Shown: piece by piece, positions 1-64,000 of the stretch
Layout of the letters: every line of letters begins with the position of its first letter
Numbering within the stretch: the stretch's first letter is position 1
The notes under the pieces: model-generated
The model's database searches: none
What the model was told of the DNA's origin: nothing
Seen by the model: only the letters and a program-made list of their open reading frames with translations
Assembly (NCBI GenBank): GCA_017979445.1
Contig: JADQWC010000082.1
Location: forward strand, 1 to 64,000
Origin: Akebia trifoliata
Taxonomy: Eukaryota > Streptophyta > Magnoliopsida > Ranunculales > Lardizabalaceae
Reading direction: 5' to 3'
Length of the DNA: 64,000 bases
Made by a program: the position numbers and the translations under genes

Positions 1-809
1 TTTGAAGAAATAATGTCATTCACAGAAAGAAAAAAAAAAAAAAGGATCAAAATGTCTTCTAAGCAATCTTCATGACTTTAAATCCTTGCAAAAATATTTC
101 TATGTCTTGGTACAAGTCCTCCATAGGTTGGTTCTTCGTTTTCTTTTAACTACAAACACAGATTCATGTTAAAGTCAATGAAGAAAAGACATCAATTTTA
201 CAAGTCTAATAATACAATCAATGATCTTGTATTAAACATTATTTAATTGGTAAAAATCATACCCACTATGATGATGAATCTGGAAAATCTAATCTTCGAA
301 CCGGTCTTTGAGATTCATGAGTTTGTGTTGAAGGTACCTATAAATGATGATGCATACAAGTAAATGATGATTTTTATTAAGTTAAAAAAAAAATGTCAAG
401 ACATGTAAATTACATATCTGTTGAGACATGTAAGTACTATTTGGAAAAAAAATTGATTATTTCTTTGTTATGTATACTCTATGTAATTATATTATAAATA
501 CATTCCTAACCATGGAGGTAATTGACTTAGATATTGATTATACAATGATTGTTGTGCCAATCCAAATGACTCATGTATAAGAATGAATAAATTTACATAT
601 TATATTTTACTCAATTATTAAAAGTATTTTATAACATTAATCAAAGTAAATTATAACTTAGCTAGCTTTATGCATGTTTAATGATCCACTCATGTTTTGT
701 ATTTTGGTAACATTTCCACTATTTTCACCTGCATAAAATTATTATGTATTAGTAAGAATATATAAGTAAAAGATTATTGAAATGTATTCCATTTTAATAC
801 ATATAACGA
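1..809. other. AT-rich stretch without a recognised gene
   Basis: Very AT-rich sequence lying 3' of the decayed FAR1-like transposase. I found no terminal inverted repeat that would close a Mutator-type element here, and no open frame of note. It may be the decayed 3' flank or internal region of that element. Confidence 0.4.
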
Positions 810-2300
810 CTAACATGTTTGTTTATATGGGGCCCTCTTTTTAGGTGTTTTAGTTTCCAAAGAATTTTTAATTCTAATTTTATGATGATATCGACCTCGT
901 TTGATTTTTGAATCTCGTAGTTGAACATCCTCATTAAAGCTTAATATTGAATTAACATGATCATCATAAGTGTCTTTCTCAGATGTCATCACCAATTCTT
1001 CTTTAGAAATTGAAAATCTCCATATTTTCGCATCTACTTCTGACAACAATGATTTAGCAAAAGTAGTTATTGCATTTGACTTTGCACTATTTGCCACAAT
1101 TCTCTGTGAAATATGTGATAATTCATTATAACGAGTTGTCGATGTAGGATTAATGTTGCTTAAAATTGCATCCCTATAGGAGTCAAAAACCACTTCATTT
1201 GTAGCAACAATGGTCCATATCTTCAAATAATATTGGGAGGGTAGATTTTTAAAATTTAAGTCACGAAATAGTTTTATCGCATGAGAGCATAGGATTACAT
1301 GGAATTCAAATTTTCTGCAACTGCATAATACAGATTGCTCTGATTGGTTATATCTAAGTGTACGTACCCTCTTCCAACCATCCATCTCTATGACACTATA
1401 TATTTGGATTGTCCCATCATTTTCTTCTAATTTCAAAAGATGATTAATAATTCGTTTGTACTCTTCTTGAAAGTAGTAGAACATCTTCTTTGTATATATT
1501 TTGGATGCTTCACGCTCTACAAACCAATTGAAAAATAAAATAGGTGTTATTTGTCATGACTTATTTTCTATTTCCCTTTCTTTCTCCCTTGACTAGCCAT
1601 GACTTTTGAGTATTGATCTACAAATTCCCGAAGAAGGACAGTACTAGAAAAATAATCCTTCAAAAATTTGTTGAAGATCTCACTTCTCTGTGTTGTAGTC
1701 ATACCCGCACAAAAATGATCACGAGTATATACTTGAGCCCATTTTTTACGTAACTTACACAACCCTTGTAACCACTCATTTTCTCTCAACCCATAATCTT
1801 CAAGCAACATGTCCCGATTTTCTTCAAATTCTTCAATTGTTTCTGGATCATATATGTATTTTCTTGAATCGTTGCGTGAGTGATTTGAAATCAGTGAATG
1901 CTTTGGACCAAATGTTTTGCTACATTTTGATAAATGTGCCATAGACATTATATATGATGCGTTTCTGGGAATACAACATTAATAGCATTTGCGATCATTA
2001 TAGTTTGATCTGAAAATATAGTCTTTGATTTTTTTCCTCTAATCGCTTCCAAGAAAGAATTAAACAACTAAATAATTGCCTCAATTGTTTCATCATCTAA
2101 CAATCCACATCCAAAAAATGTTGTTTATTCATGATTATTAATATCGACAATTAGTGCACATATCATATTATAATTATTTGTTCAGAAAGTTGTACCAAAA
2201 TAAATCGCATTCAAATCAACTTGACGAGTTTTAAAACCATGATACATATATAGTGGAAGGTAAATGAATGGCTTTGTAGATGCAACAGCCTAGTTAAAAT
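810..2300 (-). pseudogene. FAR1-related / MULE-type transposase pseudogene
   Basis: Decayed copy of a FAR1/FHY3-type protein, a plant family derived from Mutator-like transposases. Read on the minus strand, three parts follow in order. From about 2250 to 1960 is the MULE DDE-region block, with readable pieces such as MICALIVDINNHE, FFGCGLLDDETIEAI, SKTIFSDQ and INVVFPET, broken by several stops. From 1948 to 1568 is a 126-codon open stretch with NEWLQGLCKLRKKWA and MTTTQRSEIFNKFL. From 1484 to 810 is a 224-codon open stretch with a SWIM zinc finger (C-S-C then C-S-H in VLCSCRKFEFHVILCSHAIK). The N-terminal FAR1 DNA-binding domain was not seen. The stops and frame changes make it non-functional as one protein. 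Its 5' side abuts the end of a family A MITE. Family membership is clear; whether it was a mobile MULE or a domesticated FAR1 paralogue is not. Confidence 0.85.
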
Positions 2301-2337
2301 GGGCAACTATGAAGGTGTGACACTTCACCTGCCTCCA

Positions 2338-2625
2338 ATAAGTTTTCTATGTCTACCAAAACTTCTAACCTATGTAGGACAAAACATGTTGGGCAAAACG
2401 TAGGGCAAATTGTAGGGTGCCGAACATTCCCTATATATATATATATATAGGGTTCCGTTCAACACCCAACAATTTGCCTAACATGCTTTGTCCTACATGG
2501 GTTAGAAGTTTTGGAATGGGGCTGATTTTTGGTGAGGATGATCTCAATGGTGAGGAGATCACCCTCACCAAAAATCAGCCCATTCCAAAACTTCTAACCC
2601 CATCACAAAAAGTATCTTTTACTAC
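2338..2625 (+). mobile_element. Family A MITE: two partial copies joined at a (TA)n tract
   Basis: The right end of one element runs to about 2431 (reads GGGTGCCGAACATTCCC), followed by a (TA)n tract, then the left end of a second element from 2450 (GGGTTCCGTTCAACACCC). The second copy keeps one hairpin, about 2498-2605, built on TTAGAAGTTTTGGAATGGG facing CCCATTCCAAAACTTCTAA. The apparent open frame across it is an artefact of the palindrome. Confidence 0.8.
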
Positions 2626-2639
2626 ATAATAAAATACCC

Positions 2640-4735
2640 TTTAATAAATATTTTAAATTACAAATAGGCGCTTTCGATACATGTGCAATTGCATAAGCCA
2701 CCTCCTAGTTTAGTTTAACGAGGGAGGAACCACCTTTCTTGAATATGTCAACACATACTCACAATGGGACCACCTTCCTCGCAATGGAAAAGTTTGAATA
2801 TGTGAAAAGGATCTTTGTGCATGTGAGGGCAATGAAAAATGAGTTGTCTCGAAGTTCACTTCCTATAGTCCTAGTAAAACTTTGAGGTTTACTATGGCGT
2901 CAAGTCACATGTATCTGCAATTTTTCGTTAGGAATGAAAAACATTCATATCGTATGAGTGCCAAGACATGTTTACCTATAATACGAAATTATCTTTATTA
3001 TAAATCTAGGTTACACCTTGAAAAGGTTGCCTATGCACTCAAATAGGTATCAAGCCACATGTAGTTGATGGTTAAATATTTATTTCGAGTAATGATTGAC
3101 TTGTATGGGCATAATAATAATAACGGAAACTATTGCAAAAAGTATTCATACAGAAAGTATGTAATGATTTATTGAATGCATTTTTATATCTAAACTTCTA
3201 TTGATTGAGGGACTTGCAATGTATAAATGGAAAAAAAAAAAAAAGGCTAACATGGTTAAAAAGCTTAGGAAATGTTTATAATATTGTGCAGTTTTATTAT
3301 GATCCGATTGAAGGCCACTAATTTAGGTCATTGAAAGAGGTGTACCTTTACTGTAAAACTGGAAGTCGTCCATCCAGGGGGAAGGGAAAGAATGCTAAAG
3401 CTAATTTTCGATAAGCAAGATAATAACCTATTTTTTAGTAGATCCACCAGGGAATTTACTTCTTTTTATTATTTTTATCTACATGTGGTTCTGTTACTTT
3501 TTATAGGCTTTGGACTATTTTGATCCATGTGCACAAAGTGGATCTAATTGGATCAGCAAGAGGGTAGAAAAACCAGCTTCGATCTTCGACTTTCCCAAAA
3601 AGGTAAGATTGGTTTTTACCAGTGATGGTGAAAGATCAAGGTTGGCATTTGTTGGTGATGAAAGGGGTTGTCGAATCCTATCTACAAGAATGGGCTGTAG
3701 CTTCTGCATCTTTGGCCCATTGAAGTTTGGCACCTCATTATGAAGGTAACCCCATATAGTCTTTATCCTATTGTGTATCCCTAGCAAAGTTATATTATAA
3801 AACTCCACTCTGTAAAACTAGAGAAGATTAGTTGTTTGGACCCCACGATTTAATTATATTTCTCTATTGGCTTGAAGTAGTAAGTTGTGGGGGGACCCTT
3901 GTCATTAGCAAAAGAAATCTCTGTCAAATATTAATAAATGAGTAGATATGCAAGTGTGCAGACGTGGTAGCTGTATGGGGTGTGTTTAATATTATATTTA
4001 AACCTAATGAATAAAGTTAAATACACCATTGTTCACTTTGATTAGCTTTATTGGTCTTCTTTTAAGGGGTATTCCAAGATGGATGTACTTGGAGATGTAT
4101 TTTCTATTTTAAAGGCAACCCACTTTGATGGGTTTTAATGCAGAAAGATTTTCTATTTACAAGTTGCTGCATATTCGGTATGAAGTAGCAGCTACCTTGT
4201 CTTTTTATTCATGAAATTTTAATAGTCGTTTAGTTTCTTGAGGTTTATTTCATATTTTAATGTGATTTTGGTAATAATGGAGATTTCTAACATACAAGCT
4301 AATTTTATGGTGGAAAACATCTATCGTTAAATGGTCTTGTTAATAATACTTACTAATCTTGATAAGTGACATTGGCTTTATAGTTACTGTAATTTCATGG
4401 GTGTTTTAGGTTTCTTCTGACATTGTTGTCGTGCTTTCTTTTCTTAAAGTTTCCAATCCCAAACGTTTTCCAATGAGTAGATCTGGTTATGGGGGCGTAA
4501 GGGACAAACAATTCTATTGCTAACCAATGGTGAAGTACTTGGGAATGGTAGTTCTAGTGACAGTGGATCTCTAAATGAGGGACAATTGCGGTTTGTTTCT
4601 AGTAGTATACGACATTTTATAATTTCAATGGTGAAGTATTTAGTAATTTATAAATTATTACTAATTGTAACTCTTTTTTTCTATAAATGAATGTGATAGA
4701 GAACCTCAATGCTCGCTATTTCTGCCTATTTTGAC
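2640..4735. other. No recognised gene
   Basis: AT-rich sequence with poly-A runs. Open frames of 77 and 97 codons overlap on opposite strands near 3510-3808; neither resembles a family I know and each can be a shadow of the other. I see no clear transposon end here. Confidence 0.4.
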
Positions 4736-4739
4736 TGTG

Positions 4740-5097
4740 GTTAATAGGCGCGGAGAGAAAAAAAAATTTTAATTAAATTTTTGAAAAAACGTTTAGATAT
4801 CGGTTTGTAACTAATGTCTAAAATCTCAAACTTAGAACATCAATTTTATAGACATCGGATTTTAATTCGATGTCTAAGGTGTTTTTTAGATTGTTAGTGC
4901 TTTCAGATTTGGAACGTTTTTAAGCCGTTCCAAATTCAGCGATCTGGAACGGTTATTAACAGTTCCAAATCCAGAAATCTAGACCCGTTTAAACTCACTA
5001 ACGACGCCTCAATTAGAGACGGTCCGTAAAAGGTTTCATTCTTTATTAGGAACGGGTATAAACCGTTCCTAATTTCCATATTTGTTGAAGTGGTACC
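4740..5097 (-). mobile_element. CACTA-type transposon end with hairpin subterminal repeats
   Basis: Short mirrored motifs recur, for example GGAACGG paired with CCGTTCC, and ATCGGTT / AACCGTT. Read on the minus strand from 5097 they begin with CACTTCAACAAAT, a variant of the CACTA-element terminus CACTACAACAAAA. The pattern fits one terminus plus its subterminal repeats. No transposase is present and the other end was not paired. Confidence 0.5.
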
Positions 5098-5345
5098 ATG
5101 TGGAAATTTGGAAAATTCAACGGTTGGGCCCATGAATTTTATAAATTAAATTTCGATGGCCCAATGCTGTTGAAATTTTGATGTTCCCCAAATTTGACAA
5201 CTCTAGGGTCATCTAATTTCTCCCATCCTTTCTAATTTGATGGTTTCGTTAATGAAAATTTTGACACCTTGAGCTGTCGAATATTAGCTTTTTCGAAATT
5301 GTGAAATGAAGATCAATCTAGCCTTATCTTGTTAAATATTACAAT
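5098..5345 (+). mobile_element. Degenerate CACTA-like subterminal region
   Basis: This stretch resembles, in opposite orientation, the region just inside the CACTA end at 38101. Shared pieces include GAAATTTGGAAAATTC-like, ATTTGACAACTCTAGGG-like and ATTTCTCCCATCC. It seems to be a second, different CACTA end that abuts the one ending at 5097. Confidence 0.35.
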
Positions 5346-5416
5346 TTTTTAATTGATGTTTGAAATGTGAATTGCATTTGCCTTTTCTAACGCTATTAGT
5401 ATTAATAATTTCTTAG

Positions 5417-6115
5417 GCTGCAATGGGCACTTTGGAGGGCATAATCGACATGATCTCTGCCGTTCACCCTCTCCTTCCATTGATCAGTCAATTGAAGACT
5501 CGTGGGAAGTTGGTTAAGGTTGGTGTTGCAAAATAAGCCACTAGATCTACCCACCATGCCTTTGATGATGGGTGGGTTGTAATAATTATCTTTGGGTTGC
5601 AATGAGAAATATTGTATGGTTGAACACTTATGAACACTACTACCCCATGGCATTGATATTTGGTGCTGTCTTCACTAATAATTAAAGGGTTGGGATCCGT
5701 TGACTCCGAATAATGACTCATGAAAAAAAACACATGATCTCAACCCTTTAACACAAATCTCGGAGATACTTATCCCAAGGATGAATCTCAACCACTAGAT
5801 TTTGCATTTTTAAAGGGTTGGGATCATGTGTTTTTTTCATGAGTCATCTTAGGAGTCAAGCAATCCTGACCTATAATTTAAAATGCTGATTATGATTTGG
5901 TAGGGAGGAAGATCATAGCAGGGAGTGTCGGTGGGGGGATGACGGAGGTGCAAGAGATGTTAGATTTTGCAGGGAAACAGAATATAACTGCCAATGTAGA
6001 GGTTATATCGATGGACTATGTGAATACTGCTATGGAAACGACTTGCCAAAGATGATGCTAGATATCGATTCATCATCGATCATCATCTTTGGCAAACACA
6101 CTCACTTCTTGGCTA
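5417..6115 (+). pseudogene. Cinnamyl-alcohol dehydrogenase (CAD) 3'-exon pseudogene
   Basis: This is a decayed copy of the last two exons of a CAD-like dehydrogenase, paralogous to the intact gene at 15.5-19.1 kb but on the other strand. The first part, 5417-5535, reads [20 protein letters not shown] then [16 protein letters not shown], matching exon 4 of the intact gene ([20 protein letters not shown]), but it runs into a stop in place of the [10 protein letters not shown] segment. The last-exon match, about 5905-6060, reads [20 protein letters not shown] and [15 protein letters not shown], then loses frame. The former intron carries a palindromic MITE. No upstream exons were found, so this is a 5'-truncated duplicate. 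Confidence 0.85.
5685..5860. mobile_element. Palindromic MITE inside the CAD pseudogene intron
   Basis: Inverted arms of about 65 bases face each other. The left arm contains GACTCATG, an A run and CACATGATCTCAACCCTTT; the right arm contains AAAGGGTTGGGATCATGTG, a T run and CATGAGTC. About 60 bases separate them. It is a non-autonomous foldback element with no coding capacity. Confidence 0.7.
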
Positions 6116-6930
6116 ATTCAGTGGAAATCCAAAGTTTATGTTCTAATAGTATTGGAAGTCAATAAATTTAAGTGTTATTGGTTAGAGTATTAGTTATGAT
6201 GCATTGTAATGGATACACCAAATCATTTTCTAAAGATCAGGATGCATTTGATTTGATCAGTGAAGAGCATTTAGAAAGGTGACCCGTTCATATAGCAACA
6301 TGTGGTGTCTACATGGCACATTTTGATTGGAGTTTAAAATACATAGAGTTGTGCGTCTTATATAGAACGAATTGTTTAGGAGTCAATGTGTTTTAATTAC
6401 CAACCAAAACTTGCCACACAAACATCATTCCTAATTTGTAGGAATGGGACACAGTTTCTAGATCGATAACTTCAACCTAGAGTGCAGTGATATAGTATGT
6501 GCCCAAGTTAGATAATAAGCAAATGATCATTCTTGAAATGATAAAAAAAATGTTCTTCACATTTCGCATCCAAATTTATTTACAGGGGTTTTCTTTCTCA
6601 TTGCCTTGATTTGGCAAGTTCCTCGTATCATGTATTTTTTTTAATTATCATAGAGATCTTCTTCATATCATAGGAATGCATCAGTAATTGCCCATGGATT
6701 TTCATTATTGACTATGCCTAATTTTTATCACTCGCTGTGACATCCTCAGTGGTTGACTGGATTTATTCCCATCTAATCGAAGATCAAATCATAGATAAAG
6801 CTCCTAAGAATTTTCTTGAGTAAGGAAATGCCTCTATACGAGCACTAAGGGATGAAACATTCATCACGTTGTGCAATATAAATTGGACATATGTAATATT
6901 TAGATCAATTAATTCCACATTTTACCCTAT
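6116..6930. other. No recognised gene
   Basis: AT-rich sequence between the CAD pseudogene and a CACTA end. I see no coding sequence, RNA gene or obvious inverted repeat. Confidence 0.4.
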
Positions 6931-6934
6931 CATA

Positions 6935-7060
6935 CACTACAAGAAAATAGTGAATCAGGAACTAAACTATAAAATGGATTTTATCATTTTTAATTAAAAA
7001 TGGTTTTAAACCGTTTTACTTATTAAAATCGTTTAATCATATTTTAAACTCGCATATTTA
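6935..7060 (+). mobile_element. CACTA transposon terminus
   Basis: Starts with CACTACAAGAAAA, the canonical CACTA (En/Spm-type) terminal motif, followed by mirrored AAAATGGTTTTAAACCGTTTT-type subterminal repeats. The opposite terminus was not found, so this is a fragment. Confidence 0.6.
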
Positions 7061-7142
7061 TGAGAACGAACCACTCTCTCCGTCTCTCTCTCACAGCCAC
7101 TCCATCAATCTCATCTCTCTCTCTCTCTGTCTCGCTCTTGAT

Positions 7143-7190
<48 letters not shown>

Positions 7191-7275
7191 ATCGCTCCCT
7201 CGATCGACCTCTCAGTTGTTCTCTCAGTCTTTCCCTCGATCTCATCTCTCTCTCAGTTGCTCCCTCGATTGACCT
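7060..7275 (+). repeat. (CT)n microsatellite tract
   Basis: Long CTCTCT runs, with the purest part at about 7147-7188, inside a broader CT-rich stretch. The 70-codon open frame here is only serine/leucine translation of the repeat. Confidence 0.9.
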
Positions 7276-7560
7276 CTCGATCTCAATCCAATCATCAATA
7301 AAATCAATTCTTTATCATGGTTCTTTATCATGGTATCAGAACATATCATTGTTTGATTTAACTCAAACTTCCTAATCATTTTGGCCCAAAGTGTTGACAC
7401 TCGGTCCCCCATCCCATTAACCTTTGTTACACATTGTAGTTCTTGCACAGATCATGCCCAATGGGCATTTCATCAAACATGTCATCTACATAGACTTTCC
7501 TCTTTATTTACAACCATATGACATTCTTCATAATCATCGGACTCCTCTTAATGCTGCTAT
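7276..7560 (+). mobile_element. Copia-type LTR retrotransposon remnant (LTR end and primer-binding site)
   Basis: TGGTATCAGAACA at 7331-7343 matches the initiator-Met tRNA primer-binding site used by plant copia elements (TGGTATCAGAGC) and directly follows a CA dinucleotide, as expected at an LTR end. The CT-rich tract upstream would then lie in the LTR. A short Met-initiated frame at 7454 has no recognisable gag domain. No second LTR was identified. Confidence 0.5.
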
Positions 7561-7667
7561 CAAGAGCTCTTCTTGAGGGAAATTGGAAATGCGAGAAATA
7601 AAAGAAGAGGATCATTGATCAAATGAAAAACTAAAACAGAAGAAAAAAATAAGAATAATGCTGAAGT

Positions 7668-7795
7668 GACCTCAAGATTGTATCTCACATCGCAATTTCC
7701 TGATGTGGAAGCGCGTAGGAACCATAGATGCATTTCCACATCAGGAAAGTGCGATATGAGATACAATCTTGAGGTCTCTCCAACACGGATCAAAG
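7668..7795. mobile_element. Palindromic MITE (family C)
   Basis: GACCTCAAGATTGTATCTCA on the left faces TGAGATACAATCTTGAGGTC on the right, with a second nested pair CCTGATGTGGAA / TTCCACATCAGG around a short loop. A related half copy lies at 8560-8680. Confidence 0.75.
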
Positions 7796-7892
7796 AATAA
7801 GGAAGTGACATATGGGCAGCCAGGCGGATTTACAGTGGAGGCACTTCCCCACCGTATATGAGACTTGACAAAAAATCAGCTCGATTGAATAA

Positions 7893-8118
7893 CAAGGTTT
7901 TAAAACATGGTTTCGCCTCTTGTCTCGTCCAGGCCTGATATCGAGTCATCTCGGACAAGTTTTCCGATACGTTTGAGACGTCTTGTTCAAAAAATCAAAA
8001 AATTGAACGTGAGATATTAAATCTCAATCAAAAAAGTGACTTGTGAGTTGATGTCATTCAGTTCCGATACTGAGTTAACTCGGACGATACGTCTCAATCT
8101 CGGACGAGTTTTATAACC
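7893..8118. mobile_element. MITE-like inverted repeat
   Basis: Left end AAGGTTTTAAAACATGGTTT and right end AGTTTTATAACCATGTTG are imperfect inverted repeats enclosing mirrored TCGGACGA/TCGTCC-type motifs. It is non-coding. Confidence 0.45.
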
Positions 8119-8254
8119 ATGTTGAATAATCCTAACCATTTGATATTATAATAGTAATCAAGAACTTTTTCTCTTCTATTTCAATCCATTTAAAATAAAT
8201 GCAATTTTTTTTTTTTTTAAATCAAAGTATTTGAGTTTCTCATCCTCTCATGCA

Positions 8255-8370
8255 CCAAGTAAATTTTAGGTTAAAACCTTGAGAGTAACACTTAAAAGGG
8301 GAATTCAAACTCAAGACCTCTGCATCATGAGATATGGTCTTGGCCATCTCACCAACCCTTAGATGGCTAA
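8255..8370 (-). mobile_element. tRNA-derived SINE remnant
   Basis: On the minus strand there is a box A-like motif (GGTTGGTGAGATGGCC) followed by a box B-like motif (GAGTTTGAATTCC) at tRNA-like spacing. The 3' part is degraded. Similar elements occur at 11.8 and 25.4 kb. Confidence 0.4.
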
Positions 8371-8559
8371 GAATGCAATTAATTGAATAATTAAAACCAC
8401 AACAATTGAATCTTGGTATAATAAAAAGAAGCCATCAAGAAATAATTGTGCTCCCTCAAAATTAGGCTAAAATCAATGTGTAGAGACATCAAGGGTGGAC
8501 CACACAACATGATTAAGTGGGCCTAAGGTTCATGTGATTTCAAAACATAAATACTAGCC

Positions 8560-8680
8560 AGGAAATTTTTTTGAAGAAGCATCAAATAGCATCTATGATT
8601 ACCACACACTTTCACGTCAGGATGTGAGAAATGAGGTACAATCTTGAGGTCACTCCACCACGACTCCAACAAAAAATTGT
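8560..8680. repeat. Diverged copy of family C palindrome
   Basis: Shares GAGGTACAATCTTGAGGTCA and the CACTCCACCACG-like flank with the MITE at 7668-7795, and also carries a CATCTATGATTACC core. The left arm is largely lost. Confidence 0.5.
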
Positions 8681-9341
8681 GGCCTATAATAACAAGAGAT
8701 TTACCTGACAAACGTATTGTTGCACTTTTATTACAAATACCTCCTTGGAGATAACTCTTAAAAGGAATCTTACTTTATGAATTTATTACCAATCAAACCT
8801 CACTATATAAAGTTTGTTATCAAAAAACCTCGAGTAGGATCCACCTCACAAAATTCAAATTTATGAGGTTAATTTATTGTTTAACATACTTTGGAGTGGA
8901 TTTCTAAACACATCACTCTGTGACATCCAAAAACATGATCTGATTACATAGGTTATGAAGGAAAAAAAAATCTATGATCTTTAAAAAAAATCAGAAAAAA
9001 ATATTTAATTTTCACAGTTAAATTTTAATATTAAATTTGAGAGCTCCGTAGCCATCCATTTTCAACATCTACCGTCCAACTCAAAAAGTTACATAAAAAA
9101 AATATTTTGAATATGAGTTTTTCCATGAAATCTAGAAGGCTGTGTTTTTTTATTGCTAATTTGATAATCCATTGGACCCAACGACCAAATTAACAATTGA
9201 GATGAGAGAATATTCTAAGGAAATCCCAAGAAGTTAGAAATTCTACTGATCCGTATAAAATTGTTACTCAACCAGTGTTTCAAGAAAAAGCCTCAAACGT
9301 CTTTTGAGGTTAGAAAAATCCATTACAAACACGTTGGAAAC

Positions 9342-9540
9342 GAATCATGAGTCATGATTCTGTGAACCATGAGAGCAAACGACGTCTGAGACTTGTGAAT
9401 CATGAGAGTTGTGAATCATGAGTCATGATTCTGTGAACCATGAGAGCAAACGACGTCTGAGACTTGTGAATCATGAGTCATGATTCTGTGAATCGTGAGA
9501 GTTGTGAAACATGAGAGCCAAACAACGTCTGAGACTCGAT
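9342..9540 (+). repeat. 71-bp minisatellite upstream of the FSH1-type hydrolase
   Basis: A unit starting GAATCATGAGTCATGATTCT and containing GAGAGCAAACGACGTCTGAG begins at 9342 and again at 9413, a 71-bp period. A third, diverged and shortened unit begins at 9468. Each unit contains the small palindrome AATCATGAGTCATGATT. The array ends about 130 bp before a TATA box and about 260 bp before the hydrolase start codon. Confidence 0.85.
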
Positions 9541-9665
9541 ATCAAGTGAACGGTTGAGATGGGATAATACTTTACCGACTTCTTTCACACATATCTCAAC
9601 CGTTTGTTTTGCTGTGAGGGTCAAACATTGTTTGACAAAATTTAAATAATAAAAAAAGGGTCCCT

Positions 9666-9673
9666 TATATAAA
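9666..9673 (+). promoter_or_regulatory. Probable TATA box of the FSH1-type hydrolase
   Basis: TATATAAA lies 124 bases upstream of the start codon at 9797, a usual position for a plant core promoter with a short 5' UTR. Confidence 0.5.
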
Positions 9674-9796
9674 CCTGAAAATCGTGTCTAATGCTCCACC
9701 GCAGACGACGTGTAAGGAAAGCGAAAGGGTTTTTCTTTCCCTCTTTAAATACAGAAGTGAAACTCCTCCAACTTAAGTGGAGAAATTTAGGGGAAA

Positions 9797-12700
9797 ATGG
9801 GAAACCAAAGGGAAGATGAGAAGAAACCCAGATTTCTCTGTCTCCATGGATTCAGAACTAGTGGTGAAATCCTCAAAAAACAGGTTGGAAAGTGGCCAGA
9901 ATCGATTCTTGAAAAGTTAGATCTCGTGTTCCTTGATGCCCCTTTTTTGGCTGAAGGGAAATCCGATGTAGAAGGAATCTTTGATCCTCCTTACTATGAA
10001 TGGTTCCAATTCAATGAAGTTAGTATCTCTCTATCTCTCACTCTCTCATTCTTTAATCCCAAATTTATATCAATTTTATCTTCTATTGTTGTTCTTCAGA
10101 AATTTACGGAGTATAGGAAGTTCGATGAATGTCTGGCTTACATTGAAGATTACATGTTAACGCATGGTCCCTTCGATGGTTTCCTTGGTTTCTCTCAGGT
10201 TTATTTTTTCTCATTATTTTAATTTTTAATTTATGTGTTTTATATTATTTTTTTTTTATTATTTTCCCACATTTTTTGTTCTGTTCTGAGTCGATGTTCA
10301 CGAAAATTTTAGGGGGCGATTCTCTCGGCGGCTTTGCCTGGTCTACAAGAAAGGGTACTGTATGTAAATTGTGGGATTTTTGGAGCCCTTTTATGCGATT
10401 TTGCTCTTTTTTTTTTTTTTTCTTTCTTTTTTGAGATTTATTTGTCTATTTTTAATTTCAGGGTGTAGCACTCACAAAGGTCCCCAAAATAAAATTTATC
10501 ATAATTATTGGAGGGGCAAAATTTAGGTTACCTGACGTGGCTGAAAAAGCTTACTCATCTCCGATTACGTGCCCTTCTCTCCACTTTTTAGGTATTTTTC
10601 TCGTAATTTCTTATCTTGACCGGGGCATTATTGTTATATTAATTAAATTATGATGGTTGGATGAGTATTCATCCGGTACCCCAAGCGGTTGGGGAATTAT
10701 AGAACTTCAGGTCTCCTTTACTGACTTATGACAGACACTTTGGGTTTCAAATGATTGGCCCAGCTTTGGGTTAATTACCACTGAAATCAATTATCAGTTT
10801 GACCTTTGGTTTAAATGTCCATCAATGATTTAAATGTCCATCAATTGAGCAATATGGCATGTGAAGAATGCTGGAGTGAGTTAGTTATCCTATACTTTGT
10901 AGTACAGGATCGGAATTTTATGTTACTTTGTTTCAGAATTTTATAGTCATAAACAATCAACCATACATACTTTTAGCGTTGCCTATTTGTTTGTCTTTCA
11001 TAAAAAATTAAAAATTCTAGTGTTCACTAATAACTGAGATGAGATGACATTCCCTGAAAATTTTGATTCTTAATAAAAATCTGTATTGAAACAGGTTTTA
11101 ATTATTAAACTGTTTCTTAAACCCATTTATTTTTATTTTTTTAATTTGTATTTGTTGGGTGGAAGTTTGACGAAGATCTTAGGCTATTTGCAAGTAAGTT
11201 TACCCTAAATTTACCAATAAAAACTTCCCACAAAGTGTCATAGAAGATCCACAAATACATGCATCTTTAGGCCCTGCTTGTTTGCATAAAAAAAACACTG
11301 TAAAATGCAAAATTTTGTATTTACATAGTTTTGCATTTACTGAATTTTACGTAATTTTATGATTAAAGTGTTTGGCTGTGTTCAATGCAAAATTTCACAC
11401 TTGTTTGGTTATTCTGAAAACACAAACAAACAAAAAAGGCAATTTTATATTTTCTTTGAAAATCTCTATTTTTTCTTATAAAATATAATTTAAAATTAAA
11501 AGAAATTGACATTTGGTTACATCATTTTTAAACTAATTATAAAACTACAAACCAATATTCATTTTCATATGGGATTAACATTTGAAAGATGATTACCAAT
11601 TTGAACAAACCAAAAAGCTAAATTAATAAATAAAATAAAATAAATCTCAAATCTATCATTGTCATTAGTAAAAATCAAATACCAACAACGTTTAACATGA
11701 GCAAATGAGCCTATATTTAATATAATCTATATTAGTGGGTTGATGTGTAATGTGTCTACTAACTAAGTTTTTTTTTTTTAACTTAGCAAGCAAGGGACTA
11801 ATGGTTAAGGGGGATTTGAACTTTAGGTCATGGGATCAACTCTCCTCAAGCCTTACCACTTAGCTAAGTCGCACCTTAATTGTCAACTAACTAAGTTATT
11901 AATATAGGGTGAATCATACCATCGGGGGTTAGCTGAGATGGTATGAGCGATTGATTGGGTATGCTCCTCATGTCATACCTTCGAAGCTCTATAGGCCCCT
12001 CCACTTAACAAGTGACTACATTTAATTGGTAACACATGCTAGGGTGGTTGGTATGTGTGACCCGCCAAAACAAAACAAAGATATGGGGTGAATTACTCTT
12101 TCGTGAGTTGAAAATGAGTTATCTATGATTCCGGCCACTTTTCATTTTAATTACCAAAACGTGAACAATCATGTTTTCGTTAAAAAAGATTCAGAACGAA
12201 GTGAATATTTCGCAGCTGTTAAAGTGACAATTTCAGTTTAAACCTGCGAAGTCACTTTAAAAACCTTCGTATTCGTTATAGTTCACGTTTGAGTAATTAC
12301 TTTTACTATGAACAGTGAGTCGGAATCATAAATTCATCAAAAGTTGTTCAGTTTTTCATAAATATCCCATTCATTTAAGCCTAGCAAAAGAGAAAATCAA
12401 TTGGTGAAGTGGTCTCTTAAAAAGTTTGATCAGGCCACCTCCAAAATGCCATGTGGCACACTCTTCTGCAACTTATGTCACTTTATTTTACCATGGTTAT
12501 ATATTATACATACAGTTTTTTATTCCCTCAAGATATGTAATTCTCTGTTGTTTGCTCTAATGGCTTGCGTGCTTTAATCAAGAATCATAGAGGCAAGCTT
12601 TTGTTAATGAGTGAACTCTCATTCTCCAAAAATAATGAGACCCCTAAATGATCAAATCATCAATTCCAAAATCTCCCATCTGGAACTGTGAATGGAGACC

Positions 12701-14363
12701 TGAAATTCAATCCATTCCAACTTGGAAACTTCAAATCTAATAGGATTGAAATTAAGAGAGAGGGCTGTTCAGTTCGTTGATCAGCGTTGGGGTAGGAGAG
12801 AGACAGAGGGGTGGAGAGAAAGAGAGATGTGAGCTTGGATTGCTCTTAGATTGCATAGAAAAGAGTAAGATAAAAATGTTGAGTCTTGTGGTGGTTTTTT
12901 GCAACACAAAATTTTACGGTGTTTTTGGATGATTTTTTGTGAAAGGTCACAGTTATTTACGATGGGGCCCACAAAAATGTTTACATTCAAGCAATTGTAT
13001 TCTGCAAATCATTGTAAAAATTTTTGTTTATGACTTTTTGCAGGACAAACAAGCATGGTCTTAGTATTTATTTCGAAGGAAGGATGTCCTTATCATAGAC
13101 TACGGAAAGGGGACCGAGTTTAATAGGAAGGCCTCATATAGTTAGTGTCATGGGAAGTCACAATGTGCATGTGCACTTCGCCAGTCCCGAAATTTAAATT
13201 TGTTTTGCTCACAGAAATATGGGATGCACTAATCACATGAACCCACGTGTATGGAATGGCATAAGGCACAGAGCAAAAATTCACTCCAGCAGCCCCTACA
13301 CTGATTTTCTTTTATATGCTAATAGTGAATAGTTTAAATGGGATGCAGATCCTCTGTAGCACTCTCCCCAGGCGACAGAGACTCGTGTTGGGAAAAAATA
13401 ACACCTGAAGCCTGCAGTGACTGTGGTCAAAATCTGATTAAAAAAGAATTAAATTAAAAAATTCTGATTAATTTTTCTTTTCAAAATTAGAGTTTTTCTT
13501 ACCTAGAACAATCACCTTCAAGCTCTTCAATCATTATGTATATTTTTTTTTATTCTATTCAATCTTATATTCAGTCCATTATTTTAACCGTAGCATTTTA
13601 CTTTTGTAGTTAAACTATATTTTCTACCAAAAATTCCATCTTTATCTACCTTGCTTTGAGATTTGATGTAGATTGAAAAATCAAGAGAGGCGATGACTGG
13701 GTTTGAGGCAGAAAAACAGAAATAGAGGTTTTGTCTAGTAAAAATGGAGAGTTCCAAAGTCTTAGAGATGCATGCGTGGCTTTGCATAACTGGTATTATG
13801 CAAAGCCTTGGCATCAAATTTGCACTATTAGAGTGAGTGTTGAAAGATGTTTTCGCCGTACAAGTGAGTTAAGAAGGGCATTTTTTAATTGTTCTTATTA
13901 TAATTAATTTTTTACAGTTAAAATATTTTTATTAACATTTTAGGTACAATATTAAAATAAAAAAATGTCAATATTAGGTCAATGGGATCACATTGATATG
14001 TTAAACCATGTTTATGTTTTTAATTTTTTGGGTTTCAGGTGAGACAGACTTCTTGAAGCCACATGGGACTGTTCTGTTGGAATCATTTGTCAACCCTACA
14101 GTGATCCATCACCCCAAGGGCCACACAGTACCCAGACTTGGTAATTAAAAATCTTCCACATTTTTTTTTTTTTTTGCATTTATTTACAAGTGAGGCCGAA
14201 TATAATACAGAATTAATTTTCTTCATTTTTTTTTTTTTTTTTAATTTCAGATGAGAAGGGCTTGGAAATAATGCTCAACTTCCTTGAAAAGATTCAAAAA
14301 ACGCTATCTTGTGGCAGGGAACCTGCTTCTCTTGAAGAAGAGAAGGAAGCAATATTAGAATAG
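9797..14363 (+). CDS. FSH1-family serine hydrolase (alpha/beta hydrolase)
   Basis: Intact six-exon gene of 235 codons. Exons: 9797-10018, 10100-10198, 10313-10354, 10462-10591, 14039-14140 and 14251-14363; all introns are GT-AG and the phases join. The product is a small cytosolic-type alpha/beta hydrolase of the FSH1 family (related to yeast FSH1 and human OVCA2). Visible motifs: FLCLHGFRTSGEI near the N-terminus (oxyanion-side HG), nucleophile Ser106 in GFSQG, which spans the exon 2/3 junction, acid Asp168 in GETD, and His193 in HHPKGHTVP. The length is typical for the family. There is no signal peptide or membrane segment, and the physiological substrate is not known. The start codon is supported by the TATA box and by a Met followed directly by the family's N-terminus. 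Intron 4 is 3.4 kb and holds a hAT-like element, two SINEs and a palindromic MITE. The family is secure. Confidence 0.92.
11785..11885 (-). mobile_element. tRNA-derived SINE remnant
   Basis: On the minus strand a box A-like TTAGCTAAGTGGTAAGG is followed by a weak box B-like segment near 11810-11830. It is nested in the hAT-like element. Confidence 0.45.
11915..12080 (+). mobile_element. tRNA-derived SINE
   Basis: Box A-like GTTAGCTGAGATGGTATG near 11930 and box B-like CCTTCGAAGCTC near 11981 have tRNA-like spacing. The element ends in GTGTGACCCGCC and a short A-rich tail (AAAACAAAACAAAG). Confidence 0.5.
12125..12335. mobile_element. Palindromic MITE in hydrolase intron 4
   Basis: Nested inverted pairs run inward: GATTCCG / CGGAATC, ACGTGAAC / GTTCACGT, and AGTGAC / GTCACT near the centre. 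It is an imperfect foldback with no coding capacity. Confidence 0.55.
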
Positions 14364-15543
14364 AATAATACTCCATTGTTACCAAACTTAATATATCATG
14401 AACACCAGCTTTAAGACATTTGATATAATTTAAATGAATAATCTACTAGTTTTTTATTAGCTTAAGTGGGTGATGGTGTTCTACAATTTTAATGTTGTGA
14501 CCTATGTTTTCTAGTTCATCAATAATTGGCTTCTTGTTTCGCTTAGGTTCGCTTGTGCACATTTATAATTCATGTATATTAGTTAAAAGTACAATTATTA
14601 TGTTAAAATTTTCTAAGTTATATAAAACCAAATTAATATAATAATCCAAATTATAAATATTAACAATGAAAAAAATAATAATAATAAATTGGTTTGATTC
14701 ATCAAACCAATTAAAAAATGTTTTTTTCATCGAACTCCATCAAAATTAAGTATTCGCTTGATTTTATGAATCCAGTGTGAGCCGTACTATAAATTGGTTT
14801 GGTTCATATCGATTTTCACATGTACCACCAACCATCTTTTTCATCACCAGGACCTTGATCAACATATGGTGCTATCATAGAGAGAATATACGATCAATAT
14901 TCATTTTTAGAATTAATTAATGGACCTTTTTGAAAAATCATACTTTCATAGATGTCGAATTCCACCCACGAGTAAATGGAAGTCCCTAGCTACTTGGTTC
15001 GAGCCTATCGGTTGCAACCAATTTATCTTTGAGCAAAATAACTTTGATTCCTTGACGATTACTTTAAGCATATATGAATGCTCCACTCATCTCCTATTGC
15101 AACATTAGTGATGATCACACTATCTTATGGAGGCAAGCTGAGCCTTAATAAGCTACTCCGGAAGAGTAGGTCAAGTGCCCTAAAATCATCAATTGTCCAC
15201 CTAAAATGCTGGTATGGATTGAAAAAGAAAGAAAAAAAAATAGTGTCCTTGGCGGAAATGGACTGCAGGTGGACAATCTTTATTTAAAGCAATGCAATTC
15301 TTTATCTAAAATCATGTTAGGGTTCATGTTTGAATGCAATTTAATTAAGACAATCTTCATAAAGAGTTTGCACCACTATATCATTGCACAAGATACATAC
15401 ATCTAATTATGCATAAATGCATTGCTACAAATAGAATACTAAATAAGAAACTCTGATCTTTTGGAACCCAACCAAACCAACCAGATCAATAGAACTTGAA
15501 TTTATAACTCACTTTCAACAACATCTTAGACTATCAATTTCCA
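14364..15543. other. Intergenic, no recognised gene
   Basis: The hydrolase and the CAD gene converge on this 1.2-kb AT-rich spacer, so it holds the 3' flanks of both. Overlapping open frames of 62-69 codons at 14.9-15.4 kb resemble nothing I know. Confidence 0.4.
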
Positions 15544-18500
15544 TCAAAGTGCCTCCGAATTAAGTGTATTTGCCACATCGATGACGAATCTGTATTTAAC
15601 ATCACCTTTGGCAAGTCGCTCCATAGCTGTATTCACGTAGTCCATCGATATAACCTCTATATCTGCTGTTATATTGTGTTTCCCTGCAAAATTTATCATC
15701 TCCTGTGTCTCTTTCATCCCACCAATGCCACTACCTGCCACTATCTTCCTCCCTATCAAACAAATCAACATTTTCGTTGTTAGTGAAACCACAACCAAGC
15801 TTATTCTGAAATCCAGATACTAATTATGGATTGAATAGTCTTTCTAGTTACAAGTTACTGATGACGAATTGATGACAATGATCGTAATTATGAAAACTTA
15901 CCCATAAGCAAAGGGAAGATAGGTAGCTCTAGCGGGTTATCCGGAGCACCCAACATAACCAGCTTTCCATGTGTCTTCAATAGTCCGATTAATGGAAGGA
16001 GCGGATGAACAGCAGAGACTGTGTCGACAATACCATCCATCGTGCCCATTGCAGCCTGAGATATCAATAATATTAGTGTTAGAACTAGGACTAGCTACCC
16101 CAGCCTGACCTAACCCACAATTATATTTTATATATGTATATTATACATAATTTGATATATAATTTTTGTAACAAAAATAATTAAAGCATATCATAAAACT
16201 CCAAATTTTTCCTCATCTATAACAGTTTTTTAACTTGGAAGGAGATTTGATCCCTATTTTGATAAAAAGTAAACATCAAATGACTTTAAACAACTTCGAA
16301 AGGTTCTGGTTGTGTGTTCAAAACTGGGTGGCCACTTAATTTATCATGTTGTGTTAACGTTGGGAAACTTTTGTGGGGCCAAGGCATGCAGTCGTAGGGA
16401 CGTGGGATACCCTACATTATTGGGAAAAAAAAAATTGATTATAGACAAATTGAAAAGCTAAGCAGTGGTAATTCGTCCCAACCAGTTAGGGCCAAGGCTT
16501 AACCCACTTCGGTATTTCGGATTTAGGCCTGGTCTAAGATATAGTCCACATGATATAGGGTTGGATTAGGACTCATCCAAGCTTAGCTCGAACTTTCCCA
16601 TTGACAGCCTTAATTAAAACATGAAATGCACTACATATGTAGCTAATCCTACGATTCCAAGCACATTGGGTCAAATATCAAGTATGTATGCTATAGATTG
16701 GTTCTAAATTGGCCCTGATATCCATCAACAATATGTGACATATACAACATCCATTCATTTACCTGCATCTCTTCTGGATCACGACTAACCAAGAATGAAT
16801 CAGCACCAAGTCGTTCAATTGCTTCCTTCTTCTTGTTGATAGAAGTGCTGATCACCGTAACTTTCATCCCAAAAGCCTTGGCAAACTTCACAGCCAGATG
16901 ACCAAGCCCACCAAGCCCCACTACACCCAAATGTTTATCAGGATCGCTCAGTCCAAAATATTTCATGGGGCTGTAAACTGTAATACCACCGCACAATAGC
17001 GGTGCAACCGCATCTAGGGGCACATTTTCTGGGATTTGGACAACAAAATGCTCATCCACAACAATCTTCTCTGAATATCCACCATAGGTTTTACTTCCAT
17101 CGTAGTAATTGCCATTGTAGGTGAGTATTAATTTAGGGCAATAGTTTTCTAAATCGTGAACACAGCTGTCACATGAGCGACATGATCCGATCATGCATCC
17201 CACACCCACCTTATTTCCCACTTTGAATTTTGCTACATTGCGCCCTACCTCTGTCACTACGCCAACAATCTCATGCCTACACACGCAAAAAGGTTATGGT
17301 TTTAGTGTTAAGATGATTTCAATAGGCAAAGTACTTCTCTAAGTAATGTTTTGGTTAAGAAAAAATCTGAAATCGTCTCAACTGAAAAATTCCTAGACAT
17401 TTAGAGATAAATTGATGAAATATTTTCGAAACATTGAATGTTTTGGGGTCAATGTTTCATTCTAGTTTTGGAAACTTATATGTCTCGATGTAGAAACATT
17501 GTGAAACTAGAGGAACTTTGAACCATGACCCCAAGCAAATGGCTATGATGATAATAATGATAGTGAAATGGAAAAGATGGAGTACCCAGGGACCATAGGA
17601 AAGAGGGAACTGCTTGAGAACTGTTCGATGCCTTCAAGCGCAGTTGCCCATTCATTCTTAATGGAGTGAAGGTCTGAATGGCAGATTCCACAATAAAGTA
17701 TCTTCATGGTGATATCGTTGTCGCCATTGGCCCTGCAAACATATTGATAAGGGTCATGATCAAGGGCCATATGAAAAAACATATGTAAAAACAATGTAAC
17801 ATTAATAAATTTTCAAAATATGAATTAGAAGTTTTGGATTGAGCTGATTTTTTGTGAGGATGATCTCAATGATGGGAAGATCGTCCGAAAAAAAAATCAG
17901 TCCAATCTGAAACGTCTAACCCCATTAAAAGTGATTTAGAATGTGGACCGTCAATTTTTTGCCAATTTTTATCAATAATTTGTAAATCACTTTTGATGGA
18001 TTTAGAAGTTTCAGATTGAGCTGATTTTTTGTGAGGATGATCTTCTCATCATAGTGACCATCCTCGGAAAAAATCAGCTCAATCCAAAACCTCTAACCCA
18101 TATTTTGAAAAACCATTGTTTTTACATATGTCCCTTGAACCGCCCCCTATTGATAAAGGTCAGTAAATTCATTCTTTGATCAAACATATTAATAAAAAAG
18201 TTTTTGGTAAAAATATTTTGACCAAATGTGTAAATTAATATTATATTCATGAAATGATGGAAATATAATAGAAGTGATGATGGAAATAATGAGTGTATTT
18301 TATTAAAATCTATATTACAAAATTCATTGGTACTAGACTGAATAATGAATTGAATCGAATTGGAACGAAAAAAACCAGTTGGCGGTAATTTCATATTGGA
18401 ATCCTGGAATACAGTGAACAACATATATTTTAGAACTAGTATTTTTTTTTTTCAAAAATTAAAATAAAGTATATTTCAGTAGGATACATTGATCAACAAA

Positions 18501-19132
18501 ATATATTTTGCAAAATATACATTGATTTCTACTGACATATATACACATAACAAACTACAAATCAAATATTTTGTTATGTCTTATATAAGTGAAAATATTT
18601 CATAAAATTATGGCAAAAATTTAATATCTAGAGTATAGATATATTAATTATTAGTAATATATAGATAACACTTGTCCTTCCTTTTTTCTTGTGTTTGATC
18701 ATACATTTCATACCAAATATTTATGTTGATATAGCCCACAGACCTATAAACTCAAGGTTCTTGGTGCACCTACACTGATTGATGACTTTTAAACGCTGGT
18801 AACCGGAAGTGAACAATAATACAATTTCAAGTATTTGATGAGAAAAAAATGCTCAATCCAACCCTTAGAAATCATCAATCAACACAATTAATAAAGGATC
18901 GACCAGTACAGAATCACAACTACATTTTTTTTTTTTTTTTAAGAAGAAAAAGAAGGAAGAACTCTAAAGAGTAAGAGATGAAAAAGAAGAAAAAACAGAT
19001 GAAGAGATTTATTAGTGGAAGTAACTAAGTATACCTTCTTGAGAATTTAAAGGGAGAGAGAACACCAGACGTATCTCTCGCTGCCCATCCAAACACCTTC
19101 TGTGGGTGTTCCTCTTCTGGCGATTTCGTCAT
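15544..19132 (-). CDS. Cinnamyl-alcohol/mannitol dehydrogenase-like zinc MDR enzyme
   Basis: Intact five-exon gene of 373 codons. Exons in coding order: 19132-19035, 17732-17586, 17276-16763, 16055-15902 and 15752-15544; phases join and introns are GT-AG. It begins [20 protein letters not shown], typical of CAD6/mannitol-dehydrogenase/8-hydroxygeraniol-dehydrogenase-type enzymes, which oxidise alcohols or reduce aldehydes with NADP(H). Seen: catalytic zinc site in [10 protein letters not shown] and PGHEIVGVV (the PG/H junction is rebuilt across intron 2), structural zinc cysteines in [17 protein letters not shown], and the nucleotide-binding [14 protein letters not shown]. Odd point: between KNEW and FPMVPGHE lies an insertion of about a dozen residues ([13 protein letters not shown] region) that typical family members lack. 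Intron 1 carries a family A MITE and intron 3 carries SINE and hAT pieces. A truncated paralogue lies at 5.4-6.1 kb. The exact substrate cannot be read from sequence. Confidence 0.92.
16310..16440 (+). mobile_element. SINE remnant in CAD intron 3
   Basis: GTGTGTTCAAAACTGGGTGG (box B-like) is followed by GGGCCAAGGCATGCAG and a tail ending GGGATACCCTACATTATTGG plus A10. The layout matches the SINE at 43.2 kb, which ends CAGGATACCCTTCATTATC plus A-tract. Confidence 0.45.
16480..16613 (-). mobile_element. hAT-type MITE end in CAD intron 3
   Basis: Minus strand from 16613 reads TTAAGGCTGTCAATGGG, the common hAT MITE terminus. A paired end was not established. Confidence 0.35.
17766..18131. mobile_element. 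Family A double-hairpin MITE, variant termini, in CAD intron 1
   Basis: Two hairpins, 17826-17930 and about 17999-18103, are built on TTAGAAGTTT, GAGCTGATTTTTTGTGAGG and their complements, joined by a linker with GTGGACCGTCAATTTTTTG. The outer arms differ from the other copies: ACATATGTAAAAACAATG on the left faces CATTGTTTTTACATATGT on the right. The usual GGGTCCCGTTCA-type terminus is absent. Confidence 0.75.
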
Positions 19133-19139
19133 TTTGGTT

Positions 19140-19190
19140 TCAAGCACACACACACACACACACAGAAAGAGAGAGAGAGAGAGAGAGAAG
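19140..19190 (-). repeat. (GT)n(CT)n microsatellite in the CAD 5' UTR
   Basis: A CACACA run followed by a GAGAGA run on the plus strand lies directly upstream of the CAD start codon and downstream of its TATA box, so it should be transcribed as (CT)n(GT)n leader. Such leader repeats vary in length easily. Confidence 0.85.
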
Positions 19191-19222
19191 GGATGGTGGA
19201 GAACTTTGAGTGAGAGTGGTGG

Positions 19223-19230
19223 TATTTATA
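19223..19230 (-). promoter_or_regulatory. Probable TATA box of the CAD gene
   Basis: TATAAATA on the minus strand lies 91 bases upstream of the start codon, with the microsatellite between them. Confidence 0.5.
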
Positions 19231-19960
19231 GTAAAATAGGGATTGGGGAGGAGAAATTCAAAAGTTTAAATACATTGAAATGGAATTCCGACTTTTCTAA
19301 GAGAAACATTTCCCTTACTAACATAATAAGATTGTAAGTTTTACTAAGGGTCGTTTTGCTCAAATGGATAACCACATCTGCAAACCAACATCACAGCCCT
19401 CTAAGTTTCTTTGAAAAACTCAGATAAGAAATAAATAAATAAATTTTTAAATAATTTCTTTTGAGATCTAAGGTTTTGCCACTGACTTCTATATTACTCT
19501 CAAACTTAATTAGAATTAAAATTCAACAGTGAAAAATAACTATTTGAAATAAAAAAAATATTCAAAATTCATATAATTTTATTCTCTACAATCATAAAGC
19601 ATCAGATTATGTTTTTAATGCCAGCAAGGTAAATCCAAGGATCCTTAGTGAGAGTGAAATCCTTACTAACTTAGTAAGGTTAGTCGGACACTTTTAAAAC
19701 ATATGTTTATTGCGACTTTCTACTCGTCCAACGGTCAAACCTATGTTGATTAGTTTAATCGCTTGATTTGAACTTGGGTTTCTTGTCCGTTACTCAAGAA
19801 TGAACCCATTTCCTAAAGACAATTCGTTTCTTTATTGACTTAGGTTTGTTAATTTATTTTGGTATTCCGATTCACTTGTGCATATGTGTGTATATGTATA
19901 ATATAGATATGGGAATCGTTCAAGAGTCAAATATTTTGCAAACGTATTTCATCCCATATG
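19231..19960. other. CAD upstream region, no recognised gene
   Basis: AT-rich flank upstream of CAD. I see no coding frame or clear inverted repeat. Any distal CAD promoter elements would lie here but cannot be named from sequence. Confidence 0.35.
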
Positions 19961-19964
19961 AGTT

Positions 19965-20060
19965 ACAAGTTTTTGTAATAAGTTGATTTTTTGTGAGGAT
20001 GATCACTTTGCAAAAGAGATCATCTTCACAAAAAATCAGCCCATTTCAAAATTATACCCT
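19965..20060. mobile_element. Family A single hairpin
   Basis: TGATTTTTTGTGAGGATGAT faces ATCATCTTCACAAAAAATCA around a short loop, with diverged flanks. It is a solo hairpin without the outer termini. Confidence 0.65.
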
Positions 20061-20314
20061 AATTTATAATTTAAACCCTTAAATCACAAGTACAATTATA
20101 TTGTTAAAAATTTTGTATAAGTTTAAAAAAGAAGAAAAAAACATATGCAAATCCTAATTTTGTACTTGTCATCTAATTTTTATGAGATATAATCAAGATT
20201 TTCCACAAAAAAAAAAAAAAAATGTTGTATCTTCACTATTTGATTCATTAAATACAATGATATAATATTGTTATCAGCAGAATGGTCGAATTGGTAAATA
20301 AGTATGAAATCATT

Positions 20315-20565
20315 AAAGTTATGTTTGGTAATACTTTTGAAGTTTAAAATTTGAAAAACATTTAAAGTCTAAGAATTAGAAATCAAATTTTAAAATTTTC
20401 ATCTAACATGCCCCCATCACTGATTCAAAACTTTTGAAATTTGATTTTGAAGTCTGAAGTCTAAAATCCGAATCAAAACAAATAAAATTAAATTTTCAAA
20501 AGTCTAAAATTTAAAAGTGGATCACCTCCATTCAATTGAAAAAATATTACCAAACACACACTAAG
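20315..20565. mobile_element. MITE with TGTTTGGTAATA termini
   Basis: Left end TGTTTGGTAATACTTTTGAA faces right end TTGAAAAAATATTACCAAACA. The interior is rich in mirrored AAATTT(T)GAAGTCT-type motifs. Non-coding. Confidence 0.55.
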
Positions 20566-21372
20566 AGTGTCTAAATCAAATTCAAAAGATATTGAAATGA
20601 TGACATTACCAGTGACGATCTTGCAAGAAATTTGAAAATGAAAGATTAGGAGATTGATGAAAATTCTAAACCACAAGAGTCAAGATTGGACAATAAAGAA
20701 TAATAATTTTGTTACGGCTACCGTCATCTAGTTTTATAATAATTAATTAAGACGCTACTATTGACATTTTCCAAGGTAGTTCCATTATTAAACTTTGTTA
20801 TGGGATGATTTGATTTGCTAATTTTTGAGGTGATTATGACACGTCTGTCCACTTTATGGAAAATATTTGAGATACTCGATATTTTCAAACTTAATGACAT
20901 ACCCCTTGACCTCAGTCTACAATGGAAGACTTAACAAATAAAAGGACTTTTCTAGTCTCAAGGCCCTCAACCCACATTTTATGCTGTCCATCGACATGAC
21001 ATGACGTTAGGATTTGAGGAAAAACACAGATTTCATATATATCAGTTCTGATTTTCTAGGGATTAATATACTATTTCCTAGGGATACATTTCTTTTAGGA
21101 ATCTCTAACATCCAACGGTCATGTTGATAGAAAACCTCAACCCATGAGTTGAGAATAGCATTTTCCCAGAGAGGGAGTAACTTAAATGAACTAATGATCT
21201 TCTTTAACCTTTAGCCGAAAACCTTTGATTTTTCTCACAAAAATCAATCATTTTCAAACTGTTATATTTATAGGGTATATATATTATTTTCAGTCTACTC
21301 AAGGATCTTCAAGCTATTATTAAAAATCGTAGACTTTTTTACCCAAAGTCTTATCATATACTTGCAGTTTAA
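20566..21372. other. No recognised gene
   Basis: AT-rich sequence. A segment at 21010-21150 (including CCTAGGGATACATTT and ACGGTCATGTTGATAGA) recurs in diverged form at 30.4-30.6 and 36.8-36.9 kb, so it is probably part of a dispersed repeat. Confidence 0.35.
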
Positions 21373-21525
21373 ATGTTGAAGGTGTGAGGGATACTCCCAC
21401 ATCGCCTGGGTATTATGACCTTGAGCTTATATATAAACCTAAGACAATCCTCACCTTACAAGCCGGTTTTGTGAGGATGAATTAGACCCACGGGAGTAAT
21501 AAAATCTTAATATTGTGAGTAAAAC
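21373..21525 (+). mobile_element. Solo LTR / TRIM-like fragment
   Basis: Starts TGTTGAAGGTGTGAGGG, contains CTCCCACATCGCCTGGGTAT, a TATATATAA segment and CTTACAAGCCGGTTTTGTGA. This arrangement is familiar from plant LTR repeats. No partner LTR or primer-binding site was found. Confidence 0.45.
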
Positions 21526-22130
21526 TAGTAAGAGCTCAAGGTTAAAGAAAAATTACCTTTAAAATTGAAGATAGGCGTGGTTTAGAGAGAAAAAATCAGG
21601 AGTTTCGGGTTAGAGGTTGAAGAAGAGGGCATTTTCGTTATTTTCTGATAATCTCTCAAGAAATTGATACATAGGGATATGCATGTGATCAGTTTGAAAA
21701 GAGCAAAAAAATGTCACTATTCACCAAAATGTGGAGAGGAACCCTAATTTATATTATTTCTGCATTGGAGGAGGAGATGAACCATATGAATGCGTCAAAT
21801 TATACTTGATCACAAAATGTAGATACTGTACTTTAGGGATTTGGGATAATTAGGTAATGTCAGATTATTTTTTTTAGTCTCATCAACAAATGTATGTCTG
21901 ACCCATCTTTCATGGACCTACACAACATGCCTAACGATGGACCAAACACACCAAAAATCAGAAATTATTTCTAACCATCAAATTATAAGCTCCTCAAGAT
22001 AAGCTCCTCAAGAAGGGTAAATCAAGTGTTTGAAACCCCACAAGGCAATAATTTCCTTGGGACCACCCTCCAAAGTCTGGTTAGCCCTCGACTCAACCAG
22101 CTGCACTTGGGACTTTTCAAGGGGGTGATG
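21526..22130. other. No recognised gene
   Basis: I see no coding frame, RNA gene or paired inverted repeat in this stretch. Confidence 0.35.
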
Positions 22131-22134
22131 AGTG

Positions 22135-22335
22135 CAGGGGCAGAGTCAGGATTTTCCTCTTCGGGTGGCAACCAATAGCAAAAATATTTGTGAGGGCACT
22201 CAATAAAGAAATTTTTTTCTTTTTATGAAAAAAAATTTAGTGACCAAATTTTTTATCCGTCACTGTTATCTATTCTAATCACTCATCCTAATAGACTTTT
22301 AAAAAAAAAATTGAAGGGGGGGGGGGGGGGGGGAA
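22135..22335 (+). mobile_element. GGCGGAGCCAGGATT-type element with a poly-G tract
   Basis: Starts CAGGGGCAGAGTCAGGATTT, close to a common plant transposon terminus (CAGGGGCGGAGCCAGGATTT). It is followed by GGGTGGCAACCAATAGC and ends in an uninterrupted run of about 19 G at 22315-22333. Similar starts occur at 25885, 50965 and 55960. Confidence 0.4.
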
Positions 22336-22339
22336 CAAA

Positions 22340-23337
22340 TCTGCCACAGGATTCATGTGACCAAGGGATTAGTCTCACCAAAGGGTGGGGATGCCCACCA
22401 AAAAAATAAAAATCTGACCCATCCAAAGATGTGTAGAATAAAATCCTTGATCAAACTTTAATCAAATGAAATAAGTTTTTACGACTACCAAATTGGTGCA
22501 TTTTTTTTTTTAAATTGTGAGAACAACAGGGAGTAAAAGAATATGTTTGGTGGCAAGAGAAGGGAACTGCACCATTTGGTCGTTAGATTTCCAGCATTTT
22601 AATATTCATAAAGAGTATTAGCTTCTCTTTCCTTATTCAAGACTTAGAGATCACAAAGGTGGGTATAAAAATACATAATAAAAAATAAAAAGGGTAGAAC
22701 CTTGGCTTTTAAGATGGTGGTAGACGAGTCCGACTTTGAAGCGGACAGTTGCTTCAAAGACACGTGGCCTTTTAAATTTATGTCACCCCCTTGCACACTT
22801 CCACCAAAATTTGAGAAAGGCTCTGTCCAAGAGTTCTCCCTTCTACTCAAAGGGTGATTTCGTCTCTAGAATTTCTACTCTTTCACTAAGGGTTGGTAGA
22901 AAAAGTATAAAAGGTTCGACTGAAAAATTGGAAGAAAAAAGGAAAAGAAATGATCAGTCTCACCCTAAAATCCTAAACACAAGTTAATTTCACAGGACTG
23001 GCATGTTTATAAATAGAAATTGGTGTGGCAGTATAATTCTCCAATGGAAAAACTGTTCGAATCATGCAAGGAAAAAAGTTGGGCTGACAAAGTGAAATGG
23101 TGATACTAAACTTGCATTTATAATGGATGAGTAAATAAGATCAATGCCATTTAAAAGGAAAACTAAACAAAGAACTCCAACAGTAAAAATAGTGCCATTA
23201 CGCTTAGATATTAATAATTGTTGGTTTCTTGGTGATCCCTCTCCAGGTTGCAACTGTATAATAAGCTAATTCCCAATGTCAATGCCAATGCCAACAGAGA
23301 CATCTTCTGCTGCACCGAATGCAAACGTATATGGAAA
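22340..23337. other. 3' flank of the TFIIA gamma gene
   Basis: Contains the presumed 3' UTR and downstream flank of the TFIIA gamma gene. Overlapping 60-83-codon frames on both strands at 22.6-23.2 kb look like no known protein. Confidence 0.35.
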
Positions 23338-26300
23338 TTATTGCGAGAGTAGCTTCGAATCACATGCCACTATTTTAATCCTCCCAACTTCTTCCTGGCA
23401 TTCCTCATTTTTGAACACAGCATTCTGTAAGATGAAGGTCCATACATTGTCACAGAACCTGTAAGTGTGCAAATGACCCTGTAGCACACACAAATATACA
23501 TGAAGGTCTGGCTCAGTTTCCAAGCAAAGTAAAAGAACATATAAATGGTTGAAAGAATCAGTCGATGTAACTTTATTTTTATCTAGAGATAAAGATTTGC
23601 AAATACAAGGACATTTTTCAGACGTCTCTAAGGGATTATCACCAAACAATAAGTAGAAAACTTGACTAAATAGAATGGATCTGTTCAATCTAACTTTCCT
23701 TGCATCTAAAGAAAATATCAATTGAGTCACCAGCAATCAAGGAGCCGAGTAAAACCCTGAAGCTCTTTGATGAAAGAAGTTTTTCCATACTGATATTTAT
23801 TCTTTAATGCCAATGGAACCGACATGGGCTACGTTAATCATGTCTACCATCCCAAATAACGACACTGACAGATTGAGACAGCCAAGTGTGTGGAAAAAGT
23901 CAAATCTATTTATAATTTTTGAGATGATTATTACATGAGCTCTAAAAGGGTATTCATAGAGATTAGATATGTTAGTGAAGCTTGAGGTACCGATCAACAG
24001 GGAGATGGCATTTACTTTTATAACTAAGAGTTACTATTAATCAATTCATACGTTTTGCCAGTCGAGTTAAACCATACTTTTTTGTTAGCAGATTACTAAC
24101 CCTAAGTCGTTAGGAGTATTTAGAGGAGTATTCTCCAGAAGAAACATTGAGATTTCTTTTTTCGGTCTTTGAGTGAAGTGAACTCCGTGATTTTTCCCTG
24201 ATTTAGAGTTTTCCACGCAAACCCGTGTGTTGTGGTTGATTTCTTGGTTATGGTTTTCTTGTTCATTCTCTTCAATTGATTTTGGCATCCCAAAACTGTA
24301 GATTTGAGATTTATCCAACATCAACGAAGATATAAAAGATAAGCATAAAATGATCCTAATTAGCATAAATCACTCATAATATATAAATTTAAGTATTTAA
24401 TTACTAATAATTCTTAGTATAGAAAATACTAATTCATACATACTAAATATATACTAGTAACAAGATACACTGACAATGATGCAATGTATCTCATGCATCT
24501 TTATATGATGCATCTCATTCTCTAACAGGCTCCCACAACTGCATGGTCCTTTGAAGAAGGAAGATGTCATTGGTTCCATTGAATAAATGCCCTTAATCTC
24601 ATAAAGTAACATATTTATGGATGGCCAAAAATGCAATCATGCCTGCTAGTGGTCATCGCCTATCAATGAAATCCATCATCGTTGCATCCTATCATGACAT
24701 CTCCTAGGAGCTTACGAAGTAGGATTGTGATCCTTCAATGAAAAAACTATCATTGGAGAGACTTTAGATATAAAGAAAATGGAGATTGTGAAACATGGGT
24801 TAATAGACTAGAGAGGTTTGTAGAAATATAGAGAGGTAGATTTTTATCGAAAGAAGTAAAAAAAGTATTAAAGAAAAAATTTGGTCCATCGGTGGCGACA
24901 CACCAAGATTACTCTCACTAGAGCTCAAGCTCAAATACCAAGTAGAAAGTGAACATTATGAGTAACATTGTGGATGATTATGATATATTTATATGAACCC
25001 TAGTTGGATACTAATAGATTATATCAACAAATATATAAGAGATAAGCCTAATCTAAACATCCTATTAACATAAATCATTCCCAATATTTAAATTTAAACA
25101 TCTTAATCACCAATAATTCCAAACGTAGAAAATATTAATGATATTTCCATCACAACCTTCTATTTGTAACAAGATACATCGACAATGATACAATGCATCT
25201 TATGCATCTTTATATGATGCAGCTTATTCTCTAACAGTGGGTTCCTAACAATGATACAATCGTATCCCTCTTTACTTTAATGATTCTTTCAAGAGAAAAT
25301 GACTTCTAAAAGAGGGTGGGACTATTCCATCTTCCTCAAACTACTCTTTTCTATAGGTAAAAGGTCAGTGGGTTCGCAAGTGAAGTTGGATTCAAGGGGG
25401 TTTGAACCTAGGACATGAGAACAACACTCCACACATCTTACCAACTTGGCTAAGTTGACTCTTCAATTCCATAAACTATTTTATTAAGTTGTTAAACACA
25501 ACTGAACTTGTTGGGTAGTCTTCCCTCCTATAAACGTACTAATCGTTGTTAGGTTACTACACAAGTCGATGGTAATGTTTTCTTTTACATTCCATATATT
25601 CTGTTAAATATCATTTTGAAAATCTTTTAAGAGTACAACTAAGATATTCTTCTATAATACACATGCATGGATGCAAATTGTTTCAGGCTTCTTGAAGGTG
25701 TTGAATTAGAAACCTTGTATCTTAGACACCAAGCACATGTCTATGCCATTGTTACACAACATCATAAATACCTCAGTTATAGTGATCAAAAGGTTTATAT
25801 AAAAAAGCACTAGGATAGGATGCAAATTATAGAATCCTTGTAGGAGTAAGAAGTTTCCTTAATCAATGTTCCTATGTTTCACAACCAAGGGCGAAACCAG
25901 GATTTTTGGTCACTGGGGGCTAAGTTGTAACGAAGATCGAAAATGCTCTTTGGGTATATATATATATATATATAGAAAATTAAATTTCACAATCCTAAAA
26001 CTTTACAATGGATGTGTCAATGTAAATAACAATTACGAAGGGAAAATTTTACCTTTTAAGGATTTACCCAATCAAGTTATGTTGACTTTCTATCACATTT
26101 GACAAAAATAATTCCGACTACAATATAATTGACCAAAATAAAATCATACAGAAGCTCAGATCTACATCAATTCATAGAGATCACAACTAACTTTATATTT
26201 TGATTTTTAAAATATACAAAAAATAACTTCTAATACATATATTTTTAATAATTTAACTATGACTATGTCATTCAGTTTTGTCAGGAAAATTTTATCCATG

Positions 26301-27805
26301 GTATGAATTCAAACAACAAATTTATGCTTCAAGTGCAATCATTTTTGGACACTTCAAATCAGAGTGCTCAAACAAGGATAATAAAGCGAATGTGACAAAA
26401 GTCCATCTTTCTAAACTTAAGGCAAGTAATGAAGAAATCTATGAGCTTAATCTAAGCTATAGTGAAATTGAGAAATGTGGAGCATCATCATTGGATATTG
26501 AAAAAGATCATGAAGTAGCAATTACGTCAAAAGAGCCTAAGGAAGATATTTATGAAATAACATCTACAATTTTTGTTCATGATGCATTTTTTCCATCACC
26601 ACCTTAAATCGACTTAATCATCACAAACAAATACAATAGAGACTTTGTAAAGATAGAAGATCGCAATTTGAAGTTAATACTTCAACACACGAAGAAGAAT
26701 ATTCACCAAAAGGGATGAATCACAAATTATCACAATAATTCTCAAGTATTTTAAAACTCGATGACAAATTTTCTCCAACCAGAGGAGAATAATGCGGAAA
26801 ACAACCGATGATGAGAATTACTAGAACTTTATTTCGCTAGTGGCAAAATCTTCCCAATCAAGGAGAATTGATGGGGATATCAAATCTTAAAGAATAAATT
26901 TTTATTTTTATTTAGATTTTTGTTTTAGGACTTTATTTTTATATTTTTTTGGCTTATTTTGATGTTTTATTTACTTATGATCTTAGTATAATATTTTGAG
27001 TCAGCTTATAGTAATTTTAGTTCGTCTTTTACTTAGATTTAGTAGGGTTTGAAAATTAGATAAGAGAAAGTTACGAGCATAAGGTTATTTATTTGTATTT
27101 TAGTTTGACTAAGATTCTTGATTTATTTTCGTTCTATAGCTTGTATTAGGGTTTTTCTAACAATGAATAATAAATGATGAATGATGAATGAAAAAAAGTT
27201 TGAGCTTGATCTTCCCAACAATGGGTGTGATGTAAGTCATTGTTCTTGATTCTTGAAACCACTTCATTGATTCTTGATTCTTGAAACCAACAAACCTCCA
27301 CCATTAACCTTTAACTATTTTCATCTATTAATTGCGAAAATAAATATTTTACTTTTGGTTTTACCCTATCTTAGTCCAAATCCTTAACCCAATCCTAAAC
27401 CAAATTTCATTTTCTTATCTCCTCTCACCGTCTTGTATCAAATACCCTACTCAAAATCTAAAAACAATGAGAACATGAATTAATAAACAGATTACCTTGA
27501 TAGAGACTTTGCTCTTAACTTGGGTTTCCAAAGCTTCCGCTATAGACTGAGAACCACAACAGATGAATATAACAGACATTAAATTTCCAAACTACGAGTT
27601 TAACACCCAAAAAATATATATGTATATATAAAAATGTAGTTTCTCTCAACAATCAAAACCCACTTGTGATCCTAACCTTGTCAAATTGAACAAGAACTTG
27701 TATTGCAAGCTCAGCAGTGAGAGACCCATTCGATACCATCTCATCCAACGTCTCTGTCAAACACATCCCAATCGTCGACCTTCGGTACAGCTCGAACGTC
27801 GCCAT
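23338..27805 (-). CDS. TFIIA-S: TFIIA gamma (small) subunit
   Basis: Intact three-exon gene of 106 codons. Exons in coding order: 27805-27677 (43 codons, beginning MATFELYRRSTIGMCLTETL), 27546-27496 (17 codons, ALETQVKSKVSIK) and 23478-23338 (46 codons, beginning GHLHTYRFCDNVWTFILQNA and ending ACDSKLLSQ). All junctions are GT-AG and in phase, and the length equals that of plant TFIIA gamma. The product is the small subunit of general transcription factor IIA, which binds TBP on TATA DNA in the nucleus. The N-terminal part forms the four-helix bundle and the C-terminal exon the beta-barrel. Intron 2 is 4.0 kb, very long for a 106-codon gene, and contains a TRIM-like element, a SINE and a gag fragment. 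A GT donor near 28089 suggests a 5' UTR intron. The assignment is secure. Confidence 0.96.
24290..25236 (-). mobile_element. TRIM-like LTR retroelement in TFIIA gamma intron 2
   Basis: Two direct repeats of about 230 bases or more start on the minus strand at 25236 (TGTTAGAGAATAAGCTGCAT) and 24527 (TGTTAGAGAATGAGATGCAT) and stay similar through GATGCAT, CTTGTTAC and AATATTTAAA-like segments. Inside the first repeat's end, TGGTATTTGAGC (24940-24929) matches the initiator-Met tRNA primer-binding site TGGTATCAGAGC. A purine-rich GTTGTGGGAGCC precedes the second repeat. The internal region is only about 400 bases with no coding capacity. The far end of the 3' repeat is diverged or truncated near 24290. 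Confidence 0.7.
25355..25465 (-). mobile_element. tRNA-derived SINE remnant in TFIIA gamma intron 2
   Basis: Minus strand has CTTAGCCAAGTTGGTAAGA (box A-like), then CTAGGTTCAAACCCCC (close to box B GGTTCGANNCC) about 35 bases on. Confidence 0.55.
25884..25980 (+). repeat. GGCGGAGCCAGGATT-like terminus and (TA)n tract
   Basis: AAGGGCGAAACCAGGATTTT resembles the transposon terminus seen at 22135 and 55960. A (TA)n tract follows at about 25955-25974. The element is otherwise undefined. Confidence 0.35.
26278..26607 (+). pseudogene. Retrotransposon gag-like fragment
   Basis: A 109-codon open frame contains IIFGHFKSEC, which looks like the second half of a CCHC zinc knuckle (normally C-x2-C-x4-H-x4-C) as in copia gag proteins; the leading cysteines are gone. 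The rest is charged and unrecognised. It lies antisense inside TFIIA gamma intron 2. It is a remnant and I assign no function. Confidence 0.4.
26608..27490. other. Probable LTR-retrotransposon debris in TFIIA gamma intron 2
   Basis: A purine-rich AAGGAGAATTGATGGGGAT near 26861 resembles a polypurine tract next to an LTR start. The following AT-rich 400 bases and a repeated TTCTTGATTCTTGAAACCA near 27250-27290 could be LTR. No partner was found, so this is tentative. Confidence 0.3.
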
Positions 27806-28250
27806 TTCTTATCTCGATCTACCAAACACTTCCCACATTTTCAAATTCAAGAATCGCAAGGGTAACGTAGAAATTGAATCAATAAATCAATAACCTAATT
27901 CACCGAAGAAAACGTTTAGAATAAATTTAATTTTTTCGAAAGTAATCAAATCCCTAATTCACATTGAGACCTACAAATTTGGGAAGCGTAAATAGATTCT
28001 AATGAAGCTCAAAATTTTAAATTTAATAAGAAATCAAGATCAATTAAACAAAAAACTAAGAAGAAATGAGTGCTAAGATCGAAATTTACAGATGAGGTGA
28101 GAAGTTGATGCAGCTACTTCAGGTGCTATTTAATTAGTCAAGAAGTGTGTTCGAAAGGATGAAGGAATGGGGTTTTTATACCCTCGAATTTGTGGGAGGA
28201 GCTGATAAGCTTGATAAGAAGACGAATATAACCCCCCCCCCAACCCATTT
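27806..28250 (-). promoter_or_regulatory. TFIIA gamma promoter and 5' leader
   Basis: GTATAAAAA on the minus strand at 28182-28174 is a good TATA box candidate. A leader of about 350 bases follows, with a plausible intron donor (CT|GTAAATTT) near 28089. A poly-C run lies at about 28232-28241, just beyond the TATA box. Confidence 0.45.
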
Positions 28251-28254
28251 TTTT

Positions 28255-28440
28255 AAAGAAAAAATGATTTTCTAATGCACGTGACATACTATCGCAGAAC
28301 TATAGATCATTTGCCTCGGGATACATAAGAAAAAGATTTATGGTTATGCATATCCCGAGTCAAATGATCTACGATTCTGTGATGGGGGCGTATGTCCGAG
28401 GAGGTGTCAAAAATCATTATTCTTTTAAAAATTCGGTTGA
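28255..28440. mobile_element. Family B hairpin MITE
   Basis: Core pair ATAGATCATTTGCCTCGGGAT / CCCGAGTCAAATGATCTAC, with an outer pair AAAAAATGATTTT / AAAATCATTATTCTTTTAAA. One of at least twelve copies sharing the AACCATAGATCTTTTTCCTTGGGATACA-type core. Confidence 0.65.
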
Positions 28441-28654
28441 TTGACTCGTACGAGTCGGAACAAAATTAGAAATTACAAAGCAATTTGACGATCGTGAATT
28501 TGGGGAACACTTTGACTCGTCTAGTCTGTGATGCAAATCATCCCCAATTTTCTTAAATTTTTGTCGAGTCAAAAAGTTTAAATTGAAGGAATGAGAGGAA
28601 AATTCTCTTTTCGCCTTTTTTTTCAAGTCATGATAAACTAACTAAAAAGAAAGC

Positions 28655-28805
28655 CATTCAAAATTCACTCGATGATGAGGAATGTGCACAGAACCATAGA
28701 TCTTTTTCCTTGTGTACCTTTTTCTTTGGGATACACAAGGAAAAAGATCTATGATTTCATACTCACATCCACGTCAACGAGTGAAATTCAAATAACTATT
28801 TTCAA
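28655..28805. mobile_element. Family B hairpin MITE
   Basis: Core pair CATAGATCTTTTTCCTTGTG / CACAAGGAAAAAGATCTATG is perfect. The outer pair is TTCACTCGATGATG / CAACGAGTGAA, unlike the outer arms of other copies. Confidence 0.8.
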
Positions 28806-28809
28806 GTTA

Positions 28810-30640
28810 ATTTATCACAATTCCTTTTTCTATGGGAAAATATTTTAATGAACGATAATATAGAAACTCCTTTCTACATACCCTTAACTTTTAGGATAAT
28901 TTAATAATTTAGTAAAATACTTCACCTTTTTTAACTTGCCTAAGTTTATCAATGGTTAATGTGATCCATTCGATGATACAAATTGGGAATGATATACACT
29001 ACTAATTTTGAAGATTTAGATTTAATTTTCAAACTATTTCAAGATTCACTATTTTGGGTAGAAAAATCGACCTCAAAAATCCATTTTTTATGTCAAAATC
29101 ACCATGCTTGTATGGAGATTCAATGAAAATAATGACGTTTGGTTGGAGAATTGTGTATAAATTTGGCGTAAAATTTGAATAATGGTCAACGCCTCCTCCA
29201 GCAGCCCAACTCACTTTCTTTCTCCCTCTTTTTTTTTTTTCTTTCATTTCATTACTATTTAGATAACCACCTTTGTCATCCCTTCTTTTAATGCCCTAGC
29301 AGCAGAACCTCTACCTCTTATTCGTCCCTTCGACAGCAGGCCAATTAAGATGCCTTCATTCAACGCCGTATCTAAATCCTTTCTTTCTCTCTTCCTTCCA
29401 ACTCCACAACCCGTAGCTGAACTACTCTCTTCCTCTTTAATTTACGTTCAGCCTAACCAGGACTTTCTCTCTTCTTCGTTTCACATATCGTCAAACATCC
29501 TCTCTTCTCATTTTCCTGTTTCATAACCAGCCAACACTTTTCATTCTTATTTTGTTAAAATCTACCTATAATCATCCCTATAACACTCGCAAGCTTTTGT
29601 TGGATCCGATTTGAAGGGATTACACCACAGCACATCCTAATCATTCGAGGTGAGTGTGTTTATTAGTCGTTGTCTTATTTTTATTTTTTTACTTTTCTTC
29701 CTTTTCGCTTATATCTTATATAAGAAATATTTTAGTTCGAACTAGGCCTTTAATAGTATAGATTTCTTGAGTTTACGTTTGTTTAAACTATTTATGAACA
29801 GTTTTTTAGGTTTTATCTATTCAATAAGTTTTATTTTTTTATGTTCACATTTATGATCATCCTACATTTTCTTTATTCTTTTGATCGTAGTAGGTTTCTT
29901 TTTTTTTTTTTTACATAGTAATTTCATTGATAATGTCATTCTCTTAGTAATTCATACCTAGGTTATAGTCATACTAATTCATTCTAACATGGTGAGACTT
30001 GAAGCATGCAAGATTTACTTTAAGGAGAATGACATTATCAATTAATTTCAAGCCCATAACTTCATCCCTTCGAAGAGAGTAGATCATTAGGAGAGAAAGA
30101 TGAGCTCTCTTTAAAGAACATTAGTAGAATAAAAAATGGGTTAGGTAATTTTACAAGAGGATAAAAAAAGTGATGTCATAGCAAAAAAATAAAGAATATC
30201 TACAGGCATGTATCCTCATCTCATACATAATTTAACATAAAATGGATAATGTATTATAAGTAAAAGTTGGTGTGTCAGTATAAGTTTTATTTTATATTAA
30301 AAGGCAATAATTTTACACATCATTATGCTATTTAAAAACATCTTAAGCGATTTATGCTAACCTCAACCCGGGGGGTTAATATACATTGAGGATCTCCTCG
30401 ATATGATTCTTGGGCTTCCCAAGAAAAAATGACTCGAGAGAAAAAGTGCAATATCTCTAGAAGATAAGAACTAATATCTAATGAAGTCTGCATTTTTCTT
30501 CAAATTCTAACAGTCATGTTGATGGAGAGACTCAACCATGGGTTGAGCCTAGATAAGTCCTCAAGGCAGAAAAACCCTATAAACTCTGATCTAGAGCTAT
30601 CAATTCGGCCAACTATCGGCCTATTATCCCAGCCCAGCTT
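28810..30640. other. No recognised gene
   Basis: A CT-rich stretch with a Met-initiated frame at about 29352 (58 codons, rich in Ser/Leu/Phe) precedes a GGTGAGTG-type donor near 29650. It could be a leader exon or LTR of something lost, but I recognise no domain. The rest is AT-rich. A diverged dispersed-repeat segment lies at 30380-30600. Confidence 0.3.
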
Positions 30641-30644
30641 ACTA

Positions 30645-30835
30645 AAAAATAGTCTGTGATAATATGAGTCCCCCACATGGCATACTCAATCGACTCCCCT
30701 CACGTGGGGTGTGCCAGAACCATAGACTTTATCCCTCAGGATACACAACTGCATATCACCATAAATCTGTGCAGTTGTGTATATGGGGATGTGTAGTTTA
30801 TCCCGAAGCATAAAGTACTCCAAGGCCACCAAGTA
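30645..30835. mobile_element. Family B hairpin MITE
   Basis: Left arm GTGATAATATGAGTCCCCCA and CATGGCATACTCAATCGACT match the arms of the copies at 34.0 and 54.3 kb. Core: CAGAACCATAGACTTTATCC and the inner pair CACAACTGCATAT / TGTGCAGTTGTG. The right outer arm is missing, so it is truncated. Confidence 0.65.
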
Positions 30836-30899
30836 CTTACTCATTCACCATGTTCTTCAGAAATTGGGGTTCAATAGTTTATCTAATTTCTTGGCAGCT

Positions 30900-31960
30900 T
30901 GAGAGAAGTAGAAATGCTGACATCAATGTCGATCCTCCAAATGTCTCTTAACTCCCATACCCTCTCGAAACCTTTCTTCAACTAGGGTTTTAACTAGTTC
31001 AGATCAAACCAATCTCATGTCCCAAATTTCTCATCTTTTGATCCAAACCTCCATTTTTTCCGCCAATTCGACTGTAATTCAAATGGGTGGAGGTCCCTGA
31101 ACATTCCTAGGAGGGGTATCGAAGTGGCAATGGAAGCGAATGCAAGCGAAGAAGGCAAAACAAATCCTTAAGGCACGCCTTTCTAGAGAGAAACAGATAT
31201 ATGAGATGCACAAAAGGGCTGAAGTAAAAGTTGCAATTACAGAGCTCGAGAAATCGTGGGAGCTCATTGAGAGAGCCACAACATTGTTCTCAGTGAAAGC
31301 GGATGAATAATTAGAGGTTTTGGCTAATAGGTTCCAGAGGCCTGGTGAGTTCAATTTGTAGTCTAAGCAGGATGGACCACAGCTGTTTCAAACTGCTAAT
31401 GGACTCCCTTCGGCTCAATTTTTCCCGAAAGGGGTTGTTCATAGTGTTAAACCTTACGGGAGAATTATGGGTTCTGCAGAGGTTGATGAGGAATTGAGTT
31501 CATCATATTCGGACTCTTTTGTAGAAAATGGGTCTAGGAGATCGAAAAAGCTCTCTAATCACAGAAGCAGAGAGGGTTCAGATAGTCAAGGAGAGAATTG
31601 AGTTGTGGATAGTTCGAATTCAAAGAATTTGATTATTTCACATAGGAGAGAGAAAAGGGTAGAAATTCGTGGAAGATTGAGGAACAAAGGAAATAGGCAA
31701 AACATTGGGTCAAGAAATTCGCATAAATTGGCGTCAGAGCAATATACATTTGATACAGAAAAGTGAGAGAAGATTATGTTGCCTCGTGGAGGAAAATATG
31801 GTGGTAGTGTTGGTCAGTAAAAGACACGTACGGGAGAAGTCTACAATATGAATTTGAAAGGGGATGGAAGTTATGAATTTCAAACAAATCGAGAAAAGTA
31901 TGACATGAATGTTGGTTCAGAGGATGCATTCAAATTTGATTCGTACTAGTTGGAGAAACC
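30900..31960 (+). pseudogene. DEAD-box RNA helicase (RH48-type) N-terminal pseudogene
   Basis: Similar to the N-terminal, pre-helicase region of plant DEAD-box helicases of the RH48/RH33 group, which work in organelle or nuclear RNA metabolism. Readable pieces: VSKWQWKRMQAKKAKQILKA, LSREKQIYEMHKRAEVKVA, WELIERATTLFSVKADE, LANRFQRPGEF and LPSAQFFPKGVVHSVKPYGR. Stops interrupt the frame repeatedly (after SVKADE, after FNL, near SQGEN, after FDTEK and later), and a frame change lies near 31085. The helicase core motifs (DEAD, SAT) are absent, so the copy is 3'-truncated. No intron is visible in the readable part, which fits a processed or partial copy. Confidence 0.8.
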
Positions 31961-34030
31961 ATGACAATCTACACATCCACATTTCCGAGGAGTTTATGTG
32001 AGTCTGAAATATCAAATTAGGTAATGGTTTCCACATACCACCATTTGGAGGTTTATGTCTATATATTCATGCTTGATTTCTGATTCTTAACCCATTGGAT
32101 GCTACATTTAAGCTGTGAACTGGTTTCTTTGAAGTCCCATACATGCCATAGATTTTTTTCATCCGAAGTAATAATTGTGTATTCTATAGACCAATGAAGA
32201 TGGAATTTAATGGAAGAACATGATCATTCATCAGACCCAAAAATTTCTGATAAGGCCTTTTTGATTCTGATAATAGGCCATTGTAAGAATTGTACGTGAT
32301 TAAGTGCAACATTAGAAATTGGAGTGAACTTTTGGATGAGTTTAGGTTGAAAAAATTCCCAAAAAAATGTTGGAGACCAGAGGCTCATAAAACAAAATAT
32401 GATATTACTCTGATTCTATCAAAAAGGATTTATTTATAACAGATTGATGAAGAGGACATGCAAGTAGAAGTTATATTTGCATAAGAAACTTTTATATTTG
32501 CACTTGCTTGTGATCTCGTTCTATGATTGGTTTTCCTTTGACCTCTTTATGGGTGCAGTGTAGTTAAGGGCGAAAGGCGAAAAGACCTCAAAGTGCCTAG
32601 GGCGAGGCACACGCCTGAGTGATATAAGGCACAATAAAAGTATGAAATTATATAAATCAAAACTTAAATAGTGAGCGTAGGTTCTATATATTCTACATTT
32701 ACAACATGTATAAAATACATAAATCATATTTATATACAAATATTTAGTATTTCTTTTTTGATCGATGCAAATATTTAGTATTTCAATCTCTATAAATAGG
32801 TAATTAGGCTAAATCTCTATCAGCAATTGTACACACAAGTAAAAAACTAACAATAAAATCAAGTATGAATAAAATATCATAGAAGGAACTATGAACCATA
32901 AATTAAACTAAATTTCAAAGTTTAAGATGCAGTTGAAAAATCCCATTCAATATCCTTACACTAAGGGTATGATCAACAAGAGATAAGTTTCAAAATTCAA
33001 AGTATCAAAAATGCGCAAGCGGCAAAGCATCACTCATCATCGTCAAGTAACACATAACCGTCATCAATGTTCTCATCGTCAGATGATTTAAACAGTGAAA
33101 AAGAAAGACAAGATAAAAACACTTCTAGACGAGGATCCGATCAAGCGAAGCCAACGCAAAAACAAACACTGAGGAAATCGCACATCAACACAATCGAACA
33201 CACATAAAATAACCAGATATCATGGTAGATGAACAACCCCGATCATCAAAATAGAGAATAGTTCACAAGTAAATAAAATAAACAGAGGAGAAGATCCTGC
33301 AAACATGTTAGATAACTGCATGGATGAAGAACATCAGATCCGGAACTAAACTCAATAAACTAATTAAAAAAATAAAAAATAAAAAGCGGTAATAAACATC
33401 TTCACATCTAAGAACACAAAATCAATCAAACAGCAACAAATCACAAAAACACAACTAGCGTATCAAAAAAAGTTGAATCCAATCCTTCAGATAAAACTCG
33501 AACCCTAGCATATCAAATTCAGAACAAATTCAGATGATACATACGAAGAAATCTATCAAGGTTTTGGATAGATAAAAAAACGAAGAAGATTATAACTCAA
33601 ACCCTAAAAGAAAGAGAGAGAGAGAACCGAAGATCTGACCTTGAACCGCAGAACTATAGAAATCGCCTCGTCGATACTGTATCGAAGGAAGAGGAGAGGA
33701 AATAAAGACCTAATGGATTTAAATAGTGATCTGAAAGCCTCGTTCAATTGGATTCTTCTCGAGATAGTGGTCCAAACAAATATACTTTTTTTTTACTTTG
33801 GACTGGATTTCATCTCACATGATGACGTGCAGCCATGCTTTCCATTGAACGATGGAAAGACGAAAGTGCCCTTTACACAATTGGAGAATGATGTCTGACT
33901 CCTTTCCCTTGTCAAACGGACCATATTTTTAAAAATCGTTCGAGATCGAGATGACTCGTCCGAGAAGGATTTTAAATGTGAATCGTCCTTCACATTGAGT
34001 TGTCTAAGATCAAAAACAACTCATTCAGTA
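31961..34030. other. No recognised gene
   Basis: AT-rich. GTTAAGGGCGAAAGGCG and GGGCGAGGCACACGCC near 32570-32620 resemble a MITE terminus common in plants. A minus-strand acidic tail, FKSSDDENIDDGY then LLDDDE and a stop (about 33090-33030), could be the last exon of a decayed gene, but nothing upstream supports it. Confidence 0.3.
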
Positions 34031-34231
34031 ATTTTAAAAAGAGTCGTGATAATCTGACTACCCCCACATGGCATACTCAATCGACACCCCTCACATGACA
34101 TTTTTGGAAATCGTAGATCTGCATTTTATTTCCCAAGGAGTGCAGATCTATGATTCTTGAACATGTCATGTCAGGGGTGTTGATTGAGTATGCCATGTGG
34201 ATAGTCATTTTATCACGATTCTTTTTAAAAT
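34031..34231. mobile_element. Family B hairpin MITE (complete)
   Basis: Nearly full-length palindrome. Outer TAAAAAGAGTCGTGATAA faces TTATCACGATTCTTTTTA; next ACATGGCATACTCAATCGAC faces TTGATTGAGTATGCCATGTG; the inner core is GTAGATCTGCA / TGCAGATCTATG. The target duplication lies within T/A runs and cannot be fixed. Confidence 0.8.
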
Positions 34232-34781
34232 ATTGGCGAAGTAAACTGATTTTTTGTATTTTTTGATAAAAATAATTAATGGATAATTTAAACATTTATT
34301 TATAATCTAAACATAAGTATGATCTTGCTACTAAACATTTTCTAATCCATCTTATTTTCAAGAAGAAAGTTATAAATAAAATGCATATTAATAAAGAATT
34401 CTTAATCGAGTTAAGTGATTTATATAGTTGGGAATGAGTTACTCCCACCAGTCAACTCAATAATATGACAAGACGAAATACCAAATTTTAAAACCATGAT
34501 TCAAAAAAAAAAAAAATACCAACTCATGGACAAGGGATCTTGACATGGTCGTGACATTGTACATTCCAAAATATTTACGTTATCATGAGAGTACATATTC
34601 CAAAATATTTACCAAAACATATTTTTTACCTGTTTTAGAAATTATTTAACCTTTTAAAATGCTAACAATAGCAAGGGTAAATCATATTTCATCAAATTAG
34701 TACAAGAAAAGAACCTTTAAATAGTTTTTTAAAAAAATCATTTACTAAAAATATGTTTTTTGTCGAGTAAATAGTGTGTAA

Positions 34782-35437
34782 TAAGGGTGTCAATGGGTGC
34801 CCAATGTACGCAAAATTGCTTAGTCAGTTTTGGGTCTACCAATATAGACCGATCATTTTTGGGTCTGATTCTAGATAGCTCTCTCAAAGACCCGATAAGA
34901 ATCCGGTCTACTTCAAGTACTAATTTTATAATATTATTCTAAAATTAGTATCTAATTAAATACTTACAAAGAGACGAATTAAAATAAATATAGTTGAAGT
35001 AAAATTAAAATATATAAAGAAAATGTGAAGTCTTCAATTTTTACATTTTCTCTACATCTACTGACATTTATTTTCATTTTTTTGTATACAATTTCAACAA
35101 CAAATGAATATTTCATAATATAATTATCTATGATTTTATTTTCAAAAGTTTGATTTGTTCAAAGAATTTATTACTTTGAATTGAGGGTTTACAAGATAAA
35201 TTGTTACATTTATAAATAATTGTCTATTTTATTGGATATTCATTTTTGTTTTCATTTAAAAAAATATATAAATCCATCTTAGTAGTAGTGGGTACTATAT
35301 ATGTATCACGTATTTGTCAGATCAATTCTGGTTCTAAGGATCTCATACCTAGAATCGAAATTAATAGGAGTCGGAACTGAGAATTTTTTTAAGGTCTGAT
35401 TCTTGGTATATGTGGAATCGGCCCATTGACACCTCTA
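34782..35437. mobile_element. hAT-type MITE
   Basis: Left terminus TAAGGGTGTCAATGGGTG and right terminus GGCCCATTGACACCTCTA are the familiar hAT pair (TAGGGGTGTCAATGGG). It is 656 bp with no coding capacity. The flanking 8-mers do not match, so one border may be altered. Confidence 0.65.
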
Positions 35438-35450
35438 TATTTGCAATGTG

Positions 35451-35898
35451 TAGGGCTGCAACTTGGGCGGGGTTGAAGGTTGACCCAAGCCCAACTCAAG
35501 AGGTAGAGACTTTAATCCGAACTCAACTCAACTTGAGCATTGAACTTCTAAACTCGGGTTAACCCAAATTAAGTATTTTGGACAAGTCAAGCTTGTTGAA
35601 CAAGCCTAATTTTGTTTCGATTAACAAATAAATTTTATACTTATAATAAGAAATTAAAAAAAAAAACTTTTAAAAATAAATTAAAACACATAATCAATAT
35701 AAAAATATTTATATATTATTATATAGACTCCAGTTTGGGTTGAGTTGGGTTACTTGAACCCTCGATCCAAGTACAACCCTACTTAAGGTCAGGTTGAGCT
35801 ATTCTAACCCAAGCCTGGCTACTGTTCTACATAACTTGGCCTAAGCTCACCCATCATTTGGTTTGAGTTCGAGTCAAACTGCCCAAGTTGCAACCCTA
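35451..35898. mobile_element. hAT-type MITE with 8-bp target duplication
   Basis: Termini TAGGGCTGCAACTTGGGC and GCCCAAGTTGCAACCCTA. Flanks are GCAATGTG (35443-35450) and GTAATGTG (35899-35906), an 8-bp duplication with one mismatch, as expected for hAT. The interior has mirrored TTGGGTTGAGTTGGG / CCCAACTCAA motifs. Confidence 0.8.
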
Positions 35899-35906
35899 GT
35901 AATGTG

Positions 35907-36474
35907 TACTATTCTAGTAAATAAGATGATTTTATTGAATGTTTCCAAAACTAACCTTAAAAACAAATCTCAGACGAAGTATTATCAATCAACCAAAGCG
36001 CCATTTTTCTCAAAAATCGAATTAAGAACGAATCAGGAACTTTAATTTTCTTTTGGTTGGAACAAGTTAAATAGTCCAAATCCTCAACGTCTCTAGTTGT
36101 ATATCTTTTTGAAAAATGACCCAATGGTTTCCATTTGTAATTAATACTCAAAGTTTCAATTGATCTCACATTTCTTTTAAAATTATGTGGTTGAAGATGA
36201 AATATTGAGTGTAGAGACGATCGAGCTGAAGCTGAAGCATAGATTGAAGAGAAGAAAGAGGAACAAGTAACAACAAAGGTAGGTTTGATGAGTCATTTCT
36301 TCATTGCTCACGATCTCAATTGTAATTGAAGGATATGCGTTTAGGAAAATTGTTTGGAGAATTTTTCATTTTGAGTTCAATTAATTCAATTATTTCGAAG
36401 ATCGAAATTAGTGTTTAGAGTGCCACAATGAAGCATTATCTTTCCTACTAGGCTTTTTTAGCCTCAATCGACGG
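35907..36474. other. No recognised gene
   Basis: AT-rich. Open frames of 60-70 codons near 35.9-36.2 kb overlap on both strands and resemble nothing known. Confidence 0.35.
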
Positions 36475-36835
36475 TTGAGGCTCTCCATCAAATGGGAAGC
36501 GGGTCCTTTGTAGCACACGGTTCATGTAGCACCTTGTAGCACAGATCCAACGGTTGAAAGAGCGACACATCAGCTTACATTTAAATCCCAGACTTAAAAT
36601 ATTGGATGTTCAGTAGCCGTTCATTTTCAAAGACATGGATCTGGAGGGAAAAAAAATATATTTTTTGTTTTAGATTTTATATAATCAGATCTAAATCACG
36701 ATCACAAGAGGCTGAGAAGTTAATTTGGTTTTTCCAAGATAGTTATCTCTCATTCATTGGATTTGTGCTATTGGGTGCTACAAAAACCGTGTGCCATGGA
36801 GGATCTGCTTCTATCAAATAGATGGTTAGGATAAG
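36475..36835. mobile_element. MITE-like inverted repeat
   Basis: GGGTCCTTTGTAGCACACGG on the left faces TGCTACAAAAACCGTGTGCC and GAGGATCTGCTTC on the right. It encloses ACGGTTGAAAGAGCG-type motifs. A GATCCTCTGTAGCACTC fragment of the same kind lies at about 13350. Confidence 0.45.
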
Positions 36836-37730
36836 AAGAAAATGACAGATTTCCTAGAGATCAATACTGATCTTTTAGGGATTGGCACACTTACTCCTAG
36901 GGATACATTTTCTTGGGATATTTTAGCTAACCCCTCCCCTTACATGTTTTGGTGAGTATTTTAAATACCACCGCTGTGTATTTTCACATTGATGACAAAG
37001 CCACTTGATCACAATCTTCAAACTGATAAAATGGCCTAATAGCTCTCATATAAAAAAAATAAAAAAACTCCACCATTGAGCTTTTTAATCTCAATGATAA
37101 ATTATTTTTAATCTCCTCTCATTTGGCCTATTCTCAGCCTTTTGGAGAAATCCTAGAATTTTTATTTTTTTAATTAAAATTATATTATTTTATACTTCTC
37201 AAAAACCTATCTTGCCTTAAGATTTGAATTTGAAGGTTAAAAGTAGATAGAATAGTGAGGTTGAAGATGAAAAACTCAAATGGATTACTACATTCTCATT
37301 CCAACAGCACATTTCATTTCATGGAAAAACTCAGATAAATATAACTTCCACATTAGCTCCGAATATCAAAATTAAAAATTAATCATGATTTTAAAAAACA
37401 AATTGGATCATGTGCTTTTGAATACCAAAAGGTGAACTCAATGACAAGGCTACTACACCAGCCCTGACTTATAACCAAAAACTTACCTTTCAACCTCAAA
37501 TTTTTGTAAAATTTTATTTCTTCAATATTTAAATCTCAAGATAAGATTTTCTAGGCTTGAAGATGGCGCAATTTACATGAAGAAGGTAAGATATACTAAA
37601 ATAGGGCCTTAGGGCTTAACAAATTAGTGGATCCTTTTCCCTCAGCCCTTTTTATGCCCCACGATTTTGCTAGTTCAAAAATCAAAGATAAAGGTGTAGC
37701 TGGATCAAAAAAGCAATAATTATAATGCAT
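36836..37730. other. No recognised gene
   Basis: AT-rich. The segment at 36840-36950 is a diverged copy of the dispersed repeat at 21010 and 30400. Nothing else is recognised. Confidence 0.35.
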
Positions 37731-37731
37731 C

Positions 37732-37814
37732 CCCAAGTAGGATTTCAAGTAGGATTTGAACCTACGACCAGTCGATTAAGAGTTGACCGCTCTATCATTG
37801 AGCTACCACAATGT
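37732..37814 (-). pseudogene. Plastid-type tRNA-Asn (trnN) pseudogene
   Basis: On the minus strand, GTAGCTCAATGATAGAGCGG, then an anticodon arm, then GACTGGTCGTAGGTTCAAAT and CCTACTTG match plastid trnN-GUU (GTAGCTCAGTGGTAGAGCGG, TGGTCGTAGGTTCGAATCC). The anticodon loop reads CTCTTAA, so the anticodon is CTT instead of GTT. The 5' acceptor strand is degraded. The 3' end AAATCCTACTTG is duplicated in tandem before GGGGA. These changes should prevent normal folding. It is probably a plastid (or plastid-derived mitochondrial) insertion into nuclear DNA. Confidence 0.75.
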
Positions 37815-37819
37815 GAAAA

Positions 37820-38101
37820 AGGCTCAAATTTGAAGGTCTTGGGCCGTCAAATTTTATAAAATCCAATGGACCAATAGGTCCAATTGACATCGAATTTTTC
37901 ATTGTCAAATTTTATTTTTTTTTGACAAGCCGAAACTATCAAATTAATGAAGGATGAGAGAAATTCAACAGCTCTAAACCGTCAAATCTAGGAACATTAA
38001 GAATTTCAACGGTCTTAGACCATCAAAATTCAGTTTCTAAATTCGTGGGCCTTGGCCAGTCAAATTTTTCTGTCGATTTTTTCAATTTTCACGTAGTGTA
38101 C
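37820..38101 (-). mobile_element. CACTA-type transposon end
   Basis: The minus strand from 38101 reads CACTACGTGAAAATTG, a CACTA terminus, followed by repeated ATTTGACGG / CCGTCAAAT-type subterminal motifs through 37840. The plastid-like tRNA lies just inside. The other terminus was not found. Confidence 0.5.
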
Positions 38102-38344
38102 TGAGGATAAGATAGACCATACCAAAAATATCTGATTGAAGATCAGCAGGAAAACATGACTAGGGTTTTCTCATCCTAACAAGAAGCCCCATCAATTTAT
38201 CAAGTTTCCACATAAAGATCCAAGACTGATGGTCAGGTGGTCAAGCTCTCTAAATCAAGCAAAATTATATGTGAAACAGATGAACAGTAACAACATGCAT
38301 TTAAGATCAAAACACAATTTAATCCAAGTATTTGGACAAATCTG

Positions 38345-38530
38345 ACATTGATTAAATTCAAAAGAATTGTGCTGGAGTGACACAGGATTACTGTGATTCT
38401 CACAATTCTGAAGTGGACATGCATGCATAACCGTAGATGGTTTTTACTCATATCACGAGAAAACACATTTATAGTTATGTGCACATCCCACGTCAGACTT
38501 GTGAGAATCGCAGTAAATACTTTTTGTCAT
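38345..38530. mobile_element. Family B-like hairpin MITE
   Basis: Outer pair GTGATTCTCACAATTCTGA / CAGACTTGTGAGAATCGC, core ACCGTAGATGGTTTTTACTC / GAAAACACATTTATAGTTAT. The core is diverged from other copies. Confidence 0.55.
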
Positions 38531-38725
38531 TTCGGCATTTTCTAATTCAAAATCAAACTCATAAACTGAAAATTAAAATAAGAAGTTGGGAATCCTAACA
38601 AAATTTCCTTCTAGCTAGATCTACCTTAATAACACAAATCAAAATCATTAAAAAACAGAACTCATGGAGACCAAAACAAAATCGACCATGCCTGTCCTGT
38701 TAAAAAATGCATGGTTCAATAAATT

Positions 38726-38999
38726 CCTCTTAGCTGCGGACTCGGTCACCTTGGCTCCTCTGGGGTCCTTCTTCTCCACGCTCTTGATGACTCCAACAGC
38801 AACGGTCTAGCGCATGTCCCTCACTGCAAAATGACCCAATGGAGGGTACTCGGAGAAGGTCTCCACCACCATGGGCTTGGTTGGAATCATTGTCACGAAT
38901 CAGCATCACCATTCTTCAAGAACTTGGGCTCCTTCTCAATCTCCTTGCCAGATCGCCTGTCAATCTTGGTCAAGATTTCAGAAAACTTAACCGTAAAGT
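38726..38999 (-). pseudogene. EF-1alpha C-terminal pseudogene
   Basis: Intronless remnant of the last ~90 codons of translation elongation factor 1-alpha. The minus strand reads [31 protein letters not shown], a frame change, then [27 protein letters not shown], a stop in place of Gln, and [20 protein letters not shown]. The frameshift, the stop and the missing first three-quarters show that it is dead. Probably a truncated processed copy, though no poly-A tail was seen. Confidence 0.92.
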
Positions 39000-40256
39000 A
39001 GCTGGTCACTATTGTAAATTAGGCAATTAAGGGATGATTATAAAAATGTCATCCATAAACTACAAATTCCTATTATTATCATGAATATATCTTTTTCTCT
39101 CTTTCTGACTATTTTCGCATATAGGAGCTTGATAGAGATACAAATTATGTTGAGAAAAAACTCACCTGCACCATATTGTTGAGTGATTTACTAGAGGCAA
39201 GTCCTAATTGCCTGTCCTTCCATGAAATTCCATTGCATACAAGTTCGATCTTAAATGATCAGCAAGATCTTCTATATCCAAACCGGTGCTCTTTGCCCGG
39301 CCTGATTTCAAGAACTAGATTAGGATTGCTCTCTCAATACTCAACTCTATCAAAAGACAAAAGTCTAGTTTACTCAGTAAGTTTATGTAAGAAAAGTCAT
39401 CATCATCAAAGCCTTATCCCAAAAGTATGTGGTCAACTAACGTTCTTATAGAAGTCCATTATGAAAAGAAGAAATCATCCAAAAGCCATATCAGTGGTAG
39501 GGAAGAACTAAAAAAAATCATGGAAGATAAACATCACCAAAGCTTTATCCCAAAATTTCAGGGTCGGCTAGACAGATCTCACTGGCTCATTCAATCTATC
39601 TATGTCAATGTTTCTAGTAAATATAAGTGTGCTCATAACCACACTCACTACCTCAGTGCAGTGCTACTTGCTATTCCTCTCGTTCCTTTATAACCAATTA
39701 TGGAAGAAAAAAATGAAGCAAAAAAGAAAATCTATTTATTAGAAATTTTAGAAAAATAGAAAAATCCCAATTCCAACTAGGGAAGGGATTCAAGGGCCTT
39801 ATATCCTCATAGAGTACATCCATCATTGAATCAATGACCACAATATGATGTAACATGAGGAAGGAATTGAAGAAACTGGACCACAACTTACAAGTGTCCT
39901 AAAATGGAAAAACAATAATATGAAGAGTGAGACTAACTGGAGAAGTTGCACAGAATTTATATATTTATCATAAATATCCTAAAAATAAAAAAGTTAATAA
40001 TAAAATAGTTTAAAATCTATACTTCATACCAGTTTTATGGGTCACACATCTTCTTCACAGCTTTACAGAGACCAAACGCAGTCTAATATAACAGGATTTG
40101 ACAATTTATAGCCTGAGTAATATGGCCAAAATTCTGTCTTTTAGTCCATCATATCTCCTAGATGTGTCTCCCTTACACAATTGTCGCTCAGCACAAACTC
40201 TAGAGCCTTCGTGGCAACAGGGAATCTCTTCATCTTGCCTACTGACTTTGCATGGT
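39000..40256. repeat. CTTATCCCAAAA..GGTCGGCTA dispersed repeat copies
   Basis: TCATCATCAAAGCCTTATCC near 39395 and CACCAAAGCTTTATCCCAAA near 39533, followed by GGGTCGGCTAGACAGATC, match a SINE-like repeat widespread in plants (usual form CCTTATCCCA..GGGGTCGGCTACATG). Diverged copies lie near 58915 and 59045. No gene is seen in the rest. Confidence 0.5.
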
Positions 40257-40261
40257 TTAGA

Positions 40262-41341
40262 ATGGCAAAAGAAACCATGTTGGGCTTACATCCAATATCA
40301 AGATGACTTCCCACAACTTACTTCTTTGAAGCATGGCATTTAAAATGGGATTGTATATACCAATACTTGGGACAAGTCCACATTCCAATATTTGGTCCCA
40401 CAGATGAAGGGCAGCAGATAACTTTCCTACCTTGCAAAGGTCGTAGATAAAGGACGCACACGTAACAACATCTGGCGTCAAGCCCCTGCTATGCATATCC
40501 CTTAACAAATGCTTCACCAAGAAACGATTCCCCTCCCTTATGGAAGCATGTATGAAGTTGTGTCAAGGGCAAATCTTGTGTCCTTAAAATTCCTAAAAAT
40601 TTGGTACGCAACTCCAAGTAACCCTTTCTTGCAAAAGTTGTCCCTAAGCACGTTAAAACTGACTACAATGGGCTTGGGCTCATTGCTAATCATAGATTCC
40701 AAGAGCTTAAAACATTCCGAGAGCTTCCCAACTGTACAGAAATACTGAATCAAATGAATTGTACCAACTACATTAAGCTTAACATTTTCAAATTCCATGC
40801 AGTACAAGACCCCCCTTCGGATCATTGAAGAGTCTCCCAACTTGCATGCTGTAGACAAAATGGTATTAAAAGAGACCAAATCAGGCCCACTTGCGACCCA
40901 TTGAAAACGATTGAATAGCTCCAACGCTTTGTCCATATTTTTTTCTCTGCAAAACCTCTTCAAAATTGTGTTATACGTCATATTATTTGGCGTGAAACCC
41001 TTTTCCATCATATTCTTCATCAAGAAAAATGCTTCACTTGATCTATTATTGCAACATAAACTATGAAAATAGATATTCTAAACAAAAATATCCACTGAAG
41101 AGGCACTACATATAACATTGAGCAAGAGCTCATTGGCAATACTGATTCTGCCAGCTTTTAAGAGCCCACCACCCAAAGCAGTGTAAGTAAATGGATCGGG
41201 AGAGAACCCCTTTTGATCCATAACCCAAAGAAGCTCACAAGCTTCAAAAGAAAACCCTAGGCAGGTCCCCCGTCTCTTACCACATATCACTATCTCATTA
41301 GTCAAAGAAGTAATGGAATTTATTAAAGCATACGAGACCAA
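40262..41341 (-). pseudogene. Pentatricopeptide repeat (PPR) protein pseudogene
   Basis: P-class PPR repeats are readable in order: FEACELLWVMDQKGFSPDPF, MKNMMEKGFTPNNMTYNTIL, KALELFNRF.. with PDLVSFNTILSTACKLG, FKLLESMISNEPKPIVVSFN and, in another frame, LLRDMHSRGLTPDVVTCASF and LWDQILECGLVPSIGIYNPI. Such proteins bind organellar RNA. One TAG at 41080-41078 interrupts the upstream frame where Tyr is expected (VDIFV/NIYFHS), and a frameshift lies near 40530. The N-terminus and organelle transit peptide are missing and the copy is far shorter than usual PPR genes, so it is a truncated pseudogene. Confidence 0.85.
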
Positions 41342-41641
41342 CTTTTAAATAATTATTTAAATTTTTTTTAGGCACACCAGAAATCAGGTTCATGAGTACT
41401 TCCAAGTCGTATTAAAATCTTCATGAATCATTAATTTAGAGAGTTTCTATTGCCGCACCAATTTTTACTAATGCCTTACCAACTATGCAATTCTGTGGTG
41501 ATTTATATGGGAATTGGTGTGGCATTAGTAAAATTTGGTGTGGCAATAGTAACTCTCTTAATTTATAAATTTTATAAGAAATAAAGCAACAAAGAACCAT
41601 TTATTTGCTTGGGACACACACATAAGATTAGGAGTGTCAAT

Positions 41642-42176
41642 TAGGGGTATAACTTGGTTTGGTTTGAAGTCAAATTAGAATCGAACTAACATAGGTCGAT
41701 TCCACTAAATAAGAATCAAATCCGAACCAAGTTCCATTGGTACCAAATCAACTCAAACCAGACTTTCAAATCAACTCAAACCAAACTAAAGTCGGTTTGG
41801 TTTTGTTTAATTCTATGAGTTGACAATATTCTATAAATTGTAAGTAATATTTCTTAATGAAAAATCAATATATAATAAATATAAATTTTCATACAATAAA
41901 TCACTAATCTATTCATAAAAAGTCATTAGTTTATCCATAAAAGATTGTTAATTTATGTCTTAACTCCTTAAATAATTCATAATAATAATAATAATCATTA
42001 TTAATATTATATATTACATAAGGGTTTGGTTCAATTCTATATAAGCTTGATTCGAGAATCAAATCAAATTGATCGATTCTCCATTTTCATAACTAGGAAT
42101 CGAAATCGAATCAAACCACTCTAAAACTATTGTTTGGTTCGGTTCTTGGTTTGAACCAGACAAAATTGCAACCTTA
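41642..42176. mobile_element. hAT-type MITE with degenerate 8-bp target duplication
   Basis: Termini TAGGGGTATAACTTGG and the complement of TAAGGTTGCAATTTTG. Flanks are GTGTCAAT (41634-41641) and GTGCCAAC (42177-42184), differing by two C/T changes. The interior repeats GGTTTGGTTTGAA / TTCGAACC-type motifs. Non-coding. Confidence 0.7.
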
Positions 42177-42284
42177 GTGCCAACGGATCTTCTAATCATT
42201 GTGAATCCAAAATAAATCCAATAAGATATAATTTATTATTGCATCGGGTTTTCATCAAATCCTAAAAATGTGATCCAATAACAA

Positions 42285-42475
42285 TTGAGTCATACTAGAG
42301 TAGCATTGAAATTGACATCGTTTTGGACATCGGTGTGGACAAAACCATAGATACTTCTCACTAATATCTCGATGAAAAACATCTATGATTCTATAGACTC
42401 ATCCGCGTCAACGATGTTTGAAGCATTGTCAATTTCAATGTTACTTCAGCATTTTATCAAAAAGCACACATAAAA
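42285..42475. mobile_element. Family B hairpin MITE
   Basis: Outer pair GTAGCATTGAAATTGACATC / CATTGTCAATTTCAATGTTA, then ATCGTTTTGGACATC-side pairs, and a core of AACCATAGATACTTCTC / AAAACATCTATGATTCT. Confidence 0.7.
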
Positions 42476-43079
42476 AATGAAATAAAAAAAAATCATAATT
42501 TTATTTATAAAATAAATATTTAAATGATTAATTATTAATTATTAATTATTTTTATCAAAAAAATTTAAAATAATTTAAATCAATCCTTTTTTTTCTTTTT
42601 TTTCTTTTTTTTTTTTTAATTTGAATAATTAATTTTAAATTATATCAATATTTATTTTATAAATAAAGTTAGAGAGCTTCTATTGGCACCCTAATTCAAA
42701 AAAGAGAAAGAAAATAATAAGTAAAAGTTGGGGTTCCAAAATAAACTATCTCATTATTTGCTACATTTGATCTATTTTTTTTTGTTTAGGATTTTATCTG
42801 AACTTAAGCATAATTGAAAACAACTGTTAAAATTGTTTGAACGAGTGTTATAATGTTGAGATTATAATTTGAGTCAAACTTTTATAATGTTTGAAGAATG
42901 TGTTTTAATCTTTAATTGGGGAGTGATAAATAATTTAAGAAATTGGGGTGTAATAATTCAAATCTTTCCCAAAAAATAATTTTATAATAATTATTATAAA
43001 AGTCAAATTAAAATAATGTTTTTTTGAATTTTTTAAGTAATTCTAAAAAATATTCTATTAAAATTTTAAAGTTGTGCCC

Positions 43080-43690
43080 AAAAAGTAGAAAAGGATTTGT
43101 GTACACATCGAAAGCCAGTGTGGAGACACAAAAAATAAAAATATTAATAATAATCACATAAAGTATTAAAAAAGTGAAAAAGAGTACGTGTCTAGACAAT
43201 GAGAGGAAAGAAAGAACCACCAAGGGGGCGGTTGAATGGTACTGAAATGGGGTCAAGGAGTCTGCTCCTTCTTTGGTCTCAAGTTCGAATTCTATTACCC
43301 ATAAAAAATCTTGGTGGCCATGCATTGTTTCACGTAAGTGGGGTGAAGCTTGGATGCGGGGCATAGGGACTAGTCTGGTGTGCGCAAGCTGACCAGGATA
43401 CCCTTCATTATCAACAAAAAAAATATATATATATAAAAATAAAAAGAAGGAAGAAAGAAAAAGAGGGAGAGAAGACTTGACTTTAAATACGTAAAATCTC
43501 CTTGGATCCTAATTATTTCAATATAACCCCTTTGAATTTTTTATTTAATGTTAGGGGAAATTATCAAATCAGAAGAGAAAAAGTTGAAAATTCCTAAAAT
43601 GGTAGACTTCATTTTAATTTTGAAAATGATAACTTACCACTTTTGAAATTAAAATATTTTACACATGTAGGACAAGAAATATTGTTTTAT
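43080..43690 (+). repeat. Duplicate of the LecRK upstream region (without the gene)
   Basis: Blocks here align in order with 47170-47660, just upstream of the first lectin receptor kinase. Shared pieces: TTTGTGTACACATC, CATAAAGTATTAAAA, AAGAGGGAGAGAAGACTTGA, AAATACGTAAAATCTCCTT, ATTTCAATNTAACCCCTTTG, TTAATGTTAGGGGAA and GTAGACTTCATTTTAATT. The kinase itself is not repeated here. Confidence 0.75.
43216..43430 (+). mobile_element. tRNA-type SINE with paralogous empty site
   Basis: Contains a box A-like segment near 43230, box B-like CAAGTTCGAATTC at about 43280, GCAAGCTGACCAGGATACCC and a TTATC plus A-rich tail. It interrupts a stretch that is continuous in the related sequence at 47.28 kb, between GAGGGAAGAAGG and AAAAAGAGGGAGAG. 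A GGAAGAAAGAA-like duplication flanks it. Confidence 0.65.
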
Positions 43691-44504
43691 AAAGTGAAAA
43701 ATTTTAGTAATATATTTTACTAAAATTATAGCAGAAAATATATTTATTATTTATAAATGATCCAGATGAGATGTTGATTGTGTCATCGATACTCTCTCTG
43801 TAGATATTTTAAATCAGGTTAGGCTAAAAAAATCAAATAAATTGACAATGATCAACCCATGGGGAAAGACTTGGATAAAAGGCTTTTTTATTATTATTTT
43901 ATATTTGAGAAACCTTGACAAATTTTCAAAATGATGACATGCCCCTCTTGATTCCTTTTCAAAGATGACTTCAATGCACTTATCATTATCTTCGTCGCGA
44001 ACAACTTATTGTCACCTCGTCATCATCATCTTACCCAAGTGGTTGAATATAAATCATCGAGATCGTCACCTTGATAAATAAATAAAATATCAACGGTCTC
44101 ACTACTTAATATCAACATGATTGTCTCTTTGAAAAATCTATCATGTTGCACTTCATGTTTTGAAATTCTTTTAAAAAACAGAGTGAGTTGGAATTGGAAT
44201 TTTGTTATATTTAACTCACGAAAAGGTAAACCCTGTAAAAAATGATGCTTCCACTTAATTGTCTGTATTTCATTCCAGGGAGTCAAAGTTGTCAAGCTTT
44301 TTTTATTCAATGGTATGTATGAAACATATTGGTGTGCAATATATATTTTTGGGGTTCAAATCGTATGCAACAAGCATGGAGGGTACATATCCTCCTCCCA
44401 CATTTCAAACTTTGCCAATTAGGACCCTCCAAAACATAAAATTAGAAAGATTCTCCTTGTAGAACAAAACGCTAAAATTGATTTTATATTTTATATATAT
44501 ATAT

Positions 44505-44690
44505 GGGTCCCTTGGGCACCAAACAATTTGCCCAACATGTTTTGTCCTACATGGGTTAGAAGTTTTGGAATAGGCTGATTTTTTGTGAAGCTGATCTCTA
44601 CACCATAGAGATTATCCTCACCAAAAATCAGTCCATTCTAAAACTTCTAATCCCATCACAAATGGTTTACAAAAAATGGATGGTCCACGA
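44505..44690 (+). mobile_element. Family A MITE, truncated, single hairpin
   Basis: Starts GGGTCCCTTGGGCACC after a (TA)n tract, has one hairpin on TTAGAAGTTTTGGAATAGGC, and breaks off in the linker (GGATGGTCCACGA) at the next (TA)n tract. Confidence 0.75.
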
Positions 44691-44700
44691 TATATATATA

Positions 44701-44754
44701 GGGTCCTGTTCAACACCCAACATTTTGCCCAACAATTTGTCTAACATGTTTTGT
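44701..44754 (+). mobile_element. Family A MITE left-end fragment
   Basis: GGGTCCTGTTCAACACCCAA through AACATGTTTTG only, bounded by (TA)n tracts on both sides. Confidence 0.7.
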
Positions 44755-44769
44755 TATATATATATATAT

Positions 44770-45136
44770 GGGAAATGTTCAATACCCTACATTTTACCCT
44801 ATGCTTTACCAAACGTGTTTTGTCCTAGATGGGTTAGAAGTTTTGGAAAGGGCTGATTTTTGGTGAGGATGATCTCTACGATTAGAAGATCCTCCTCACC
44901 AAAAATCAGCTCATTCCGAAATTTCTAGTCCCATGTTTACAAGTTGAAAAATCAAGGACCGTCTATTTTTTGTAAATATTTTTATGGGGTTAAAAGTTTT
45001 GGAATGGGTTAATTTTTGGTGAGGATGATCTCCTCACTATAAAGATTATTCTCACCAAAAATCAGCCTATTCCAAAACTTCAACCCATGTAAGACAAACA
45101 CACGTTTGGTAAAACGTAGGGTGGTGAACAGGACCC
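44770..45136. mobile_element. Family A MITE, complete double hairpin
   Basis: Termini GGGAAATGTTCAATACCC and GGTGAACAGGACCC. Two hairpins on TTAGAAGTTTTGGAA and TGATTTTTGGTGAGGATGAT flank a linker with GGACCGTCTATTTTTTG. (TA)n tracts lie directly outside both ends. Confidence 0.85.
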
Positions 45137-45154
45137 TATATATATATATATATA

Positions 45155-45523
45155 GGATCCTGTTCGGCATCCAACCATTTACCTAACAATTTGCCCATCA
45201 TGTTTTGTCCTACATGGGTTAAAAGTTTTGGAATAGGCTGATTTTTGGTGAGGATGATCTCTATAATTAGAAGACCCTCCTCACCAAAAATCAGCTCATT
45301 CCGAAATTTCTAATTCCATGTTTACAAGTTGAAAAATCGTGGACCGTTCATTTTTTGTAAACCATTTTTTATGGGATTATAAATTTTGGAATGGACTGAT
45401 TTTTGGTGAGGATGATCTCCTCATCATAGAGATCATCCTCACCAAAAATCAATCTATTCCAAAACTTCTAACCCATGTAGGACAAAATACGTAAGGTAAA
45501 GTGTAGGATGCCGAACGAGACTC
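45155..45523. mobile_element. Family A MITE, complete double hairpin
   Basis: Termini GGATCCTGTTCGGCATCC and GGATGCCGAACGAGACTC, with two hairpins and the GGACCGTTCATTTTTTG linker. (TA)n lies on both sides; the left tract is shared with the preceding element. Confidence 0.85.
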
Positions 45524-45549
45524 ATATATATATATATATATATATATTA

Positions 45550-46425
45550 AGATTCTCCTTATAGAACAAAACACTAAAATTGATTTTATATTTTTTATAT
45601 ATTTATTGGTAGCGTAGGGAGTATCCCCATTTTAGGTGAGATTAGTCTATCTGGGGTGCATGCACCATCCTACCTGTCATATGTTACGAAATTTAAATAA
45701 TCATAATTTTATGGAAGGGCACATAGATATTTGAAGTTATGATTTAGAAAGAATCCTGGGGGAATGGACAGTGTTTGTAAATAATAACAATATAAAATAA
45801 ATTTTGATTTGTTCTACAGGAGAAGCTTCCTAATTTATTGCCTTGGAGAGAATCCTAATTGGCAACGAGGTGTGGGAGGAGGATTTTTACACTCCACGCC
45901 GGGTGCATACGAACTGGACTCATAATTTTATATTTGAATCTCAGAGAAAGGACTTTTATATTGATGTACACCCCAAACTTTTATTATGAAACATCCTTTA
46001 TTCTTTGGCTTTTTATAAGCACATAATTTCATTTCATCTCTATGTTTTTTTTTTTTTTTTATTCTTTGGCTTTTCTTGATGGATGGTCTTTGAACTTCTC
46101 GAGCCGATTTATAATACAGGCATTTGCCCTCAAAATAAAATTTAAAAAAATATAAGAATTTTATACTACTACACTAATAATAGTGGCACAAAAAACAGAA
46201 TGATTCATCACTATTGTTCTTACAAGAATTTTTAATTGCCTTACCTCAACCCACAAAATCCTGATTCCACCCTTGGAACTTTCTATTGAGCTATCAATAG
46301 AGGCGGTTGTGTTATAATTGAAAGTTGGTGTGGCAAAATAAGTGGGATTATGATGAAAATTAGGATAAAGAGATAAATCTCTAAAATGAAATTGGAGAGA
46401 CATTTATAATTTTTATTTTTTTATG
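45550..46425. other. No recognised gene
   Basis: AT-rich. The AAAACACTAAAATTGATTTT stretch at 45560-45590 repeats the sequence just left of the family A array at 44465-44485, so it may mark an old duplication around the array. An 80-codon frame at 46.2-46.4 kb is unrecognised. Confidence 0.35.
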
Positions 46426-46429
46426 AAAA

Positions 46430-46575
46430 AGAATCGTGAGAAACTAAAAAAAAAAAAAAACATTCTTTACTAACGTGACATGTGCACAAAATCATAGATT
46501 TTTTTTCCATAGATTTTTTCCTTAACCTACATAAGGAAAAAAAATCTATGATTCTGTACGCATTCCACATCAATT
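46430..46575. mobile_element. Family B hairpin MITE
   Basis: Core ATAGATTTTTTTTCC / GGAAAAAAAATCTAT and outer TTACTAACGTGACATGTGCA / TGTACGCATTCCACATCAAT. A diverged half copy follows at about 46595-46735 (ATCTTAGATCTGTTTCCTTG). Confidence 0.7.
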
Positions 46576-47169
46576 AAAAAAAATCTTTACTTGGTATTCG
46601 GCTGGCATGTTATGGATTTGAAATCTTAGATCTGTTTCCTTGAGATATATAAATTCATATTTTATGAAGATTTGCATTTGTGTATCCTGAGAAAACATAT
46701 ATATGAAAAATCATTATTCATTTATATTTGAATTTGTTTTTAGTCAAATTTATCATTATTCTATAATAAAATTAAAAAAATTAAAAATACAAGTCAAAAA
46801 GGTGCCTTTATTAGGTTGTACGCCTCTTTCCACATCTCGCTATCTAAAGGATCTTTAAAAAAAAAAATTGAGGTATTTGTCAAAAATGTATTAGACCGAG
46901 CACGGCTGGTCTACCAAAGTATATATGAAACCGAATCTCATCCAATTTTTCAGTAATGGTTCACATTTGTGTTAGGCACACCAGAAATCAGTTTGATGGA
47001 TGATTCCTAGCCATTTATTTGATTGACGCACGCACAACATTAATTAGGATTATCCATATCTTAAAATGTTCTCCAAACCTGAACCAATAACATTCGGATC
47101 ATGTCCAAATCAAATCTGATCCAATCCAATTCAAAAATATTTTCCCTCTAGTTGGATCCCAAAATCTTA

Positions 47170-47660
47170 AGGTTTGTGTACACATCAAAGATCAATGTGA
47201 AGACAAAAAAATAAATATATAATTAATAAAAATCATAAAGTATTAAAATAAAGAAGACGTCTCTAATCTCTATGACGTGAGAGGGAAGAAGGAAAAAGAG
47301 GGAGAGAAGACTTGACTTTCCTAAATAATTCATCTAATAAACGCGAGATACAATTAATTTAATTTTTAGCCAACAACAAACCAACAACCAGTTTCATCAC
47401 TTGAATAGAAAAAAATGGGGATTTATAGTATTACTTCCTTCCAAAATTTTAAATACGTAAAATCTCCTTAGATTTTCATTATTTCAATCTAACCCCTTTG
47501 AATTTTTATTTTTGAACTTTTTAGTTTCTACTTAATGTTAGGGGAATTATCCAATGGGTAGGGAAATAGTTGAAAATTCTGAAAATAGTAGACTTCATTT
47601 TAATTCTGAAAATGATAACTTATAATTTTTGAAATTAAAATATTTTATGTAGAGTAATGA
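47170..47660 (+). promoter_or_regulatory. LecRK upstream region (duplicated at 43.1-43.7 kb)
   Basis: This 5' flank of the first lectin receptor kinase is repeated in the same orientation about 4 kb upstream. The copy here has an extra segment (about 47320-47440) that the other lacks, and lacks the SINE. No firm TATA box was identified. Confidence 0.6.
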
Positions 47661-47845
47661 TTTTGTAACTCAACATATCAAGTGACTCAAAAACTCAATT
47701 GATGTGTATCTTGCAAGAACAATAGATTTTTCCCTTGGGATACACTATTGCACATCCTTATAAAACATGCACAATTGTGTATCCCGAGGGAAAAATTATA
47801 CAATTCTTGCACTTATCACGTTAATGAGTTTTTAAGTTATCCTGT
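47650..47845. mobile_element. Family B hairpin MITE near the LecRK promoter
   Basis: Core AATAGATTTTTCCCTTGGGA / CCCGAGGGAAAAATTATACA, inner CTATTGCACATCC / TGCACAATTGTG and outer AAAAACTCAATTGATGTG / ACGTTAATGAGTTTTTAAG. It lies about 340 bp before the kinase start codon. Confidence 0.75.
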
Positions 47846-48188
47846 CAGATTGAATTACAAAATAAGCACCTTTTTACGTTGGTAGAGATGTTCATCATAG
47901 GATCAACACAGTACTTTATTTTATAATTTTTGAAAAAAATATGCCCCCCAAGGGGCATATCCCCCATTTTAAGCCAAAATTATCCAAACAACCAATATAA
48001 TTAAAAATGTGAAAAGGGGTGGACAAAAAAATTAAAAGATTAGTATGTTTTTACTAATTCAAGGTATTTTATAGGGGCGATACCAAAACACCTTGAAAAT
48101 ATTTTCAAACTACATGAACTTTCATAAATGAAGTCCTTCCTTAACCTCTTCAACCTCAAATGTTCCATAGCCATCTTAGTACAAAGCA

Positions 48189-50327
48189 ATGGCTCTGCAA
48201 AACTCAAAAACCTCTCCAATTCTATCTCCAAAAACCCTTTTCTCCTTGTTCGAATTGTTGTTGTTGATGTTCTTCTTATTTCTTATACCATCTTCAAATG
48301 CAACTACCTTCAACTACCCAGACTTTCAATCATACCCAACAAAGATAAATTTTCAAAGAAATGCCTCCCACGTACCTGGATTCATTAAACTTACAGTAAA
48401 CCAACGTGATGAGCTCGTTAGCAACAGTGTCGGTCGAGCTGTTTACGCTGAACCCGTGCGCCTTTGGGACTCTACCACTCAAGAATTAGCCAGCTTTGAC
48501 ACACGTTTCACTTTCGAAATCAAAATGCTGTATCCACCAGATGGTGCTGATGGACTAGCCTTCTTCCTTGCTCCCAACAACTCCAACATCCCACCTAATT
48601 CAATCGGTAATCTCCTCGGCTTATTTGCTTCCAATTTGAAGTTCAATTCATCACAAAACCCAATTGTTGCTGTTGAATTCGACACCTTTCCGAATGAGTG
48701 GGATCCTAGATATGATCATGTGGGTATTGATGTTAACTCGATTGTTTCGGTGGCGACGTGGAATACTACGAATAAGAATGCTTTAAAGAATGGTTCTATT
48801 GGTCATGCTTGGGTTAGTTATAATTCAAGAAGCCAAAACTTGAGTGTGTACTTGAGTTATGCTCAAAATCCTGTTTTTAGTAGTCCTATAGTTTCTCATA
48901 TTGTGAATTTGAGTAATGTTCTACCTGAATGTGTTGATGTCGGTTTCTCAGCGGCTACAGGGTCGTCTTTCGAGTTACATAAAGTTTATTCGTGGGGCTT
49001 TAATTCGACAGAACTTAATACTAGCGGAGGTGGAGATGGAGTTATAGGTGGAGGTGGAGGTGGAGGAGGAGGAAAGAATAATATTGGGATGGTGATTGGT
49101 TCAGTTGTTGGTGGATCGGTTTTAGTTGGTGGGTTGGGTCTGATATTGTTTGTTTGGTGGAAGAAGAGATCTAAAGCGAAAGAAGAAGATGATGATATAA
49201 TGAGCGACATGTCCACCGACGATGATTTTGAGAAGGGAACGGGGCCTAAGAGGTTCACTTATAGCGAATTGGCTAGCGTGACAAATAACTTTTCAGAGGA
49301 AAGGAAGCTTGGAGAGGGAGGGTTTGGAGGGGTTTACAGAGGTCTCTTGACTGATTCAAAATTGGATGTAGCTGTTAAGAGGGTCTCCCAAGGATCTAGG
49401 CAAGGAAAAAAGGAATTCGTCTCAGAAGTGAAGATCATCAGTAGATTGAGACACAGAAATTTGGTACAACTCATCGGTTGGTGCCATCAACGAGCCGAAT
49501 TACTTCTTGTTTATGAGTTAATGCCTAATGGTAGTCTTGATGCTCATCTCTTCCAAGGGAAAATCACGTTAACATGGGCACTCAGATACAAGATAGCCCT
49601 TGGCTTGGCCTCGGCGTTGCTCTTGCATGAAGAATGGGAACAATGCGTGGTGCATAGGGATATTAAATCAAGCAATTTGATGTTGGATTCAAGTTTTAAT
49701 GCTAAACTCGGAGATTTTGGACTAGCAAGGTTTGTCGATCATGAATTGGGAATGAAAACAACCATGTTGGCTGGGACCATGGGCTACTTGGCCCCCGAGT
49801 GTGCTATGACCGGAAAAGCTGGTAAAGAATCGGATGTTTATAGCTACGGAGTTGTTGCATTGGAAATAGCGTGTGGCAGAAGAGCTGTTGAACCTAAGGA
49901 GGAAGAACATAAGGTAGGATTGGTAGCTTGGGTATGGGAACTCTATGGAAGTGGAAGACTTCTTGAAGCGGTAGATGCGAGACTAAGTATGGATTTCGAT
50001 GAGCAACAAATAGTGCAATTGATGATCGTTGGGTTGTGGTGTGCTAATATGGATCTTAATTTAAGGCCTTCTATAAGGCAAGCGATTAGTGTTCTTAAAT
50101 TTGAAGCTCCATTGCCCGATCTTCCCTATAAGATGACGATTCCCACACATTTCAGGTCTTCAATGAATGTGTGTGGATTCTCTCAAGCATCATCCAGCAC
50201 AGGTACTGACTCTCATACATATCAAAGTCAATATTCGCATAGCAGTTGCACCACCAACTCATCACAAGTAAGTATTTCCCCTCATTTTTCTGATTCTTCA
50301 GCTCTTCTGCACTCGGTGCCTAGATGA
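48189..50327 (+). CDS. L-type lectin receptor-like kinase (class IX type), copy 1
   Basis: Intronless 712-codon gene for a plasma-membrane receptor kinase. Order: signal peptide (about 1-39), legume-lectin domain (about 40-272, with VEFDTFPNEWDPRYDHVGID near 162-181), a glycine-rich juxtamembrane stretch with a run of nine Gly (287-295), one transmembrane helix (about 300-323), and a Ser/Thr kinase (about 355-635). Kinase residues seen: GEGGFGGVY 375-383, Lys397, HRD 489-491, Asn496, DFG 509-511, APE 536-538. It is an RD kinase with all key residues. One residue is missing in the helix before HRD: LASALLLHEEWE here against LASGLLYLHEEWE in copy 2. The C-terminal tail is Ser/Thr-rich. Members act in defence and sometimes pollen; the ligand cannot be read. 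Tail to tail with copy 2. Confidence 0.95.
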   Translation: MALQNSKTSPILSPKTLFSLFELLLLMFFLFLIPSSNATTFNYPDFQSYPTKINFQRNASHVPGFIKLTVNQRDELVSNSVGRAVYAEPVRLWDSTTQELASFDTRFTFEIKMLYPPDGADGLAFFLAPNNSNIPPNSIGNLLGLFASNLKFNSSQNPIVAVEFDTFPNEWDPRYDHVGIDVNSIVSVATWNTTNKNALKNGSIGHAWVSYNSRSQNLSVYLSYAQNPVFSSPIVSHIVNLSNVLPECVDVGFSAATGSSFELHKVYSWGFNSTELNTSGGGDGVIGGGGGGGGGKNNIGMVIGSVVGGSVLVGGLGLILFVWWKKRSKAKEEDDDIMSDMSTDDDFEKGTGPKRFTYSELASVTNNFSEERKLGEGGFGGVYRGLLTDSKLDVAVKRVSQGSRQGKKEFVSEVKIISRLRHRNLVQLIGWCHQRAELLLVYELMPNGSLDAHLFQGKITLTWALRYKIALGLASALLLHEEWEQCVVHRDIKSSNLMLDSSFNAKLGDFGLARFVDHELGMKTTMLAGTMGYLAPECAMTGKAGKESDVYSYGVVALEIACGRRAVEPKEEEHKVGLVAWVWELYGSGRLLEAVDARLSMDFDEQQIVQLMIVGLWCANMDLNLRPSIRQAISVLKFEAPLPDLPYKMTIPTHFRSSMNVCGFSQASSSTGTDSHTYQSQYSHSSCTTNSSQVSISPHFSDSSALLHSVPR

Positions 50328-51407
50328 TGATTTGTACAATGTTTAGGGTAAGTTGTTTGATTGAAATCTTGATGTAATAAAACTTCCTTTTAATGAAAGA
50401 TTTATCCTACTAATTATATTAATCATTATTTATGAAAAGCCCCAAGAAGCGGTTTTATGCTGAGATCAGGAGTGTCATCAAAAATTTGAAATTAAACTAT
50501 TTTTTACCAAAAAAGCAGGAGCCAGAGGTGGAGTAGGAGTTGCATGTTGGATATAGAAGAGTCACCCATGTATCTTCGATCATTTTTTTCCCTTTATTTC
50601 AAGTTTTGTTCATCATTCCTGGTATATTCATTTTTTTTAAAGACATATTTGATAAATTTGGGGGTCCAGCTCAAAATCAATTGGCGATGAGTGGAGAGGC
50701 TAAGGAGTTTATAAGGAGAGAGACAAGGCTGTGTCTGACGTGGGACTAAACTCAACAATATTCATAGAAAGATAGATTTATCCATCTATCCTATCTGATT
50801 TAGATTTGGATGCAAGTTTTCTTCTTAATTAACATAGTACTTTGAGAAATCTAGTTAGTGTAAAATATGTCAATTTTGAATGCATAGGTTCTAGAGAATC
50901 AGCTTTGTACTTGGCCGGGTATTCCATTGATTAATATCCACAAAGATTGGTTTTTTTCACATGGCAGGGCAGAGCTTAGGGGGAGACCAGAGAGAGCTGT
51001 TAATAATCATCACCCACTCTCATGATGGTGGTTGGAATCCTCTCTTGCATTGGAGATTGGGGGGGGGGGGGGGGGGGGGCAACCCCACATTTTGATAAGC
51101 TTAGGATTTCAATAGAATTTGTTTTAAGAGTTGGAGTTGAACTAGATTGTTGATTTAATTTGACAAGGTAAGCGACACGTTCTACTAGGTTAAAGGCTCC
51201 TCGAAACTTTGGGCTCATGCCATTACACATTTTGTTACTTGTTTCATTATTTTCTTATTATAATACTATAGCTAAGAGAGTTGTGTTGGAGTCACCTCAA
51301 GAGAAAACACAAAAATGACCAAAATATTGCCAATGGATGAATGTACACAAACATACATAAATGGAATACAAACATGCATACATACATGTTTTCCATACCA
51401 TACAAAT
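50328..51407. other. Spacer between two convergent LecRK genes, with a poly-G element
   Basis: Holds both 3' flanks. GGCAGGGCAGAGCTTAGGGG at about 50963 resembles the GGCGGAGCC-type terminus at 22135, and an uninterrupted run of about 20 G lies at 51060-51079. A 69-codon frame at 50540 is unrecognised. Confidence 0.4.
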
Positions 51408-53366
51408 TTAACGACCCACTTCAAGGCTAGAAGTTATCCTTGAAGCTTCGCTAGAACTAGCCATTGGAACAGGGATGTGAAAAGAAGGAACAGGCATCTT
51501 TGGTGGAAGGTTTGGCGTCTTTGCCTCAAATTGAAGAACATGAATTGCCTGCCTTATAGAAGGCCTCAAACTGTGATCAGGGTACGCGCACCACAATCCT
51601 ACAATCATCAAACACTCCACTTGTTTCACATCAAACTCCTTAAACAATCGTTCATCGATTGCAGTTAGAAGGCTTCCCTTCCCATAGAGGTCCCACACCC
51701 ACTCCACCAACCCCATTTGAGATTCCTCTTCCATGGGATTGACTGATTTTCTCCCACAAGCTATTTCCAAGGCCACCACTCCGAAGCTAAATACATCGGA
51801 TTCTTTACTAGCCTTGCCCGTGCTAATGTACTCTGGTGCTAAGTAGCCTAAAGTCCCGGCCAAGCCAGTAGTCTGAGGGCCTAGTTCATGGTCCATGAGC
51901 CGAGCTAGTCCAAAGTCACCAAGCTTCACATTGAAACTTGAATCCAACATTACATTGCTCGATTTGATATCACGGTGTACTACACATTGCTCCCATTCTT
52001 CGTGAAGGTAGAGCAATCCAGAGGCCAAACCAACTGCTATCTTGTATCTTATAGCCCAAGTGAGAGGACTCCTCTTTCCAAAGAGATGAGAATTGAGGCT
52101 CCCATTTGGCATGAGCTCATAGACGAGTAGGAATTCACCTTTTTCATGGCACCAACCGATGAGTTGCACAAGATTTCGGTGCCTCAACCGACTGATGACC
52201 TTCACCTCAGTTACATATTCTTTTCTCCCCTGTTTGGAACCCCTGGAGATTTTCTTTACGGCCACAGCTAAATCTAAATCACTCAAGTACCCACGATAAA
52301 CACCTCCAAATCCTCCTTCCCCCAACTTCCTTTCATCTGAGAAATTGTTGGTTGCTAAGGCTAATTCTTTAAAAGAAAACCTCTTAGGCCCAGCTCCCCT
52401 TTCGAAATCACCATTTATCGATGTGAGGTTGGCCCTCTCTTTTTCTTTCCTTGCTTTGCTTCTCCTCGACAGAATTATCCATGCTATACCAACACCACCT
52501 ATCAAACCAGCTACTGAAACAACCAATCCCACCACCAATCTAATCCTTCTCTCATTATTTCCTTCTGTCTCCTTTATGACCAAATTCGAATTAAATTCCC
52601 ATGATCGAAGAATATGTCGCTCAACAAACTGACCCGTAGCTGCTGAGAACCCAATTGTAACCCACTCTGGTAGAACTTGCATCAAATCAATAGTGTAAGT
52701 AAGAAGAGAATCTCTATTAAAAATAGGATTTAATTCGTAAGTCCAAAACACACTCAGGTTCTTCGTAGTAGCATTGTAAGTAATCCAAACATTAGCGGTA
52801 TCACCACTGTGTAAACTAGTATTCCATTTGACGTACTTAGCTGAAGCAATCGAGTTGTTGTTGATCCCCACATGTTCGTAAGGAGGATCCCATTCAGGGT
52901 TTGGAAAAGAATCAAACTCGACAGAAACAATCTGATTTTGGGCTGTAGCATCACTAGTTGTGGTGTTAAACAAGCCTAGAAATCCACCAACAGAGTTTGG
53001 AGGGATCTGAAAGCCAACACGAGCTAGAAAGAATGCTAACCCATGACCATATGAGGGAGCACCCCGGGTGTCGATAATGAATGAGAAATGTGTAGTGAAA
53101 TCTGATTGCTTTCCACTGGAAGCGTCCCAAAGGTGCACCCTTTCAGAATGGGTAGCTCGAGCAACACGGCTTAAGTAATTGACTTTATTGAATTCTATAG
53201 CTCCTACAGAAGGCACAGCATCACCCTCGTAGAGAATGTCGGCGGTATTGGGATCAAACCGAGATATTTTGAAGAAAAGTGAGAGAGTAGAGGGAACAAG
53301 AAAGAAGGAAAGAAATAGGAAGAGAAGGACATGGGTGTTTTTAGATGGAAATTTGTAGAATGACAT
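51408..53366 (-). CDS. L-type lectin receptor-like kinase (class IX type), copy 2
   Basis: Intronless gene, 652 codons from the chosen start. I use the Met of MSFYKFPSKNTH because it puts a signal peptide (about 1-29) at the N-terminus; the open frame extends 44 codons further upstream to 53498 without adding a domain. Order: legume-lectin domain (about 30-258, with VSVEFDSFPNPEWDPPYEHV), transmembrane helix (about 277-299) and kinase (about 330-610). Kinase residues: GEGGFGGVY 349-357, Lys371, HRD 464-466, DFG 484-486, APE 511-513. All are present, so it is probably an active RD kinase. It differs widely from copy 1 in the lectin domain but is close in the kinase domain. A truncated paralogue of its 5' end lies at 56.7-57.1 kb. 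Confidence 0.94.
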   Translation of the reverse strand: MSFYKFPSKNTHVLLFLFLSFFLVPSTLSLFFKISRFDPNTADILYEGDAVPSVGAIEFNKVNYLSRVARATHSERVHLWDASSGKQSDFTTHFSFIIDTRGAPSYGHGLAFFLARVGFQIPPNSVGGFLGLFNTTTSDATAQNQIVSVEFDSFPNPEWDPPYEHVGINNNSIASAKYVKWNTSLHSGDTANVWITYNATTKNLSVFWTYELNPIFNRDSLLTYTIDLMQVLPEWVTIGFSAATGQFVERHILRSWEFNSNLVIKETEGNNERRIRLVVGLVVSVAGLIGGVGIAWIILSRRSKARKEKERANLTSINGDFERGAGPKRFSFKELALATNNFSDERKLGEGGFGGVYRGYLSDLDLAVAVKKISRGSKQGRKEYVTEVKVISRLRHRNLVQLIGWCHEKGEFLLVYELMPNGSLNSHLFGKRSPLTWAIRYKIAVGLASGLLYLHEEWEQCVVHRDIKSSNVMLDSSFNVKLGDFGLARLMDHELGPQTTGLAGTLGYLAPEYISTGKASKESDVFSFGVVALEIACGRKSVNPMEEESQMGLVEWVWDLYGKGSLLTAIDERLFKEFDVKQVECLMIVGLWCAYPDHSLRPSIRQAIHVLQFEAKTPNLPPKMPVPSFHIPVPMASSSEASRITSSLEVGR

Positions 53367-53499
53367 GATCATGATGACTTTTCTTGAGGTAGAGAAAGAG
53401 GAGGGATGAATGAGATCAAGAAATGAAGAGTGTTCATACTGCAACTCGACATTTATCATAAATTGCTCCTCTCTTTTTTTCCATGTCTTGATGCTCAAG

Positions 53500-54215
53500 T
53501 ATCAACTACTACTATTATTTTATAATTAGATGGCTGTTTGGACTTTGGAAGATAACAATGTCACCACCTCAAATTATAAAGAAAGACCTAATATAAGATT
53601 AGGAAGAAACACTTCAACATAATGTTCATACTTGAACAATAATGTTCATGGGAACATAATAAATTGATTTTTACCATGCCAAGCTTCTTCCATTGACCTG
53701 GCACGTGTACTAAATTTGATGTAGTACCTTAAAAATCAATCTGAACCATTGATCTGGTGAGATATGTTTTTCTAGAGTAAGTCAATGAGAAGAAATCTTA
53801 GTGTCTGGCACGTTAAAATATATTAAAATTTGTTTCTTATGTTTTGGAAGATATATAGTTAGTTAGAATCACTCAAATCTTTTTATTTTTGGGTTTCAAT
53901 CACAATTCACCATTACTATGACTTATTAAGAGATAAAATAACACAGACAGGATTCACGCAGCCAAGTTCAGCTTCATAAGGTTCACTGATTTGAATCTTT
54001 TTTTCCATGAGTCTGCCATAACTCTGAAACAGGTTCTCATATTGTGTAATATTGAATAGGTATCAACAGAAATTTCATAGTGAGTCAAGTGATCTTTCAA
54101 AAGAGGAGTAGCTGAGAAATCAGATCCACAAGATAACAATTGTATAACTTTAAACTCGAGGGATTAACATAAGAGACTAATGACAATCTAACACTCTTTT
54201 TTCAGACGCCCCATG
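53500..54215. other. LecRK copy 2 upstream region, no other gene
   Basis: AT-rich 5' flank of kinase copy 2. No firm TATA box, coding frame or inverted repeat was recognised. Confidence 0.35.
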
Positions 54216-54219
54216 TGCT

Positions 54220-54510
54220 CCCTGACCTGCTCGTTACAGAATCATAGATCTTTTTCTTGTGGAGTCGTGATAATCTGACTCCCCCCACATGGCATACTCA
54301 AAATACTCTCCTAACATGGCATGTGCTAGAACCATAGATTTTTGCCTTGGGATACACATCTGCACATCCCCATAAATATTTGTAGTTGTGTATCCTGAGG
54401 CAAAAAAGATCTATGGTTCTAGCACATGCCACATCAGGAGAGTATTTTGAGTGTGCAGCGTGGGGGAATCAGAAAATCATTACTCTTCTCTTGTGTACCC
54501 CCGATGCAAA
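54220..54510. mobile_element. Nested family B hairpin MITEs
   Basis: An inner complete element (about 54262-54487) starts GAGTCGTGATAATCTGACTC and ends TCAGAAAATCATTACTCTTC. It contains ACATGGCATACTCAAAATAC facing GTATTTTGAGTGTGC and a perfect core GAACCATAGAT / ATCTATGGTTC. It appears to split another family B core: GAATCATAGATCTTTTTCTT lies on its left and TCTTGTGTACCCCCG on its right. Confidence 0.7.
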
Positions 54511-54552
54511 GGATCTGAAAAAAGAGCGACAGATTATCATGACTCAACATAA

Positions 54553-54690
54553 AATAAAGGGTCGTGATAAACCGATGCAGTTGACGTGGCATGTGCAAAA
54601 ATCATAGATCTTTTTCTTCGGGATACACAAGGAAAAAAGATCTATGGTTCTGTGCACACATGCCACGTCAACCGCATCAGTTTAATGTTA
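54553..54690. mobile_element. Family B hairpin MITE
   Basis: Outer CCGATGCAGTTGACGTGGCA faces TGCCACGTCAACCGCATCAG; core CATAGATCTTTTTCTT faces GGAAAAAAGATCTATGG. A GGGTCGTGATAAAC start links it to the GAGTCGTGATAA arms of the neighbouring copy. Confidence 0.8.
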
Positions 54691-54944
54691 GTCTAAAATA
54701 AAAAGTCAACAGCCTTGGATAGAGAATTGGGTGACGCATCATGTTCAATGCATTTAAAGAGTTTTCTTCGAATGTAGATTATTTAGATAGAATGAGGCAC
54801 AATAATTTAGTAGCATTTGCTTTTCAAGGGTCAACTCTACCATCTGCTTTCCAATTATTAATATATAATACCTCTTATACCTTTCAAAACAAAATAAAAA
54901 AGAGCTTTCTTCACGAGGACGGCCGCCCTAGGAAGGATTCAAAC

Positions 54945-55431
54945 GATAGATTTGTTGATGCGGCGTGATTGGTGTGGGGCGAGTTGCTGTGTGTTATGTA
55001 TAGAAAATGGAGAATCATCGGACCATCTTCTAATCCATTGCAAATTTTCCCATGACATGTGGGCTCATTTTTTTAAGTTATTTGGGGTTTCAACATGCTT
55101 ACCGAGATCAGTTAAGGATATCTTCATTAGTTGATCGTTAATTGGACACGCGTTTGGTGGTACAAAGAGGACGTTGTGGAACTTTATGCCTTCCGCAATT
55201 TGTTGGGGGGTGTGGATTGAAAGGAATTGGCGCATTTTCGATATCTTTTGTTGGTCCAAAGTTTTTAAGGAGCTTAGGGGTTTGTTTTTAAAAGAATTTG
55301 TGTTTAGGTGGGATGGGATTTGTTGTTCTGTTCGTGAGTAGTTTTGTCTTGTAAGGTTCTCTCATATTGGTCATTTCGACCGATTTGGTTTTGATTCATG
55401 AATACAATGCTGTTTATCAAAAAAAAAAAAA
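54945..55431 (+). mobile_element. LINE 3' fragment (RT zinc-binding domain and poly-A tail)
   Basis: Reads CVLCIENGESSDHLLIHCKF, MWAHFFKLFGVSTCLPRSVK, a stop, then LWNFMPSAICWGVWIERNWR. This is the zf-RVT domain found C-terminal to reverse transcriptase in plant L1-type LINEs (C-x2-C, H-x4-C). It ends with TTTATC and an A run at 55419-55432, the expected 5'-truncated LINE 3' end. Confidence 0.85.
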
Positions 55432-55559
55432 AAGAGCCGTTCTAATCCAACACTGCACCGATCACGGGTGGATTTACAGTGGGGGCACAAGAATTTTCAA
55501 AATTAAAGGATTTATGAGCTATTGTGATAGATAGCAGCGGCGGATTTATGAGCTATTAC

Positions 55560-55925
55560 CAGGGACAGTATTGTTAAGTGATGCTTGTCTTTGGATCAAA
55601 CAAACTTTCACCTTTGAGTCCCTGATACATCCAATACAGCCTCGTCCAGCCAAAGCTGAAGAAATAAATCACATTATCTAATGGAAAAAAAAAATGGTCC
55701 GAAACTCATAAGGTTTTCCTTCTTGAGGGGAGAGCCCTTTGTTTATTGTTTCTATTTTACATGACCTCGATGAATTTAATACGTACGATCTAACTTATGG
55801 CTTCAAATAGTCTCACGTAGAATACGTCTCACTTAACCACATAATTCAAGGTTTGCTAGTGCAGTTGATTGCTATCAGTTTTTTCTGGAAGAAGATTGGT
55901 CCACCTCTAATGTATATTTCTTTCC
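55560..55925 (-). pseudogene. 3'-end duplicate of the TRAF-type zinc-finger gene
   Basis: Similar over about 360 bases to 57936-58316, the 3' UTR and last codons of the TRAF-type gene. Shared: CACCTTTGAGTCC, TCCAATACAGCC, GAAGAAATAAA, TTTTACATGACCTC and CTTATGGCTTCA. The coding end reads PIFFQKK here and SIFFQKKADSN in the gene; one base is lost after the A run, so the frame changes. Everything 5' is absent. Confidence 0.8.
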
Positions 55926-55954
55926 AGTCATTTATGATTTTATCTCTAATACAA

Positions 55955-56060
55955 ACGGGCGGAGCCAGGATTTTGCCCATGTGGGAGCAACCAAGAGTAG
56001 AAATTTTTTTGTGAGGACAACTACGAGTGAAAAATAATATTTGTGGGGGCAATAGTGACA
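55955..56060 (+). repeat. GGCGGAGCCAGGATT-type terminus
   Basis: ACGGGCGGAGCCAGGATTTT is a near-exact copy of a common plant transposon terminus, followed by CATGTGGGAGCAACC and GTGGGGGCAA. The remaining element is not defined. Confidence 0.4.
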
Positions 56061-56699
56061 GATATTTGAATGCATTGTGACTAGCATGCATTATTTAAGC
56101 ATATGCTTTATGTATTTTTGTACCCTTAAGAGGCCCTCATATGTCTAATGTGGATGTCCATTCCCAGCAATAAGAGTCGTTCGCATGGGATTATTATAAT
56201 TGGTACCATGGCATCATGTGAATGTGATCTTTCAATTTTCCATATACTCTATATCTTTTTCTTCTCTTTTTATAGATACAGAAAAAATTTATTAGCAGTT
56301 CAAATGAGGAGAAAAATATTGGAGGTCAAGCAGACTAGCCTAAAGAGGAAAAATGAAAACAAACACTCAATGACTCCATAAGGGAGACCAAGTGAAAACT
56401 CAGTCAAGCTCACACCTAAAGAGAAAATCTTCATAGAAAGGGGGAAAAAAAAAAAAAGGACCTTCAAAATCCTTAATAGCTTTACAAAAAAAAACCCTCA
56501 AATGGAAATGATGACTTGGAATGGGATATTCCTTTCCTTAAAAAACCGAGCTATTCCACTCCTCCCAAATTCCCCAACACATGGTACGACCTATCTGTTT
56601 ATAAACAATGAAACAAGGAAGTTATATAACGAGGAATGTACCAACGTAGATTGAATAGGAGAATGAAATGAAACCAAACCCCATGAGTGAAAGGACATT

Positions 56700-57035
56700 G
56701 AATGCGAGCCCATGATCGTATGAGGAAGCACCATGGGTGTCAATAATGAATGAGAAATGTGGGGTAAAGTCTGATTGCTTTCCACTGGCAGCGTACCAAA
56801 GGTGCATACTTTCAGCGCAGGTAGCTCAACCAAATCTAGATAAGAAATTGACTTTATTGAATTCGATAGCTCCTATAGAGGGCACATCATTGCCCTCATA
56901 GAGAATGTCGGTGGTATTGGGATCAAATCGAGATATTTTGAAGAAAAGTGAGTGAGCAGAAGAAACAAGAAAGAAGAAAAGAAAGAGGACATGGGTGTTT
57001 TTAGATGGGAATGGAGTTGGAAAGCTGTAGGACAT
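56700..57035 (-). pseudogene. Truncated LecRK (5' part of copy 2 paralogue)
   Basis: From the ATG at 57035 it reads PSKNTHVLFLFFFLVSSAHS, FFKISRFDPNTTDILYEGND and AIEFNKVNFLSR, nearly the same as kinase copy 2. A frame change follows, then MHLWYAASGKQSDFTPHFSF and IIDTHGASSYDHGLAF, after which similarity stops near 56700. Lectin domain remainder, transmembrane helix and kinase are gone. Similarity continues upstream to about 57148, where a family B MITE begins, so the 5' flank was copied too. Confidence 0.88.
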
Positions 57036-57144
57036 GATCCTGACTTTTCTTGATGTAGAGAAAGAGAAGGGATGAATGAGTTCGAGAAGTGAAGAGTGTC
57101 ATGAACACACTCAACAGAAATGATCCTTTCTGTGTTTTTCCATG

Positions 57145-57245
57145 TCCATAAAACCATAGATTTTTTTCCTCAAGATACAAGAGAAAAAAAAATTCAATGG
57201 TTCTGTGCACACTCGAGTGCCATGTAGTAAGGAGTCAGGCCACCA
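57145..57245. mobile_element. Family B hairpin, short copy
   Basis: Core AAACCATAGATTTTTTTCCT faces GAAAAAAAAATTCAATGGTTCTG; only remnants of outer arms remain. It sits at the 5' breakpoint of the truncated LecRK copy. Confidence 0.6.
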
Positions 57246-57390
57246 TTTTTCTTTTATATTTATGGGGCAGGATTGTGATCCAACGTGTTTTGTAAACTGG
57301 CGTTAAAAGTTTCGGAATTGGCTGATTTTTGGTGATGTAATATCTATGTATACATAACACATGGGATAAATCATTGGATCTTGATCGTGG

Positions 57391-57427
<37 letters not shown>

Positions 57428-57808
57428 GGGAAATGTTCAGCACCCTAAGTTTTACCACACACTTTAACAAACGTTTTTTGTCTTACATGGGTTAGAAGTT
57501 TTGGAATGGGCTGATTTTTGGTGAGGATGATCTCTATGATTAGAAGATCATCCTCCCCAAAAATCAGCCCATTCCGAAATGTTTAGCCCCATGTTTACAC
57601 GTTGAAAAATCGTGGACCGTCCATTTTTTGTAAATCATTTTTGATGAGGTTAGAAGTTTTGGAATGAGCTGATTTTTGGTGAGGATGATCTCCTCACCAT
57701 AGAGATCATCCTCACCAAAAATCAGCTCATTCCAAAACTTCTAACCCATGTAAGACAAAACACGTTTGGTAAAGTGTGTGGTAAAGCTTAGGGTGCTGAA
57801 CGGGACCC
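57428..57808. mobile_element. Family A MITE, complete double hairpin
   Basis: 381 bp between a (CT)n(TA)n tract and a (TA)n tract. Termini GGGAAATGTTCAGCACCC and GGGTGCTGAACGGGACCC. Two hairpins on TTAGAAGTTTTGGAATGGGC / TGATTTTTGGTGAGGATGAT flank a linker with GTGGACCGTCCATTTTTTG. A small extra fragment (GGCTGATTTTTGGTGATG) lies at 57300-57345. Confidence 0.88.
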
Positions 57809-58271
57809 ATATATATATATATATATATATATATAATGCCCTAACAATAAGTGTGCGTCCATGGCATACTAACATGTGAGCCCACCGTGTGATCACTACT
57901 CTTGTCTTGACTGCAATCGCCAACCTAAGTTTGCTCGGGACTGTATTGTTGAATGAAATGTCTTCCGCTCATGCCCATTTGCACCTTTGAGTCCATGATC
58001 TCATCCAATACAGCCCCAACCAGCCATGAGCCAACACTGAAGAAATAAACTACATTATCTATAGGGTAAAAATAAGGGGCCGAAGCTCATCAGGTTTTCT
58101 TTCTAGGGGGTTTGGAGGGCCTATAAGTTTACTGTTTCCATTTTACATGACCTCAATGAATTTAATATGGTCAAACTTATGGCTTCAGATAATCTCGCAT
58201 CCACATACATAGAAATAGAATACATATTACTTGAATCAAGGACTAAATATCCCCCACAAAATTCAAGTTTG

Positions 58272-61200
58272 CTACTGCAGATGATTGCTATCAGCTTTTT
58301 TCTGGAAGAAGATTGATCCAAGTAGAACAGCAATGCCCATTATTGCAATGGTGAACATTACTAATCTCTGCGATAAGCCAATTGGTGGTTGCCTTCTTTC
58401 AGCATCTTGCTCTCTTTCAGGCGCACTACTGGGTGGTTCACTTCACAGTCCACATATCAAAATCCTTAAGATGTTAAAAAACAAGGTAAGAGAATCTAAA
58501 TTATTTATTTCATGTAAATGATAATGAGTAGTTTAAGATCCTAACATTATACATGAACACCATAAAACGAACCAGATTGCTTCAGTTTGTGAAAGCTTTC
58601 AACTACGTTAAAATACCCCGCTAAGTCAGACAAAACAGAGATCTAATACATATTTGTTGGAAAAATTTGTTACACTGGCCAATACAGAGGATTAAAGTAA
58701 AAAAATGGGGTTTTTCACAATCTCAACAAAAAAAGGAAAGAATTTCCAAAAATTGGGAAAAACTTTGATTTCTTACTTTATCCTAAATGTCAACAATCGT
58801 GCGTGAGTGAATTAGGTGTACAGCTTCAGGTGACAGACAGCTTGATCAGATCAGATTTTCCAGAAAAATAAAAATGCCACACAGGTACTGGCATTGATAT
58901 CAGACTTATCATTGTCGTCATCAAAACCTAATCCCAAAATATCAGGGGTAGACAGACTGTAGGTAGGACTCAAATTACAAACTACTAATTCATTAGCATA
59001 AATAAATTATAACTATCTAATCATAATCTTATTTACAATTTATCATCACCACCACCAAAACCTTATCCCAAAAATTTGGAGACCGCTAAACAAGCATTTT
59101 TCCTCTATTCAATTCTGCGTTCATATTTTTCCAATTTTTTAAAGGATGTTTGTATTTGACTTGTACCCAAATTTGAAGCGGATATCCAAGTCAGATGTAT
59201 ATGCCTCTGCAGTCATATTCACTCTTCTTATGTCAATCCATGTCCTTTTGTTTCTTCCTCTTGTTCTTTTAGAACCTCTAACTTGCATGTTCGTTCTAAT
59301 TGGGGATGTAATCAGTGTTTGTTATTCATGATCAAACCATCTCAATCGACTTTCTATTAGTTTATTGCATATTGTGGCTACTACTACATTTTCACAAGTG
59401 CCTCCATCTCTAATTTATCTTTCTTTCCACTCATTTATCTCAGGATCCTCGTCTATGCTACACATATATTGTGTTGACTCCCTCGCTAACCTTATCAATT
59501 AAGGGTCCCGTTCAACAACAAATATTTTGGCAAAACATTTTTCAAAACATGGGTTAGAGGTTTTGGAATGGGCTGATTTTTGGTGAGGATGATCTCTACG
59601 GTGAGGAGATCATCCTCACCAAAAATCAGCCCATTCCAAAACTTCTAGCCCCAGTTTTCATGTTGAAAAATCGTGGACCGTCCATTTTTTGTAAACCATT
59701 TTTGATGAGGTTAGAAGTTTTTGAATGGGCTGATTTTTGGTGATGATAATCTCCTCACCGTAGATATCATCCTCACCAAAAATCAGCCCATTTCAAAACC
59801 TCTAACCCATGTTTTGAAAAATGTTTTGCCAAAATGTTTGTTGCTGAACATTTCCCATCAATTAATACTACATCCTAAGCAAACAATATACATAAAGGGA
59901 CCATTTGTTTGCCAATGAATTTTGAGTTGTTCCATGCAAGATTTAAAATGTCACATCGATTGAATTTTGAGTTGTTGCCATACTATGTGTGCTCTTTAGT
60001 TTCCTCCAGCCTCCTAGTTCTTAAGTTGCCCGTATGGTCTTCATATAATAATATTTTCATACACCAATTCATTAAAATTTTGGTGAAGCAGCCACATATT
60101 CTCTAAAAAAAAATGTAGATCTATCAATCTTCAATCCAGCTCAAGATATAATAAAAAGTAATCCGATGTTGGATTAGGAATATTAAACTAGATGGCCGAG
60201 CTAAAATGCTCCTCCCACAAGTGGCCTATTAGGAATCTATCCAACCAAGATACAATACGATAAGATTTTCCCATCCATTGGACCAGGTATAGATCTCCCT
60301 CCCCCCCCCCCACAGGCAAAGGAATGTCCATCAACATATTATGATTGATGAATTTCCCCAATCTTTTCATTTTCCTAGTTACCCTTGAGACTACTTTCCT
60401 TCCAAAAGAGCATCGTATGACAGTGAAGCCACCCCCAAGACACCATTGATGATCCCAATACATGCCCACATCATCAAGTTCCCCCCAAAAATAGATTAAG
60501 TTCACCTTAAAAAAAAATTGACATCAAGAAAGCACCTTCCACTTCAACAAAAAAGGGCTTGTTTCAGGTTGAGTAGGCAACCATATGGAGAACAAATTGG
60601 TAATTCCCTTCTATGATATCTTGCAAGACTTCTCCAAGAGCAGTCTCATATTGAGAAGGTTTCAGGTAAGTTTGTTCCTCCCAGAGTGGAGGTTTTCTCT
60701 TAGACTCTAGTATTGGATGATATTTTGGGAGAACTTTATTCGTTAAATATTTGTGATTTGCAAGAGAATGCGGCTTCCATTTTTCTTAATATTAGTTGCT
60801 TCTTTCCTTGAGATAGTGGGGTCTGTTTTTAGTTGTTCCAGTGGCATGTTCACCACGGAGGTAAGATCCATCCATTTTATCTTTGCTAAGGACTTTGGGA
60901 AGAGTGGCATAGAAGGATCTTAGACAATAGAAGCCAACCAAAGCTAGAAGTGGGAAATGTCACCAGGAGATTATTGATTGGTAGTATGACCAGATAGAAG
61001 GACAAATAACATTACCCAAATGGTGGAGAATAGTTGGTAGAGCTGATGATCATATGAAGGTTAGAACAAATTCAATAATGAAGGAAGCGTTATTTGATCT
61101 CCTCATCTAGTTGACATTGGGCTTGTGCTTCCAAATGATTGTGGCGAATTGATTAGGGTGTTAACCAAGAGGAGTGGTGAACTCTAATGAAGATGGGGTT

Positions 61201-62228
61201 AAAATATTGCTTCAAGACTTTACTATCTAAAGATTTATTTTGTAGACCTATCGAGGTGGAAAGAGGCTCTAATTAATTTTGACTAGGGAAGGGTTAAAGG
61301 ATTGTCCCTGGAGACTGGCTCGTGTCATCGACCGTGTCAAAAATTAGTTTGAGGTTTGATTATTCTCACATACACTGAAGGGTGATGCAGCTACTGACTC
61401 CTCAGGTAAAGTAGTTGTAGATAGAAACTTTTTGTATATGGGGATTGCTTCCCTTATATTTTAATACAGCATTACAATATTATTAGAAAAGAGCTATGGT
61501 CACACATGTACATATATACCATCATAAATTTATTAAATTCAATGATTAGCAGATCTTCAGTGTACTTTGTGATGCATAAGTTTCAATCAAGAATTTATAA
61601 TCATTAGTCCTAATGGATCGCTACATATCAAGCCAGCAAACCAGGAAATCATGAATGCAACAGAAACTTATGATATTGTAATTATATCAGAGCAATTGGA
61701 CCAACATAAGCTCTAACCATATGCCCCTTTAAATTACTATAGGTAGACACATAAAGATTATACCAAGAAATAGAAAGTAAACACATATAGAAACATACTT
61801 GAAAGGGACTCCCATCAGAAGTTTAAAGAACGAGAAATTAATACGAGTTTCAAAATTAAACATGAAGAAATTGTTGTTTGTCTACCTGGAAGGTCCTGCA
61901 GTACTATCTGATCTACCATTAAACCTGGTTTCATGATCCTTTTGTTCACGGAGTCTAATATATCTGCTACACAAATGACAATATTCTGTCCGGTTCCTGC
62001 AAACCTCATTGATATTAGAAAGCAACACAAATTACACCAGCAAATGGTACCAAAATACCCTAGCCTAGATACTATTAGCAGTTCAATTCAGAATCACCAA
62101 CAATTATTACCTGATGCTTGAAGAGATTAACTGCAGGTAATGGAAACTCGCAATATTCAAATGTGACAATCCTTTGGGGGCAGTTTTTGCCTTTGTGGAG
62201 AGCTAAAATTTCTTGCTGAACTGTCTCA
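58272..62228 (-). CDS. TRAF-type zinc-finger protein, 3' exons (partial)
   Basis: Three exons in coding order: 62228-62111 (ETVQQEILALHKGKNCPQRI, VTFEYCEFPLPAVNLFKHQ), 62004-61886 (VCRNRTEYCHLCSRYIRLRE, QKDHETRFNGRSDSTAGPS) and 58440-58272 (EPPSSAPEREQDAERRQPPI, then VMFTIAIMGIAVLLGSIFFQ and stop TAG). Phases join (1, 0, 2). The Cys/His spacing is that of TRAFD1/FLN29-like TRAF-type zinc fingers; plant members such as Arabidopsis At1g09920 (from memory) end in the same hydrophobic segment, a probable tail anchor. The family's role is poorly known. The glutamate usually before VC appears lost at the exon 62004 acceptor. Exons for the first ~60 codons were not found up to 64000 and may lie outside. 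The 3.4-kb intron holds a family A MITE and a LINE fragment. Confidence 0.85.
58900..59150 (+). repeat. CTTATCCCAAAA-type dispersed repeat
   Basis: CATCAAAACCTAATCCCAAA near 58919 followed by GGGGTAGACAGAC, and CACCAAAACCTTATCCCAAA near 59053, are diverged copies of the repeat at 39.4-39.7 kb. They lie in the TRAF-type gene intron. Confidence 0.45.
59503..59856. mobile_element. Family A MITE with perfect 9-bp target duplication (reference copy)
   Basis: 354 bp flanked by ATCAATTAA at 59494-59502 and again at 59857-59865. Outer arms 59503-59551 and 59809-59856 start GGGTCCCGTTCAACAACAAA and end TTTGTTGCTGAACATTTCCC. Hairpin 1 is 59552-59651, the linker 59652-59708 (GTGGACCGTCCATTTTTTG) and hairpin 2 is 59709-59808. 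Each hairpin pairs GGAATGGGCTGATTTTTGG with its complement. The 9-bp duplication points to Mutator-type transposition. Confidence 0.92.
60188..60505 (-). mobile_element. LINE endonuclease-domain fragment
   Basis: A 105-codon open stretch reads FWGELDDVGMYWDHQWCLGG, GFTVIRCSFGRKVVSRVTRK, INHNMLMDIPLPVGG and SWLDRFLIGHLWEEHFSSAI. This matches the central and C-terminal part of the apurinic-type endonuclease of plant L1 LINEs (normally WCIGGDFNVVR, LDRFL). The catalytic D of GGDFN is G here (GGGFT). A poly-C run at 60300-60311 lies within it. Same strand as the TRAF-type host gene. Confidence 0.85.
60506..61885. other. Remainder of TRAF-type gene intron
   Basis: No recognisable domain. It may include more LINE or other retroelement debris (RWKEALINFD-like residues near 61260 on the plus strand are suggestive only). 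Confidence 0.3.
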
Positions 62229-63878
62229 CTGCATAGTGAGCGACAACCTGATCTCATACATACTCAATCCTCAATTCACCATCATATTTACAATTATACA
62301 AAATTCTATAACATCATTATCAAAACCATATACACATTATTACATGTCCACCTGGAAAAGTAGGTCTCTTACTATGGAATCCCACAGTTCTTGTGGTACG
62401 CAGTGACATAGACCTTTATATATTCTTTTCAAAAAATTGTTCTTCACAATGCAATTCCAGAATGAATACAGACTAACCAATGAAAAATATTTACATCAAG
62501 TAGATATGCAAGAATTCTCAATAAATTCAGTTTACTACAATTTGCTTTCTCCCAATAAATTCAAGTTGGGTACATGTAACTCAACTAATATCAATGCCTA
62601 TAGGTATAATAGTTAACCTTAAATATAAAGGTTTGGCTTTAAATTGTGTTAGGCTTACCTAACACTGATTACCGATAGTTTTTAACAAATTGGGTTCCTA
62701 ACACAAATGTTATTAGAATGGGCAACTTGTTGAAAGGGCTGCCTTGGGATCCAAAAAAGAGGGTATAAAAAAAAAGTGAATCACTAGAGACATGTATCAT
62801 TCCATTCTAAATCCAAAGGTCTATTAAATATACTTCAATAAGCTTATGGGCTCATGGTTGTCCAACCCAATTTGTTGTCTGGCCTCGACACTCACCGGGA
62901 CTGAGTTGATTCATCTGAGTCATGTAATCTCGTACGAGTCAAATCCTTTAAAATCGGGTTTTTACAATCTTATCTGAGATTCTTAAGATACTAGGTGAGT
63001 GATATTGGAACTTGGATGAGTGAATGTGATGGGAAATTCAAAATGATTTTCTCACTAGATTGAAACGTATGAGTTTCAAAAACATAAATGGGCTTGTTCT
63101 ATCTCATATTTTGTTAGCATTGATTTTCTTACATGATAACCTATGATGAGCGTAAAAAAACACACTGATCAAAACTTGGTAGTACTTGGATTGTAGTTGT
63201 TTGTTGTGTTTTACCTGTATTGAAATGGGATATAATCAGAAATGTGTTAGTGTGGTTACTATACTGGTACCTTGCACTTTTGATATTTTTGAACTTGTGA
63301 AAAATGATTTACAAGTATAACTATTATGGACTCTTAATCATTATTAACTCAGATGGTTGCAACTCTCAAAGTGGTACGGGATGGTTGGACAATTACATCA
63401 AAATCTTGTAATTTGATCTCTCTTAGAGTTGAGGGAAAATTGGTTTTAGGTGATTATCCTATATATTGACTAATCGTTATAACCTATTCTCCCTCATTCC
63501 TTGCTCCATCAACCCTATTGAAGCACTTTTTTCCCTTGCTTCATATCACATTTATTTTTATTTTCACGACACACTTGAACCTGGTATGCTGAACTTCATT
63601 TGGTTTCTTCTTTGTTCCCCATTTATTTATTATGTATAGTTTAGTTCTTGTAATTAAGAGATCCAAATAAGATAGGGTTTGATAACTACTATATGAATTC
63701 ACTTTTACATGCACAATATGGAAAGTTTTGTGCATGGATAAGGAGAGGATAATTAGTAGCAAAAATTTGAAATGAAGAATGATTTTATTTTATTTTGTTT
63801 AGCAGGGTGGGTAGAAAAATCCAGGATTTTCATATTTCAAAAAACACAACAAACGCGTCGTTATTGAATACCTAGAAG
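62229..63878. other. No recognised exon
   Basis: The missing upstream exons of the TRAF-type gene should be on the minus strand here or beyond the window, but I found no Cys/His-rich exon. The rest is AT-rich with no clear element. Confidence 0.35.
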
Positions 63879-64000
63879 ATGTCTTCGAAGCCCGTACCCC
63901 CAAGTAAGACGTGGATGACTGCGCCAAGGCTTTCTATTGAATATTTGGAAGGAATCAATTCATTTTTTGATTTCATAAAAGCTAATAAACATAAATTAGG
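63879..64000 (+). CDS. CACTA transposase-associated domain, N-terminal start (runs off window)
   Basis: From ATG 63879 it reads MSSKPVPPSKTWMTAPRLSI then EYLEGINSFFDFIKANKHKL to the edge, open throughout. The pattern K/R-x-W-M, P-R-L-S, E-Y-x-x-G-I/V-x-x-F-x-x-F matches the start of the plant transposase-associated domain that precedes CACTA (En/Spm) transposases, which are typically read from such an N-terminus. Only 40 codons are visible, so whether the gene is intact is unknown. Confidence 0.6.
   Translation, partial: MSSKPVPPSKTWMTAPRLSIEYLEGINSFFDFIKANKHKL

What the first reader, a model, noticed from the sequence alone, without database searches (positions are those of the whole stretch)
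59494..59865. Double-hairpin MITE of Mutator type with a perfect 9-bp target duplication
The element has an unusual plan: outer inverted arms of about 49 bp, then a 100-bp hairpin, a 57-bp linker, and a second 100-bp hairpin of almost the same sequence. Each half is a palindrome and the two halves are also inverted copies, so it can fold as one long stem or as two cruciform arms. The perfect ATCAATTAA duplication shows it moved as a unit and suggests MuDR-type transposition. I do not know this architecture as a named family.
Basis: partly seen in the sequence, partly recalled or inferred. Interest (0 to 1): 0.8.

Follow-up and report, generated by a model that had tools for sequence, protein, structure and literature searches.

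The report
Microsatellite-seeking plant Mutator-type mini-transposon
This is a short plant jumping-DNA element built of two hairpins, one of several relatives in the same 64-kb stretch, most of which sit in TA-repeat tracts, and it belongs to a kind of Mutator-type mini-transposon already described in other plants.

Summary
The element is 59503-59856 (354 bp): 50-bp outer arms, a 97-bp hairpin, a 60-bp linker, a second 97-bp hairpin, and a perfect 9-bp duplication ATCAATTAA. It is not alone: the window holds four more full copies (17751-18147, 44770-45136, 45155-45523, 57428-57808) and six fragments. The second full copy outside a microsatellite also has a perfect 9-bp duplication, TATTGATAA. 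Of 15 termini recognised, 10 abut a (TA)5+ tract; 8 of the window's 10 such tracts touch the family. Four copies form a non-nested array joined by TA tracts. This matches published microsatellite-targeted Mutator-like elements: MuTAnT (Medicago; foldback of four similar segments, mostly in (TA)n, 9-nt duplications elsewhere), SaTar (guayule, rice, sorghum, citrus) and pineapple Ac-mMITEs. So plan and behaviour are known; the family is a new member, apparently in a Ranunculales-like plant. Possibly new: outer-arm type goes with target (type A at 9-bp-duplication sites, type B in (TA)n), but this rests on five loci, and two published studies saw no such link. The host genome search did not complete (12 calls).

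The parts
59494..59502 (.). left copy of the 9-bp target duplication ATCAATTAA
59503..59856 (+). full element E1, 354 bp
59503..59552 (+). left outer arm, begins GGGTCCCGTTCAACA; type A subterminal TTTTTCAAAACATGG
59553..59649 (+). hairpin 1 (quarters 59553-59597 and 59605-59649)
59650..59709 (+). linker, the main part that gives the element an orientation
59710..59806 (+). hairpin 2 (quarters 59710-59754 and 59762-59806)
59807..59856 (-). right outer arm, read inward GGGAAATGTTCAGCA; type A
59857..59865 (.). right copy of the 9-bp target duplication
17751..18147 (+). full copy E2, 397 bp, type A arms; 9-bp duplication TATTGATAA at 17742-17750 and 18148-18156
57428..57808 (+). full copy E3, 381 bp, type B arms, (TA)n on both sides (57408-57427, 57809-57835)
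44770..45136 (+). full copy E4, 367 bp, type B arms, (TA)n on both sides; in the array
45155..45523 (+). full copy E5, 369 bp, type B arms, (TA)n on both sides; in the array
44505..44691 (-). truncated copy in the array: one outer arm, one hairpin, part of the linker, cut off about where the TA tract 44690-44700 begins
44701..44754 (.). outer-arm fragment in the array, between two TA tracts
2356..2431 (.). right-end fragment, abuts (TA)n 2432-2449
2450..2609 (.). half element (outer arm and one hairpin), abuts the same (TA)n; orientation not settled
19911..20059 (.). diverged half element (outer arm and one hairpin); no duplication can be read; orientation not settled
57288..57346 (.). fragment holding one quarter module

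Best explanation
The element is a non-autonomous Mutator-like transposon (a MITE) whose inverted terminal repeats, about 150 bp each, each contain a hairpin, so that it consists of four similar quarter modules around a short linker. A Mutator-superfamily transposase made elsewhere in the genome most likely binds the ends, cuts the element out and inserts it with a 9-bp staggered cut, giving 9-bp duplications. Related copies in this window sit mainly in (TA)n microsatellites, where the duplication cannot be told from the repeat, and repeated insertion into one tract would build arrays joined by TA tracts; the copy in question went into ordinary AT-rich DNA. Shown: anatomy, two perfect 9-bp duplications, related copies, exact abutment on TA tracts, a non-nested array. 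Inferred: transposase in trans, cut-and-paste, target choice.
For: Anatomy and fold. Five full copies in the window, 66-89% identical pairwise, with shared core and linker; 27 quarter modules in all. Perfect 9-bp duplications at 2 of 2 full copies outside TA tracts. 10 of 15 termini abut a (TA)5+ tract exactly; the other five are the four ends of E1 and E2 and the end at 19911. 8 of the 10 such tracts in 64 kb touch a terminus. An array of four copies at 44505-45523, none interrupting another. The same habits are published for MuTAnT (14 of 218 copies not in perfect (TA)n, these with signs of 9-nt duplications; autonomous copy with a Jittery-like transposase), SaTar and Ac-mMITE.
Against: No autonomous element with these ends was found; the broken MULE-domain gene at 930-2211, near a family fragment, matches its best homologue only from residue 300 of 821 and is not tied to the family by two ends. 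For the TA-flanked copies no duplication length can be read. The array is bracketed by a 58-bp direct repeat, 93% identical (44447-44504, 45549-45606), which a 9-bp staggered cut does not explain. No empty allele was seen.
Confidence: 0.9

Rival explanations
1. The TA-flanked copies were placed or multiplied by recombination or replication slippage between TA tracts (for example a circular form joining by homology), and only copies with 9-bp duplications, such as the one in question, moved by plain transposase insertion. The SaTar authors put forward such a model. It is not exclusive of the main reading for the element 59503-59856 itself.
For: 58-bp direct repeat around the array at 44505-45523; the inner cut-off points of 44505-44691 and 44701-44754 also lie at TA tracts; a right-end and a left-end piece face each other across one TA tract at 2356-2609; the published argument.
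Against: 8 of the 10 TA-flanked termini still begin with GGG, the two of E5 with GGA and GAG, as expected from end-specific cutting. A bracketing repeat is seen at 1 of 3 TA loci: found at the array, not at E3 nor at 2356-2609; it may be older than the array.
Confidence: 0.2
2. The element is a chance or non-mobile palindrome, for instance made by local inverted duplication, and the flanking ATCAATTAA is coincidence.
For: In this AT-rich sequence short matches are likelier than base composition suggests: 19 of 127,213 positions match by 9 bp at these spacings, the two real elements included.
Against: Related copies at several places with the same ends and core, and a second 9-bp duplication exactly at the ends.
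Confidence: 0.01
3. The element belongs to another superfamily whose duplications are of similar length, such as hAT (8 bp, recalled).
For: Superfamily is judged here from duplication length, arm length and habits only; no transposase with these ends is in hand.
Against: Two duplications of 9 bp, failing at 8 and 10; long arms and (TA)n targeting match described Mutator-like families.
Confidence: 0.04

Closest known systems
MuTAnT (Medicago truncatula), PMC4486113; parts 1 and 2 of 4 of the text read, no figures
   Same: Short Mutator-like non-autonomous element; the first copy described is 292 bp with 144-bp arms and a foldback of four similar segments; mostly inside (TA)n; for the 14 of 218 copies outside perfect (TA)n, 9-nt duplications.
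   Different: Other plant family; an autonomous member is known there, none here.
SaTar elements (guayule, rice incl. Micron, sorghum, citrus), PMC5907723; abstract, Results and part 1 of 2 of the Discussion read
   Same: Non-autonomous MULEs mainly in (TA)n, modular arrays without nesting, many families with some members flanked by target duplications, deletions and fusions within arrays.
   Different: Guayule duplications are 10 bp (citrus 9 or 10). A hairpin within each half is not described in the sections read. They report no link between subtype and insertion mode.
Ac-mMITE-1 and -2 (pineapple), PMC8449440; abstract and part 1 of 2 of the Results read
   Same: Microsatellite-targeting copies and a minority with 9/10-bp duplications within one family; clusters by adjacent insertion.
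   Different: Tens of thousands of copies; first and last two bases mostly GA and TC; 510-570 and 210-270 bp; both families have similar shares of the two insertion modes.
MULEs with multiple TIRs, PMC3310237; abstract and outline only
   Same: More than one TIR module per end in a Mutator-like element.
   Different: There the extra TIRs are mostly in tandem; here the repeated modules alternate in orientation and form hairpins.
Falling Stones (FaSt), Prunus, PMC12071656; passages only
   Same: 349-bp Mutator-type MITE with 9-bp duplications.
   Different: 82-bp TIRs; the passages seen describe no palindrome within each half.

Membership tests
Mutator superfamily (MULE), non-autonomous | 8- to 11-bp, often 9-bp, target duplication | tested here: met
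   ATCAATTAA and TATTGATAA, 9 bp, at 2 of 2 full copies outside TA tracts
Mutator superfamily (MULE), non-autonomous | long terminal inverted repeats | tested here: met
   144 nt at 94% complementarity in E1; less alike in the other full copies
Mutator superfamily (MULE), non-autonomous | ends shared with an element coding for a MULE-domain transposase | tested here: inconclusive
   host genome search unanswered 12 times; in the window only the broken gene at 930-2211, which cannot be tied to these ends
Microsatellite-targeted MULE (SaTar kind) | most copies flanked directly by microsatellite | tested here: met
   10 of 15 termini abut (TA)5+; small sample, three TA loci
Microsatellite-targeted MULE (SaTar kind) | modular, non-nested arrays joined by microsatellite | tested here: met
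   44505-45523: two full and two truncated copies joined by TA tracts; one array only, of one family
Microsatellite-targeted MULE (SaTar kind) | some copies in other DNA with 9- or 10-bp duplications | tested here: met
   E1 and E2
MuTAnT family proper | foldback of four similar segments | tested here: met
   quarter modules; compared with the published text, not with its figure
MuTAnT family proper | sequence homology to the MuTAnT consensus | not testable with these tools
   consensus file not available; only the 16-base TIR mask was compared, by eye, without clear match
MULE with multiple tandem TIRs | additional TIR copies in tandem | tested here: not met
   modules alternate in orientation

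The most novel reading that the evidence does not exclude
Two subfamilies share one double-hairpin core but carry different outer 50-70 bp, and the outer arm decides the target: type A arms (TTTTTCAAAAYATGG next to the hairpin) insert in ordinary AT-rich DNA with 9-bp duplications, type B arms (TTTTGTCYTACATGG) insert in (TA)n. The core would then be a passenger that can be re-equipped with new arms, both together, so that target choice can be switched by arm exchange.
Probability: 0.2. Interest if true: 0.55.

Novelty: new member of a known kind. Interest (0 to 1): 0.3.

Why it matters
It adds what looks like a Ranunculales-type plant to the lineages with microsatellite-targeted Mutator-like MITEs. 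If the link between arm and target held genome-wide, one genome would offer a natural comparison of two arm types on a common core, and so a direct way to ask which part of a transposon end chooses microsatellites. [quoted passage not shown] a link here would be an exception to both.

Tried and rejected
Host genome: the same search of the window's own genome was sent 12 times and never answered, so copy number, autonomous partner and empty alleles remain untested. A 26-base exact core pattern found nothing in viral contigs or prokaryote genome contigs; expected for a plant repeat, and both tools say that records of the window's own genome may be left out.

Autonomous partner in the window: the ORFs at 810-1978 (minus) belong to a broken FAR1-related / MULE-domain gene (SWIM; PF10551, E 2.6e-15; best hit a Macleaya FAR1-related protein, 51% identity over 84% of the query). 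It lies near the family fragment at 2356-2431, but homology starts at residue 300 of 821 (matches at 930-2211; 819-2211 with another homologue), no N-terminal match shows in the window at E up to 1 for four homologues, and no FAR1 domain shows in the three minus frames of about 2610-3511. I do not claim it as the partner; a truncated host gene of the FAR1-related type is as likely. A search with one piece of it alone found nothing, nor did the solved structures.

Paralogous empty sites inside the window: for E1, E2, E3 and the array, no match of the joined flanks to the rest of the window spans the joint. Bracketing repeats like that of the array were sought and not found at E3 and at 2356-2609.

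Arms more alike within a copy than between copies: so for E1 (0.88 against at most 0.69) and E3 (0.89 against 0.81), not for E2, E4 and E5. Concerted evolution of arms is therefore not a general statement here. The ends of E1 (left TCCC type, right AAAT type) are swapped compared with E3 and E4; too few copies to interpret.

Arm type and target: by element 2 of 2 type A outside TA and 6 of 6 type B (7 of 7 counting the truncated fragment at 44701) in TA, Fisher 0.036 or 0.028. The half element at 19911 fits neither type and was left out, as was the quarter fragment at 57288, which has no terminus. By independent locus it is 2 against 3, not significant (1 in 10, my arithmetic). The types were defined after seeing the flanks. 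Two published studies found no such link.

Full report
Check of the observation. Sequence and repeat search confirm the plan described: outer arms 59503-59552 and 59807-59856, hairpin 59553-59649, linker 59650-59709, hairpin 59710-59806. The two halves are inverted copies (144 nt, 94%) and each half is a hairpin (92% and 87%). Single-strand folding gives z -26.7 against shuffles. ATCAATTAA is repeated perfectly at 9 bp and at no other length from 7 to 12.

The family. Comparing the element with the window gives five full copies: E1 59503-59856, E2 17751-18147, E3 57428-57808, E4 44770-45136, E5 45155-45523, plus six fragments at 2356-2431, 2450-2609, 19911-20059, 44505-44691, 44701-44754 and 57288-57346. 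Full copies are 66-89% identical pairwise. An ungapped scan with one quarter finds 27 quarter modules at 30 of 45 matches or better.

Target sites. The window has 10 (TA)5+ tracts; 8 touch a terminus of the family exactly. Of 15 termini, 10 abut such a tract; the other five are both ends of E1, both ends of E2, and the end at 19911, whose flank is TA-rich but not a tract. E2 has the perfect 9-bp duplication TATTGATAA. Thus both full copies outside TA tracts carry 9-bp duplications. The binomial figure treats termini as independent, which they are not in arrays; the abutment is still far beyond chance, since the 10 tracts cover 179 of 64,000 bases.

Array. 44505-45523 contains two truncated and two full copies end to end, separated by TA tracts, none interrupting another. 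The truncated sides also stop at TA tracts. The array is bracketed by a 58-bp direct repeat at 93% identity, and its left flank is part of a larger inverted repeat (44338-44494 with 45784-45934, 76%). No such bracketing repeat was found at the other two TA loci. The bracketing is unexplained.

Arms. Next to the hairpin, the four arms of E1 and E2 read TTTTTCAAAAYATGG or close to it, while nine arms of E3, E4, E5 and the fragments at 2356, 2450 and 44505 read TTTTGTCYTACATGG or close to it. Type A goes with 9-bp duplications, type B with (TA)n. The numbers are small, the loci partly linked and the types were defined after the fact, so this is a lead only; the guayule and pineapple studies found no such link.

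Fold. In 5 of 5 full copies the long stem is more stable on a single strand than local hairpins alone (E1 -152.7 against -97.9 kcal/mol; E2 -115.5/-71.6; E3 -155.0/-109.8; E4 -100.3/-82.7; E5 -114.8/-76.0). These are single-strand energies and do not say that a cruciform forms in duplex DNA.

Host. In the list for the lectin receptor kinase at 48186-50327 (best 120 of 5589 shown), the highest identities over most of the query are to Aquilegia (70% over 88%), Kingdonia (69% over 97%), Ranunculus (68% over 94%), Stephania (67% over 88-90%) and Coptis (65% over 100%); by bit score the first rows are longer proteins of Tetracentron, Nyssa, Musa and others at 50-61%. The broken FAR1-related gene is closest to Macleaya and Papaver proteins. 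All of these except Tetracentron, Nyssa and Musa are, from general knowledge, Ranunculales. So the plant is probably in or near that order; this is an inference from two genes.

Comparison. MuTAnT (PMC4486113) has the same plan and habits, as far as its text tells; SaTar (PMC5907723) and Ac-mMITE (PMC8449440) have the same habits. A survey of 207 plant genomes says that Micron-type MITEs are extensive in Poaceae and Rosaceae and absent elsewhere save in a few species (PMC12550479, passages). A search with the terms Ranunculales, genome, MITE, Mutator, Akebia (at least four of five) listed two papers; the one on Epimedium counts MITE and Mutator sequences but the passages seen describe no such family (PMC3742203, passages); the other was not opened. 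A search for later work naming SaTar gave only the original. This is weak evidence that the family is undescribed, since only open-licence papers are held. Micron (Akagi 2001) and FARE1 (Windsor and Waddell 2000) were not read; they are cited through the papers above.

Verdict. A real mobile element, a new member of a known kind.

Noticed in passing
44447-44504 and 45549-45606: 58-bp direct repeat, 93% identical, brackets the array of TA-joined elements; longer than a Mutator-type target duplication of 8-11 bp.
   Followed up: partly
44338-44494 and 45784-45934: Inverted repeat, 76% identical, on either side of the array: perhaps a larger, older element into which the array went.
   Followed up: partly
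819-2211 (minus): Broken FAR1-related / MULE-domain gene; its best homologue matches only from residue 300 of 821. Near a family fragment at 2356-2431.
   Followed up: yes
43445-43661 and 47280-47647: Direct repeats (80% and 95% pieces) about 3.9 kb apart, perhaps ends of a degraded larger element.
   Followed up: partly
48186-50327 (plus) and 51408-53501 (minus): Two similar long ORFs in opposite orientation; the first is an L-type lectin receptor kinase, the second judged by its likeness to it (inverted repeats).
   Followed up: partly
39397-39440, 39528-39571, 59046-59089: Three copies of a 44-nt repeat around CACCAAAGCCTTATCCCAAAA, which from memory resembles a widespread plant SINE; not tested.
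   Followed up: no
59492-59499 and 17743-17750: The two non-microsatellite target sites share, on opposite strands, the string TTATCAAT; may be chance.
   Followed up: no
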